A DNA stretch of 64,000 nucleotides. It comes from Rugalucina vietnamica. Its lineage: Eukaryota > Mollusca > Bivalvia > Lucinida > Lucinidae. Position 1 is the first letter of the stretch. Every line of letters starts with the position of its first letter. The DNA is taken from NCBI GenBank assembly GCA_964017185.1, contig OZ024870.1, forward strand, positions 26,931,621 through 26,995,620, in the 5' to 3' direction. Positions 1 through 64,000 of the stretch are shown piece by piece. The position numbers and the translations under genes were made by a program. The notes under the pieces were generated by a model. It saw only the letters and a program-made list of their open reading frames with translations. It did not search any database and was not told where the DNA came from.

Positions 1-161
1 AGCCTGGGTTTCCGACAAGGTCCTACACAAAGCAAGCTAGAGGCTTTAAATTTCGTTTTCAAGTAGGAAAGGAATTACATCTGTTTAGCGAAAACAAAGA
101 CGCTGATCTGCGCCTTCGTTTTCCCCTATGCACATTGTTTGTTTTCATATGCGGTGGCTCA
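1..161 (-). mobile_element. Snap-back MITE, family A, partial copy
   Basis: Partial copy of a short non-autonomous element present at least six times in the window (also near 921, 21416, 25825, 41306 and 57638). It has the family's GTTTTC...GGTGGCTCA end at 135-161 and the AAAACAAAGACGCTGATC segment that pairs with itself in full copies. The other end lies outside the window. No ORF. Family assignment is by eye comparison with the complete copies. Confidence 0.7.
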
Positions 162-920
162 AATAAGAATCATAGTAGTTCTCAGAATGGCAAGCTGAAT
201 ATAACGTTATTCTGACGCAAGCTGGAATGTCGGGATTGTAAAGGTAGTCACTGAAGTGCCGTAGTTTATATTCGCCCATTGCTAAGTACTGTTGGATGCA
301 ATTCCGCACATATATTTTTAATAAGAAATCATTCTGTACATATAAATTATAAATTACATGATAAATTACGTGTATGTCAATTTCCCGCCTTTTCACATTT
401 TTTTTTAAATTTCTTAATCGCCTTGACAAATGGATCTTTACCTCTGCGTCATGTTGAAAGTGCTTTTCTTTTCTATTATAATGGTCTCGTACGTCTAATT
501 TCTCCGCTATAATCCTTTAAATATTTCTTACTATGGCTAATCGTACTTTGCTGGAATATGTATCACCTCAAATAGACATGTATGCTAGCGTTTAACGCGT
601 ACGTAACTTATTGTTCCGATCCAGTTCCTCTCATAGGTCTAATATTAAAACAAAGTTAATTAAGGGATACACGGCTTTTAATTAGAAATGAAGGCCATCA
701 GCCAATATTAAGTCAAATCGCGAGAAAATCTGCCATTGGATTTTAAACCCATGTTTAGACATACCAGTAACTACACTCATGGGTAAACCACAGCAACGAG
801 GGCCTGTCACGCTACGTTAAATAGCAAGTTTGTGTATTACCCCACAGATATAAAAACTTTCCAAAAATTGCGATCTGAAAGGCATATGTACTAGTATTTG
901 GGTTGACGTCACTTTCATTT
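162..920. other. No gene recognised
   Basis: AT-rich sequence between two family A MITE copies. Short open frames at 145-512 overlap on opposite strands and show no recognisable domain. I see no splice-bounded exon and no repeat shared with the rest of the window. Confidence 0.5.
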
Positions 921-1172
921 TGAGCCGCCGCATGGGAAAAACAGCAATCGGGAAAAACATCAATCTGCATATGCGAAAACAAAGACGCAGATCAGCTTCG
1001 CGGTAACCGCGAAGCTGATCAGCGTCTTTGTTTTCGCTACATGGATAGTACACTTCTATTTCTTTTTAAATCTGAAATTTCAAGCTTCTAGCCTGCTTCT
1101 CTTACTACACAGCCCGGTTTGTGTCGGACCTGGTCGGAACCCAAATTGTTGGTTTTCTCACGCACGGGCTCA
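921..1172 (+). mobile_element. Snap-back MITE, family A, full copy
   Basis: Begins TGAGCCGCCGCATGGGAAAA and ends with the inverted counterpart (GTTTTCTCACGCACGGGCTCA). The centre at about 974-1036 is a roughly 63-nt near-perfect palindrome: GCGAAAACAAAGACGC, then GATCAGCTTCGCGGT, then the complements. It should extrude as a cruciform or fold as a long hairpin RNA. No ORF. The superfamily is not clear from the ends. Confidence 0.85.
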
Positions 1173-2299
1173 TTTTCTGAGAAGGACAGATGGACACTGT
1201 AGTTACGAAATGAATAGATTTTCAATAAAACAGGCCTCGTCATAGTAAAACTCGCCTGACACGAGGTTATACATGCCGACCGTCAATAAAACATCAAGAC
1301 TGCATATTATTATTTAATTATGAAGTTAGAGGAAGCGGCAAAACGCCAGATCAAATGCGCGGATTTTTACCTTCTTTTCTAAATTCGTTAAAGAGCCTAA
1401 AGAGTCGGGAGGGATTGTGGTTGTGTACATAACAACCTAAGGTGGTAACTTGACAAATTGTACAATAATTGAACAAAATACGCTATTATCTTTTAACAAG
1501 ATCAATATATTATATATGTACGTATAATTATTAATGTTATGGGATGCAAATGATTATTAATTTTATCAGTTTTAGTGAAGTTCATAAAATACGTTTTTGG
1601 AAAAGTAGCGCCGCATACAATATTCCTTGAAAAATAATGCTGTCTGTTGTGCATGTCAATCATTATATGGTTTAATAACTTTAATTTGATGCTATCAGGG
1701 TGGTCACCTTGTTGGAAAAGAGCTCTCCTGATTCCATCCTTTGGAAACCACCTTTTTGATGTCGACTTTGCCTTGTACAGAGACACAGCAAGAAATGTCA
1801 GCAATTGTTATCCATTTACTTCCGATTTAAGTCCTGAAACGTGCCACAAAACTTTGTAAATCAGTCAACAAATAAACAATTAACATCCAAAAATATAGAA
1901 TAAAACATATATTTTAGTGCAAATATACAAAAGGATTTGACACACGCTTGTTACCTCCAATCAAATCATTACCCCAATCAGAGCTCTGTAGAGCCATAAA
2001 TTGCTCCATACACAAATTGTTCTCTCGAGGATCAATATGATACTTTATGATACTTTATTCATGCAAAAAGCCATTACGGCCCATGAGCATGTAAACATAT
2101 ACAGTTTACAATCATGCAGGATAGCAAGTTATACAGATATAATGTTATTGAGTTATTCTTATTTTCTTACTTACTATGCTCACTCAATCAAGGGGAGAGG
2201 TGCTTTATATATAAATTTGAAAAACATATACACATACAAATGAATTGCTCAAGAAAATTCGCATACACTGTATAATGAAATTAAACCGGATCAGTAATT
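1173..2299. other. No gene recognised
   Basis: AT-rich stretch with only short overlapping frames on both strands (for example around 1502-1859). None shows a known domain or paired splice sites. No tandem or inverted repeat was noticed. Confidence 0.5.
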
Positions 2300-3013
2300 T
2301 TAAGTTAAAACAGCATCTTTCCTCAACTTAAATGCTTTATCAATAAAAACACTCAAATTTTTCAGAGTCTTGACATGTTCTGTCGATAATAATTCTATGA
2401 ATCTTGGCATATTCGGTCTTCGCCAATAATATTTATGCAAATATCTTTTTCGTAATTCACTGTAAAAAGGACACTCCAATAAAAAATGAAACTCGTCTTC
2501 GAGAACATGGCAAAACTTACACTTTCGATTTTGAATAGGAGGTTTATTAGGTTTTGTCCAACGACCAACCTCGACTTCAAGTCTATGAGAGGACAAGCGT
2601 AAACGACTAAGACTTTTGCGATATTTAGTAACGTTTAAAACTTTTTTTATGTTCGAAACTGGCAAAAGTTATATAGCATCTAGCGCGTGTTGAATCATTC
2701 AATCTTGCATGCCAATTTTGAATAAACGAATCTGTTACTCTTTGTTTAAAAATACTTAGAAAATATTTCTATATCACCTACGCCTTGCGCGTCCCAAACG
2801 TTCATAAATCCCAATCGACTTAACAAATCTCTTACGCACGTAATTGTCTGCCCATGTGTTTAATCTATTATTTAGAATACAAGTGAAAAGTTTACCGATA
2901 ATGCTTAGCAGCGTAATACCCCTATAATTCGATGCCTCATTTCTATCCCCTTTTTTGAAAATGGTATTATATGACCCTCCGCCCATCGTTCTATGTGTAC
3001 CATGCACACACAC
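2300..3013 (-). pseudogene. Degraded non-LTR retrotransposon (LINE) ORF2, RT and C-terminal fragments
   Basis: On the minus strand the upstream part (3013-2791) encodes the start of a LINE reverse transcriptase with FKKGDRNEASNYRGITLLS and GKLFTCILNNRL, the conserved first RT blocks. After a deletion of most of the RT (catalytic YxDD region absent), 2770-2300 encodes the family's C-terminal tail, in two frames. It includes TDSFIQNWHARLNDSTRA, LSRLRLSSHRLEVEVGRW and the zinc-binding-like CKFCHVLEDEFHFLLECPFY. This tail is common in invertebrate LINEs of the jockey/CR1-like group. Frameshift near 2665 and the missing RT core make it non-functional. Clade assignment is inference. Confidence 0.8.
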
Positions 3014-3428
3014 TGTGCTACTCGCGAGTAAATTGTGTACCCTACCTACACAGCATGCTACTCACTGTAGCATCAAATGTAGGAATTGGACATACTTTTT
3101 CAGTGTTCGTACGAGGGTACACAAATTGCTTCTATTGGGGAAAAATAGATTTATGATAGTTTTCTTTAACCAATGGCGAAGAAGGCCATCTTAATTCAGA
3201 ATAATTCTAGACAAATAAAACAAATGAATAAATAGGGCCTAATTAAATTAAACTCGCTGTTGTTCGTACATCCGTCATCACCTCAAAACAGTAAAACTCT
3301 ATGTATTTCTGTTTACTTACTTTAACATCTCATCTTAGAAGGAGTCAAAAAGTCTGTCTTTCGATCAGTGAGCAAATAGTGGGAAAATCATAATTATCAG
3401 GTGATAATCGAAGTTCTCACAGGCTGAT
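3014..3428. other. No gene recognised
   Basis: Sequence upstream of the LINE remnant with no recognised gene. Short frames here overlap one another in different phases and carry no domain. Confidence 0.4.
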
Positions 3429-3573
3429 CAGGGGTGGATCCAGAATTTCTGGAAGGGGGAGGGGGGTTCAAACCCACCAAAGGGGGTTAGGTTTTTACGT
3501 TTTTCTTAACTTTCCCCATTTTACAATAATTTGGTCCCAGAGGGGGTTCATGTGAACCCCCGAGCCACCACTG
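3429..3573. mobile_element. Short G-rich MITE (about 145 bp)
   Basis: Left end CAGGGGTGGATCCAGAA is matched in inverse by the right end GAGCCACCACTG. Interior inverted blocks include GGGGGTTCATGTGAACCCCC. CAG...CTG ends are typical of hAT-like MITEs, but no convincing 8-bp target duplication is visible. Confidence 0.6.
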
Positions 3574-4112
3574 CTTTGTTTCAAAACCTAGTGCAGGCAA
3601 TCCTCTACCCTTTTGATGCTTCATAGTAAAATCCTATTGTGATTGACCAACTACTCTAAGAGATATTCAAGTTTAATACGTGAACGGACGCAAGGGCAAA
3701 CGCACGGACAGATGTCATATATATGTAGTCTGTTACATGATGCAATTAACCCCGCAATCGTTCCGTTTGCTTACCGAAATGATGTATGTAGCATACATAT
3801 CCTTCAGCAATTGCTCAAAATTTCAAGCCAGGGTACACTAAGGGCTCCTCGAGAGAGCAATTTGTACAGGGAAAAATTTGTGGCTTTACAGCGCTCTCTG
3901 ATGTTACCGACGATGAAGCTGGTGGAAAAAAGAACGTTCTTTCACTGAAGTATTTCACCAACATTTTTTTTAATCTGTGGCAGCAATGCATTGTAAGTCT
4001 TATAACCGCCCGAATCGGAGAGAGAAATAAATGTGTGTTTTACAACATTTCCAAATCCACACGGGTCATTGTAAACGCATAGGTAACATCTGAAATGCAC
4101 AGGCTACCTCAT
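3574..4112. other. No gene recognised; outer flank of fold-back region
   Basis: Contains an unrecognised 101-codon frame (3643-3948). Part of 4040-4112 resembles, in inverse, sequence at about 18765-18830 (GCCTATGCGTTTACATTGAC versus its counterpart), suggesting a dispersed repeat. Confidence 0.4.
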
Positions 4113-5809
4113 AAAATGGCGGGTGAAAAAGGTACGATAATACTTTCTAATGTTTTACCATTGTTCAACGATTGTTAAATCTGCCACATGCCCTAGAGTA
4201 TCCCCTATCCACTTCCCTTTACAACGGTAGTAAATTTAAGTGAATTTATTTCGAAATGAAAAAATAGACCCAAATTTACTTTTTCAAGTAACGATATTTT
4301 GTTTGTAAATTGCCTTAAATTTGCCGATTTCTCTCTTAAATACACGATCGAAGCTCTTATTCTGCCAAGAACATTGCTAACCAAGATAATGAAGTCAAAA
4401 GACAAACACCCCAAAAATTCACAACCTTTAAGAAAAAAATATTCAAGAATTTCATTTACAAAGCACTGGCTTCTAAATCCAAACCAACGCAGATTTTAAA
4501 TTGATGGAAAAGAAGGTATTGCGTAAGGCTAATAATGATACACCCGTTTTAAATGAGAGTGGCTGAAGATATTCCCATGAAGAATCACCTAGACCCTATG
4601 AATTAGTAGATCGTCATACAAAGTTTACAAATATGCTTTTGGTTTCAAAATTGCGGCAAGAACAATGTTATAAGTCATGTCAATTAACTCAAATAATCAA
4701 GTCAAACAAAGTTCGTTACGAAATACGGCGCGTCACCCTTTTAAAATACGTTTTTCATCAAAGAGTAGTACATGTACAGCACACAGGCCTTTGAAATATG
4801 CAACGATCAGGTTTTCATGCCAGCTCCAGGTTTGTGGCAGAACAGATGACGCGAGTAGTTAGCTATCCGTTTTATATGATGATTGGTAGAATAGCCAGGA
4901 CAGCATCTAACATAATAAAATACGTTTTGTTAATTTCTGAAATTGGCTCATGGGTATATGTATACATTTGTATATTGCTGCATGTGAATTTTAGTGTCAG
5001 GTATCAAATGTACATCGATATATGCCATTTCTTTATATTTGTATTGCAGACATGACGAAGAAAGTCCGTCTTGCGTTTCTTTCCCTTCACCGACGTGAGA
5101 AATATGAGAAGACCGTCTGATGGACCACATTGCAGAGTGATATCACCATAGAAAACACCATCAGTAACGCCAATGAAGACGCCATCCAAACCTATATCGT
5201 TTTCGTGTTGAGAACTGATACTAGTATTTCTTACGTCGGTGAAGGGAAAGAAACGCACGACAGACTTTTGTCTTCGTCATCTCTGCAAGAGAAATTGCAT
5301 TAAATCGATGTACCTGTACATTTAATACTGTCACAAAACTCCTATATCCAGGCAAAAACATGTATTACACGTGAGCAAATTTCAGAAATTAACAAAACGT
5401 ATTTTATTATGGTAGATACTGTCCTGGTTATGCGACCAATCATCATAGAAAACGGATAGCCAACTACTCGTGTCATCTGTTCTGCTATCAAACCAGGCCT
5501 GGCATGAAACCCTGATCGTTGTATATTTTAAAAGCCACGTGTATTGTAATACTCTATAATGAAAAATGTATTTTAAAATGTTTTTAAAAGGGCGACACGT
5601 CGTATTTCGTAATGAATGTTGTCTAACTTGATTACAATGTTGTATTTTAGTTAAATGATGTGACTTATAACATTGCTCTTGTCTCAATATTGAAACCAGA
5701 AGCATATTTGTAAACTTTGTATTACGATCTACAAAGTCATAGGGTCTATGTGATTCTTCTTGGGCATATCTCTCTCTAGCCACTCTCATTTAAAACGCCT
5801 TACGCATAA
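4113..5809. repeat. Fold-back element FB1, left arm, loop and start of right arm
   Basis: The segment 4113-4945 reappears in inverse at 5375-5809, then (after an inserted element) at 9176-9559, and after a second insertion at 10260-10300. Landmarks: AAATGAGAGTGGCT near 4551 versus AGCCACTCTCATTT near 5778; AGACCCAAATTTACTTTTTC near 4266 versus its complement near 9419. The loop (about 4946-5374) holds its own smaller hairpin: TTTCTTTCCCTTCACCGACG near 5077 against its inverse near 5234. No transposase was found. Unrecognised frames such as 5382-5789 lie within the arms. Confidence 0.75.
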
Positions 5810-6133
5810 CCCAGCAGACATTTGACGTCAGTTGGACGTCAGATTGACGTCAGACTCCGACGTCATAATGACGTTGGATTTAGGTTGATTTTGAAAGTTT
5901 GTTTGACGTCAAAAACAGACGTCATTCTGACGTCAGAAAAACAACGTTGGTTTGATGTCTTAAATGTGACGTCATAATGACGTTGGGGTTAGGTTGATTT
6001 TGAAAGTTTGTTTGACGTCAAAAACAGACGTCAATCTGACGTGCTAAAACCGATATCGTGAATGTTTGTTCGCAGTTAATAGTGCGGTGATGCACTATTG
6101 TTATTCCCTTTCACTCCTTTGATAGAGTTATTC

Positions 6134-7126
6134 TTTTTTTTTTCCTGGGCGATACCAGTTAAGGGTAAACATTACTATTGTCTATGAGCACACTCTTTGC
6201 GCAACGTCGGCGTTTAGTACGTGCACATTACGCGTAGTTTTTAGCGTCGTATTGTTTTGATTTCTCAATGGCGCTGCAAGCTGTAGAATCTTATTCTGTT
6301 TGTTGCTGCATAATTAAGACATAAAGCGGGAATACATATTGTTCATTTTTATTTTAAAAGAGGTTTTGTGGCAATTGCTTTACTCAAATACGTGTAAAAG
6401 GTTAAATGTATGTGAAAACGTTTATTTCGCTGTTGATGACGTCGCATAAAAACACGCATCGTCAGTGCAACGTTTGGCGTTAAAACGAAAAAGGCGGGAA
6501 AATTGAACGTTTTTTTCTCTAATATCTTCCAACGCAATCCGGTGACCCACACTTTTTATTTGAACTTTCGAATGGTTACTACGTTTCCTATCTGTTGGTG
6601 TAATTTAATCAAAATCATATGCCTGGTTTAGGAGATATCGCAAAATTACGTACTTTTTACAGGTTTGAAGTTAATTTTGCATGTAATCTCCTCACTTTTA
6701 GAGCAAATAGTATCAAAATGTAAAAAATTAACATTCATCGTGTGTTTATGTTGTTTTTGCAGTAATAACATGTATATTAAAACGCATGTCCGCTACCAGT
6801 GCGGTTTTCTGAAATGCACGAGAACATCCAAAAAGTTCTGATACCATGGAAACGAGGCCGGTGACAACCAACTTTTATTTCGATTTTAGTCCAAGGATAC
6901 AATTATCTGGAAGCATAGGAAGTTTCATGAAAATCATATGCGAGAATTAAATAGTAATGTTTCCCTTTAAGTACTATATGAGGTTGTTTTTGAGGTTGTT
7001 TTGTGGGTTTGTTGTTCCGGGAGCACCCGAAGGCTCAACCGGGAGGAGGTTTTTTGGAGAAGCCCGGGATCGAACCTGCGACCCCTGGTTTACAAGGCGA
7101 GTGACTTAACCACTGCACCACGGAGG
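6134..7126 (-). mobile_element. tRNA-headed retroposon (long SINE-like), minus strand
   Basis: Read on the minus strand the insertion begins at 7126 with a tRNA-like head. It has a box A at 7120-7105 (TGGTGCAGTGGTTAAG) and a box B at 7076-7066 (GGTTCGATCCC). It ends at 6134-6143 in A10. It is flanked by direct copies of TTTGATAGAGTT (6118-6129 and 7128-7139). That combination (pol III head, A tail, 12-bp target duplication) is the hallmark of a SINE. About 990 bp is much longer than usual, so the body may include a second inserted sequence. Confidence 0.75.
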
Positions 7127-7139
7127 TTTTGATAGAGTT

Positions 7140-7558
7140 TTTTTTTTTTTTTTTTTTTTTTTCATTTACTCATTGCCTTGTCTGATTTTTTGATCTGAGA
7201 CTGATCAAGGCGAGTTTAAGGAAAACAGAAATGTTGAAACTTTATTTACAATAATCACATATAAGATTAACAAACAACAATTTGAGATATGAAGCAGTGT
7301 ACAACTTCGCCTCTATTAAACACAAAATGATTTGTTGCTGAAAAAGTATACATACAGATTAGACAATACTATGCTTTTGAAAGTAACGCGATGTATATAT
7401 AATTTCAATCCGTTTTTGACTTGATGTTTTGAATTTTTTGTTTGTCCAATCAAAATAAAGCTTATCTACGCGTTTCGGCCAAAACATGCTTTCTATTGCG
7501 TCCGCGCTAAATTCCAATCCCCTTTTTTAATAAAGCTCAAAAACATAGTTTACATCGG
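7140..7558 (-). mobile_element. Poly(A)-tailed retroposon at the same target motif
   Basis: A minus-strand insertion of about 420 bp whose 3' end is a 23-nt A tract (T run at 7140-7162). It is bounded by TTTTGATAGAGTT at 7127-7139 and again at 7559-7571. The adjoining long SINE uses the same 12-13 bp motif. The body is not recognised and has no long ORF. Confidence 0.65.
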
Positions 7559-9175
7559 TTTTGATAGAGTTATTCGGGATGTACAAAATGTTTAAGATGT
7601 TAAATCACTCGAGATCTGATGTTGGTATATCTTATTCATGTCAAATTTTATTGCTATATGGTGCTAAAACAAATAAGACATTAGTGTAAATAATAAGACT
7701 ATTGTGGACAATCAATAATTTAAAATGGTGAAATAAGTATTAAAATATACAAATTTCATTTTCGTCTTAATAGAAGGTTTAATAATTTAGTGAAAGACTT
7801 TATTTTGATTAACAAATAATTATTTTTTTCTAAATTAATTAAGCATGGTGATTTCCGATACGAGACCTAGATATGGCTTTTTTAAAAGTGGCTATGTTGA
7901 AATTATTTGAATTTGATGTTGTTACTTTAGCGCAAGAAATTATGTCAGTTCAAGGGCAGCTAACTCTGTCGACATATGACGTTAGACTTACGTTTGAATC
8001 CGGCGTCATTTCGACGTCATATCAATACGTTAACTGACGTCAGGACTGGACGTCAGGTGGACGTTGGTTATTGGTTGTATGACGTCGTGACCAAAATACA
8101 ACCAATATCCGACGTCAAGCTGACGTCAGATGCCTGCTGGGGACGTGTTTTTCATATATGTCGACAGAGTTAGCTGCCCTTAAACTGACATAATTTCTTA
8201 CATATATTATGTAATAATATCAAATTCAAATAATAATTTCAACCTTGCCACTTAAAAGCCATATCTGAGTCTCGTATGGGAAATACCATATTTCGCCCTC
8301 ATGCTTAATTAATGTAGAAAAAAATGATTATCTATTAATCAAAATAAGGCCTTTCACTAAATTATCAAACTTTCAATTAAGATGAAAATAAAATTTGTAT
8401 ATTTTAATATTTATTTCACCATTGTTCAGAATAATCTTATTTCTCACACTAATGTCTTATTGGTTTTAGCACCATAAAGCAATAAAATTTTGCTTAAATA
8501 AGATGTACCAACATCAGGCTGAATTAATATCTTGAACATTTTGTATGTTCCGAAAAACTCTATCAAAGGAGTGAAAGGGACTATCAAAAGTGCATCACTG
8601 CTCTTCTGAATCCACTGTTATTCAAAAATGCGAAAAAATATACACCTTAAACTATTTATATGACATGAATTCAAACGTCGTTTTTAGGACGTCAGATTGA
8701 CGTCAGCTTTCAGACGTTTAACCGACGTTGGCTTTAGCACGTCAGATTGACGTCTAGTTTTGACAACAAACAAACTTTCAAAATCAACATAACTCCAACG
8801 TTATTATGACGTTGGAGTCTGACGTCAATCTGACGTCCAACGAACGTCAAATGTCTGCTTGAAGTAACAGAAAAAAAAGAAAGAAAGAAAGCAAAAGAAA
8901 CACACGAAACGAATGATCTGATTTTTACCCAAAGTGAAGTTTCATTAATTTGCACACCACACATGGTCAGAAGTATGAAAAACACAAGGTCTAAATCACG
9001 TCTTGATTACGACGTCTAACTGACGAACTAGTTTGACGTCAAAACAACGTCCAATCCAGACGTCCAAAAGACATCAGGAAATGACGTCTGATAGACGTTG
9101 GAAATTGGTTATATTACGTCGCGACCAAAATATAACCAATGTCTGACGTCAAACAGACGTCAGGTGCCTGCTGGG

Positions 9176-9559
9176 AAAATATCATGAAATACCTTGTTCA
9201 TCAATTTGAAATTTCGTAAGAAGCATCTGCGCTGTTTTGGATTTAAAAGCGTTGTAAATGGAATTCTTGAATATTTTTCCTAAAAGGAATTGTGACATTA
9301 TTTGGGTGCTTGTTTTTCGACTTCATTTGCTTGACTTTTAATGTTCTTGGCAGAACAAGAGCTTTGATCGTGTATTTAAAATAAAAGTAAATTTACCTAC
9401 AAAATACCGTTACCTGAAAAAGTAAATTTGGGTCTATGTTTTTCATTTCGAAATAAATTGACTTCAATTTACTACCGTTGTAAAGGGAAGTGGATAGGGG
9501 GTACTTTAATTAAGGCATGTGTCAGATTTTACAATCGTTGAACAATGGTAAATCAATTA
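9176..9559. repeat. FB1 right arm, continued
   Basis: Inverse copy of 4150-4500: TTCGAAATAAATTGACTTCA and GGAAGTGGATAGGGG match the left arm in reverse. It is bounded on the left by the end of FB2 and on the right by a Harbinger-like MITE. The arm resumes at 10260. Confidence 0.75.
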
Positions 9560-10256
9560 GGGACCGACCATTTGACTTTCTGGGGGGGGGGGGGGGGGTT
9601 TATTTAAAAAAATAATCTGTCTTTAAAAATGCCAGAAAAAAATATCCTGGCTTTGGGCTAGTGAAAAAAAAATATCTGGCTTTCATTTATAGACAAAAAA
9701 ATAATCTGGCTCTTCCAGAATAAAAAAAAATGGTTTCACTTGAATTAAACTGAATATAAAATGTCAATAAAACAGTATAGAATATCATCCAGATTCCCTG
9801 GTGATTGTATAATACTGAATAAGTTTGGCTACCTTCTCCCATCTTGTTGTCTATAATCAGTTGAGCCTTTAATATGATGGCCTATGATAAGAAAACCTGG
9901 TTAAAGCAAATGCAATTAAACAAAGTCTAAGATCTGCTTCTTGGACACTTTTGCTACATAGAATTGGCAAACACTCTACTTCATAAATCCAAACTTTCAA
10001 TCCTCTAAACCATATTCTGTCAGTGTGCTGTACCCTTTGTGTCAAACTTGGTCGGAAACGGATGACAGTTTTTTCTATGGTAATAAAAAAAAGTCAGTTT
10101 CAATGGTACTTGAAAAAAAAATAAATGGTTTTGAATGCTGACAGAAAAAAAAAATCATGCTTCCCTTTGTCAGTGAAAAAAAAATCCAGTGTCAGGAGAA
10201 AAAACCCAGGCCCTCCCCCCCCCCCCCCCCCCACAGGATATCAAATGGTCGGTCCC
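9560..10256. mobile_element. Harbinger-like MITE with TTA target duplication
   Basis: Terminal inverted repeats GGGACCGACCATTTGA at 9560 and its complement ending at 10256 are flanked on both sides by TTA (9557-9559 and 10257-10259). A 3-bp TWA duplication fits the PIF/Harbinger superfamily. The interior has G13/C16 runs next to the termini and repeated A-tract units followed by ATCTGGCTTT. No transposase ORF. Confidence 0.85.
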
Positions 10257-10259
10257 TTA

Positions 10260-11399
10260 GAAAGTATGTGTCATATCTTTTTCACACGCCATTTTATGAT
10301 AGTTGGGGAACCAAGGAGAGATTTTGGCTAACCCTTGCACCCGAAAATAATACGGGTAAATTGTATATGGTTGAAAAGGTAATTATATGGGGTATCTGAA
10401 ACCACTGTATAGAAATCAAGATCGACTTGCATAACAACACAGCAGGCGTTTTTCTACGGTAGCCCATTAGGTACTTGTGAAAAATAAGATTGATAAACTA
10501 TCAAATAACTTCTACCAGAATTAAGTAAATCGGCTACAATTCGGCAGATATAATGACTAACATCTGTATCAACAATAGTTTCAAGGATGATTCTTTACAT
10601 GCAGTGGTTGTCGTTTTATAGACATTTGATTGAGCGAGCCCCGACTTTGCAATTTTACCTTTACAATTATTTGCCTCCGAGTCCATCTAAAATGCATTTA
10701 TTGCTCGAAAGGGCATTTTATGTTTATTTCTAAATATGTTTAAGTCATGAATAACAAAAAGAATTCAGATTGATACGTTTTTGATGTTTTCCCACAAAAG
10801 TGTTCAAAAAGACACTTTTTAACATAATTTTTGTGTCCTTCAAATTTGATGAGTTTGAACACCGTGCATCGTCAGGATGGTGTATGTGAGTATTATATAC
10901 AATAATCACGTTCTCTTTTTAACAAACCTGCGGCATTATTGAGAGTCAAGTTGTGGAAAAATACCGTGTGTGTATTACCCTTTTTATTTTTGCTGTTACT
11001 TTACATGAAAAAGCAGAAAGGAGATAAAACCAATACAGTAAGTTGTATCAATCTCTAAAACATCCTGGGGTTGGTAACTCAAAGCAATCTTAGGCTTAAG
11101 ATCAACTTACGACCAACTTAAGTATCACTTAACGATTATGGTGAATAACTGAAAAGGACCTTAAGTTACGGTAATAACTTAACAGCATCGTAACTTTGGC
11201 GTAGTCTTATCTTACGAAGTGGCACCTTTCATTTGAAAAAGTTACGATACGATGTAGCTTAGAGTAACAATGCAAGGGCGTACATCTTAAGGTGGCCATC
11301 TTAAGTATATCGTAAGTAGGGGGACTTACGATGTCTTCGACTTACTGGGCCCTGCTCTATATATACTCAGAGGAAAGAGTTAAGTCAGTGGGACCCCGC
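10260..11399. other. No gene; FB1 flank and a CTTACG/CTTAAG-rich patch
   Basis: 10260-10300 completes the FB1 arm. 10290-10440 resembles, in inverse, 18600-18775 (TAGTTGGGGAACC and CCACTGTATAGAAAT shared). 11090-11345 is dense in the short palindromes CTTAAG and in CTTACG/CGTAAG, ending in GGGCCC. Probably repeat debris. No gene recognised. Confidence 0.4.
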
Positions 11400-11710
11400 C
11401 GGTTGAGGCCTAAAGAAAAATAATGGGCTGCTTGTGCCTCCAGGCAAAGTTTATATATACTAACGACTGATCATCTTATTACTGGTTAACCGCTCTGGTC
11501 TGAGCCTGCCCAGGAAATGCGGTTCAAGTCAAACCATCCATACGTATAAACCTATTGTGGCTTAGTTGGATGGTTATATTTCAGACACTTGTTGGATGTA
11601 ATGCCATTCTCACTTTGAGTATAAGTCCCAAACAATGGAGACAACGTCCCAACATAACCTTAGCTGTTGACTGGGACGTAAAGCATCAATTCAAACAAAC
11701 ATACAGCACA
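11400..11710 (+). repeat. Dispersed repeat D, copy 1
   Basis: Resembles 42335-42578 followed by 48091-48150 (the second copy is split by a large transposon). Shared landmarks are CTGCTTGTGCCTCCAGG, ACTGGTTAACCG, CAAACCATCCATAC and GTTGACTGGGACGTAAAGC. Comparison of the two copies defines the empty site of that transposon. Function unknown, no ORF. Confidence 0.7.
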
Positions 11711-11799
11711 TCATGCTTTGTTTTTTTCTCTATATACATATATAATTCCCATCAACCTCAAGTGGCGTGACTACAGTCGATTTAATTTATAATATGGTT

Positions 11800-13205
11800 C
11801 TGAAGAAAATTTTAAAGGTTTATCTTGACATGATGTCTTTCTCGGTTACGTGACCTGGCCACTGTACGTGTATACAATTTCTAGTTCTCCCTGTCTAACG
11901 ATGCCCGACATGAATTTCGTCTTTGATTGACGAAGCAGTTTCAAGGGAGAAGATGTTTCACAAGTAGCCCAAGCAACAACTGTTCACCTGAGAGTTAGAG
12001 AGAACGGTCACTGGAGAAAATAAGTTTTTTTTTGTTTATTTTCTTTTCTTTTTTTTTCATTATATGGGCATGGAGGCCATCTTGGGAATATGACCTGGAC
12101 TTTATACACATATTGGTTCTGCTTTCCTATTGATGCTCCCTATGAAATTTGGCTTTGGTTGGCCAAGCGCTTTCAGAGGAAATGATGTTTGAATATTGGT
12201 AATATACATACATGTATATTGTACCGAGGTGGGGGCAAATGAGCCCCTGGAGTCAAATTTTATGTTCAGAATCATTGATATTCAGTCCTACTGCCCATTT
12301 CCTGCAAGATTTTCCTTTTAAATGGCATTTTAACATTTTTCCCCATGCTTATTCGACCTAAGTTGACCTCGCCGTAAAATAGGTCAAGGTCATCACAGGG
12401 TCATAATTCATATATACATTGTAGTACTTGAGTCCTCAGTGTTTCATGTCAAATTTCTTTGAATTCGGCTCATCGGTTTCGGAGAAGATTTTGAAGGGTT
12501 TTTAACCGTATATGGACATGGCGGCCATCTTGGTCATGTGACCTGGAATATTTATATACAAAATGCTTCCTCATCCTATAAGATTAATTTGACGAGTTCA
12601 TTGACGAGTTAGTGTTTTACCACGAGGACCGAACAATTAACTAAAAGTTGTGAATCACTTCAGAAACTGAGGGTGAGGTTAGAATCTTGTAAAACTAGTT
12701 TAAGCCCGCCAGTTGATCGTTCCAAGGCGACACTTCTGTGGTGGTTCTTATTGTGTTATGTCTTGGGTTTGAATTTTTGTGTTTTTAGCACCTAACGTAC
12801 GTCTTCATTATTTTAGTTAAGTTTGGGTAACTGAGTTGCCGCCTTTTTGGAAACGGCTTACGATATGTTTTATGAGTACTTGATTGTTGATTTTGTTTTG
12901 TCCCCATCTCGGTTTTTCGGAGTTGGAATCTCTTTGTGCCCATTTCCTGATCATTGCCTACTATTTATTTTCATATAAAATATGGTTTGATTGGTCAAGT
13001 GGTTTCGGAGAGAACTTTGTAAATATGGCCGGACACACAGACGAACGCCGGCTCGAGTACCATCCTAAAAACTCCACGTGAGCCTTCGGCTCAGGTGAGC
13101 TAAAGTGATGGACGACGACTGACGGACGACTGATTGATGATCGAATGTTGGGTTTTTGCCTATTCTATAAGCTCAACGTGTGAGCCGGACGGCTAATGTG
13201 AGCTA
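11800..13205 (+). repeat. Diverged units of the TCAAGGTCA satellite family
   Basis: Older copies of the unit that forms the arrays at 53190-56856 and 61839-63165. GTGACCTGG with nearby GGCGGCCATCTTGG recurs near 11848, 12075 and 12520, and AAATAGGTCAAGGTCATC lies at about 12377. The family's right end (CCTTCGGCTCAGGTGAGCTAA) occurs near 13083-13103, with a second, decayed end near 13170-13200. A Penelope-like 3' fragment splits it at 12590-12965. Confidence 0.7.
12590..12965 (+). mobile_element. Penelope-like element, 3' UTR fragment
   Basis: Matches the non-coding tail downstream of the RT copies at 22440-24332 and 26549-27945: CCACGAGGACCGAA, CTGAGGGTGAGGTTAG, TTTAAGCCCGCCAGT, TTACGATATGTTT and TGATCATTGCCTACT. 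Coding sequence is absent, so it is a 5'-truncated insertion of the kind expected of target-primed reverse transcription. Confidence 0.75.
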
Positions 13206-13788
13206 TAAACAAAGTTTAAAATTTGAAAATACCTTGAAATAACAGCTCACTAAAGTCTGGATGACAAACGGCTGCCCATACCTTTAAATGCATTTTTAGT
13301 TCTCACAAATTTCTTAGATGATAAGAGCATTGCACTAGGTTCAAAATTAGTGTACAATATTATACGCGTTCTCACACAGCGAGTGTGCATCATGAAAGAT
13401 AATTATTATAGGAGTCAATATATTTTTTCGTAACCAAATCCTGTCCGGACACTTTTTTTCTGAAAACCGTTTACTTCTGGTAAATGTTTTATGCTTGGAA
13501 TGTGGTGTGAATCGAGGTGAGTATGGGTCAGCCAAAACAAAATCGTTAAAGTGCTAGCAAATATGAAAAATTGTTACTCAAAGTGTCTAAAATGGCATAT
13601 TTTCGCTGTCTGCAAAATGATTTTTTTTATATCTGTCTCTGATTCAATGATTTTTTTGCTAAGGTGGTTGTTCTAAATACTACTCCATCTTTATTCAATC
13701 ATTCATGCACGACATTATACATTTTGATAGCAAGTATCTATGGTTTTAATACTAAATTTATGTGTTCAAACTTTGTACCTAGCATTTT
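13206..13788. other. No gene recognised
   Basis: Unique-looking AT-rich sequence. Only short frames without domains (for example 13347-13535 minus). Confidence 0.4.
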
Positions 13789-13789
13789 G

Positions 13790-14212
13790 TCCCTGATGTA
13801 AAAATTTATCTAAAAATACCAAGTACAAGGTGACTCCCTTTGGTAAAGGTGGAGCATTTATCTGCATTTTGAAGAGCTACATTGAAATTAAATATGGCTG
13901 ACTGCCATTATGACATATCTATAGAGTAGATCTGAAAAAATAATAATTACAATTTTCAGGTGACTGAGTATATTTGTAATAGTCCCCTGATGTAACAGCC
14001 TCTACTGGTTATTTGTTTCAAGCAACAATATGTAGGTACTATTCATAAAACGTGTTTAGTGGCTGTGTAAACATTTCACCATAACAATGAACACACAAGT
14101 ATATTGGAAGCAATTTACAGGTGATTTATCTAAAATATGTCCCTGATGTAACGGTCCGTGATGTATCGGTGAAAAGTGTTACATCAGGGACAGAAATCGT
14201 TACATCAGGGAC
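13790..14212. repeat. Cluster of the 12-mer TCCCTGATGTAA, direct and inverted
   Basis: TCCCTGATGTAA or a one-base variant occurs near 13790, 13985 and 14140 on the plus strand and in inverse (TTACATCAGGGA) near 14179 and 14200. A related GTCCGTGATGTATC lies at 14155. Five copies in 420 bp is far above chance. Likely transposon-end subrepeats, but unassigned. Confidence 0.6.
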
Positions 14213-14499
14213 AATATTTCGAGGAAAGGATATTTATTTCTCATATGCTTTGATTTTATGAGTTTCATTGTATAACACAGAGCAACACAGCAATTCCAAT
14301 ACAGCCAGAGAGTCTGGAGACTTTATTAAGGGTCACTGATGAAGATTCAGTACCCAGAATTGCGCAATACGGCCAATACTACCTGCATTTGAACGTTTTT
14401 GCTTCTTCCAAATATCAAACTTTTATAGTTTATACAATTTCAACAAATAGATGTCAAATATGTCTGTTTATCAAACACACGTTACATCAAGTAATATAT

Positions 14500-15560
14500 A
14501 GGGTAATTTGGGGGAATATGGACCGCTTAAGCACAAAACGAATCAGTTCAACCACAGGCTATTTACGTTATTATTGTATACCGTGTCTATTTTGAGGCAG
14601 GCATCTGTAAACCATTTTAATATAAAATTTACATCATTTTGTATGCTAGTTTTTGTTGCGTATTACGATAAACACACCCACTGGGTGGTCCAAATTACCC
14701 CAAACATTTGAGGTAATATGGACCACTGTACTGGGGTAATATGGACCACAACTTTAAAATGCTGATGATATCAACATATAAATTCGGAAAACAAAATGTA
14801 AACTTCTATTTAAAAGTCTATTTAGCATAAAATAAACATAGATGTTCACGAAACAAATTCACTGGAAAAATATTTCGCATCAAAATTCATAACACCTTGA
14901 CAAACTTACAAAACGGACATTCGCAAAAATGTCACAGATTTCAAAATATGTACATTTTGCTTATAAACTTCACTTGTAAAACAATATATTTTCAAAGATA
15001 GCTTAAAACATATCATGCAAGTGCAAAAGTTAAAATTCTAAAGACATGTGGTATCAAATGTTCAGTGTATTACTTTCAGAAAGAGTTTGAGACAAAATTC
15101 TTAGATGGTCCATATTACCCCAAAAGGAAAATTTACATTGGGAAATTGATGGTCCATATTACCCCAGACACGACGGTTATGTCAATGGAGAAATTTTCCA
15201 ACACTGAAAAATAGGTCATGCAAATGACCATTTGCATCATCTTCAAAAAATGGTGTATTAGGTTAATTTTACGTGAAACTTGGTTCTATATAAATATTAT
15301 TAATCTTTTTATTGGTTCTTAAGTGTAAACTAAAACATTTTAAGGGCACGATGTTCACAGGCTGTTTTATTTGGGTTCATTAGATTAATTTAACCTGTCC
15401 AAAAACACCAGCTTAGGTATGAATGTAAAAATGAATGGGTAGCCAGGGAATAACAAAATGTTATTACTTTTTGTCAAACATGAGTCTTGAGTAAAATATT
15501 TGAAGAAAACACAAGGTGACCCAATATTCCCCAATTGTCCATATTACCCCAAATTACTCT
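14500..15560. mobile_element. TIR element with GGTCCATATTACCCC repeats (about 1.06 kb)
   Basis: The left end GGGTAATTTGGGGGAATATG (14501) has an inverse counterpart at the right end (GTCCATATTACCCCAAATTA, 15538). The same core recurs inside at about 14690-14750 (three times) and at 15105 and 15150. No ORF with homology. Probably a non-autonomous DNA transposon with transposase-site-like subterminal repeats. Confidence 0.6.
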
Positions 15561-15954
15561 GTTATTACATTAAGGAAATAATTGAACATTCATCAAAAAG
15601 CTGATTTTTCTAGTAACAAACAAGAGAACAAAGTATACGTTAAGCCAGTAAAAAGAAACTTTCAGCATAATAACCTGTACATTTATGCCTTTGTCTTTTC
15701 TGTTCAAACTGTCTGCAAATTTCAACATTGTCTTTGTATCCAACAAACCGCACTTCCTTTGTCCAAAATATGGAATGATTCAGTTTTATTTGGGTTTCGG
15801 AAGATTCTCAAAATCAGTGGTATTTTTTCGCATTTGAACATTTGAAAATTAATTTAGGTCATTTAAAAAATGGAGCATGGATGTGTGCATACAAATTTCA
15901 TTACCACTGAACTTGGTCACATTTTAAAGCTTATATATTGCCCTTTCATCATAT
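15561..15954. other. No gene recognised
   Basis: AT-rich spacer between two repeat structures. An 87-codon frame at 15582-15845 shows no known domain. Confidence 0.4.
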
Positions 15955-18440
15955 GGTAAGAAATACAAGATATTTAATTTGCAAAATCATGAATTTTAAT
16001 GAAAATATTAAAAAATGACAGAAAAATCATGAAAAGTCAATAAATAAACTAATTTGAGGTCGAAACTATAATTGTGGCACTTTGTAATTTAACCAGTAAT
16101 AGCATATGACAAATGTATTGATGTCATGTGGCTAAATGAAAATTATCTCATTTGCATATTCATGAATATTAATAAAATATAGAAAATTAAAGAAAAACGG
16201 AGATTAACTAAAGCCATTGCAAGTTTTGGATGGGTTATAAGATCTATCTTGTATCCCTGAAACCAATTTTCATGGCTGCCAGTGTGGTCAGAGGGACCAT
16301 CTTAATGCCATAAAATATTGTCCTCAACAATGAACACATTTGCATGATGTAAAAAAAATTATATAGTTTCCACATCCACCCCTTGTGTGATCCTAAAGAA
16401 TAGGGTGTACTCGTAACAGTATTCATATACAAACAATAGCATGCTCTAGAATATTATAATTGGTCATATAATGGTGCATGGACTTAGCAATTTAACCTTA
16501 ATACCTATTATTCAAATCACTGATTTTGTTTATTCATGAAAAAAAAATAAAACACACAAGAAATCGGAGAAAAATCTTAGATGAAATAGGGGGTATACGT
16601 ACAAAATCACTAAAAGCAGAGCTGTTACAAACCCAGGATGCCAAAAGAACTATCAAATAAATGCTATGGCTATGTACTCTTACTCTTATGTCTCATATAT
16701 AAGCATGATCTTATTTTCAATTTCATAAATTTTAATGGAAACTTCATCAATAGGAATGAAAAAGTGAAAAATTTAACCGGCAAACATAAAAATGATGCTT
16801 TTCTCAGCAAGCAAAAGCCCTAACATGCTAAAAATGGCATTAACCGGTTGCTAGGGCAATATTATACCATCCTGTACTACAATATGTTAGTCATTCAATT
16901 TTTTATTTTATGAATATTAACAAAACCTTTTGAATTTAGAGGAAAGTTACGGAAAAATTAAGGCAGTTTACATAGAAAATCAAATGAATTTTGGCTACTG
17001 ATAGACCTAGAGTGCTATAGGACAATATTCTATAACCATATTACCTGTTATATAAATAAATAGTGACTTTAGTTGTATGGGTATTAATAAGAGAAAAAAT
17101 ATTGTGCTCTAATAAATTTAATTGAATCTTGGTTGCCAGCAAGTATACCCTTGTTTATCTGAATACATGATAATACAATATTGTCCTTATATTATTGATG
17201 TCATTTTGAGATCTCTACAGCCATTGGTAGTCAAAATATATGCAATTTTGTTGGTGTACCCCTTCATTTTTCGTTGATGTTTCCATTATTTATGTAAATC
17301 TCATTAATATCATTTTAATAAAAGAAGCTGGTGATTTAAATATCGGATTATATGGTTATAGAACATTGTCCTAGCAATTATTTGATACCAAGTATAGCTC
17401 TCTAGGTCAGTCAGTAGCCAAGATACATGTGATTTTCTATGTATACCACCTTAATTTTTCCGTAATTACCATCTTAATTCGAAAGGTTTTGTTAATATTG
17501 ATAATACAAAAAATCAATTGACTTATATATTGTAGTACAGGATGGTATACTAATGTCCTGGCAATCAATTCATGCCATTTTCAGCGTGTAAGGGCTTTTG
17601 GTTGCCGAGATACACACCATTTTTTAGGTTTGCCGGTTAAATTTTTTCCATTTTTTCATTCAAATTTATGAAGTTTTCATGAAAATTCATGAAACTGAAA
17701 AAATAAGATCATTCTTATATGAGACTTAAGGGTCATAGAACATTGCCATAGCATTCATTTTATACTTCTTTCAGCATCCTAGGTTTGTGAACAGCTATGG
17801 TTTAAGTGACTTTGTATGTATACCCCCTTTTTCTCTCTCTGATTTCTTGTGTGTATCATTCATTTTCATGAATAAGCAATATCAATGATTTGAAAAATAG
17901 GTATTACGGTTAAATTGATCAGTCCACGCATCACAACCAAACCCATTACAGTATTTTTGAGCACACTTTTGTTCATATATGAATATTTTTGTGTGTACAC
18001 CCTATTCTTTAGAATCACAGTAGGGGTGGATGCGGAAACTATATAATTTTACATCATGCAAATGTGTCCATCGTTGAGGACAATATTTTATGGCATTTAG
18101 ATGGTCCTTCTGAACACATTGGCAGCCATGAACATTGGTTTCAGGGATGCAAGGTAGATCTTGTAACCCATCCAAAACCTTGAAATTGCTAGAGTTTATC
18201 CCTCTTTTTTCCTCGATTTTCGACATTTTCTATTAATATTCATGAATATGCAAATAAGATAATTGTCATTTTGGCCCATGACATCAATAAATTTGTCACA
18301 TGGTATTATTGGTTCAATAACAAAGTGTCACAATGATAGTTTCGACCTCAAATTTAGTTTATTTATTGATTTTTAACATTTTTTCTGTCATTTTTATTGT
18401 TTTCATTAAAATTCATGAATATGCAAATTAGATATCTTTT
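15955..18440. repeat. 2.5-kb imperfect palindrome made of about 180-bp units
   Basis: The left arm (15955 to about 17190) reads in inverse in the right arm (about 17200-18440). Example pairs: TTGAGGTCGAAACTAT near 16055 against ATAGTTTCGACCTCAA near 18337; GGATGGGTTATAAGATCTA near 16229 against its counterpart near 18160; AGGATGGTATA against TATACCATCCT. Arms differ by roughly 10-20 percent. Each arm is a series of diverged units carrying a CATGAATATTAAT or CATGAATATGCAAAT segment, a GTATACCCCCT segment and an AACATTGTCCTAGCAAT segment. No coding capacity seen. Confidence 0.8.
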
Positions 18441-19570
18441 AAGGGTCACCGAATAGTGTTCTACACGGGGGAGAGATCCATAAACTTGTTTATTAATGTC
18501 ACTTTCCTATTTGAGATGTTTGAATTTTTAACAACTAACCCCTTGAAATGGTTGCAAAAATATATATTGACTCATAGACACATCAACGGCGTTCCATACA
18601 AAATACACTGTTTTATCGAAATGCAATTCGCAGCGTATTTCTATACAGTGGTTCCATATCAAGCACTCTTCAGGCTACCAATATACAAAAATTCAGCCAT
18701 ATTAAAGTCGGGTGCAATTTTTTTGTCATTTTGCAAGATACGCGATTTCGGTTCCCCAACTATGAGGTAGCCTAATACGGGAGCCTGTGCGTTTCAGTTG
18801 TTGCCTATGCGTTTACATTGACCAGTGTGATATCGTGCAGTGCGTGTTCAAACAGTTACAACATTACTGTTTGTACTGTATAGTACTATGTAATTTTCAG
18901 TTTAGAGAGCAAAATTCGCCATCGACGACAGCATGAATTTGATGTACTTTTTTAAAAAGTACATTGCCGCTATTTTTAAAGTTCAATAACTTGGTACAGA
19001 TCATTTTATCAATGTTTCAAATCATTAATTTTATTGACTATGGCCTTTGCCGGTTGATGGTGCGAAGAGACAAAAGAAACAAATGGGTGATAAGGCAGAG
19101 CTTTGTCTTTTAATCTAAATAATCATTCGAGACTTATATGTAACGTGACCTACAAAAGCGTACCCTTGAATAGGTTTTCAATGGGTTTAGGCCGCCCCAT
19201 AACCTGTCTATTCATCTGCGTACCGTCACATGCCTTTTAGAAATTTTGTATGCCTCTGCCCAGTAGAAAGACATTGACCCGCCAATTCTGGTTTCGTTTA
19301 AGAGCGGTTTCGCCTTTCGTTATCCCATATGAACGCCTGATAAATTTAGACTTTCTCGAAATAATGCTCCTGTTGGGTGCTACTTAAAGTCCACCACCGT
19401 GTTCTTGTTTTGTTGATACAGACCATTGGCTGCCATAATTGGTTAATTTTAAATGTCATCAAAAGGGTGTTCTGTATTTTCAGTAGTGGTCACGGTTATT
19501 TGAAAACAGGATTTTGTAGCCTAAATGAGACAACACCGAGATTCAACTAAAGTCAAATGTACACGGGCAC
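18441..19570. other. No gene; fragment of dispersed repeat at 18600-18830
   Basis: 18600-18775 is an inverse relative of 10290-10440, and 18765-18830 matches the region near 4060-4115. The rest is unrecognised. The 104-codon frame at 18456-18770 overlaps the repeat and shows no domain. Confidence 0.4.
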
Positions 19571-19700
19571 GTATGAGGACCGGTCAAAAGTTTTGTCATA
19601 AAAGTTTTGTAATAATATTGTTAATAGACACGATAGACTGTTGTATCATACATGACCGAAAAATAAAGGGAGTGACAGAACTTTTTGACCGATCCTCGTT
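19571..19700. mobile_element. Small mariner-type MITE (about 130 bp)
   Basis: GAGGACCGGTCAAAAGTTTT at the left end and the inverse of AACTTTTTGACCGATCCTC at the right end form TIRs of about 23 bp. The GAGG..GGTCAAAAAGTT pattern is typical of mariner/Tc1-like termini. No transposase. Confidence 0.65.
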
Positions 19701-19788
19701 CAAAAGGTTAAAGTTAATGTAAAAATGGATTATGAGGATATAACTTGTCGATGAAGTAAAAGTAAAACTACTTATTTAAATTGATTAA

Positions 19789-19811
19789 ATAATAATAATA
19801 ATAATAATAAA
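19789..19811. repeat. (AAT)n microsatellite
   Basis: About eight uninterrupted AAT units. Confidence 0.9.
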
Positions 19812-19854
19812 TATGCAATTATAGATTCATTTTAGAAAAAAAGTTTAATATTAT

Positions 19855-20214
19855 ACTGAAAATCAAAGATCTTGCACCACCTTCTTTTTTATGAGTAAGT
19901 AGAGCTATTTTTATTTCTTACATCATTTTTGGTTAATTGCAATATCAAATCTTTGACTTTGCAGCAAATTCAATATTGTGAATGATAATGTAAAGTTTTT
20001 AGGGCAAAAGGTGTAAAATTGCAAAATGCAATTTTTTGGAAAAAATTGATTATGACTGAAAATTTTCAATGAGTTTTCATTGTTAATGTGATCTGCATCA
20101 TGACAGAAGCAGAAAAGCAACAAAACATTTTGAATTTTAGGGAATTTGAAGATTTTACAAAATTGTGAAAATGGCATTTTCGGAAAATTAACCGGTGATT
20201 ATGAATATTTCCTT

Positions 20215-20306
<92 letters not shown>

Positions 20307-21305
20307 CATTCTTAGGCTATGGCAAGTAAGCACATACCCCATTTGAATCTTTTGAAAAGTTTCATAAACATAAGGAATATTCATTTGCTGTACTTCCGGT
20401 CTGTATGCAAGAATTCAGTTTAATTTTGATTTTACAGCTACTATTTTCACATTTATTTTTAATTTATGTGCCATTGTAATGAGTGAGGATAGAACAACTT
20501 ATCCAAAACAATAAATTGATAGGAACAAAGCAAATTGTCCCAGGACAGCAGCGTAAAGTTAGTGCTTTATTTGGCGCGCTTTGCCTTTGTTTTAAAACTG
20601 TACCAAATAAAGCACCATCTTAACGCTGCTTTGCTGGGACTGTTTGTTTGGTCCCCCAAAACATGACTGTGTAGGGCAAGTTGTTCACTATCAAAACAGT
20701 AAGATGGCACATACCCTCCCCCCCCCCCCCCCAAAAAAAAAAAAAAAAAAATAAATACGAAATGGTAGACAAAATGGTAGTTGTGAAATCAAAATTAAAA
20801 GTTCCTGCATGTCAACCGGAAGTACAGCAAACGAATATGACTTCTGTTTATGAGATTTATCGAAAGAGTTAAGTGGTGTATGTGCTTACCTGTCATAGCC
20901 TAAGAATGCATTTTTGTTTGTTTTCTTTGCTGCTTAAAGGAATTTCTCAAAATCACCTGTTAATTTTTCCCGAAAATGCCAATTTTCAAAATTTTGTAAA
21001 AACTCCAAATTCCCTAAAATTCAAAATGTTTTGCTGCTTTTCTGCTTCTGTCATGATGCATATCATATGAACAATGAAAACTCATTGAAAATTTCCATTG
21101 ATAATCAATTTTTCCCAAAAATTTCAATTTTACACTTTTTGCCCCAAAAGTTTTGTATTGTCATCCACATTATTGACTTTGCTGCAAAGTCAAAGATTTG
21201 ATATTGGAATTAACCAAAAAATAATAATAGAAAGAAAAAAAGCTCTACTTAGTCATAAAAAATAACAAAAACAGGGTGGTGCAAGATTTTTGATTTTCAG
21301 TATAT
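19855..21305. repeat. Fold-back element FB3 (1.45 kb)
   Basis: Arms 19855-20340 and 20872-21305 are inverse copies: CTTGCACCACC against GGTGGTGCAAG at the tips, GCATTCTTAGGCTATG against CATAGCCTAAGAATGC at the inner ends. The loop carries a second hairpin (GCTTTATTTGG near 20562, CCAAATAAAGC near 20610). The left arm is tailed by (CAA)n and a 53-nt A run. No coding sequence. Confidence 0.8.
20219..20305 (+). repeat. (CAA)n plus A-run
   Basis: About eleven CAA units followed by more than 50 A residues inside FB3. Such long homopolymers are prone to assembly-length error. Confidence 0.9.
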
Positions 21306-21415
21306 ATTGCATGTACTAGGAAAAATATTTGAAAGATTTCGCATTTACTTCTAAATCAAAGTTTCATATCTGGCCACCAACAATATTTTGGTTTTAGAAA
21401 AATTGTTTAAGATCA

Positions 21416-21625
21416 TTCGAGAAGCGACTGGACAAAACCGGTCTTCGGGGTGTCCGACCAGGTCCGACATAAACCGGCCTGTACAGTCAAAGAAGAAAGC
21501 TATAAGCTTAAAATTTTGTACAGGTCTAGAAGAGGAATTGTAATATCCATGTAGCAAAAACAAAAGTGGCGTTAATTATCTGTGCAGTTGATCTGCGTGT
21601 TTTCGCATAGGCAAAATTCCGCTTT
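21416..21625 (-). mobile_element. Snap-back MITE, family A copy
   Basis: Opens with CAAAACCGGTCTTCGGGGTGTCCG, the same terminal block that closes the copy at 57638-57875, and continues with GTCCGACATAAACCGG and a decayed hairpin (GTTGATCTGCGTGTTTTCGCAT). It lies about 220 bp upstream of the transporter start codon. Confidence 0.7.
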
Positions 21626-21842
21626 CTTATACTATTTCGGACAGACTGACAAACATTAGTGCGTATTTGTTTATTACCCATTTTCAGGTCAAATATTGGA
21701 GACTGAACTACTAATTCCTATCCCATCAGCATCCTGTAAAATATAACATTACGATTTCGAAATAAATACATGAAGTCCAACAAAACAAACAATTTTCTAA
21801 TATAAATTCCTTTTTGGTCAAAACGACCGCGTTTGTTCTAAG

Positions 21843-22063
21843 ATGATTTTGAATCTGAAGGGGTTACGAGCATACGAACTATACACTTTGATGGTGTTTC
21901 TGGTGACGTACCTCCTGAACCAGCTGGATCGTTACATGCTGGCAATTACAGTCCAGCCCATGGCACAAGAGTTACACTTCGGAGATCAGGGATGTCTCAT
22001 GAACTCTTCGTTTACTGAAGATCAGCTGGGAGATGTCAAGTGTAAAACGACCACTCAAGACAG
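21843..22063 (+). CDS. MFS transporter exon 1
   Basis: Codes MILNLKGLRAYELY..., TM1 and the start of loop 1, ending in phase 2 at CAG|GTAATC. The ATG is the first in this frame after a TTCTAAG that could itself be an acceptor, so an upstream 5' UTR exon is possible. Confidence 0.85.
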
Positions 22064-25000
22064 GTAATCACGCATACCCTCGTGCACCTTTAGGTCAATA
22101 AACAGAACAGTAAAGTGCAAAGTCCATATATTACTTTACAAGGCATTGTAGAAACTTACACTTTTTGAACCAGTCTAAATTTCACAAATTGGACAATCTT
22201 TCATTTTTATATTCGACGAGCGCGGTGGCTCAAGCGTGCAAGGGCTTGTCTCTTTGAACAAAAGACTTTTCTACTAATTCTTCATTATTACTATTACCAT
22301 TATTATTATTATTGTATACCACGAGGAAACTACGATTCCGTCCCGATTAAAAGCTTTAATCACTGACCCGCAAATAATACTTATACTGGGAAATTATTTG
22401 GCATCTGGGTCTTAACAAAGTTTCACATTGGCAACAGACAACTTTTAATTATTAACTTCCTGTCTTACTGCTATCAAATCTCATGTTAAAAGATACTGTG
22501 AGACAGTGTATGAAACTTCAAATAAAAATTGGTTTTGGTCAATAAAAAATTCTGGTGAGGTGCTCAGTAAATTGAAGTGTAGAGGGTTCTGTGCGACAAG
22601 CTTGTCCACATATGATTTTTCTACTCTGTATACAACATTACCTCATAATCTAATTAAAGAAAAACTTCTGGATTTGATAGAGTGGACCTTCAAAAGGGCA
22701 TTAAAAACTATGGTTTACTTTATTTGGCATGTAATGACAGGAGGGCTTTTTTCACTTCCTCTGACCAAAGTCGGTATACACTTTGGTCATGTCAGAATGT
22801 GTGCGACGCCTTATCCTATCTCCTTGATAATATTTATATTAGATTTGGGACCAAGTTATACAGACAGATTGTTGGAATTCCGATGGGTACAAATTGCGCA
22901 CCTCTCGTAGCTGATTTATTTCTATTCTGCTACGAAAGAGATTTCATGGATTCTCTTAACCATGATAATCAAGCTGATGTTATCGAGGCTTTTAATTCCA
23001 CATCTAGGTACCTCGATGACCTTTTGAACATTGACAACCCTTATTTTGAAGATAAGTCAATCAAATTTATCCACCTGAACTTCAGTTGAACAAAGCCAAT
23101 ATCTCAGATACCGAAGCCCCCTTTTTAGATCTACATCTTTCTGTTGCAAATGGAGTTGTTTCTTCTAAAATTTATGATAAGCGCGATGACTTTGATTTTG
23201 ATATAGTAAATTTTCCTTTTTTGGGTGGTGACGTTCCTCGTCGTGCTTCTTATGGTGTATACATTTCGCAACTTATTAGGTTTGCTAGAGTCTGCAATCG
23301 TGTTACAGACTTGAACGCTCGAAATATATGTTTAACGGCAAAACTTCTCCAACAGGGCTATCGGTATCATAAACTTCGAAAAACCTTTTCTAAATTTTAT
23401 CGTAGACACTATAAATTGATTTCCAAATATAATGTTCGGTTAAAGCTTTTTTTTAAGTGAGGGCCTTTCGGAACCTGAATTTTATGGTGACTTGGTTTAC
23501 AAATTTAAGAAACTTAAAGGAATTAATGATTTTTCTTTTCAGTTCAGAAAAATCATAACACGTTACAGACGTATAGGTTTTAACTTGAATGTTATGCGAC
23601 AGTCTGCATGCTTAGTTTTGAACCCAATCATGGTTGATAACTATGCTGCCTTCTTTAATTGCACGCCGGTGGGTCGGGCTTCAGACTCTATGATGGCCCC
23701 GACTTAAAGCTATTCATTTTAGTTGGTTGGGGCCGGAGCTTCTTGTCTGTTGATTGGCCCACCGGGGTCCAACTGGTGTTTTTCTTTTGCTCCGGAGTTA
23801 GTAGGTTATTCGGCGCCCAGGGATCTCCATCGTCGGGCAGCTTACTCAATCTGTGAGTCCTGGCTTTTGATTCATCAGGATGTTTATCATGATTTATTTG
23901 TTTGTTCTTGATGGTTTATTGACTAGTTAGAGATTCACCACGAGGACCGAAGAACTAACTAAATGTTATGAACCACTGCAGAAGCTGAGGGTGAGGTTAG
24001 GTACCTGTAAAACCGGTTTAAGCCCGCCATTAACTTTGTGTTACTGATCGTTCCAAGTCGATACTTCTGCGGTGGTTCTTTTTGTTTTATGTCTTGGTGT
24101 TTAATTTTTTTTTGTGCTGTTGGCGCCTTATGTATGTTATCATATTTTTTAGTTAAGTTAAGGTAACTGAGTGGCCACCTACTGGGAAAATAGCTGCTCA
24201 TTTGGCTTACGATATGTTTCATGGTATAAGTACCTGATTGTTAGTTTGGTTTTTTCCCACCTCGGTTTTTGGAGTGGGAATCTTTTTCTGATTGCACCTT
24301 TTCCTGATCTTTGCCTACTTGTACCTTTTTAAGAAGAAAAACAAGTTTTGCATCCCGGCAATTGGATCCACAATTTGGCCTTAAAGGCTTGAAAATCGGC
24401 AACCGCTTTCTAAACTAAAATCTGCTACAATACACATGAAGCAACCAACACCAGACTGAAATGACATTTTCTCGGCATTCAACTAATAATTTCGTTACAG
24501 ATGCGAACAAATATATATAGTGACCTCCACGACTCTCAATACATCGTGCGAAAAATATGTGTGTCAGTGGAATTACACAGGACAAGGGTTTGCTTATCAA
24601 CTTTTGGCTGGACCCATCTTCATCGTCATCTTTACAGTGTCTGGGATCTTCCTCGGTTTTGCAGCCGACAGGTTCAACCGTAAACTGATGTTGGGAGGAT
24701 GTCTGATATTCTGGTCTATTATGACACTGCTCACTGGGTTTGTTAACACCTACTGGCAGTTGGTGCTACTCAGATTTGGTCTTGGATTAGGGTAAGGTTT
24801 TTAGTATTTACATATGTACATGTTTTAGTACCGAATGGAACACTCAGTGTGTTCTAAGCTCTTTCTTTTTTAATGAATCTCAAAAGTAATTTAAGTATGA
24901 GACATGTATTATCAATATCAATACATGGGTTTTGCGAACTCTTTAAGATGGTGAACAAACTAGCTGTGAAAATACACCTATTTCTAAACGCAAAAGTTCA

Positions 25001-28000
25001 GTTTAACCTAATCGGAGAAATGGCCCAAGATGATATGAACATGTATAAACTCGAACAAGTAGCACAAAAGAATAATAAGCTCTTGATTCAAACCAATGTG
25101 TTGTTTTTATCTTAAAGGCTCATGAACAGATTAGCTAAGAGAAAAAGTCACACTCTTTTCTAGAATTTTGTGTGTGTAAATACAAGCAGCAATTTACTTC
25201 TTTAGAAATACGGTTCAATATAAAAATAATATGCTTGATACATGAGTTTTCCACAATAAGGTTAGTCTGCACAGGGAAGGTATCAAAAAGTGAATAAAAG
25301 TTTAGGAGCAGCCCGAGAAAAATGTTTGAAAAGATGCTGTAATTTGACGTCAGAAAACAACGGACAAACATAAAATTGTGCTTTTCCTTAGGAAAATCGC
25401 CTGCAGATATGATAAAAATGTTACAAACAGCAACAGAAAACCCCATCAGCTTGCCAGTCCATATAGACGATTTTCAGATTCTCGAGAAAGCACATGTGAT
25501 GATAAAAGAGCGGACTGATCATGGACACCCGTCCGACATGCTCACAGTGAGAAATTGGTTTCACATGTTCAATAGGTGTTCAGACACTTTGCCAAGGGTT
25601 GGTACACATCTACATTATGTAGATTGATATGTATTGATGTCCAAGCCGGATCTAATGTTAACCCCCACCCGCAACAACATTGAAACAACGAATGAATTGT
25701 GACTAATAAAATTTACGAAAAAGCGTAAAATGTCAAGTGATTCTACTACTTTGACTTCTTCCTCTTTACCGGTCGGAGAGGCACATGAAAAATACTGTAG
25801 AAGGCGTTATTTATAATAATAATAATGAGCCGCCTCGTGGGAAAACTAACAATGTGGTTTCCGAACAGGTCCGACACAAATCAGGCTGTACAGTCACAGA
25901 AGCAGACTAGATGCTTGAAATTTCGGATTTAAGAAGAAGAGAAAGTTTACTGTCCATGTAGCGAGAACAGAGGCGCTGATCAGCTTCGCGGTTACAGTGA
26001 AGCTGATCTGCGTCTTTGTTTTCGCATATGCAGATTGTTGGTTTTCCCATGGGGTGGCTCTATTGTTCAGATGTTCATATGTTCATTTATTTTCCACTAT
26101 TTGCTCATAAAATATTTTAGCGAAAGCCGATAGATCTAGAGTCATTTTATTTTATTTCTTTTTCTGTTGAAAACATCACCATGTCTACGAACTTTTTTGA
26201 CGAACCTCGTATATATTCATAGTATACAAAACCCGAACATTTTTTAAAACAATTTAAAATACTGAATGCATTTCAAGCTTGTAAGTTACTAATATTTGCA
26301 CACCTGCGTTACTTGAATACATTTACATGTGCCTTAATTTGGTCGCCATCAGAAATGCTTTTTGGGAACCGGAAGTTCTGAAACGCGATCAGAAAATTTG
26401 CAAAAGTCACCGCGACACAGACAAACATTACTTTATCGAAAATGTACAATCAAGACGGAAGTTGAACTACCAAAATGGTAATCATGTTTGTCTAGAAACT
26501 TAGTTTTGATACGCCAAAATCACACAATAGTTTGTTAAATTTTGAACAAGGGTTTTTATACTGCTACGAAAGAGATTTCATGGATTCTCTTAACCATGAT
26601 AATCAAGCTGATGTTATCGAGGCTTTTAATTCCACATCTAGGTACCTCGATGACCGTTTTGAACATTGACAACCCTTATTTTGAAGGTATGGTCAATCAA
26701 ATTTATCCACCTGAACTTCAGTTGAACAAAGCTAATATCTCAGATACCGAAGCCCCCTTTTTAGATCTACATCTTTCTGTTGCAAATGGATTTGTTTCTT
26801 CTAAAATTTATGATAAGCGCGATGACTTTGATTTTGATATAATAAATTTTCCTTTTTTGGATGGTGACGTTCCTCGTCGTGCTTCTTATGGTGTATACAT
26901 TTCGCAACTTATTAGGTTTGCTAGAGTCTGCAATCATGTTACATTCTTCAACGCTCGAAATAAATGTTTAACGGCAAAACTTCTCCAACAGGGCTATCGG
27001 TATCATAAACTTCGAAAAACCTTTTCTAAATTTTATCGTAGACACTATGAATTGATTTCCAAATATAATGTTGGGTTAAAGACGCTTTTAAGTGAGGGCC
27101 TTTCGGAACCTGAATTTTATGGTGACTTGGTTTACAAATTTAAGAAACTTAAAGGAATAAATGAATTTTCTTTTCAGTTCAGAAAAATCATAACACGTTA
27201 CAGACGTATAGGTTTTAACTTGAATGTGATGCGACAGTCTGCATGCTTAGTTTTTAACCCAATCATGGTTGATAACTATGCTGCCTTCTTTAATTGCACG
27301 CCGGTGGGTCGGGCCCCGACTTAAAGCTATTCATTTTAGTTGGTTGGGGCCGGAGCTTCTTGTCTGTTGCTTGGCCCACCGGGGTCCAACTGATGTTTTT
27401 CTTTTGCTCCGGAGTTAGTAGGTTATTCGGCGCCCAGGGATCTCCATCGTCGGACAGCTTACCCAATCTGTGAGTCCTGGCTTTTGATTCATCAGGATGT
27501 TTATCATGATTTATTTGTTTGTACTTGATGATTCATTGACTAGTTAGAGATTCACCACGGGGACCGAAGAACTAACTAAATGTTATGAACCACTGCAGAA
27601 GCTGAGGGTGAGGTTAGGTACCTGTAAAACCGGTTTAAGCCCGCCAGTAACTTTGTGTTACTGATCGTTCCAAGTCGATACTTCTGTGGTGTTTTTTTTT
27701 TTTTTTTTGTTTTATGTCTTGGTGTTTAATTTTTTTGTGCTGTTGGCGCCTTATGTATGTTTTCATATTTTAGTTAAGTTAAGGTAACTGAGTGGCCACC
27801 TATTGGGAAAATAGCTGCTCATTTGGCTTACGATATGTTTCATGGTATAAGTACCTGATTGTTAGTTTGTTTTTTTCCCACCTCGGTATCTTTTTCTGAT
27901 TGCGCCTTTTCCTGGTCTTTGCCTACTTGTACCTTTTTTCAGTGCTTCTCTGTGTTGCTTGTCCATAAAGACTAATTAATTGATTTGGAAACTCGAAAGT

Positions 28001-31000
28001 CCATACGGTTTCCCTACAAATCAACAGGACACACTGGTTGCAACGAAATGATTTTAAAAACTCTCTCGTGGAGGCCAGCTCATCATAACACTCCCATTAT
28101 GAAATTCATTAGTTTACCGAAAAAAGTTGCATATATGATGTACGTACATATTTTGCGTCTCTTATTGTTTTAAATACGTATATCTTACAGAGAAGGTGGA
28201 TGCACTCCATTTGTGGTGTCAATGATGGCCGATATATTCCCAGTGGAGGTACGGGGTGCCACACTGGGTATCTACAACTGGGGTATATACATGGGCTACA
28301 GCCTGTCATTTGTTCTTGGGAACCTTATTACACAGGCAAATATAAATGGGCAGGTTTGTAATTACTAAGGTTTTATCTGGTGTAAGGTATAGTCAAGACG
28401 ATTAACCATAATTCCCATTATAATATAAACAACGCCGTTCTTAAATTCAAGAGCAACGGCCAATAATATGATAGCCAAGTCGGCTATTAACAGATAAAAA
28501 CACGCTGATATACATAGAGGATATATACTTCATCGATTGTGTAGAAAACATCAGAAGCTTCACGAGTGTGCGGCACGAGTGAACACACTCGTGAAAATGG
28601 AGATGTTTTAACACACAGGACGAAATATTTCGGTTAAGGATACGATTGCCCCTATATTACAGGGCTGGAGATGGGCCTATTTTATATCTGGTATACCCGG
28701 AATAGTTCTTGGAATGCTCATATTTCTAACTATCAAGGAACCGGAGCGATCAAATCGTAAAGAGCACGAAATGACGTCGAAATCTGTTGAAATGGAAACA
28801 ACAAAACAAAGATTTATGAAAATACTGCGACCCTTCTTGGCACCCTCTTTGATATTGCCTGTTTTGGCAGGTTCGGTTAGAAATGCAGGTGAGTAAATGC
28901 CGTATATAACTTAAGTAGATGCAAGTTTAACACTGATATTACAATGAGCGATTTAGGCTGCGGTCACATAGGAGTAGACTATTCGGGTATACGGTGTACG
29001 TTTTTGAGGGCACGCGAATACTTGAAATCAAACATTATGATTTCCTTATACCGGATCACATAGGAGGACACTATTCGAAAAGTTCGTATGGGCGCGTATA
29101 GGTGCGTATAGTATAGTATAGTGGGAATCGAACATGTTCGATTTTCGTATAGCGTATAGTGGTTTTGCTGGTCTGAATTTTGTATTTACACGGGTTTTAG
29201 AGCGTTTCGCTAGAAAACTAAGATAAAAACAATTTTTGCACAATAAAAGCATATATTTGAATCCTCATAAATATGTAAAACACCGAATTTGCAACTTTTT
29301 ACAAACTCACGAAAAGAGCACACTGACAGCACGTGCTACTTCTATGTGAACCGCCGTGCCCGTATAGCGTATGGCGAATACCGAATAGAGTATAGCGAAT
29401 ACCATATACCGTATACCGTATATTTCTATGTGAACGCAGCCTTATGAACATCTTATAAATGCATACCCAACTTATCTCACCTGTATGCGTCATAAGCCGG
29501 CGTCCGCCCGTCCACTATTTGCATTGTTCTACTATGTCTGCTCTTGAGAAGGATGCCATGGTGGTCTGTAGAAATGATCCATCCACATGCATTTAACATG
29601 GCCAAGATGGTCGCCATGGTAAAAGCCTTTATGATTTACTTTTGTGTTGTGCAGGCTATTTTTTGTTTTAGTGAAATATATTCGGTTGACCACTTTTCTG
29701 GGAAGGAGTCATTCATTCTGCATTTCATACGCATTTATGTTATGTATTTACTGTGTTTTTCAGCTGGTTATGTATTTGCCTACAATTCACAATCCTTTTT
29801 CACGTCTATTGGCCAGTCTAAAGCCGAAATAGCGAAATTTATGGGCTGGATACCATTAGTTGGTGGCAGCCTGGGTGTTCTAGTTGGCGGGTTCATTTCA
29901 GACAGGGTGGTGAATGGTAGAGGAATATATGCTAGAGTAGCTGTGACAATAACAAGCCTAGTAAGTCGATACTGTAGTTCTGATACCATTAGTACCTGAC
30001 ACTTTTGGGGTCTACGTCACAGGCTGAAACCTACATGATCCAAAATGTACCACATCAATTTCATTTGTTATACAGCCCTCATTCTAACTAAAGCCAAAGT
30101 TTAGTAACTTTAGACGAAGAGTTTTGCAAAGACAAGGGGCATATGCTTCTCGGAACTTACAAACTGAAATCCTTGTCAAAATATAATTTGAAGACATCAT
30201 TATTCTAATAAAATGTACTGATAGATATTATATAGTTAAATCACCGAGCTACCAACCATAACAACGTATTCGTAGCCAAGATAATACGTGTGTTTGATGT
30301 ACTTCATAGCATACAGAATGTACATAAGATAACTTAGTGACTAGTTGCCCACTAGAAAATACTAAAAATACTATATACATATAGATGTACATTAGGCTGC
30401 GGTCACATAGGAGTAGACTATACGGGTATACGGTGTACGTTTTTGAGGGCACGCGAATACTTGAAATCAAACATTATGGTTTCCTTATACAGGGTCACAT
30501 AAGAGGACACTATTCGAAAAGTTTGTATAGGCGCGTATAGGTGCGTATAGTATAGTATACAGTGATGGCATCATTTCCGCAAACGGTTCTCGTCAAAGGC
30601 TGTTCCTCGCAATACTATTTCATATATCAAAAAGGGCTTGGCATGCACTTGTCAACAATTCATTATTCTTTCATATGCAAGTAAGATTTTTATACTCACA
30701 CTTTCCGTCTGCACCCTGGAAGCCCAAATATAAGGGTCCCATGCGTCCCCATTTCCGCACACCTGTCCCCAATTCCACAAACGCAATCAAATCAGTAAAA
30801 TTCACATACAAAGAAGTGAAGGAAACTCTTCTTTGTGTATAAAATGGTTGTAGAGAACTATGACAAGGCGCATCGTAGTATAATACACTTCCGCTCTGCC
30901 TAAGACCTAACCAAATCAATGGATCATGTTCGACGAACAACGTTATTACAACGTATATTCCAGATTTTCACTGGACCTGATAAGCAGGTAAAAAGTTGTT

Positions 31001-34000
31001 GTTTTTTTTTTCTTGATGGATTCCTGTTCTATAGGCATTGTCTTAAAGAATCTGACCGACGACACTTTTTCATCATTGAGGGTTTTGAGAAATTGAAGAT
31101 GGCGTCCAATATGTCTGCCAATACAGGATTTTCAACTATAATTATTATTAGTTATAATGATTTTAAATATGTTTGTGGTTATTGTGTCATCAAATCATGG
31201 AGGATGATTAAAGGTGAAACTTCACTCGTTTTGAGAAGACTGTGAACATCAAACTTTTCAAGATGGTATCCAAAATGGCCACCAGAAATAGATTGTTCAA
31301 CCAAATCATTAGTAACAATGATCAAAATGTAATTTCTGTATTTATCTTGAAAGTATGCAGTAATGGTTTTCGTCAACGTTAGAACATAGAATGTTCGCCG
31401 CAACTTGACGTAAATTTTCACAAAGTCGATAAACCATGACACATAGGCCAAGGACATCACGTCAAGGTTGTAGAGTATGTCAAGGACAACATCTAAGCAC
31501 GGTTTCATGCGTACCGCTTTCATTGCTACAGACAAATATAGAACGAATTGTGGACGGACAAGCGCTCTTGTTATGAATGGTTCTTATTTGTAAATACGAC
31601 TCCTCGAAAACAAATGCCCTACGAAGACCCTACCGGGTTTGGGGATGGGGGCTCAGTTCCCTGCTCTCTGAAAGAAAATTGTCTTTCTCCCCAGCTCCCA
31701 AGAATGTGTTCGTCAAATCCCTGCTCCCTAACACACACCCTCTCCCCCCCCCCCCCGAATCTAGTTCTCCATAGATCCCTGAAAATAAATTACCCTTCCC
31801 CCCAGATCCCAAAAGCCCTGAGAGGCCCCCACAAAGCCTGGAGTAAGGATATGCACTGCTGTACATGCACCTATTGCCTGTAGTAACAAAACCATGTTGA
31901 TCCATGCATTTTCAATTGTATTAAGACCGAGTAATCTGTGAATTATTATCGAGCAACATAATTCCTAGGTCGGCCCAACCATTTGTACAGAATTCCTCTT
32001 TTATTAACATGACTTTCCTGGTCATTCTGGACACGAACTGCCGGGGTTACAATTCCATGTTTACATGAATTGTTGGTAATAAGGTGTGCCACAGTCAACA
32101 TTATTACAGTCAATTTCGGCCGGAGCTACCAGCCTAATGCACTAGACATTTGTAACCACGGCCCCACCCTCGGGGAATAGCGGGGACAATCCCCGCTAAA
32201 GCCCCCGGGTGACCCTGTGGGGACTGTTTGTTCGTAAAACCACTGCTGTTTTCCCCCGCAGCCTGGTATATTTTACATTTTACATTTTCATGGCCCTTTT
32301 TGCATTTATAAAGAAAACCCCGTGTATTTCCCCAGCACTGCCGTGATAATTTTGATCAAGACCCCGCTCATTTCCACTGCTACCCCCGTCTTGCCCTGGG
32401 GATGGAGACCGTGATTACAAATGACTAGTGCATAACCCAAATGCTGTGGGAAGTTTATGCGTCTTGCTCGAGCCTTTGATACGACGCTCTACCACCGAGC
32501 CACTGCGCTCCTCCCATGTATATAACTATTGGTGAAAAATGAAAGAAGAGTCGAGAGTATAAGATCTACATTATTTATCTTCTCTTTCTGAAACAACGAT
32601 TATAATGTGGACACTGGAATAGCATAATCTATGGACATTCGCTTAAAGGTCATTCAAATTGCCATCCTAGCATGATGAAAATCAAGTTTGCGAAACTGAG
32701 GACGCACCATGCCCTTCTTTGATATGGAATAAAGTTTTACAGCATTTATAAATTATCAATTAATTTTCATGAATACATACTTGACAAATTTGTCTTCCTT
32801 CCTGGAATACAAATGTGTTGTACAAACCCAACGTGTAGCAGCAATTACGCCATTAATTGGATGTCAAAAAATCGAAACGTGAAAAGCGGCTAAAAATAGA
32901 TTTACGAATTTGACATCACGCTATTGTGTTGAAGATAACAATTAGATGACGTAATATTTTTGAAATTCGATTTCGCTTATCGAAAGAGGAATAAAAATGG
33001 ATTATAAAAAAAACATAAACGTATTTTCTTTCTGGAAGGTAAGGCATGTTGAATTGCGATTGAAAGTGGAGGTGTGCGGATCTGAGGACAGAGCGGAAAT
33101 GATGCCATCACTGTGGTGGGAATCGAACATGTTCGATTTTCGTATAGCGCATAGTGGTTGTTGCTGGTCTGATTTTTTTTATTTACACAAATTATAGAGC
33201 GTTTTGCTAGAAAAATAAGTTAAAAACAATTTCAACACAACAAAGTCATATATTTGAATCCTCATGAGTATGTAAAACAACGTAAATAAATTAAATAACT
33301 TCTCATAATACTCTAATTCAAGTAACGTCTGTTTGTTTGTTTGCTTGTTTGTCCCTATACTCCTCGCAGGTGCTTTGGTGCCTATCTTCACCAAACGTGG
33401 TGGGGCCCGGGTGTGTCACTGGAATATTTAATTTTGATAGGACAATGCCGTCTAGGTCACAGGTCAAATTTCTCGGAGTTTCTTGGTTCGATTTGGATAA
33501 ACGTTGGCAAGTATGGATTTTAATGTATGAATAACGTCAGAAAGTTTCCCCGTGGATGGCTGAAATAATTCATGAGATGTTGTGTTAAATTCGACCAACA
33601 CAGGCCGCATTTCAAAGTGCTGTTGAACCAATAAGCGTCTGTCTTTCTTAGGTATTGCCGCCTCCTCTTCCTCCTCGACCAGTAAAAGCAAAGCACATTA
33701 TTCTTCTTCCGAGGGATTCATATCTTTTCAAAAAACGAATTCGCAACTTTTTTCATACTCACGTAAAAGAGCACACTGAAAGCATTTGCTACTTCTATGT
33801 GAACCGCCGCGCCCGTTTAGCGTATAGCGAATACTGAATAGCGTATAGCGAATACCGTATATTTCTATGTGAACGCAGCCTTATGGAATGCGGAGCAAAA
33901 ACTTTGGGTATTTTACAAAGGACAGAGTGGTTCAACATTTCCTCCAATTTTCAGCTGGTGGCCGCCCCATTTGCAGCAGGTACCTTATTTTTAAGTCCAC

Positions 34001-35754
34001 CTTGGGCTTATACCATGCAGATACCCTGTTTTATTTTTGCTAAGTATGCCAATTAAAGGGAATACTCTCTCGTTTATTCCAGAAGAAAGTGGTCGATATA
34101 CAAACGGTATACTACCATTTTTATGAAAACTGGTCGAGTGATTTTGAAGATATAACCATTTATACATATTTTGAGTGAATAAAGTGTACGTTCGGCGTTC
34201 GTACACTGTACGCTTTACAATGGCAGTTGATGTTTGTCATCATTTTGAATAGCTAGTCACGTGACCAATACTCAAAATATACAAATTTACAGTATTTGTC
34301 TTTATTTTTTATCATCGAAAACTGAACAGAATCATTTCATTTTAATAAATTGAAACCCATGGGTCCAGTTTCATACTTAAATAACATGGATGTTGCTCAT
34401 ACCTATCTTTTGTATGATTGTGAGTGTATGACGTCACTCCCTTACAGTCGACATCGTTAATTTTGAACAACTGGCCCCAAACATCACTTTTGTCTATACG
34501 TTTTCACAGGACATATATATATATATCTTTACGGTCTTGCTGCTCCTCCACCAATTCTATATGCTAAATATGCCCCACGTTGCTACACATTTTGCAAAGT
34601 ATTTCTTCTTATATAATAATTGGCATTAAATCCATGAAAAGGTACAAGTAGGCAACGATCAGGAAAAGGTGCAATCAGAAAAAGATTTCCACTCCAAAAA
34701 CCGAGGCGGGAAAAATCAAACTAACAATAAGGTACTTATACCATGAAAACATTTCGTAAGCCGAATGAGCAGCTATTTTCCCAATAGGTGGCCACTCATT
34801 TATTTAAACTTAACTAAAATATGATAACATACATAAGGCGCCAACAGCACAAAAATTTAAAACACCAAGACATAAAACAATAAGAACCACCACAGAAGTA
34901 TCGCATTGGAACGATCAGTAATGTCAAATTTTTACAAGATCCTAACCTCATCCTCAGCTTCTGCTATGCAGTGATTCATAACATTTAATTAGTTGTTCGG
35001 TCCTCGTAGTGAATCTCTAATTAGTCAATGAATCATCATGGACAAACAAATAAATCATGATAAATTCCATGATGAATCAAACACGAGGACTCACAGATTG
35101 AGTAAGTTGTCCGACGATGGAGATCCCTGGGCGCCTACCGGTTCTAAGTTTAAACGTATTATTTATTCGATATTCAATACAAACATAATGACAAACACAA
35201 AATAAGGATCAGAACAAAAGCACAAGTACTTGTAGAGTTCTTCTCCTACCGGTTCTTCACATTTATTTGGATTCAAAATTGTACACTGAGATGTCCTGAC
35301 ATACAAACACCATTATAACATTTATTATTTCTTCTTAGATCATGTATAATATAGATTAATAGATGGCATAAGATATATTGTGCTCTGTTTTGACCCTTGT
35401 ATTAACATAAAATTATATTCAGTGTACAGGTGCACGTCGATCTATTTAATCTTTAAACGTGTAAATTGTGTTTTAGGTGAGATGTGGTTCAGTATTACAC
35501 TTGCAGTAGTAGTCGAAGTGGTGCCTAGCGATATCAGAACATCAGCCGTGGCGGTGTATCTTTTCGTTATCCACAATATAGGAGGCAACATGTCCCTATT
35601 GGTGCCACCTATTCAAGAAGCATTTGAAAATTTGGCTACTCAAAGTCTGAAAGCTTAAGAGGTATTTATGTAGTGGCAGAGTGTGTCAACTTTAATGGTT
35701 CAATAAATATTTATTGGCGGGATCGTTAAAGATGGCGCTAATGTAAGCAAAGAA

Positions 35755-35808
<54 letters not shown>

Positions 35809-36378
35809 ACCACATCCAGTATCGGTCCAATGCCCGGAGATAGAAGAAAATGTCGACCTCCAAATGTGTGTGTGGTGTACAGATATAACAGTAACAGACT
35901 CGTATTCAAGAAACGTTACATATGTTCCACACGTGGCACTTTGCATGCGCCGTAGCCGTAGAACAAAATATCGTGTATCTCAATGAGGGCCAGAAATTGG
36001 ATAAAGTATTTGTTTTTTGATTGTTAATTGAAGACCCGTAAAATTATTAATAAAGAGACAAATCTAAAACTAAAGTGTTTTTATATGGATTACTAACAGC
36101 TCCACGTGAAATGTGTAATTTTCGACTAGTTCACTTTGAGTTCACAAATTAGAGCTTATTATGAGTGTCTCATTCATATTTCAGGTGCATTATATGTTCT
36201 CTACCCTGGCTTATTTCTCATTGGGGCGATATTATTTGTACCAGCCATGTTTATTATGAAGAGAAACACGGAAAGTCTTCGGAGAGAAATCTACGTCATA
36301 ATGCCCGACCACGTGACTCATACAGACTCAACAAAGACAATTACAGCGCCTGAAATTAACCAGACACAAGAATCATAA
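21843..36378 (+). CDS. Spinster-like major facilitator superfamily transporter (8 exons)
   Basis: Exons: 21843-22063, 24501-24791, 28191-28353, 28663-28888, 29764-29960, 33955-34039, 35477-35644, 36185-36378. The joined frame is about 514 aa. Seen in the sequence: TM1 with LLNQLDRYMLAITVQPMAQ; a large extracytoplasmic loop with four or more Cys and N-glycosylation sequons (NTS, NYT); the MFS motif A GFAADRFNRKLML after TM2; RFGLGLGEGG then ADIFPVEVRGATLGIYNWG in TM4-5; a central cytoplasmic loop (KEPERSNRKEHEM); a second half with GGFISDRVVNGRG and VPSDIRTSAVAVYLF. This order matches spinster-type MFS porters, but substrate cannot be read from sequence. All exon phases agree and most junctions are GT-AG. 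The exon 6 donor is odd: family spacing (IPxxxxGEMW) needs the cut after G34039, where the sequence reads CTAAGT instead of GTAAGT. The last intron uses a weak GTCTGA donor. AATAAA follows the stop. Confidence 0.9.
22205..22330 (+). mobile_element. Possible SINE head with (ATT)n
   Basis: GACGAGCGCGGTGGCTCAAG resembles a tRNA-derived box A region, and (ATT)n follows near 22290. No clear box B or target duplication. Tentative. Confidence 0.3.
22440..24332 (+). mobile_element. Penelope-like retroelement copy 1 (frameshifted)
   Basis: Encodes, across at least four frames, LTSCLTAIKSHVKRYCETVY, YDFSTLYTTLPHNLIKEKL (RT blocks), YRQIVGIPMGTNCAPLVADL, the catalytic box SRYLDDLLNID, then GYRYHKLRKTFSKFYRRH and FNCTPVGRASDSMMAPT before a stop at 23707. 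Frameshifts fall near 22700, 23050 and 23450. A 620-bp tail ends TTGCCTACTTGTACCTTTTT at 24332. The RT type (xYLDD, MGTNCAPL) looks Penelope-like. No GIY-YIG nuclease is visible. It lies in intron 1 of the transporter. Confidence 0.75.
24501..24791 (+). CDS. MFS transporter exon 2
   Basis: Acceptor TTACAG at 24500, donor GG|GTAAGG. Encodes the rest of the Cys-rich loop, TM2 to TM4 and motif A (GFAADRFNRK). Phase 2 in, phase 2 out. Confidence 0.9.
24792..25824. other. Transporter intron 2, left part; no gene recognised
   Basis: Contains an unassigned frame at 25376-25627 (PISLPVHIDDFQILEKAHVM, then HPSDMLTVRNWFHMFNRCSD) that looks less random than most but has no family I can name. No splice pair frames it convincingly. 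An overlapping minus frame lies at 25135-25446. Confidence 0.35.
25825..26061 (-). mobile_element. Snap-back MITE, family A copy
   Basis: Ends TGAGCCGCCTCGTGGGAAAA and TTTTCCCATGGGGTGGCTCT are inverted. The centre GATCAGCTTCGCGGTTACAG...GAAGCTGATC is the family hairpin. It lies in intron 2 of the transporter. Confidence 0.8.
26184..26212 (-). mobile_element. Lone mariner-type terminus
   Basis: GAACTTTTTTGACGAACCTCGTA reads in inverse as the ACGAGG..TCAAAAAAGTTC end typical of mariner elements. I did not find the opposite end nearby. Confidence 0.35.
26549..27945 (+). mobile_element. Penelope-like retroelement copy 2 (5'-truncated)
   Basis: Starts abruptly at CYERDFMDSLNHDNQADVIE, upstream of the YLDD box. 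A one-base shift at about 26657 breaks SRYLDD. From 26662 to 27324 an open frame continues NIDNPYFEGMVNQIYPPELQ, FVSSKIYDKRDDFDF, GYRYHKLRKTFSKF and NCTPVGRAPT. It shares its coding sequence and about 620-bp tail with copies 1 and 3 and ends at the same CTTGTACCTTTTTT. It lies in intron 2 of the transporter. Confidence 0.75.
28191..28353 (+). CDS. MFS transporter exon 3
   Basis: Acceptor CTTACAG, donor CAG|GTTTGT. Encodes EGGCTPFVVSMMADIFPVEV and TM5, ending NINGQ in phase 0. Confidence 0.9.
28663..28888 (+). CDS. MFS transporter exon 4
   Basis: Acceptor ATTACAG, donor CAG|GTGAGT. Encodes GWRWAYFISGIPGIVLG (TM6) and the central loop, ending at RNAG in phase 1. Confidence 0.9.
28956..29441. 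mobile_element. Harbinger-like MITE, family C, copy 1
   Basis: Ends GGCTGCGGTCACATAGGAG and the inverse of TTCTATGTGAACGCAGCC are flanked by TTA on both sides (28953-28955 and 29442-29444). The interior carries many GCGTATAG and GAATACCG repeats that are themselves inverted. No ORF. Located in intron 4 of the transporter. Confidence 0.85.
29764..29960 (+). CDS. MFS transporter exon 5
   Basis: Acceptor TTTTTCAG, donor CTA|GTAAGT. Encodes TM7-8 with SIGQSKAEIAKFMGWIPLV and the second-half motif GGFISDRVVNGRG. Phase 1 in, phase 0 out. Confidence 0.9.
32138..32434. mobile_element. GC-rich MITE (about 300 bp)
   Basis: ATGCACTAGACATTTGTAAC at the left and its near-perfect inverse GATTACAAATGACTAGTGCA at the right. 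The interior is rich in CCCCGC/GGGG blocks, unlike the AT-rich surroundings. No ORF. Confidence 0.75.
32470..32516 (-). mobile_element. tRNA-like SINE head fragment
   Basis: On the minus strand GAGCGCAGTGGCTCGGTGGT followed by AGAGCG matches a tRNA box A. No clear box B, so it is a fragment or very decayed. Confidence 0.45.
33281..33729. mobile_element. Unclassified insertion in family C copy 2
   Basis: Defined by comparison with copy 1, which runs straight from GTAAAACA to the CGAATT(T/C)GCAAC segment. Contains (TTTG)n, then CGCAGGTGCTTTGGTGCC and CACAGGTCAAATTTCTCGGA, a block of repeat-like character. The several overlapping frames are not a gene I recognise. Confidence 0.55.
33955..34039 (+). 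CDS. MFS transporter exon 6 (donor site anomalous)
   Basis: Acceptor TTTTCAG. Codes LVAAPFAAGTLFLSPPWAYT, matching TM9-10 of the family. The family register with exon 7 (GEMW) requires phase 1 at 34039, but the next bases are CTAAGT. Canonical alternatives at 33979 (GCAGCAG|GTACC) or 34026 (CCCT|GTTTTA) keep the frame but delete residues. AA|GTATGC at 34043 gives an immediate stop. Confidence 0.7.
34637..35135 (-). mobile_element. Penelope-like element, 3' fragment
   Basis: Inverse copy of the tail found after RT copies 1 and 2, starting at the shared terminus AAAAGGTACAAGTAGGCAA and breaking off at GGGCGCC near 35135. No coding part. In intron 6 of the transporter. Confidence 0.75.
35477..35644 (+). 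CDS. MFS transporter exon 7
   Basis: Acceptor GTTTTAG. Codes GEMWFSITLAVVVEVVPSDI and RTSAVAVYLFVIHNIGGNMS, TM10-11. The donor CAAA|GTCTGA gives phase 1 and joins exon 8 in frame. Reading on would hit a stop at 35656. Confidence 0.8.
35756..35806 (+). repeat. A51 homopolymer
   Basis: About 51 consecutive A residues in intron 7 of the transporter. The length is likely unreliable. Confidence 0.9.
36185..36378 (+). CDS. MFS transporter exon 8 and stop
   Basis: Acceptor ATTTCAG. Codes ALYVLYPGLFLIGAILFV (TM12) and a polar C-terminal tail ending QTQES then TAA. Confidence 0.9.
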
Positions 36379-36386
36379 TTTATGAG

Positions 36387-36392
36387 AATAAA
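36387..36392 (+). terminator. Polyadenylation signal AATAAA of the transporter gene
   Basis: AATAAA lies 9 bp after the TAA stop of exon 8, the only canonical signal close to the gene end. Confidence 0.6.
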
Positions 36393-36455
36393 GAAAACGA
36401 ATATCTGTTAACAACATCACACTGCGTATTCATGCATGAGACAACAAAGTGATAT

Positions 36456-37723
36456 ACTCAGTACATAAAGAAACGCAAAAGGTATAACTTGTACAATTTT
36501 AAAGATAACTATTTCAAATTTACAGAAAACAAAGAATGACATGTCTCCAACCCACAGGTCAAAATGTAAGGTGCGTTACATTTTGACCAAAAACGCAAAA
36601 GGTATAACTTGTACAATTTTAAAGATAACTATTTCAAATTTACAGAAAACAAAGAATGACATGTCTCCAACCCACAGACTGAATTCCATATTTTTTCAAA
36701 CACGGAAACATTATGTTTTTTTTTGGCGTCAGTAAAGAGTGCCCATTTACAAAAAGTCGCAAGAATTGTGGTGATGAATACTCTCTTTTACCACTTTAAA
36801 AACCTCTTCTGTTCACTTTTTGCCTTAAAACGATAATTCATCAGTTTTTGATTGCCTCTCACAAATCAGAATTGTGTTTGTGAGTCACAATGGCTATCTT
36901 TGGCTGCTATAGAAACAACATGAATAAGTGGCCAAACTGCTCAAAACGATGATCAATCTGGAACGCTTTAAAAATTGTGTCATAAGTAAAAATTGGGCTT
37001 GGCTGCAAATGATATGAGTAAACACTTCTTTCAGATTAATACTGTCTAAAACACATAAAATGTAACGCACCTTACATTTTGACCAAAATTGGCAAAATTT
37101 TAAGAACGTCGGGGGACTAGCAAATTGCAAATTACGTTAAATTGGCGTCAAATATTGTAGTGAAGTTTCTTGCTATCAAATTCTAAATCTTTGTCTTAAC
37201 CTTGATTTTATCACCAAGAGAAACTGTTTTCAATGAACCGGAAGTTCTGAAAAACGACCAGAAATTTTAACTGAGGGTAAGCTTTAAGAGTGTCACATTT
37301 ATGTTAACTAACATTATTTAATTGAAATAGGGACATCATATACATGTACCGAAAAGTAGACCAAAATGCCGAATTTCGAAAGAGCTTGTTATTTTTCATA
37401 AAACACATTTTTAAAAATCCCAGCAAAATTTTTCTTTTAATGAAATTCAATTAATTTTGTGTTTTTATTATTTGCTGGACCACAATGATCATACTCGAAG
37501 CCAAACTTTATTTAATAATTCTCTCAATTGTGTTTTTTGGAGAAAAATGTTGATTTCACAAGTTTTCACTTAAAAATTACACCCTCTTTCAAATCGCAAC
37601 GAAACTCATTTGTGAAACTCTCATATGAATGGCAAATCTTTAGAATCACTTAGACTTTGAAAATATATTATACTACGCGAAAAAATAAAAATCAAAACTT
37701 TGCGTTTCTTTTTGTACTGAGTT
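36456..37723. mobile_element. TIR element (1.27 kb) with internal hairpins and a 120-bp duplication
   Basis: CTCAGTACATAAAGAAACGC at the left and the inverse of GCGTTTCTTTTTGTACTGAG at the right. The interior begins with an 87-bp block repeated exactly at a 120-bp period (36471-36557 and 36591-36677). A perfect-arm hairpin TGTAAGGTGCGTTACA sits between the copies and its inverse lies at 37058-37084. No transposase ORF. Confidence 0.7.
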
Positions 37724-37936
37724 TATAATAAATTGTGATCCATATCGAATGTTTCATTACATTAAAGTAAACACAGAGGAACACATTGTAGCAGGGAACA
37801 TGAAAGTGACGTGTGTGGACAATGAGCGCTTAGTATCATTGTCATAAATGTAATGGAATGTAACAATATGTCCTTCAAATAAATTCAAACATTCCTCATG
37901 TTGCCATGTTTTTGTGGACTGAGAGAATAAAGTGCT

Positions 37937-38008
37937 TTGTATTGTATTGTATTGTATTGTATTGTATTGTATTGTATTGTATTGTATTTTATTGTATTGT
38001 ATTGTAAA
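37937..38008. repeat. (ATTGT)n microsatellite
   Basis: About fourteen ATTGT/GTATT pentamers with one TATTTT interruption. Confidence 0.95.
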
Positions 38009-38611
38009 ATGCAGTCCATACGCAAATGCTGTTAAATGCATAGATATAAAACAGAAAACAATGATATTATATTTCATTTTCAATCACTCATTTATCAAAT
38101 AATCAGTAACTTAAATCAGGCTCTGTCGAGCCACATTCGCGTGATAAAATCACAAGGCTTAGCCCATTTCATAATTTACAAACCAGGTACATGCAAATTC
38201 CCTATAATATTGAAGTTTCTTCGCTTACAAGTGGCCATCGCTGATACAAAGTTTTGCATGGACTTTGTTTACGCCAGATCTGGTCCTGGATCTGAAATGT
38301 TGGTTACTCTTGAGTTTTCACACCTGAAATTAAGAAAACTGCAGATGGCGAGTTACCTGGCATGCAAACAGAATTTTCAATATATTTCACAATATTACCA
38401 TCTCGTGTTTATGATACATGACGTCATTTTCCCATATATGTTATCATTTTCCCATGTATCTTATGATGACTACCTACTTTTTAAACTTAATGGGACGATT
38501 GAAAAGTAGCTAACCAAATAAGGAATGAGGGACGATTTGTAATGATCAAATTAGATTCTTGTTGAAAATCAAAATGAGTATCACTGACAGGTTCATACGC
38601 TCCCTGATATA
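38009..38611. other. No gene recognised
   Basis: Holds a 157-codon open frame (38036-38509) without recognisable domain, signal or splice sites. Treated as chance in AT-rich DNA. Confidence 0.4.
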
Positions 38612-38826
38612 CGAGGCTTGGTTAGGGGGGTAGGCAATATCCCATATCCCAAAATAAACTGTCCAAAATATCCCATATCCCAAAATTAATTTAACTCGTA
38701 TCCCAAAATAAATTCCAATATCCCATATCCCAAAATTCCTGAATATCCCATATCCCAAATAAAAAACACAAATATCCCAGTATCCCTTAAAAAATAGGCC
38801 AACATCCCGTATCCCAAAATACCCTA
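38612..38826. repeat. ATATCCCATATCCCAAAAT minisatellite
   Basis: The two words ATATCCC and TATCCCAAAAT recur about nine times with variable spacers. Confidence 0.85.
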
Positions 38827-38978
38827 TACAAGCCTCATAAACATGTGCCCATTTTTACATCACAATGCATATTCTTATAATCACCAGGGTCTTTAAATTA
38901 TGCCTTTTTTGGTGATTATTGTCCTTGGTTCAGGTAAAATATGCTCTAATACCACAAAAGTCCGATGGCTGAACAAAA

Positions 38979-39003
38979 TAAATAAATAAATAAATAAATA
39001 AAT
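38979..39003. repeat. (AAAT)n microsatellite
   Basis: Six consecutive AAAT units. Confidence 0.9.
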
Positions 39004-39645
39004 ATGAAGAAAGTTAACACTTGTTTTTCATATTCTTCAACCATTAACTTGATATGTGTTTTTTTTTCACTCATGAATGCATATATTTATAACGTTGCTC
39101 TTAAAAATGACACAAAATCACACTTACAAAGACTTGCACATGCAACATACAGAATTATTTGCAGTATAAATTGAAACTTTATTTTTTTTTTGTATATTTT
39201 GAATATTTTTGCTCAAAACATTGATTGAGAGTACACATTAGAACCGCCTTGCCCAGGCAGTCCTAACAAGTACCCACAATCAATGTTTTAGAGCAAAAAA
39301 TGAAAACTTGTTATAACCCCAGTTTCGCTTTATTAAAGCCTCTGTGTCGTACATGAACATGTGTGATGTGCTTCACGTCGAGTGATCGTCATTGTTTGAC
39401 TATGCATGTACGTCCTGTTTATTTCTGCTAAACGTTTTTAAATTTGGACATCGTATCAACCTTTTTTTTTTTAAATTGTTAACGCAAAATTTATGCAATT
39501 TAATTATTTCTAGTAGTGTGAACGCTGCAAGGAGCATATTCCTAATAACCCCAAACTGAATTCGCGCAACACTTATATTTGCGAATGCCAAGTATTAAAC
39601 TTTAAGGTAATTTCTGACCAACCCTCATTTGGACTCTTAAGCAAG
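39004..39645. other. Intergenic sequence upstream of the NRF-6-like gene
   Basis: No gene recognised. A block at 39170-39320 resembles 63172-63310 (AACCCCAGTTT(C/T)(G/A)CTTTAT shared), so it is partly dispersed repeat. Confidence 0.4.
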
Positions 39646-39654
39646 TATATAAAA
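39646..39654 (+). promoter_or_regulatory. Candidate TATA box
   Basis: TATATAAAA lies 110 bp before the ATG at 39764, which would place a start site near 39675-39680. Seen in the sequence only. Confidence 0.45.
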
Positions 39655-39763
39655 CATTGAGATCAGTCATAAAAGGTATCATAAATATTAGACAATTGTG
39701 CAAAAGCAAAGTTTTACAGTTTTCTGTTTTATTCTGTCAGAATCAAAAACTGAATAGTTTGTA

Positions 39764-40121
39764 ATGAGCTGCACCATGAATCTCAAAGAAAAGTATATTG
39801 CTGTTTTCAAATTCTGTTTTCTGTGTATGTCAATCCTTAATGTTAGTGGACAAATAATAAGAACTGAAGATGACATTAGAAACGCAGCAGTGCATGCGGA
39901 AAGAATGCGGACTCTTACAAAGCCCAGGACAAAAGCAAATCCTGGTGCTGTAACGCAAAATCTCTTCGTTAACGCGGATGATTTAGCTGAGCGTGCCGGA
40001 CAAGCACTTCGAGAGAATGTTTATCAAGACACTAGATCTTACAATGTCAGTGAAGTGTGTCTTAAAGATACAGAAGCATTCCTGGAAGCTCTCATCAGCC
40101 AGGAGCTGTGGGCACTCAAAA
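39764..40121 (+). CDS. NRF-6-like gene exon 1
   Basis: Starts MSCTMNLKEKY (a second Met is four codons on). Signal sequence, then the first part of the NRF domain ending QELWALK. Donor AAAA|GTAAGT, phase 1. Confidence 0.9.
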
Positions 40122-43100
40122 GTAAGTGATACCACGTTGACGTAGACCTTAGATGTATACTTACAGGGGTGATATCAGAAAACACACCTATGTGATGAGC
40201 AGCGAAATTTTCGGGGGTATTTTGGTTCAATATGGGGACATTCATTGCAAGTTTATGTTATTATCTTATCCTAGTGCATAATAAATCTCGTTCTTTTAAA
40301 CTGAACCTATAATTTCGATCATCAGCCAAGGGGATTATTATGACGTACATTTACATGTACTACATGTATGATGTACTAGCTGACTTTGAAACGTTATCTA
40401 AATCAAATCATACGCGTGATTATGACAAAACTGTTCAAATATTTAATTAAGGCCATTCAAATGCCATATCATCCGAGATCATGATGGTAATTCATGATCA
40501 TGATGATATTTCGCCATTGATTATCAACCAGACTAGGGATGGAGACCCACGGCCCCTGGTTGTACCGTCCGTTTTAGAAACCTTGGAGACACGTTTACCA
40601 CAAAGCAACAGTTCTGACAAGCTATACCGTGGCGTGAAGAATATATTTATATTGCAAATGTTCAAGGGATGTTCAAAAATACATACAGCATTTTGCTATA
40701 TTTTAAAGGCTCACTGGTCAGCGAATACTATATACATAGGATAATAATTACATCTGAATTGGAATTCATCCACAATGATATCATTGCATTAATATTGTTT
40801 AATTTACCATGGTCACGGATACTCGGGGTAGTCCATTCAACGAATTGTTTCAAACGGAAACTGATTTAACGTTGAATGATCTGTATTAAAGCTTCTCAAT
40901 CATCAGAATCAAACCAAACTGTGAGTTAAGATGGACAAATGATGCGAAAACATAATCATTGAATAAAAAGTAAAACTGAGTCCCTTTAAGAGCAGTGAAA
41001 ACATAAATGAGATGGGCCATACCGCGGTTTCGGCTACCCAACCCTCATCAGTGACCCTATATATGGAGCCAGAGACAATAACAGCAATTTTACAAATTCT
41101 AACCGTGACCGTGGTGTCAATACACAGACATGCAAATCTTAACAGAGCCAAACAATTAATCATTGTTCAGATGAATGTATCTAAACTGAGTATAGATATA
41201 ACCACGGCTATAGCACACGTTTCTGAAGACCTTCATGCTTCAGGCATGTGCGTGACAATATACTGCACGGTCACGCAAACTGCACATTCATTCAAGTATA
41301 ACAGTTGGTCCGCCGCATGGGAAAACCAACAATTTGCATAGGCGAAAACAAAGACGCAGATCAGCTTCGCAGTAATTACGAAGCTGATAAGTGCCTTTAT
41401 TTTCGCTACACGGATAGTACAATTCCTCTACTTTCTAAATCCAAAATTTCCAGCCTTTAACCATCTTCTGTGATTGTACACCCCGGTTTGTGCTGGACCT
41501 AGTCGGAACCCAAATTGTTGGTTTTCTCACGCACAGGCTCATTTCTCATTTACAGTGGTGGATGCGATGGGGAAGCCTCCTAGCGGAATTCTGGAAGCTC
41601 ATTTCATGTGGCTGGGTAACTATGACGAATGTCGCTCTGTTATTGCTCAGATCAACGCTACAAAACAAATCAAAGGGAAATATTGCAAGGCATCGTTCGG
41701 ACAACAGTCACAAGTATGTAATGGCAAGGAATTCAATATTAGTTACCAGCGCTTACACGACGAACAAAAGCATTTTGAAAATCATTATGAAAATCAATTT
41801 CGGAATACACGGTTGGAATACGAAAACGTAAAATCCAACACCTGAATGTGGTCTATGTATGTATGATTTCCACATGCAGAACGCATCATGGCCGATTTTC
41901 CCTCTTCATCCTTTTCGTCAGTTAAACCATGATACACGTACAATAATTTCACAGTATTTATATGTAGACTGAGACTAGGTGTTCTCATTCTTCTTTCATT
42001 TACAGACCTTCGATCAACAGAGTATACAACTCGTCATCGGCCTCTGTGTACCAAATAGCTGTGACCAGACTGACACGAGAGCTCTTCTTGACACACGTAG
42101 GTTCAACTGCTCATCAATTCCAATGCGAATGTGTTACATACTCGCCTTGCTTAGCTTTCTTTACCGGTGGCAATGGTTGCTTTCAACAGTTGACCAGTGC
42201 CTCTCTTATTTTCTACATGGTATTACGGGCGCATAAATACAATCTGCTGATAGTAACGACACAAAGTCAACTTGCAGTGAAAAGCAGACTAGCTACTACT
42301 TACGTTTCTGCTTTTTAAATTAAAGTCACCTTATTGGTCCCCGCCCACTTGGTCTTAGGGCTGCTTATGCCTCCAGGTTAAGCTTATACGCTACTGAGTG
42401 ACCATCTGAGTACTGGTTAACCGTCCAAATTTAAGCCTAACCAGGAAATGTTCAATTCAAACCATCCATACATCTAAACTTTAGAGGCTTATGATTTATG
42501 TTTATATTTGAAACACTTTTTGGATGCCATGGCAGCCTTATTTTGGGTAAAAGTCCTATAAAATTGAGGCAACGTCCTCACGCCCGGTAAAGTGCAAATT
42601 GACCACCGCCGGTGGTCAACGTAAAAAAAGTTGATATACATCCGGTGGTCGTTTTGAGCGTTTCCTGTTATTAGTTTTCGCGAGTTTGGTTGATGTGGAA
42701 GGTAAGATATTTTTTGACCAAAAACGTATTATAAAAATCAAAGAATGTCAGGCTATCAGTTTTTTGCCGTTGAATGTCTAGCCGAAGTGGTAGTTGAAAA
42801 AAATAAACCGTTTTACTGCAATCCTTTCCGGCCCGTTTGATCGGTAGTGAAAACGAAAGTAGAATCTGGTCAAACACAGGTTAAATTGTCCTGATCGTGC
42901 ATTTGCATGCTTTCTGTACCCAATGGTCGTTGCAGTTAGTTAAATGAACACTAAATTAGCTTTTCAGACATAATTTTAAAATATTTCAAGCTTTCCTTTC
43001 AACACTTAGATCGATTTTGTACCGGCGGTCAACTTGAAGTTGCGGTGGTCGTATTGATCAATGGGAATTACAATGTAAATTTTCATCGTGAGAGAAAGCC

Positions 43101-46100
43101 AGAAAAAATGCAACTAGATGTCGTTTTCTGTTAGGGGGCACGGCAACATTAATGGAGATGCATTCTAGACACAACCAAATCCAAATCAATGCCGTCGGTG
43201 TTCTCATAATTCAATTTCGTTTGTCCATTAGCCATTCAGTCACATAGTTTAGCAATATTGGGTGTATTTATTACTAATTTTTGGTAACCCCAACAATACA
43301 AATACTACCTCATGCAAGATGCATTGAATTTATGTACATAATTCGCATTGACTCGAAGAAAAACCACTAGAATAACATTGTGGTCAATTTGCAAACTAGG
43401 TGGTCAATTTGACCTTAAAAATGAGCAATTTTGAAATGATTTACTGTCCAATTTGAAAAGTATTGAAGGACATCTCTGCTGTTTAATGTTGAGCAGGCTC
43501 AGTCTGGCAGATTCGACAATTATAGGAGTAACACTAAGCAAAGCGTTCATTGTGTTGTTTGTATGAAATCTATCTCCTGTTTTACAATATCAATTCTTTG
43601 AATATGTAAAGGTGAATAATCACGTGGATTATATCAATTATATAAGAAGTTCTCCGGGAACAACATCTTGTGAATTGCTGGTGCCAATAGATTCTGTATT
43701 AGCTTGTGCTTTTGTATAGCTATGGTCTATCATAATCAAACTTCGTTTTGATTTCTTTGGGGTGCTAGTATACATGTACGGACTTAAGGTGGCTCGATAC
43801 CAATTTTTGTTGATAAATAAATCTATAATTTTAGACAGCTTAAAATATAGGTGGAATGCTACTCAAACAGCAAAATATTTGTAGGGGTACCCATGCTTTT
43901 TAAAAAGTTACGGATTTTCAAAATTGAGAAAAATATACTTTTTGAAATATTTTCAATTTTATTCTTCACGGAATAGATCTAAAATATGTAAACGGAATGT
44001 GTTTTAAACTGTAAATGTATTCACAAGCTAAGTGGCAAATAACAAAATAGAAAGGTAAAAATGAATACATGTATATGCATTCTAGGGCAAAATACAATTT
44101 CTTTTTGCAGAAAATATTTTTATTAAATTTCTGAACATATTTGTCCAGTACATCTCCGAGAATATACTTAGAATAACAAAAAACTGATTTTTAAACATGG
44201 TAATGATTATCAAATAATATAATGCATAAATTGATAGCTGTTTCCACGCTTTTTAAGCTGCTATAAGCATTTTCCCACACCCACCCCTCACAAAGGTACA
44301 TATCCCGGCAACCTCATAAAAAATTTTTCAAAAATATTTTTTAAAAAGGTACAAGTAGGCAAAGATCAGGAAAAGACGCAATCAGAAAAAGATTCCCACT
44401 CCAAAAACCGAGGTGGGAAAAAACCAAACTAACAATCAGGTACTTATACCATGAAAACATTTCGTAAGCCGAATGAGCAGCTATTTTCCCAATAGGTGGC
44501 CACTCAGTTACCTTAACTTAACTAAAAATATGAAAACATACATAAGGCGCCAACAGCACAAAAATATTTTAAACACCAAGACATAAAACAAAAAGAACCA
44601 CCACAGAAGTATCGACTTGGAACGATCAGTAACACAAAGTTACTGGCGGGTTTAAATCGATTTTACATGGCCATAACCTCACCCTCAGCTTCTGCAGTGG
44701 TTCATAACATTTAGTTAGTTCTTCGGTCCTCGTGATGAATCTCTAACTAGTCAATGAATCATCAAGAACAAACAAATAAATCACGATAAACATCCTGATG
44801 AATCAAAAACCAGGACTCACAGATTGAGTAAGCTGCCCGACGATGGAGATCCCTGGGCGCCGAATAACTTACTAACTCCGGAGCAAAAGAAAAACATCAG
44901 TTGGACCCCGGTGGGCCAAGCAACAGACAAGAAGCTCCGGCCCCAACCAACTAAAATGAATAGCTTTAAGTCGGGGCCATCATAGAGTCTGACGCCCGAC
45001 CCACTGGTGTGCAATTAAAGAAGGCAGCATAGTTATCAACCGTGATTGGGTTAAAAACTAAGCATGCAGACTGTCGCATAACATTCAAGTTATAACCTAT
45101 ACGTCTGTAACGTGTTATGATTTTTCTAAACTGAAAAGAAAAATCATTACTTCCTATAAGTTTTTTAAATTTGTAAACCAAGTCACCATAAAATTCTGCT
45201 TCCGAAAGGCCCTCACTTAAAAGCGTCTTTAACCCAACATTATATTTGGAAATCAATTCATAGTGTCTACGATAAAATTTAGAAAAGGTTTTTCGAAGTT
45301 TATGATACCGATAGCCCTGTTGGAGAAGTTTGGCCGTTAAACATTTATTTCGAGCGTTGAAGTCTGTAACATGATTGCAGACTCTAGCAAACCTAATAAG
45401 TTGCGAAATGTATACACCATAAGAAGCACGACGAGGAACGTCACCATCCAAAAACGGAAAATTTACTATATCAAAATCAAAGTCATCGCGCTTATCATAA
45501 ATTTTAGAAGAAACAAATCCATTTGCAACAGAAAGATGTAGATCTAAAAAGGGGGCTTCGGTATCCGAGATATTGGCTTTGTTCAACTGTAGTTCAGATG
45601 GATAAATTTGATTGACCATACCTTCAAAATAAGGGTTGTCAATGTTCAAAAGGTCATCAAGGTACCTAGAAATGGAATTAAAAGCCTCGATAATATCAGC
45701 TTGATTATCATGGTTAAGAGAATCCATGAAATCTCTTTCGTAGCAGTATAAAAATAAATCAGCTACGAGAGGTGCGCAATTTGTACCCATCGGAATTCCA
45801 ACAATTTGTCTGTATAACTCGGTCCCAAATCTAATATAAATATTATCCAGGAGATAGGATAAGGCGTCGCACACATTCTGACATGACCAAAGTGTATACC
45901 GACTTTGGTCAGAGGAAGTGAAAAAAAAAGCCTTTCTGTCATTACATTACATTAAAGCTGGTTATGTATGGATGTTTAGATTCGGAAATTGCCAATGTGA
46001 TGATACCAAAATTATTAAGTTCTAATAAATATTAGATGCGATATAAAGACCAAACGACCACTTGTCGTACACCACGATCATATTGTCCCGACAATTAGTA

Positions 46101-49100
46101 TGCTATAGAAACATTTTTAAAAGCTTCAACTTGAATGTAAAAAGTTATTATTTCCCTTTCAATACTGGCTGGATATGTGTCAGATGAGGTATTCTAGTTA
46201 GAGAATTTAAAACATATGTTCAATTATTAATAATTTTTAAATAAAAAAGAACAAAACAAGCAATTTCGATGCATTTTCATTTTCCATTCTTCTTCTTCTA
46301 TTGATGGGATATGAACATTTCTTCAACCATATGATTTTCATCACAATATGTGTAATCTATATTAAACTATACAAATTTTACAAGAACCTGATAATGATAA
46401 CGCTTGCTTTTCGAGCTCATTACAGTTGTCTTATCGACAGGCCTTAATACTTTTGATTTAGTCCCTGTTTTTATGTTTTTCTTCTTAGGAAATCCGAACT
46501 TTCCTTTCGGTGTATAGATTTTAGAACAAATTGTCTTTTGTGGTGATGAACCAATAGGAGTATAGGGTGATGAACTGTATTTTGGCTTTTTCTTACATGG
46601 CGATTTGAACGGACTCTGGACAACGTCTTGGATTTCCTGTCCACGCCAGAGATATGGTTTTTTGTTCGTCAGGTAACGACGCTTGGTTCGTTTCCCTTTA
46701 AATTGACCCACCTGGAAACGTATAAAAGAAAACATAAGGTCAGTAGGCGCAACTAGAACTGACAATGCCAGTTATTCTTCAGCATTAATACATGCATTCA
46801 TTCTACACTTTGCAGTGGACAATCACGTGATCTCGACTCTTTTGAACTAGCGTTTGGGTTTAATCAGCGAGCCAATCGACTGCTGGCAAAATCCAGAAAC
46901 ATTATGAATCTATTATTCCAACTGCTCGTGACAATGTGATGAAGAGGTACATGCATGTGTATTTTTACACGCCAATTCATCTAGCATTGACAATCTTATC
47001 ATGACCAATGTTTCTAAATATTTCGTCTGAAATTGATATAAACCACGTGATTATTCACCTTTACATATTCAAAGTATTGATATTGCAAAACAGGAGATAG
47101 ATTTCATACGCATAATGAACGCTTTGCTTAGTGTTAATCCTATATTTGTCAAATCTGCAAGACTGAGCCTGCTCAACATTAAACAGCAGGCATGTCCTTC
47201 AATGCTTTTTAAATTGGTCAGTAAATCATTTCAAAATTGCTCATTTTAAGGTCAAATTGACCACCTAGTTTGCAAATTGACCACAATGTTATTCTAGTGG
47301 GTTTTCTTCGAGTCAATGCGAATTATGTACATAAATTCAATGCATCTTGCATGAGGTAGTATTTGTATTGTTGGGGTTACCAAACATTAGTAATAAATAC
47401 ATCCGATATTGCTAAACTATGTGACATAATGGTTAATGGACAAACGAAATTGAATTATAAGGACACCGACGGCATTGATTTGGATTTGGTTGTGTCTAGA
47501 ATGCATCTCCATTAATGTTGCCGTGCCCCCTAACAGAAAACGACATCAAGTTGCATTTTGTCTGGCTTTCTCTCACGATGAAAATTTACATTGTAATTCC
47601 CATTGATCAATACGACCACCGCAACTTCAAGTTGACCGCCGGTACAAAATCGATCTAAGTGTTGAAAGGAAAGCTTGAAATATTTTAAAATTATGTCTGA
47701 AAAGCTAATTTAGTGTCAATTTAACTAACTGCAACAACCATTGGTTACAGAAAGCTTGCAAAGGCACGATCAGGGCATTTTAACCTGTGTTTGACCAGAT
47801 TCTACTTTCGTTTTCACTACCGATCAAACGGGCCGGAAAGGATTGCAGTAAAACGGTTTATTTTTTTCAACTACCACTTCGGCTAGACATTCAACGGCAA
47901 AAAACTGATAGCCTGACATTCTTTGATTTTTATAATACGTTTTTGATCAAAAAATATCTTACCTTCCACATCCACCAAACTCGCGAAAACTAATAACAGG
48001 AAACGCTCAAAACGACCACCGGATGTATATCAACTTTTTTTACGTTGACCACCGGCGGTGGTCAATTTGCACTTTACCGGGCGTGGTCCTGACATGAACA
48101 TAGCTGTTGACTGGAACGTAAAGCATCAATTCAAACAGACCCTTATTGATAGCTAATTTTCCTGATTTTTCTGAAGTGCAAATCTTATTATTGTTAAGAA
48201 AATCATTTTTTACTGACGTTGACCATTCGAGACTTATTTTCAATTTTGTTTGGCAAGACTGAGTAGAAGTAATCATATATGTAAGAATATTATCTGTTTA
48301 CTACAGTTCTAAGTTTACTACCCGTGAACACATCAGTGCTACCCCAGCCTGTGGTTATGTGCCAAAAAGAAAGTATAGCACTGGACACAAAAGCCATTGT
48401 GGTCATGTAAGTAAAGTTTATCCTTATATACTAATGATATTCCGACCCGAACGAAGTTGGGGTTAAAGAACGACCTTTAATTTGCAAGTCCTATATATGC
48501 AAATCTGGTGTTCTGGTTCTATAATGTATATTCAAGTTGTAATCGTTCACGCAACTTGATTTTTATGGTCAGCGTCACTGTTACAATCTACCGTTAATGT
48601 TTTCATCGTCAGCTAGTTTAATTAAGTTCATTTCAGAATTATTTTATGTTTTAGTGTCATTTGCTCACTCTTTGGCCTCGTTATGTTAGCTGCGACAACG
48701 TATGACGTTCTTATTGTTCATTGGCTCAATTATTTTCCTGGTTTGCTTATAAGATAAAATAATTAAAAGTAAGGTTAAGAAAGTAAAGCCAAGAGGAATT
48801 AAAGAATAGTTTAGGTTTTACTCAGCAGGGAAAAGTACATGTTAAATAACAGTACAAATGTTTAACTCAATATTTTTCAAGTCTGTCATGAATGACATGC
48901 ACTTAATTTAGACAACAAAATGAATCAGAATCATTAATAATAAATTAATATTCCATACAAACGCATGAAATGAAAATAGAAAAGAAATATGACATATATA
49001 TATATATGCTACGAAAGGGCATATGACACACAACATATATAATGCGAAAAATCATGCATAAATTTGGGCGGGTGGGTGGGTGTTTTTAAACAGAAAATTG

Positions 49101-52100
49101 CGTCTTGTTTCCCTGCTGTCTAAATTCTAACTGTGACGATTTGCGCCAAGATTATATTGTTCTCGGACAAATAACCAATAGAATTAAAGCTTACAAGAAA
49201 ATGTATGTTAGCGGAAAACTGATTGGATAAATAAAGTAGACTTCCTAAAAGCAGTATTTAAGGTATCCAAAAGAAGAAAAGTTGATGTTGAAGTTGTTGT
49301 TGTTCTACAAACAGTACGTCAAATAATTAAGTTTTATAAATTCTTATAAATGCCCAATTATTTTCCTGGTTTGCTTATAAGATAAAATAATTAAAAGTAA
49401 GGTTAAGAAAGTAAAGCCAAGAGGAATTAAAGAATAGTTTAGGTTTTACTCAGCAGGGAAAAGTACATGTTAAATAACAGTACAAATGTTTAACTCAATA
49501 TTTTTCAAGTCTGTCATGAATGACATGCACTTAATTTAGACAACAAAATGAATCAGAATCATTAATAATAAATTAATATTCCATACAAACGCCAACCCAC
49601 CGGCCAAAGCAAAGCGAAGCAAAGCGTATACAAAAGGCAAATAACGAAAATGAACATAAAATAATTTGAACCCAATCTCTGTTCAAAGAGAACAAGAAAA
49701 ACTATAATCTAAATTAATAGCTAATCTTGTTCCAATTTATCAAGCTATGAGAATGCAACTCATCATATTAGAACAAAGGTTAAATTCAAACATGTCAACA
49801 TGTAACAGTCTTACCATATATCTTGAGTAATGTGACAATTGAGAGCAATCCTAATTTTCTGTTAATTCCACAGGAATGCTTCTATATGTGACTGCAATGT
49901 AATTAAGAAATATAAACATGAAATAATTAATGAACAAAGATAGTATGAATAATGACATATGTACAAAGAAACAAAATGTTAAATACTTAATTCAAATAAT
50001 ATATCTAATTACGTATATATGAATTTTTTAAAAATAATTCATTACTTTACAAATGAATTGATACACATGTTATGTGACATACACTTTTTAATATTAGAAG
50101 CTTATAAGATATATATGGATTTTCATTTGATATGACAGAATCCTTAATATTATTTGATAAACATGAATAATGTAATAACATACACGATTGAAATATATGC
50201 TGTTTTGAATTAGTTAGTCTAAAACCTGGTAACTTACATGCAAATTTCAATGAAAATTTCAAAATATTTTGAAAATGTATTGCAAACTTCAAGTTATACA
50301 AGAGTTAGTTAATGTGTGAAAGTTTAATTGTTAACCATTAACTTCCAGTAATAAAATTTGAATTCTTACACCTTACATTTATTAACAGAATATTATTATT
50401 TAAGATAATGCATAGTAGATGATTCAATATGTAGAAGATAGTAGTAGAAGATTCATTATATATAATCTTATCAAAGACAATCAATTTGTCAAATGCTGTA
50501 TTTAACATCAAATTTCAATATATCTCAACGCACACACATATATACAAATTTGGTAAAGAAATATATACAAAGATCAGAAAGAAAATGTGTACTGTTTGAC
50601 CTCATCATAATGCATTATATTACAAAATGGCCATGCAAATGACAAAGTCCTTTGCTAATATAAATATGATTCTGGTGTATAACCTTAATATAACACAGTT
50701 ATATGGAAAGCATGCATCGTTTTACTGACAGATATAATGCATTATGAAGAAGAGAACTGTATACCATAAGGTTGGCCTAAGAAACTATCATGATTTGTTT
50801 ACCATAAGGTAGCCTGAGAAATTATCATGATTTATCAAAATCAATCATATAGACATAAGAGAAGTAACTTATTTCACATAGAGGCAATAGTTCTCAAAAA
50901 ATAATAACGTAGCCTACTTGTGCCTTGTGTGTTTAGGTGCAAGCCACCATCTCTTTTAGCAAAAAGTTCCCTCCTAACTTTACCACCAAAGACAAAAGGC
51001 CTGTAACTTTTGATGAATTTGAAGTTGTAAGGCTTGCTCATATTGTTCAACAAGTATGAATTTATTCTTCTGGTAAAAGGGTCAGTAGCATCATAGTCCT
51101 TTGGACGTGGTAAAATGGATGATATAATGATATTAATCTTTGGGTACTTCTTTCTTACGACACCTATCAGGTTTCCAAAATCTGAGATGATGTGATCAAA
51201 TGAAGATTCGTTATCTACATCATTGGTGCCAACATGAAACAGCACATAGTCAAAATTATTGAGTTTGGCTATGTTCTTGTCAACTTTATAAGTTATTTTG
51301 GAAATTGTGTCTCCGGAAAAGGATTGCACCAGCACACCCTCTATGTCAGCTACGTATTTGGCAATGGAATCACTGACAATGGTGACCTTTTTGAACTCTG
51401 CAAAAAGGAGACAAAAATAAACATTTTTCAATACAATAAATGCATAAGATAATATTTAAAATGATAATTTCTATGAAATATAATATCAGGCCTGCCTCTA
51501 AGTAGAAATGCTATAAAATAATTTATTTTGCAAATAATTCAAAAATGAGAAATTCAAGGTACAAATAGAAGTCTTGTCAAAGTCTCTCTATAAGACTGAC
51601 ACTATGAGACAATAGTCCAGTATCTGAATTATTTGCAGAACAAATGTGTTCAATACTATAATTGTAATAGAAGTTTAAATGAACTGTACATCTAAAACAA
51701 AGTAGAAGGTACACTAAAATCAATGTCTCTGTCTTTCTTCACACTAACTTGAATGACCTGTTTTTTATCAAGCACATGAAAGTCATTGCATTAATCCATA
51801 CATATTAAAAACAATTCCATCATTTCTAAGATAAGGTAATGCCAGATTTTCATGTGCAGGAAAATCTATAGCAAAACACCATCCTTCCTCAGGTAATGGC
51901 TATCTGAAAATGTTGGAGAAATGCTATCAATATGTATTTATAAGCCTGAAAGAAAGCATACATGAAAAGTGTTAATCAATATCAAACTTCTTCAGGCAAA
52001 AACCATGTTAAATTTCCATGTGCATAGAAATCTATAACATACGCTATCCTTCTGCAGGTAATAGCCACCTGAAAAATCTTGATAAAGACGAAGTATGCCA

Positions 52101-55100
52101 CTAAGCTTATTTTGAAACTTTCAAATAGAGAGGATAGATTTTTTCATTTTAGATACTACTACCAACTTATCTTCCAGTGAAAAGGACAAATATTGTTGAT
52201 AACAATCACTTTTCCAATCACCATGCATTTTAATTAATTCTACCGGTACTTTGGATCGAAAGGCATACGAAGTTCCGCCTCTTCTGAAACTGTGTGTTGA
52301 AAATTCCTCTGGATTTAACCCTATTTTTTGTATGAAATATCTTAATCTTTTTTGATATTGATAATAAGTGACACATTTTTTATTCGGTAGTGAAAATAAT
52401 GGATCAGAAGGTCGAGCCGGAACCATTTCACACATTTTATTAAAAGCTTTAATTGGACAAAGAACTGAACCAGGAATTTCTACAATTGGTAGTTTCAAAA
52501 TTTTTTGTCCAAATTGTATTGTTTTAGACCAGTTAATGTGTACAATCAAGACATTCCCCAAAGATTCAATATCTCCACGTAATAAGAATCTTTTAAATTG
52601 AGAATGCACAGAATCTGGCACTAAGTTAGATTTTCTCGCAAATAAAAAGAAAGCAAACAGAAACAAGCACCAAAAAACTGTATCTGCTGGATCGGAAAAA
52701 TTAAAATGTTTGTGCATTGATATTAAAATTTCAGGTGTTATAGCCTTGGCTTGTTTTGTCAAGTGTTGTTTTACTCTTTCCATTCAGAAAATTGCGTCTT
52801 GTTTCCCTGCTGTCTAAATTCTAACTGTGACGATTTGCGCCAAGATTATATTGTTCTCGGACAAATAACCAATAGAATTAAAGCTTACAAGAAAATGTAT
52901 GTTAGCGGAAAACTGATTGGATAAATAAAGTAGACTTCCTAAAAGCAGTATTTAAGGTATCCAAAAGAAGAAAAGTTGATGTTGAAGTTGTTGTTGTTCT
53001 ACAAACAGTACGTCAAATAATTAAGTTTTATAAATTCTTATAAATGCCCAATGATAGACCAATGATGGCCTCGTTATGTTAGCTGCGACAACGTATGACG
53101 TTCTTATTGTTCATTGGCTCAATGATAGACCACAGAAGCTAACGCGTTATCAGGTATATTATTACAACACTTTAAATGACATGTATAACCAGAGGACCAT
53201 TGGTCCTGAGAACGCTCACCTGAAGCCTGATCTTGGAGTATTAAGTCATAATGAAATGACCTTGACCTTGAATACTCACACACCTTTATTGACTTCATAA
53301 GTTGTCTAATGAAATGACCTTGACCTTGAATACTCACACACCTTTATTGACTTCATAAGTTGTCTGCATCTGCAAAGTTTCAGGTCTCAGGCTGCAATAG
53401 TTTCCAAACCCAGTGATTTCTGAGAAAACCATAATTTTAATTTTGATATTTAAATGACCTTGGGCCAAGGTCAAGACATGACCTTGGCCTTCATTAATTA
53501 CTTATCTTCATTGAATCCATTAGTTGTTTGCATCTAGCAACTTTCAGGTCTCAGGCTGCAACAGTTTGTTTTCGCCTTTTCCGATGTAAAAGCCTATGTT
53601 TCCAAAATTGACATTGCCGTAAAATAGGTCAAGGTCATCATAGGGTCATCATTTCAACAAACTATGATGGGCTGGAGTCCCAAATGCTACATACCATGTT
53701 TCATGAAAATTGGCCTGCTGGTTCTGGAGAAAATTTTTGAGTGGTTTTTACCATATATGGGCATGGCGGCCATCTTGGTCATGTGACCTGGATTTCGCGA
53801 TCAAACTTTCGTCTCCCCTACCCATGGATGCTCCACATAAAATTTCACTTTGATTTGCCAAGCAGTTTCAGAGAAGAAGATCTTTGAAAAGAGTGTATGG
53901 ACAACAGACTGGCCAAAGTCAAGAGATGACCTTGACCTATATTAATCACATACCTTCATCTACTCCATTAGTTGTTAGCATCTACCACTTTTCAGGCCTC
54001 AGGCTGCAATAGTTTTCAAAAAATCCATAGTTTTCACTTTTTCCTATGTAAAAGCCTATGTTTCCAAATTTGACCTTGCCGTAAAATAGGTCAAGGTCAT
54101 CTAAGGGTCATCATTTTATCAAACTATGATGGGCTGAGGTCCTCAATGCTACATACCAAGTTTCGTGGAAATCGGCCCACCGGTTCTGGAGAAGAAGATT
54201 TTTGAGTGGTTTTTACCATATATGGGCGTGGCGGCCATCTTGGTCATGTGACCTGGATTTTGCAAACTTTCGTCTCCCCTACCCATGGATGCTCCACATA
54301 AAATTTCACTTTGATTGGCCGCGCTGTTTCAGAGAAGAAGATCTTTGAAAAGTGTGTATGGACAACAGACTGGCCAAGGTCAAGAGATGACCTTGACCTA
54401 TATTAATCACATACCTTCATCTACTTTATTAGTTTTTTTTGCATCTACCACTTTTCATGCCTCAGGCTGCAACAGTTTTCAAAAAATTCCATAGTTTTCA
54501 CTTTTTCCTATGTAAAAGCCTATGTTTCCAAATTTGACCTTGCCGTAAAATAGGTCAAGGTCATCCAAGGGTCATCATTTTACCAACTATGATAGGCTGA
54601 GGTCCTTGATTCTACATACCAAGTTTCGTGGAAATCGGCCCACCGGTTCTGGAGAAGAAGATTTTTGAGTGGTTTATACCATATATGGGCATGGCGGCCA
54701 TCTTGGTCATGTGACCTGGATTTCGCGATTAAACTTTCGTCTCCCCTACCCATGGATGCTCCACATAAAATTTCACGTTGATTGGCCAAGCAGTTTCAAA
54801 GAAGAAGATCTTTGAAATGTGTGTATGGACAACAGACTGGCCAAGGTCAAGAGATGACCTTGACCTATATTAATCACATACCTTCATCTACTCTATTAGT
54901 TTTTTGCATCTACCACTTTTCAGGCCTCAGGCTGCAATAGTTTTCAAAAAATTCCATAGTTTTCACTTTTTCCTATGTAAAAGCCTATGTTTGCAAATTT
55001 GACCTTGCCGTAAAATAGGTCAAGGTCATCCAAGGGTCATCGTTTTATCAAACTATGATGAGCTGAGGTCCTCGATGCTACATACCAAGTTTCGTGGAAA

Positions 55101-56894
55101 TCGGCCCACCGGTTCTGGAGAAGATTTTTGAGTGGTTTTTACCATATATGGGCGTGGCGGCCATCTTGGTCATGTGACCTGGATTTCGCGATCAAACTTT
55201 CGTCTCCCCTACCCATGGATGCTCCACATAAAATTTCACTTTGATTGGCCGTGCAGTTTCAGAGAAGAAGATCTTTGAAAAGTGTGTATGGACAACAGAC
55301 TGGCCAAGGTCAAGAGATGACCTTGACCTATATTAATCACATACCTTCATCTACTCCATTAGTTGTTTGCATCTACCACTTTTCAGGCCTCAGGCTGCAA
55401 CAGTTTTCAAAAAAATTCCATAGTTTTCACTTTTTCCTATGTAAAAGCCTATGTTTCCAAATTTGACCTTGCCATAAAATAGGTCAAGGTCATCCAGGGT
55501 TATCATTTTATCAAACTATGATGGGCTGAGGTCCTTGATTCTACATACCAAGTTTCGTGGAAATCGGCCCACCGGTTCTGGAGAAGATTTTTGACCAAGT
55601 TTCGTGGAAATCGGCCCACCGGTTCTGGAGAAGAAGATTTTTGAAAAAAAAAAAAAAAAAAAAAAAGCATCTCACCGCGGTGAGACAAGCCAAGTTCTGC
55701 TTGCGGGTGTTTACCATATATGGGCATGGCGGCCATCTTGGTCATGTGACCTGGATTTCGCGATCAAACTTTCGTCTCCCCTACCCATGGATGCTCCACA
55801 TAAAATTTCACTTTGATTGGCCAAGCAGTTTCAGAGAAGAAGATCTTTGAAAAGTGTGTATGGACAACAGATTGGCCAAGGTCAAGAGATGACCTTGACC
55901 TATATTAATCACATACCTTCGTCTACTCCATTAGTTTTTTGCATCTACCACTTTTCAGGCCTCAGGCTGCAATAGTTTTCAAAAAATCCGTAGTTTTCAC
56001 TTTTTCCTATGTAAAAGCCTATGTTTCCAAATTTGACCTTGCCGTAAAATAGGTCAAGGTCATCTAAGGGTCATCATTTTATCAAACTATAATGGGCTGA
56101 GGTCCTCGATGCTACATACCAAGTTTCGTGGAAATCGGCCCACCGGTTCTGGAGAAGAAGATTTTTGAGTGGTTTTACCATATATGGGCGTGGCGGCCAT
56201 CTTGGTCATGTGACCTGGATTTCGCGATCAAACTTTCGTCTCCCCTACCCATGGATGCTCCACATAAAATTTCACTTTGATTGGCCAAGCAGTTTCAGAG
56301 AAGAAGATCTTTGAAAAGTGTGTATGGACAACAGACTGGCCAAGGTCAAGAGATGACCTTGACCTATATTAATCACATACCTTCATCTACTCCATTAGTT
56401 GTTTGCATCTACCACTTTTCAGGCCTTAGGCTGCAATAGTTTTCCAAAAATCCATAGTTTTCACCTTTTCCCATGTAAAAGCCTATGTTTCCAAATTTGA
56501 CCTTGCCGTAAAATAGGTCAAGGTCATCCAATGGTCATCATTTTATCAAACTATGATGGGCTGACATCCCCGATGCTACATACCAAGTTTCGTGGAAATC
56601 GGCCCACCGGTTCTGGAGAAGAAGATTAGTGGTTTTTATCAAATATGGGCGTGGCGGCCATCTTGGTCATGTGACCTGGATTTCGCGATCAAACTTGTAA
56701 TGCTTGAGGCTCCACATAAAATTTCAACTAGATCGGCCAAGCGGTTTCAGAGAAGAAGATCTTTGAAATTGTGGACGACGGACGGACGGACGGACGGACG
56801 ACGGACGGACGCCGGATCATGGCCATCCTATAAGCTCACCTTCGGCTCAGGTGAGCTAAAAATCTCAGTTCTTCACACACTTATGGTGTCAGCC

Positions 56895-56943
<49 letters not shown>

Positions 56944-59900
56944 ACGTTTGCTTAACCACACAGTTTTAAAGAAAAATGAAAACCCAAAATTTAAGAACGA
57001 GTTTATTTTTTACTGTTTATCATACTGTAAAAGTACTACATGTAGTATAGTAACTAATACAAAACCACGGATGCAGGTTTTAAAAACGCTTTAACTGTAT
57101 GAAAGTCTAAAACGGAAAACAGACTTAGAATTCTCAAAAGTGAGATCACAAATCCGAATCTTTTTTTTTTTTTTCAGGTATTCAAAAATGAAGATGAAAG
57201 GATAAGTGTAGATGCAGATACTAAACATTATGGTTCTATCGACAAGACTGCTGTGGATGTTGGTCATGATACTGTTCTACCAAATGGTGACTTTGGGAAA
57301 TTAGACAACGCGCACACTCAAGAGAAGGAAAAGTATCAACCTGGTAAATACATTGAGATAACATTACAGCTATTAAAATTCGCTAGATTGTTGTTCAAAC
57401 AATGGTACAAGCAATCAAGGACAGGTGCAAATTATGCTTCCAAACATCTATCTTACATCAGTGCTTATTACAAACTTAAATTTGTTCAGAACATGGCAAT
57501 TATTTTTTATTGCAAAACGCAAACTGAGTCGTCCGATGGAGTCATATAGACAGTTACAGACTAGGCTTGAACATTTGTCTGTTTTGAGCGGTTATAAATT
57601 GTTGAATAGACAACAGATTTCAATGGCGCATATAATTTGAGCCGCATCGTGAGAAAACGGGATTATTGCTTATGCGAAAACAAAGGCGCAGATCAGCTTC
57701 GCGGTAACCGCGAAGCTGATCAGCGCCTTTGTTTTCGCTACTCGGATAGTACAATTCCTCTTCTACTTAAATCAGAAATTTCAAGCTTCTAGCTCTTTTC
57801 TGCGCTAGTACAGGTCGGTTTGTGTCGGACCTGGTCGGAAACCCCGAAGACCGGTTTTCTCGCGTCGCGGCTCATTATGAATTAATTTCAGGAATTTTAG
57901 GGAAGGTCCTTCTTTCGTTTTCTGTGTATACCAACGTAACGAAGCTTCTGAACACCAACCAACCAGCGGGCACACTGTCATCTATCAACGGGATACGGTT
58001 CCTCAGTATGACATGGGTCATGTTGGGACATAGTTATGGATTTGGAATAAGCGTTGCCGGTAATGGAAGCATGATAATAAAAATGTTATTTCCTCTGTTC
58101 GTTGAACTACAGCAATTGTATTGTGGTGAATAAGCTGGTACACTCCCGCTCGCGTAATTGTACTCCATTTACGCGTATTACGCGAGTATTACGTGAGTAT
58201 TACGTGCGTAAGGCCAATTACGCGCATTTACGCATAACATGCGCGCATTTACGCGTAACATATCTCATTAATATTCATAAGCAGAGATAAATGCGTCGAT
58301 GCGCGTAAGGTTCAGTCATTACGCGTATGAAGTATCAGCCAATCAAATAGGCAATACGTTTACGCGTATTTACGCGACACATACGCGTAATGACAAGGAG
58401 TATTAAAGCTAAACCTAACAGTTGATTTTATTATTCCATCGAAAACAAAGATGTGCAAGTTTAATGGGTTTTATTGATATATCGTGATCGTGTTAATGGC
58501 GTGACCTTATTCAAGTTATTGTCAAATCGTTTTATGTGTCTGTGACCCTAAGATAACGTGTTAACAAGCGAGTTAGATTTCATTCAAAATAAATCGGAAA
58601 TTCATTGTGCCCAAGATGGCGAACAAAATCCACATGAATATCAAAGTTAGGATCATTATTTTAGACTTGAAGCGTCTCGGGACGACATATGGACAGATAA
58701 ATAAGATACAAAGTAAAGTGTATGGGTTTTCTGTCACCCGCTATGTTGTGTACAAACTCATCCGAAGAACTTACAGTGGGTGCTAAGATAGAAAACAGAA
58801 AGCATGGAAATTTACAGAAGGCCACAGAAAAAAGTGTTGAACTTGTGGATGTCACAGAACAGTGACTTAGCGGCAAGGGACATTTTCAAACACTTTCAGA
58901 AAGAAATGAATATATCTTACTCCCTTTCAGCCATCAAGAAGCATGAAAGCGATTTGTCACGTGTTATTTTGTATGAAATGTTCTAGGCGATTAGTTAATA
59001 CTGCAAAACATTAGATATTGTTTTGGTCTAAAGCAAAATCCGGAATTTTTGTTTAACCATACAATCTCAAGATTATTGTCTCATTCATTATGCGTATATT
59101 TCGCGTAATTTTTACGTAATACTGTTTTACTCTCAATTGGTTAGAACAATACGTATATATACGCGTATATACTCCATATACGCATAACGAATCGCTTTAC
59201 GATTTGACCGCCTATTGGTTAAAGTCATTGCGCGTAATGTACGCACATTACGCGTATCATACGCGTTAGAAGAATTGAATTTTGGTTGGCTATTGACACA
59301 TACGCGTATTAAATAGGTGCGTATTACGCGAGTATTATGTGCGTATGTTACGCGCAGTCAATGAGTACAAAAACGCAAGCGGGAGAAAAATGAGTCTAGA
59401 AATGAACGTTAAACCAGAGCATACCTAGCTTAAAAACTCACCTATTAGCCTTCGGCTCAGGTGAGCTAAAATACTCCAAATCTACCTGCTAAACAATTAC
59501 CAGTTATCCTGATTATTACGTCGCGCCTACTTTAAATATGTGATTTAAACATTATGCGTATTTTATTAAAACTATTTTTACCATGCCATTCAGTAACACG
59601 TGTTTTTACAATACAGAAAATCCAGCTACCTTTATGCCGGAGATGTTGAAGCGGTTTTCGTTTCAAGCCATTGCTAATGCAACAGTATCAGTAGATACTT
59701 TTTTCACACTAAGGTATGCGAAGTTCTTCAGATTTCTGAGAGGAATAGAAACTTTAGGTTTTTTCTAAAGCGTAAAAAAGAAGAAAATTACGAAATTCTA
59801 TTCAAGTGATGCAGAACGGTAGACAAAGGGCAATAGGTAATGTGCTGTGGATGTTAAATAGCCAAAACAAAAATAATGCGCACAGAGACTGAAACTATGT

Positions 59901-62900
59901 TGTTGTTAACTATGTTGTTGTTTTTTCATACTAAAACTTAAGTTTCTATTCATCTCTGTTTACATGTAACAATATCTTACAATATTATCATTTTACTGTA
60001 CATAATACAATTTGTGTTTGTAGTGAGGAACTATAAAACTATCTATATATAAATGCTCACCAATTCACAAAGAAAGCCATGAGACAATAATTTCGAGACT
60101 AAATGAATCTACCCTGACATACATGTACATGTACGAGGGGCGATCAGAAAGTTCATGCACATTGGGTTTAACGTTTTAATTGTAATAGATATAAAAATTA
60201 TTCTCTCATGTTGTTTTAAAGTTATGGCTGTAGAACACGAACTTTAAGAACACATTCAGGTAATAACTTTTGTTATGTTTCCATTATACATGTATGTATT
60301 GTTTCAGCGGTTTGTTGGTGGCATATTTAACACTGAAAGAGATTAAAAAGAGGGGTGGTGTTAAAAAGATGAACTGGGGAATGTTCTATTTTCACAGATT
60401 CTGGAGGTAATGTAGTGTTAAATATTTGAAAAAGATCATGATACAAAACGCTTTATCCAAATACCAAACTATGATTAGAAATTTACCTTGTAAACATTGC
60501 TAACAAACCAAAAATTATTTCAGCTACATTGAGTTCTTCCTTGCTTACAAACAGTGTACTTAAAATTTTAGTTAGTTAGTGCAGAAATAAACAATCATTT
60601 TCAAATTAAGATGATGCACTGGATAATAAAAATGACAGCATTCACTACAAACTTCAAATGACTCGAAAATAACAAATATGCACATACACTGAAAAAAAGT
60701 TATAAGAGGCCACCTTATATTTTTTCTTCTAGTTCAGAAAGTAAAATACGATCAATTAAAATTCATGATCATATGAATAAACCAATGTCTAACAGTGGCT
60801 CTGTGAGTTTCTGCATTCCAAAATGCGTGATACTTCTCACACAGACGAAGCATGTGTAAAGGTACCCTATTTCAAAAAGTCACACTTTATTAACATCAAA
60901 TTAAATGTCATATTATGACGTTGTGTTTTTACATTTTAATTTATTTGAAAGTGCTACTAACTGCCATGATGCAAGATAAAATTAAGTCAAAAGTGTTGCT
61001 GCAATAAGAATCTTCGTTTCTGTTTTGTACATGCAATAAGACAACAACCTGAATAACAGGAATTCAGCTTTTGTATGCAATTTGCATACCAACTTTGTTC
61101 TTCTCTAGTTGCGTTATTATCAGCAGCACGGCATTGAAATTTTCAGCGATAATTTAGGTCAAATACTAGACTCTGATAAATTTGAAAATTAAAAAAATCG
61201 TCCACAAATTTTGTTATTTTGTTCGTTAAATATTGGCAATGAAATCGGAAGTGTGCGGCAGCCTTGACCTGTTGGTCCTCGAAAATGGTCTAAAACAGTT
61301 CAGTCGAGTTATATCTCTCATTTCCAGGCCTCATCAATTGCATTTAACAGGGGTCAACATGTTTAAGAGGCACATTTATGAATTTTCCAAAAAATCTCAA
61401 AATTGGCGATTTTTAAAAATGCATAAAAATTCTACCAGTAGAGAAAATTCGAATGTTTGATGTTTTTCCGAGCCGTAACGACCCCTTTGATGACACCCGT
61501 TCCTAATTTCAATAAATGGTGTGCTGTATCCAATTTTTTATTTAAAAACATTGATTTTTGCATTTTTACTCCAAAAACGCCTTTAGTAAAAGAAAATTAT
61601 TTCTTAACACTTTGGAACTTTACTTACTTGAAAGACACGTCTTTTGGCAAAAAATCGTGCAAATTTGAACATGGCTTAGAAACAAAAAATGAGTTTGAAA
61701 AGTGGCCTCTTATAACTTTTTTTCAGTGTATATATTGTCTGCAAATGTTTGGTTGTCACTTGTTATTGTTATTTAAAAAGCACCAACTTTTGTCCACTCA
61801 TTGCTACCATAACGAAAACACACCCAAATTGATATTTTTAGCTCACCTGAGCCGAAGGCTCACAGGTGAGCTTATAGTATACCCATGCTCCGTCGTCCGT
61901 CCGTCCGTCGTTCACAATTTCAAAGATCTTCTCCTCTGAAACCGCGTGGCCAATCAAAGCCAAACTTCACGTGGAGCATCCTTAGGAAGGGGGAATGAAA
62001 GTTTATATAAATGGTCCAGGTCACATGACCAAGATGGCCGCCATGGCTATAAATAGCAAAAACCTTTAAAAATCTTCTTCTCCAGAACCAGTGGGCCGAT
62101 TTCCACGAAACTTGGTATGTAGCATCTGGGACGCGGGCCCATCATAGTTTATATAAATCATGACCCTAGGATGACCTTGACCTATTTTACGGCAAGGTCA
62201 ACTTAGATCGCCAATGCATTTGAATGGGAAAAAAATGGTAAAATGCTATTTAATGGGTAAAACTTACTGAGAATAGGCAAATGGACAGAAGATTAATGTT
62301 AATGGAAAATTTTAGCCCCTGGGGGGTTGTCTGCCTCTGCCCCGGGGCTATATACATGTATATTTCCATAATAATGAAACATCTTCTCCCCTGAAACCGC
62401 ATGGCCAATCAAAGCCAAGCTTCATCATGGAGCATCCTTGGGAAGAGGGAAAGAAAGTTTATATAAATGGTCAAGGTCACATGACCAAGATGGCCGCCAT
62501 GGCTATAAATAGAAAAAACCTTTAAAAATCTTCTTCTCCAGAACCAGAAGGCCAATGATTTTTAAACTTGGTGTGAAGCATCAGGCAATGGAGCTCTACA
62601 AAGTTTATGTAAATCATGACATTGGAAGACCTTGACCTTTTTTTACGACAAGGTCAACTTAGGTCACCCATGCATTTGAATGGGAAAAATAGGAAAGTTT
62701 CATTTAATGGCAGAAAACTTGCTAGGAATGAGCAAATGGACAGAAAATTTGTTTATGGAAAAAAAAAATGACCCCAGGAGGTTGTCTGCCCCTGCCCTGG
62801 GGCTATATACATGTATAAGACCATAATATTCAAACATCTACTTCTCTGAAACCGCTATACCAATAAAAGCCAAACTTTAAGTGGAGCATTGTTAGGATGA

Positions 62901-63523
62901 GGGAATGAAAATTTATATAAAAGGTCAAGGTCACATGACCAAGATGGCTGCCATGGCTATAAATAGCAAAAACCTTTAAAAATCTTTTTCTCCAGAACCA
63001 GAAGGCCTATGATTTTGAAACTTGGAATGAAGCATCAGGCAATAGAGCTTTATAAAGTTTATATAAATCATGACCCTGGGATGACCTTGACCCATTTTAT
63101 GGCAAGGTCAACTTAAGTCACATATCCCAGATCTCAGGTGAGCATTTATAGGACCATTGGTCCTCTGGTTAATATTTTTGATCAAAACATTTTGCGTACA
63201 TGTTAGAAACACATTGCCGATGTACCCACAAATTATTTTGGAGCAAAAATAAGAAACACTGTATACCCCTGTAAACCCCAGTTTTACTTTATCAAAAGAG
63301 GGGTATGCGTGGGGTATATCATTCCTGATGCCATTTCTATGTAACCATTATTTCCAGACTGACCCCACCGTATATGTTGTTTCTCATGTTCTATGTTTGT
63401 CTTGCTAAATACTGGGGTGACGGGCCCAACTGGCCACAGCAGGGATTTGAAGTGGACGATTGCAAAGATACATGGTGGAAAAATCTATTATATGTTAACA
63501 ATATTGTAGATCAAGATAAACAG
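39764..63523 (+). CDS. NRF-6-like acyltransferase-3 membrane protein (10 exons visible, gene continues)
   Basis: Exons: 39764-40121, 41556-41713, 42006-42096, 48307-48406, 48655-48730 (completed by 53124-53153), 57178-57343, 57892-58059, 59617-59713, 60308-60406, 63358-63523. About 503 aa visible. The start gives a signal-anchor-like N terminus (YIAVFKFCFLCMSILNVSGQ). The secreted NRF domain follows, with Cys at VCLKD, YDECRS, KYCKA, GLCVPNSCDQ and VVMCQKE. TM1 is AIVVIVICSLFGLVM. The acyltransferase-3 part opens with INGIRFLSMTWVMLGH (conserved His), then SVDTFFTLSGLLVAYL and RFWRLTPPYMLFLMFY. Nematode NRF-6 relatives are linked to lipid or drug uptake; substrate here is unknown. Every junction is GT-AG and in phase. 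The break is in exon 5, where a 4.3-kb mobile element sits after HWLN. Read-through hits a stop within ten codons, and skipping exon 5 shifts the frame, so this allele is probably null. Confidence 0.92.
40122..41305. other. Intron 1 of the NRF-6-like gene, no further gene
   Basis: Holds only domainless frames such as 40481-40744 and 41012-41341. Apart from the MITE at its 3' end no repeat was recognised. Confidence 0.5.
41306..41541 (+). mobile_element. Snap-back MITE, family A, abutting exon 2
   Basis: GCCGCATGGGAAAACCAACA start, hairpin GATCAGCTTCGCAGTAATTA...GAAGCTGAT at the centre, GGTTTTCTCACGCACAGGCT end. The end lies about 14 bp before the exon 2 boundary, so part of the branch-point/pyrimidine region is MITE-derived. 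Confidence 0.85.
41556..41713 (+). CDS. NRF-6-like gene exon 2
   Basis: Acceptor TTTACAG, donor CAA|GTATGT. Encodes MVDAMGKPPSGILEAHFMWL and GNYDECRS, core NRF-domain text. A family A MITE ends about 14 bp before this exon. Confidence 0.92.
42006..42096 (+). CDS. NRF-6-like gene exon 3
   Basis: Acceptor TTTACAG, donor CAC|GTAGGT. Encodes TFDQQSIQLVIGLCVPNSCD, the signature GxCVPxSC of the NRF domain. Phase 0 in, phase 1 out. Confidence 0.92.
42335..42578 (+). repeat. Dispersed repeat D, copy 2, left part
   Basis: Matches 11410-11650. It is interrupted at 42578 by the long-TIR transposon; the rest of the repeat resumes at 48091 (CATAGCTGTTGACTGGAACG) and runs to about 48150. Confidence 0.7.
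42579..43639 (+). repeat. Left long TIR
   Basis: Inverse of 47031-48085. It includes a 68-codon frame (42671-42877 minus) mirrored at 47787-47993. That frame is a by-product of the inverted repeat, not evidence of a gene. Confidence 0.85.
43640..44345. other. Interior of the long-TIR transposon, no gene recognised
   Basis: AT-rich, no long frame and no domain seen. It ends where the Penelope-like copy begins at its shared terminus. Confidence 0.5.
44346..45950 (-). mobile_element. Penelope-like retroelement copy 3
   Basis: Minus-strand copy with the shared 3' terminus (TTAAAAAGGTACAAGTAGGC) and about 620-bp tail, then the RT coding region up to about 45950 where it is truncated. Near 45925 an extra T breaks the frame upstream (CNDRKAF then FTSSDQSRYTLWSCQN). 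It lies inside the long-TIR transposon, so it is younger than that insertion or was carried by it. Confidence 0.8.
44966..45874 (-). CDS. Penelope-like reverse transcriptase ORF, partial (302 codons)
   Basis: Longest intact RT frame of the family here. It runs from CDALSYLLDNIYIRFGTELY through YRQIVGIPMGTNCAPLVADL, the catalytic box SRYLDDLLNID, the thumb-like region AKLLQQGYRYHKLRKTFSKF and the C terminus NCTPVGRASDSMMAPT. The N-terminal RT blocks (TLYTTLP, as in copy 1) are lost by truncation, so the ORF is not a complete enzyme. No GIY-YIG nuclease follows. The Met at 45874 is internal to the domain, not a true start. Confidence 0.75.
   Translation of the reverse strand: MCDALSYLLDNIYIRFGTELYRQIVGIPMGTNCAPLVADLFLYCYERDFMDSLNHDNQADIIEAFNSISRYLDDLLNIDNPYFEGMVNQIYPSELQLNKANISDTEAPFLDLHLSVANGFVSSKIYDKRDDFDFDIVNFPFLDGDVPRRASYGVYISQLIRFARVCNHVTDFNARNKCLTAKLLQQGYRYHKLRKTFSKFYRRHYELISKYNVGLKTLLSEGLSEAEFYGDLVYKFKKLIGSNDFSFQFRKIITRYRRIGYNLNVMRQSACLVFNPITVDNYAAFFNCTPVGRASDSMMAPT
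46388..46711 (-). CDS. Exon-like Lys/Arg-rich ORF inside the long-TIR transposon
   Basis: On the minus strand an acceptor (TTTTATACGTTTCCAG) and a donor (CAG|GTTCTT) bound exactly 108 codons in phase 0. They run from VGQFKGKRTKRRYLTNKKPY to VDKTTVMSSKSKRYHYQ. It is strongly basic, with repeated SP/TP dipeptides (QSPFKSP, YTPIGSSPQK, IYTPKGKFG). It looks like part of a nuclear, disordered protein: either the tail of the transposon's own protein or a captured host exon. I do not recognise the family. Confidence 0.5.
47031..48085 (-). repeat. Right long TIR
   Basis: Inverse of 42579-43639. The GGTGGTC-type motifs cluster near the outer 80 bp and again near 47230-47290 and 47610-47640. Confidence 0.85.
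48307..48406 (+). CDS. NRF-6-like gene exon 4
   Basis: Acceptor CTACAG, donor CAT|GTAAGT. Encodes LSLLPVNTSVLPQPVVMCQK and ALDTKAIVV, the end of the NRF domain and start of TM1. It is separated from exon 3 by a 6.2-kb intron. Confidence 0.85.
48655..48730 (+). pseudogene. NRF-6-like gene exon 5, 5' part, broken by insertion
   Basis: Acceptor GTTTTAG. Codes VICSLFGLVMLAATTYDVLI then VHWLN, and stops matching at 48730 where a YR element begins. The continuation into the element reads NYFPGLLIR then TAA. A 58-bp piece of this exon (48673-48730) occurs again at 53066-53123. Confidence 0.85.
48731..48964 (-). repeat. Split direct repeat, copy A (B2 in element orientation)
   Basis: 234 bp, starts TATTTTCCTGGTTTGCTTAT, ends CCATACAAACGC. 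Identical by eye to 49359-49592. A 126-bp unique spacer with a G-rich GGGCGGGTGGGTGGG stretch follows before copy B. Confidence 0.9.
49091..49358 (-). repeat. Split direct repeat, copy B (A2 in element orientation)
   Basis: 268 bp, starts CAGAAAATTGCGTCTTGTTT and ends TAAATGCCCAAT, identical by eye to 52785-53052. It abuts A' directly, the fused junction expected of this element class. Confidence 0.9.
49359..49592 (-). repeat. Split direct repeat, copy A' (B1 in element orientation)
   Basis: Second copy of the 234-bp unit, joined directly to copy B. Confidence 0.9.
49593..50873. other. Element interior, 3' side of the SGNH ORF, no gene recognised
   Basis: 1.28 kb of AT-rich sequence. Scanned for RT, RNase H and zinc-knuckle motifs without success. 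The 84-codon frame at 50047-50301 minus is not recognised. Confidence 0.5.
50874..51431 (-). CDS. SGNH/GDSL-like hydrolase of the YR element
   Basis: 185-codon frame. From residue 13 it follows the SGNH fold: block I VTIVSDSIAKYV (Ser22 as nucleophile in SDS rather than GDS), block II with Gly40 in SFSGDTISKI, block III LFHVGTNDVDN (Gly68, Asn70), and block V with Asp161 and His165 in RDGGLHLNTQG. A splice acceptor (TCCTTTTTGCAG) lies just before residue 12, so the first codons are probably intronic and the real protein may join an upstream exon. SGNH domains recur in some YR and LINE retroelements, with unknown role. Confidence 0.8.
   Translation of the reverse strand: MKNVYFCLLFAEFKKVTIVSDSIAKYVADIEGVLVQSFSGDTISKITYKVDKNIAKLNNFDYVLFHVGTNDVDNESSFDHIISDFGNLIGVVRKKYPKINIIISSILPRPKDYDATDPFTRRINSYLLNNMSKPYNFKFIKSYRPFVFGGKVRRELFAKRDGGLHLNTQGTSRLRYYFLRTIASM
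51432..52120. other. Spacer between the element ORFs
   Basis: AT-rich. Contains a diverged duplication: TTTTCATGTGCAGGAAAATC...AGGTAATGGCTATCTGAAAA near 51850-51915 and a relative near 52013-52080. It probably includes the intron whose acceptor is at 51398. Confidence 0.5.
52121..52783 (-). CDS. Tyrosine recombinase (catalytic domain)
   Basis: 220 codons. The catalytic set of tyrosine recombinases is visible: Arg50 in FARKSNLVPDS, Lys87 in NWSKTIQFGQK, His164 and Arg167 in THSFRRGGTSYAF, His187/Trp190 in KMHGDWKSD, and Tyr195 or Tyr198 as nucleophile in CYQQYLSF. The sequence style is that of animal Ngaro/DIRS-type recombinases. The N-terminal core-binding domain is mostly missing, and the Met lies only 2 bp from terminal repeat B'. 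So the ORF is either truncated by an internal deletion or starts upstream in a spliced exon. The enzyme would excise and integrate the circular DNA form. Confidence 0.88.
   Translation of the reverse strand: MERVKQHLTKQAKAITPEILISMHKHFNFSDPADTVFWCLFLFAFFLFARKSNLVPDSVHSQFKRFLLRGDIESLGNVLIVHINWSKTIQFGQKILKLPIVEIPGSVLCPIKAFNKMCEMVPARPSDPLFSLPNKKCVTYYQYQKRLRYFIQKIGLNPEEFSTHSFRRGGTSYAFRSKVPVELIKMHGDWKSDCYQQYLSFSLEDKLVVVSKMKKSILSI
52785..53052 (-). repeat. Split direct repeat, copy B' (A1 in element orientation)
   Basis: 268 bp, identical by eye to 49091-49358. On the minus strand this is the 5' end of the element and probably carries its promoter. Confidence 0.9.
53066..53123 (+). repeat. 58-bp duplicate of host exon 5 next to the insertion
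   Basis: Exact copy of 48673-48730. Between the element end and this copy lies GATAGACCAATGA, whose first nine bases repeat the true exon continuation (GATAGACCA). So the host had, or gained, a 71-bp tandem duplication and the element sits at the end of the first copy. Confidence 0.9.
53066..53153 (+). pseudogene. NRF-6-like gene exon 5, duplicated 3' part
   Basis: Repeats 58 bp of exon 5 exactly and continues DRPQKLTRYQ to the donor CAG|GTATAT, which is in phase with exon 6. It lacks the acceptor and first residues, which remain on the far side of the inserted element. Confidence 0.85.
53250..53365 (+). repeat. Two-copy 58-bp tandem repeat
   Basis: ATGAAATGACCTTGACCTTG...CATAAGTTGTCT occurs twice in direct succession at the start of the array. 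Confidence 0.9.
56772..56812 (+). repeat. (GGAC)n near the array right end
   Basis: Runs of GGACGGAC with one phase slip, also seen in inverse (GTCCGTCC) at about 61890 in the second array. Confidence 0.85.
56898..56939. repeat. (TG)21 microsatellite
   Basis: Uninterrupted TG dinucleotides in intron 5. Confidence 0.95.
57178..57343 (+). CDS. NRF-6-like gene exon 6
   Basis: Acceptor with a T16 tract then CAG; donor CCTG|GTAAAT. Encodes the hydrophilic cytoplasmic linker VFKNEDERISVDADTKHYGS and so on to KEKYQPG. Phase 0 in, phase 1 out. Confidence 0.85.
57638..57875 (+). mobile_element. Snap-back MITE, family A, abutting exon 7
   Basis: TGAGCCGCATCGTGAGAAAA at the left, TTTTCTCGCGTCGCGGCTCA at the right, perfect central hairpin GATCAGCTTCGCGG/CCGCGAAGCTGATC. 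The right end is 17 bp before exon 7 of the NRF-6-like gene. Confidence 0.9.
57892..58059 (+). CDS. NRF-6-like gene exon 7
   Basis: Acceptor AATTTCAG, donor GCCG|GTAATG. Encodes LLSFSVYTNVTKLLNTNQPA and INGIRFLSMTWVMLGHSYGF, the first acyltransferase-3 block with the conserved His. A family A MITE ends 17 bp upstream of the exon. Confidence 0.93.
58143..59385. mobile_element. ACGCGTA-rich TIR element with Tc1-like HTH remnant
   Basis: CTCCCGCTCGCGTAATTGTA at the left and the inverse of TACAAAAACGCAAGCGGGAG at the right. The outer 200-300 bp on both sides are filled with TTACGCG, ACGCGTA and TATACGCGTATA palindromes. The centre holds a helix-turn-helix remnant. It lies in intron 7 of the NRF-6-like gene. 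Confidence 0.75.
58617..58983 (+). pseudogene. Tc1/mariner-like transposase N terminus (two HTH motifs), degraded
   Basis: First frame from 58617: IKVRIIILDLKRLGTTYGQI then VYGFSVTRYVVYKLIRRTYS, a Tc1-type first helix-turn-helix, ending at a stop near 58784. Second frame from 58804: EGHRKK-type linker, NLWMSQNSDLAARDIFKHFQ and NISYSLSAIKKHESDL, resembling the second HTH (xELTARDL...SxSTIxR). The DDE catalytic domain is absent. Confidence 0.6.
59617..59713 (+). CDS. NRF-6-like gene exon 8
   Basis: Acceptor AATACAG, donor AAG|GTATGC. Encodes ENPATFMPEMLKRFSFQAIA and NATVSVDTFFTL, a typical second block (xSVDTFFxLSG). Phase 1 in, phase 2 out. Confidence 0.92.
60308..60406 (+). CDS. NRF-6-like gene exon 9
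   Basis: Acceptor GTTTCAG, donor GAG|GTAATG. Encodes SGLLVAYLTLKEIKKRGGVK then KMNWGMFYFHRFWR. Phase 2 in, phase 2 out. Confidence 0.92.
60687..61728. mobile_element. TIR element (1.04 kb) with TA duplication
   Basis: Perfect 27-bp terminal inverted repeats beginning CACTGAAAAAAAGTTATAAG, flanked by TA (60685-60686 and 61729-61730). No transposase ORF. TA fits Tc1/mariner-type insertion. In intron 9 of the NRF-6-like gene. Confidence 0.85.
61839..63165 (-). repeat. Second TCAAGGTCA array, three units, inverse orientation
   Basis: TCACATGACC followed by AAGATGG(C/T)(C/T)GCCATGG recurs at 62021, 62476 and 62931, a period of 455 bp. Begins AGCTCACCTGAGCCGAAGGC and ends AGGACCATTGGTCCTCTGG, the same ends as the array at 53190-56856 but reversed. 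Units differ more from each other than in the larger array. In intron 9. Confidence 0.85.
63358..63523 (+). CDS. NRF-6-like gene exon 10
   Basis: Acceptor TTTCCAG, donor CAG|GTACCA. Encodes RLTPPYMLFLMFYVCLAKYW and DDCKDTWWKNLLYVNNIVD, the third conserved block. Phase 2 in, phase 0 out. The gene runs past the right edge. Confidence 0.92.
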
Positions 63524-64000
63524 GTACCAATTTAACACCTGACAAAAAACTTTTGGGAGAATAATTTCATCTGAATATTCAGATAAAAAAACATAGGCCT
63601 ATTCTCTCCCCCAACCCCCAAACTACAGAGACATAGTATTCCTCATTTCAAAAGCTACCTACATGCGGAAGATGTTCAATATCTATTTTTTGCTACTAGG
63701 CTAGTAACATTTTTGGCTTTGCAACATGGTTTGTGTCAATACCTCCCTGATCAGGGACATTCCATGAAATGCTATAAAATGACAAAAATTTACCTTTTTT
63801 CAAAATTCCAAATCTCCCTTAAATGAACTATGAATTTTCTTATAGATTCTATCTCACTGACGTCTCTTTCAATCACTTGTAAGCAAACCTGATCTGAAAA
63901 GTAAAAGCCCGACTGATTTTATCACACTATTTTAAAGAAATTACAAAAGCAAACAGAAGATCTGCTACTCAGCTCCTTAGTTTGACCAAGCTCTTCTACC
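63524..64000. other. Start of intron 10, no feature recognised
   Basis: Follows the donor CAG|GTACCA. No exon or repeat could be identified before the window ends. Confidence 0.5.

Follow-up and report, generated by a model that had tools for sequence, protein, structure and literature searches.

Our analysis indicates that the element at 48731..53052 of the window (the whole 64,000-nucleotide stretch of DNA analysed here) is most likely an ordinary, internally deleted and probably non-autonomous Ngaro-like tyrosine recombinase (YR) retrotransposon, because its YR is truncated at the A1 repeat, relatives of that YR are joined to reverse transcriptase (RT), and published Ngaro elements carry both an SGNH hydrolase and split direct repeats. 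The whole element is 4,322 bp long with its ORFs on the minus strand, where the order of features is A1, YR, SGNH, a gene-less stretch of 1,281 bp, B1, A2, a stretch of 126 bp, and B2. The element and its flanks comprise the following features.

53053..53132, no strand: right flank, the rest of the first target unit (GATAGACCAATGA) and the second unit copy; 67 of 71 bp recur without mismatch at 53066-53132
52785..53052, minus: A1 repeat, 268 bp, forming the 5' end of the element and 100% identical to 49091-49358; plus-strand end CCCAAT/GATAGACC
52783..52786, minus: putative internal deletion junction, at which YR codon 119 (P0002 numbering) follows the end of A1; homologues continue upstream
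52121..52783, minus: YR ORF, 220 aa, catalytic domain complete and N-terminal domain missing (ORF, homologues and fold)
50874..51455, minus: SGNH hydrolase ORF, 193 aa, stop to stop (Pfam and motifs)
49593..50873, minus: 3' stretch from SGNH to B1, 1,281 bp, A+T-rich, without a trace of RT (tblastn and profile)
49359..49592, minus: B1 repeat, 234 bp, 100% identical to 48731-48964
49091..49358, minus: A2 repeat, 268 bp, fused to B1, 100% identical to A1
48965..49090, minus: stretch between A2 and B2, 126 bp, single copy within the window
48731..48964, minus: B2 repeat, 234 bp, forming the 3' end of the element; plus-strand edge GGCTCAAT/TATTTT
48673..48730, no strand: left flank, belonging to the first of two tandem target units of 71 bp; its 58 bp recur exactly at 53066-53123

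Comparison within the window recovered two pairs of direct repeats, one of 234 bp (48731-48964 and 49359-49592) and one of 268 bp (49091-49358 and 52785-53052), each with 0 mismatches, in agreement with the two perfect pairs, the order A1-ORFs-B1-A2-B2 and the fused B1-A2 junction described in the original prediction. The structure of Ngaro elements has been given as A1-[ORFs]-B1A2B2 (PMC8547959), and the split direct repeats found here follow it with one deviation, the 126 bp between A2 and B2, which is a counterpoint to the simple scheme. Because A2 runs straight into B2 in the published structure, this stretch (48965-49090) is most simply predicted to be the rest of A2, its counterpart in A1 having been removed by the deletion; the deletion would then start inside A1, and a complete A repeat would measure 394 bp. 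Were 268 bp the natural length of A1, the deletion would instead lie just beyond it. The 100% identity of the repeats permits a fair inference of recent activity of the element, as had been suggested, and the reverse-transcription model proposed for split direct repeats implies near-identical copies at insertion (PMC6681497).

On the plus strand, the edges of the element are GGCTCAAT/TATTTT on the left and CCCAAT/GATAGACC on the right, and the internal B1-A2 junction is CCCAAT/TATTTT. CAAT is common to both edges and to the internal junction, and the latter matches the junction expected of a circle. A crossover at CAAT between a circle with CCCAAT/TATTTT and a target with GGCTCAAT/GATAGACC yields exactly the observed edges, with no need for a target-site duplication. 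Insertion without target-site duplication is a feature of Ngaro-like retrotransposons, and the flanks here join at the common CAAT, as expected for YR integration. The flanks share an identical stretch of 58 bp (48673-48730 and 53066-53123). A target-site duplication of about 60 bp was considered and rejected, because the repeat does not stop where the element was inserted: with the flanks joined, it forms a tandem unit of 71 bp, of which 67 bp recur. The element thus probably entered a pair of 71-bp tandem units that already existed. Neither the target unit nor pieces of the element recurred further in the window at E 1e-4.

The YR ORF lies 2 bp from the terminal repeat, as reported earlier, and its start is a truncation point rather than a natural start, both P0001 and P0002 being longer. 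P0001 matches the entire 220-residue ORF at 99% identity and extends 55 residues further upstream, while P0002 (338 aa) is 83% identical to the window YR, whose start (MERVK) corresponds to residue 119 of P0002. A search of the protein collection with the 220-aa ORF returned 788 homologues at E <= 0.01, some with PF00589; among the best 120 of them, many are 315-346 aa long and some are shorter, the shortest having 145 aa. As Phage_integrase scored only E 0.011 in the window ORF, under its Pfam cut-off, the YR assignment is based on these homologues and on the fold matches of P0002 to Cre and XerH. The structure predicted for P0002 from 23 sequences has a mean pLDDT of 72.6; confidence is mostly good beyond about residue 131, and residues 1-130 are predicted with low confidence to be helical. 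Its best PDB matches, several of them near full length, are Cre and XerH, but the TM-scores are low, at about 0.4-0.5, and the rmsd is large; the position of the N-terminal domain therefore follows mainly from the analogy to Cre. R, K, H, R and Y do not vary among the 23 aligned homologues (the window sequence is not among them) and are all present in the window ORF, as is the third His, which is H in 15 of the 23; we take these residues to be the catalytic ones. The catalytic domain, described earlier as intact-looking, is thus complete, but the YR protein is not intact, for its N-terminal domain is missing. The deletion removes the N-terminal half of the YR and keeps the catalytic half, cutting between the two recombinase domains, and the 220-aa fragment is unlikely to work alone.

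RT and RNase H were not detectable in the element itself, as had been noted for these 4.3 kb. The RT/RNase H parts of eight long relatives had no match inside the element at E <= 10 (tblastn), and an RT profile built from three relatives scored no better than E 0.42 in the six frames of the element and no better than E 0.76 across the window; as a positive control, a YR profile from the same three relatives gave E 1.7e-71 in the element. A decayed RT at 49593-50873, which the original prediction had raised, was sought in both ways and did not appear, a result that says little because the RT of relatives lies upstream of the YR and not downstream of the SGNH. Further, the gag-like front parts of P0243 and P0248 (labelled by eye) had no match in the element. 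Absence of a methyltransferase domain separates Ngaro from DIRS and PAT; none was found at E <= 0.1 in the two ORFs, although most of the coding part of this copy is deleted, or at E <= 0.01 in the eight relatives. A YR without RT would also suit a Crypton-type DNA transposon, an exceedingly improbable reading here, as split direct repeats of 234 and 268 bp contradict the definition of Cryptons, which lack terminal inverted repeats as well as long direct repeats (PMC3212892).

The second ORF matches Lipase_GDSL_2 of Pfam at E 3.3e-10, consistent with the SGNH hydrolase-like ORF proposed before. It has motifs with Ser (VSDS), Asn (GTND) and Asp/His (DGGLHLN), which presumably serve as such in an SGNH hydrolase. 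A splice-acceptor-like TTTTTGCAG ending at 51398 was seen by eye in this ORF. The hydrolase had been suggested to be a passenger of a distinct element class; however, SGNH is nothing novel but a published companion of Ngaro YRs, as the Ngaro-like DIRS-53_XT and DIRS-54_XT of Xenopus have gag-like, RT/RH and YR ORFs together with an SGNH ORF (PMC9210276). According to the same source, the split direct repeats of DIRS-53_XT are 236 and 152 bp long and both 100% identical, and DIRS-54_XT showed none. Like DIRS-53_XT (Xenopus tropicalis), the window element has split direct repeats arranged as A1 / B1, A2, B2 and the SGNH after the YR, and the repeat lengths are of the same order (236 and 152 bp versus 268 and 234 bp); in contrast to it, the window element is without RT, RNase H, the N-terminus of the YR and a recognised gag, and has the additional 126 bp between A2 and B2. 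The Ngaro-type architecture assigned in the original prediction is supported by DIRS-53_XT together with the repeat order and the YR. The hydrolase of Ngaro elements is described as without proven function (PMC9210276), and the present copy does not settle its role.

Among 2,372 candidates, eight long proteins hold a window-type YR. RVT_1 (Pfam) is present in three of the eight (P0241, P0242 and P0247, all from Mytilus edulis) and absent from five; an RNase H-type domain is present in P0246 and, under its cut-off, in P0241; SGNH is present in P0247 and, just under the cut-off, in P0244; and P0243, P0245 and P0248 are without any of the three. The YRs of the three Mytilus edulis proteins are 48-53% identical to that of the window over the aligned part. 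P0247 holds RT, the front part of the YR and then SGNH in this order, and is 41% identical to the window SGNH over 162 columns and 53% identical to the window YR over 59 residues, while P0244 (Mercenaria) joins YR to SGNH. Unlike the window element, P0241, P0242 and P0247 hold RT; they are known from proteins alone, in which repeats are not visible. Gene models can join unrelated neighbouring genes, and P0239, which has RT and a piece of SGNH, was not counted, its RT being LINE-like by eye and probably a nested insertion. A match of the N-terminus of P0244 to Mytilus gag-like models was not significant (best E 5.4) and was dropped. Some YR and SGNH proteins come from contigs of equal length, for example P0072 and P0179 at 4,825 bp, which suggests linkage; this was not relied on, as short contigs may agree in length by chance and a shared long contig does not show that two genes are close.

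RT and RNase H thus occur in relatives with the same kind of YR. A quick YR tree was made from 73 rows, comprising every second row of the first 120 (60 in all), 5 additional rows, the window YR, and the YR parts of seven of the eight long models, with P0248 omitted. In this tree the RT-joined rows fall outside the 62-row clade holding the window (SH-aLRT 99), and P0244 falls inside it on a long branch. That the nearest relatives have RT is therefore an inference drawn from the outer branches and the arrangement of the repeats. This bears on the second alternative of the original prediction, a distinct RT-less class that has a recombinase and a hydrolase of its own and moves in the form of a DNA circle. 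The lack of detectable RT and RNase H, the retained active-site residues of the YR, and the fact that no RT-joined model lies inside the 62-row clade would all accord with such a class. Nevertheless, we consider it very improbable: the N-terminal half of the recombinase is gone, a longer and almost identical YR is known, Mytilus gene models combine RT with this family of YR, and split direct repeats take part in reverse transcription according to the proposed model (PMC6681497). Instead, the YR cut at the edge of the repeat and the relatives joined to RT favour the first alternative, in which a full element was trimmed.

For such an internally deleted Ngaro-like element, we infer a parent of the form A1-(gag)-RT-RNase H-YR-SGNH-B1A2B2, from which this copy has lost all of the sequence between a point inside A1, or its end, and YR codon 118. 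A transcript from A1 to B2 would be reverse transcribed into a circle by way of the repeats, the RT coming from another element if the deletion preceded this insertion, and a YR-mediated crossover between CAAT of the circle junction and CAAT of the target would then integrate it without target-site duplication. Once deleted, the element could have moved only with the RT, and probably also the YR, of full copies.

The deletion may have occurred in place or in the last replication, leaving a unique and probably dead copy, and this version is somewhat favoured. It is consistent with the small number of near-identical protein records (3 member sequences in the P0001 cluster and 2 for P0121, although gene callers can miss copies) and with the ATG after the junction being an internal Met of YR homologues (e.g., residue 119 of P0002); nothing counts directly against it, and the single copy in hand fits the other version equally. 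That other version, an old deletion that founded a non-autonomous subfamily multiplying in many copies of the same structure with the RT and YR of full copies, is a tentative option. The 100% repeat identity would be expected if the trimmed copy was itself made by reverse transcription, and a precedent exists in SIRE, a truncated derivative of another YR retrotransposon, VIPER (PMC6681497); the few near-identical records speak against it, with the same reservation about gene callers. Like the window element, SIRE is a shortened, non-autonomous derivative that keeps both ends; in contrast to the 4,322 bp here, it is only about 435 bp long and comes from a different group. It seems quite unlikely that trimmed Ngaro elements form a trans-mobilised family keeping SGNH and a catalytic-only YR as useful products, for example a YR fragment interfering with or assisting the full recombinase.

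The window element reveals no new element class. It adds an SGNH-bearing Ngaro-like element, probably from a bivalve, whose split direct repeats are exact and whose integration junction at CAAT is clean. Molluscan Ngaros appear as counts in the available parts of two earlier reports, with 53 instances in the mollusc Lottia gigantea (PMC4157794) and low copy numbers in bivalves (PMC10294476). The named animal relatives in the YR, SGNH and long-protein matches are bivalves (Mytilus, Mercenaria and Ruditapes) and one amphioxus, most rows being unnamed. Scans of prokaryote and virus contig collections gave 44 and 38 pattern matches with the YR alignment and 63 and 114 with the RT-YR alignment, none of them confirmed, and the prokaryote and virus content of these collections makes both blanks weak. 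Two relatives carry the names of bacterial bins, Sedimenticola and Thiodiazotropha, and these rows would represent host DNA in symbiont bins.

A splice-acceptor-like TTTTTGCAG, recognized by eye at 51398-51409, lies immediately before the SGNH domain of the element. P0180 and P0196, two protein relatives from the database, likewise change in character, by eye, near this point before SGNH, suggesting that the SGNH hydrolase ORF may be a spliced exon.

Further features in the window were as follows, those marked (r) coming from repeat comparison:
22449-23460, 26539-27324 and 44966-45946 (r): three related ORF regions
42579-43420 and 47244-48085 (r): arms of an 842-bp inverted repeat
53463-56768 and 61919-63121: tandem arrays beside the element, unit ~454-464 bp
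57771-58133: ORF whose end contains INGIRFLSMTWVMLGHSY

The end of the last ORF reads like the beginning of an NRF-6-type acyltransferase, as we presume from sequence, and the ORF had no Pfam match at 0.01. The three related ORF regions are 95-98% alike and carry motifs (e.g., VGIPMGTNCAPLVADLFLYCYERDFM and YLDDLLNI) that, in our reading, look like those of Penelope-like reverse transcriptase; three ORFs tested from these regions had no Pfam match at 0.01. Left of the element, the inverted-repeat arms are 98% complementary and spaced 3.8 kb apart. Repeat comparison within the window also placed stretches of the two tandem arrays in mutually inverted orientation.
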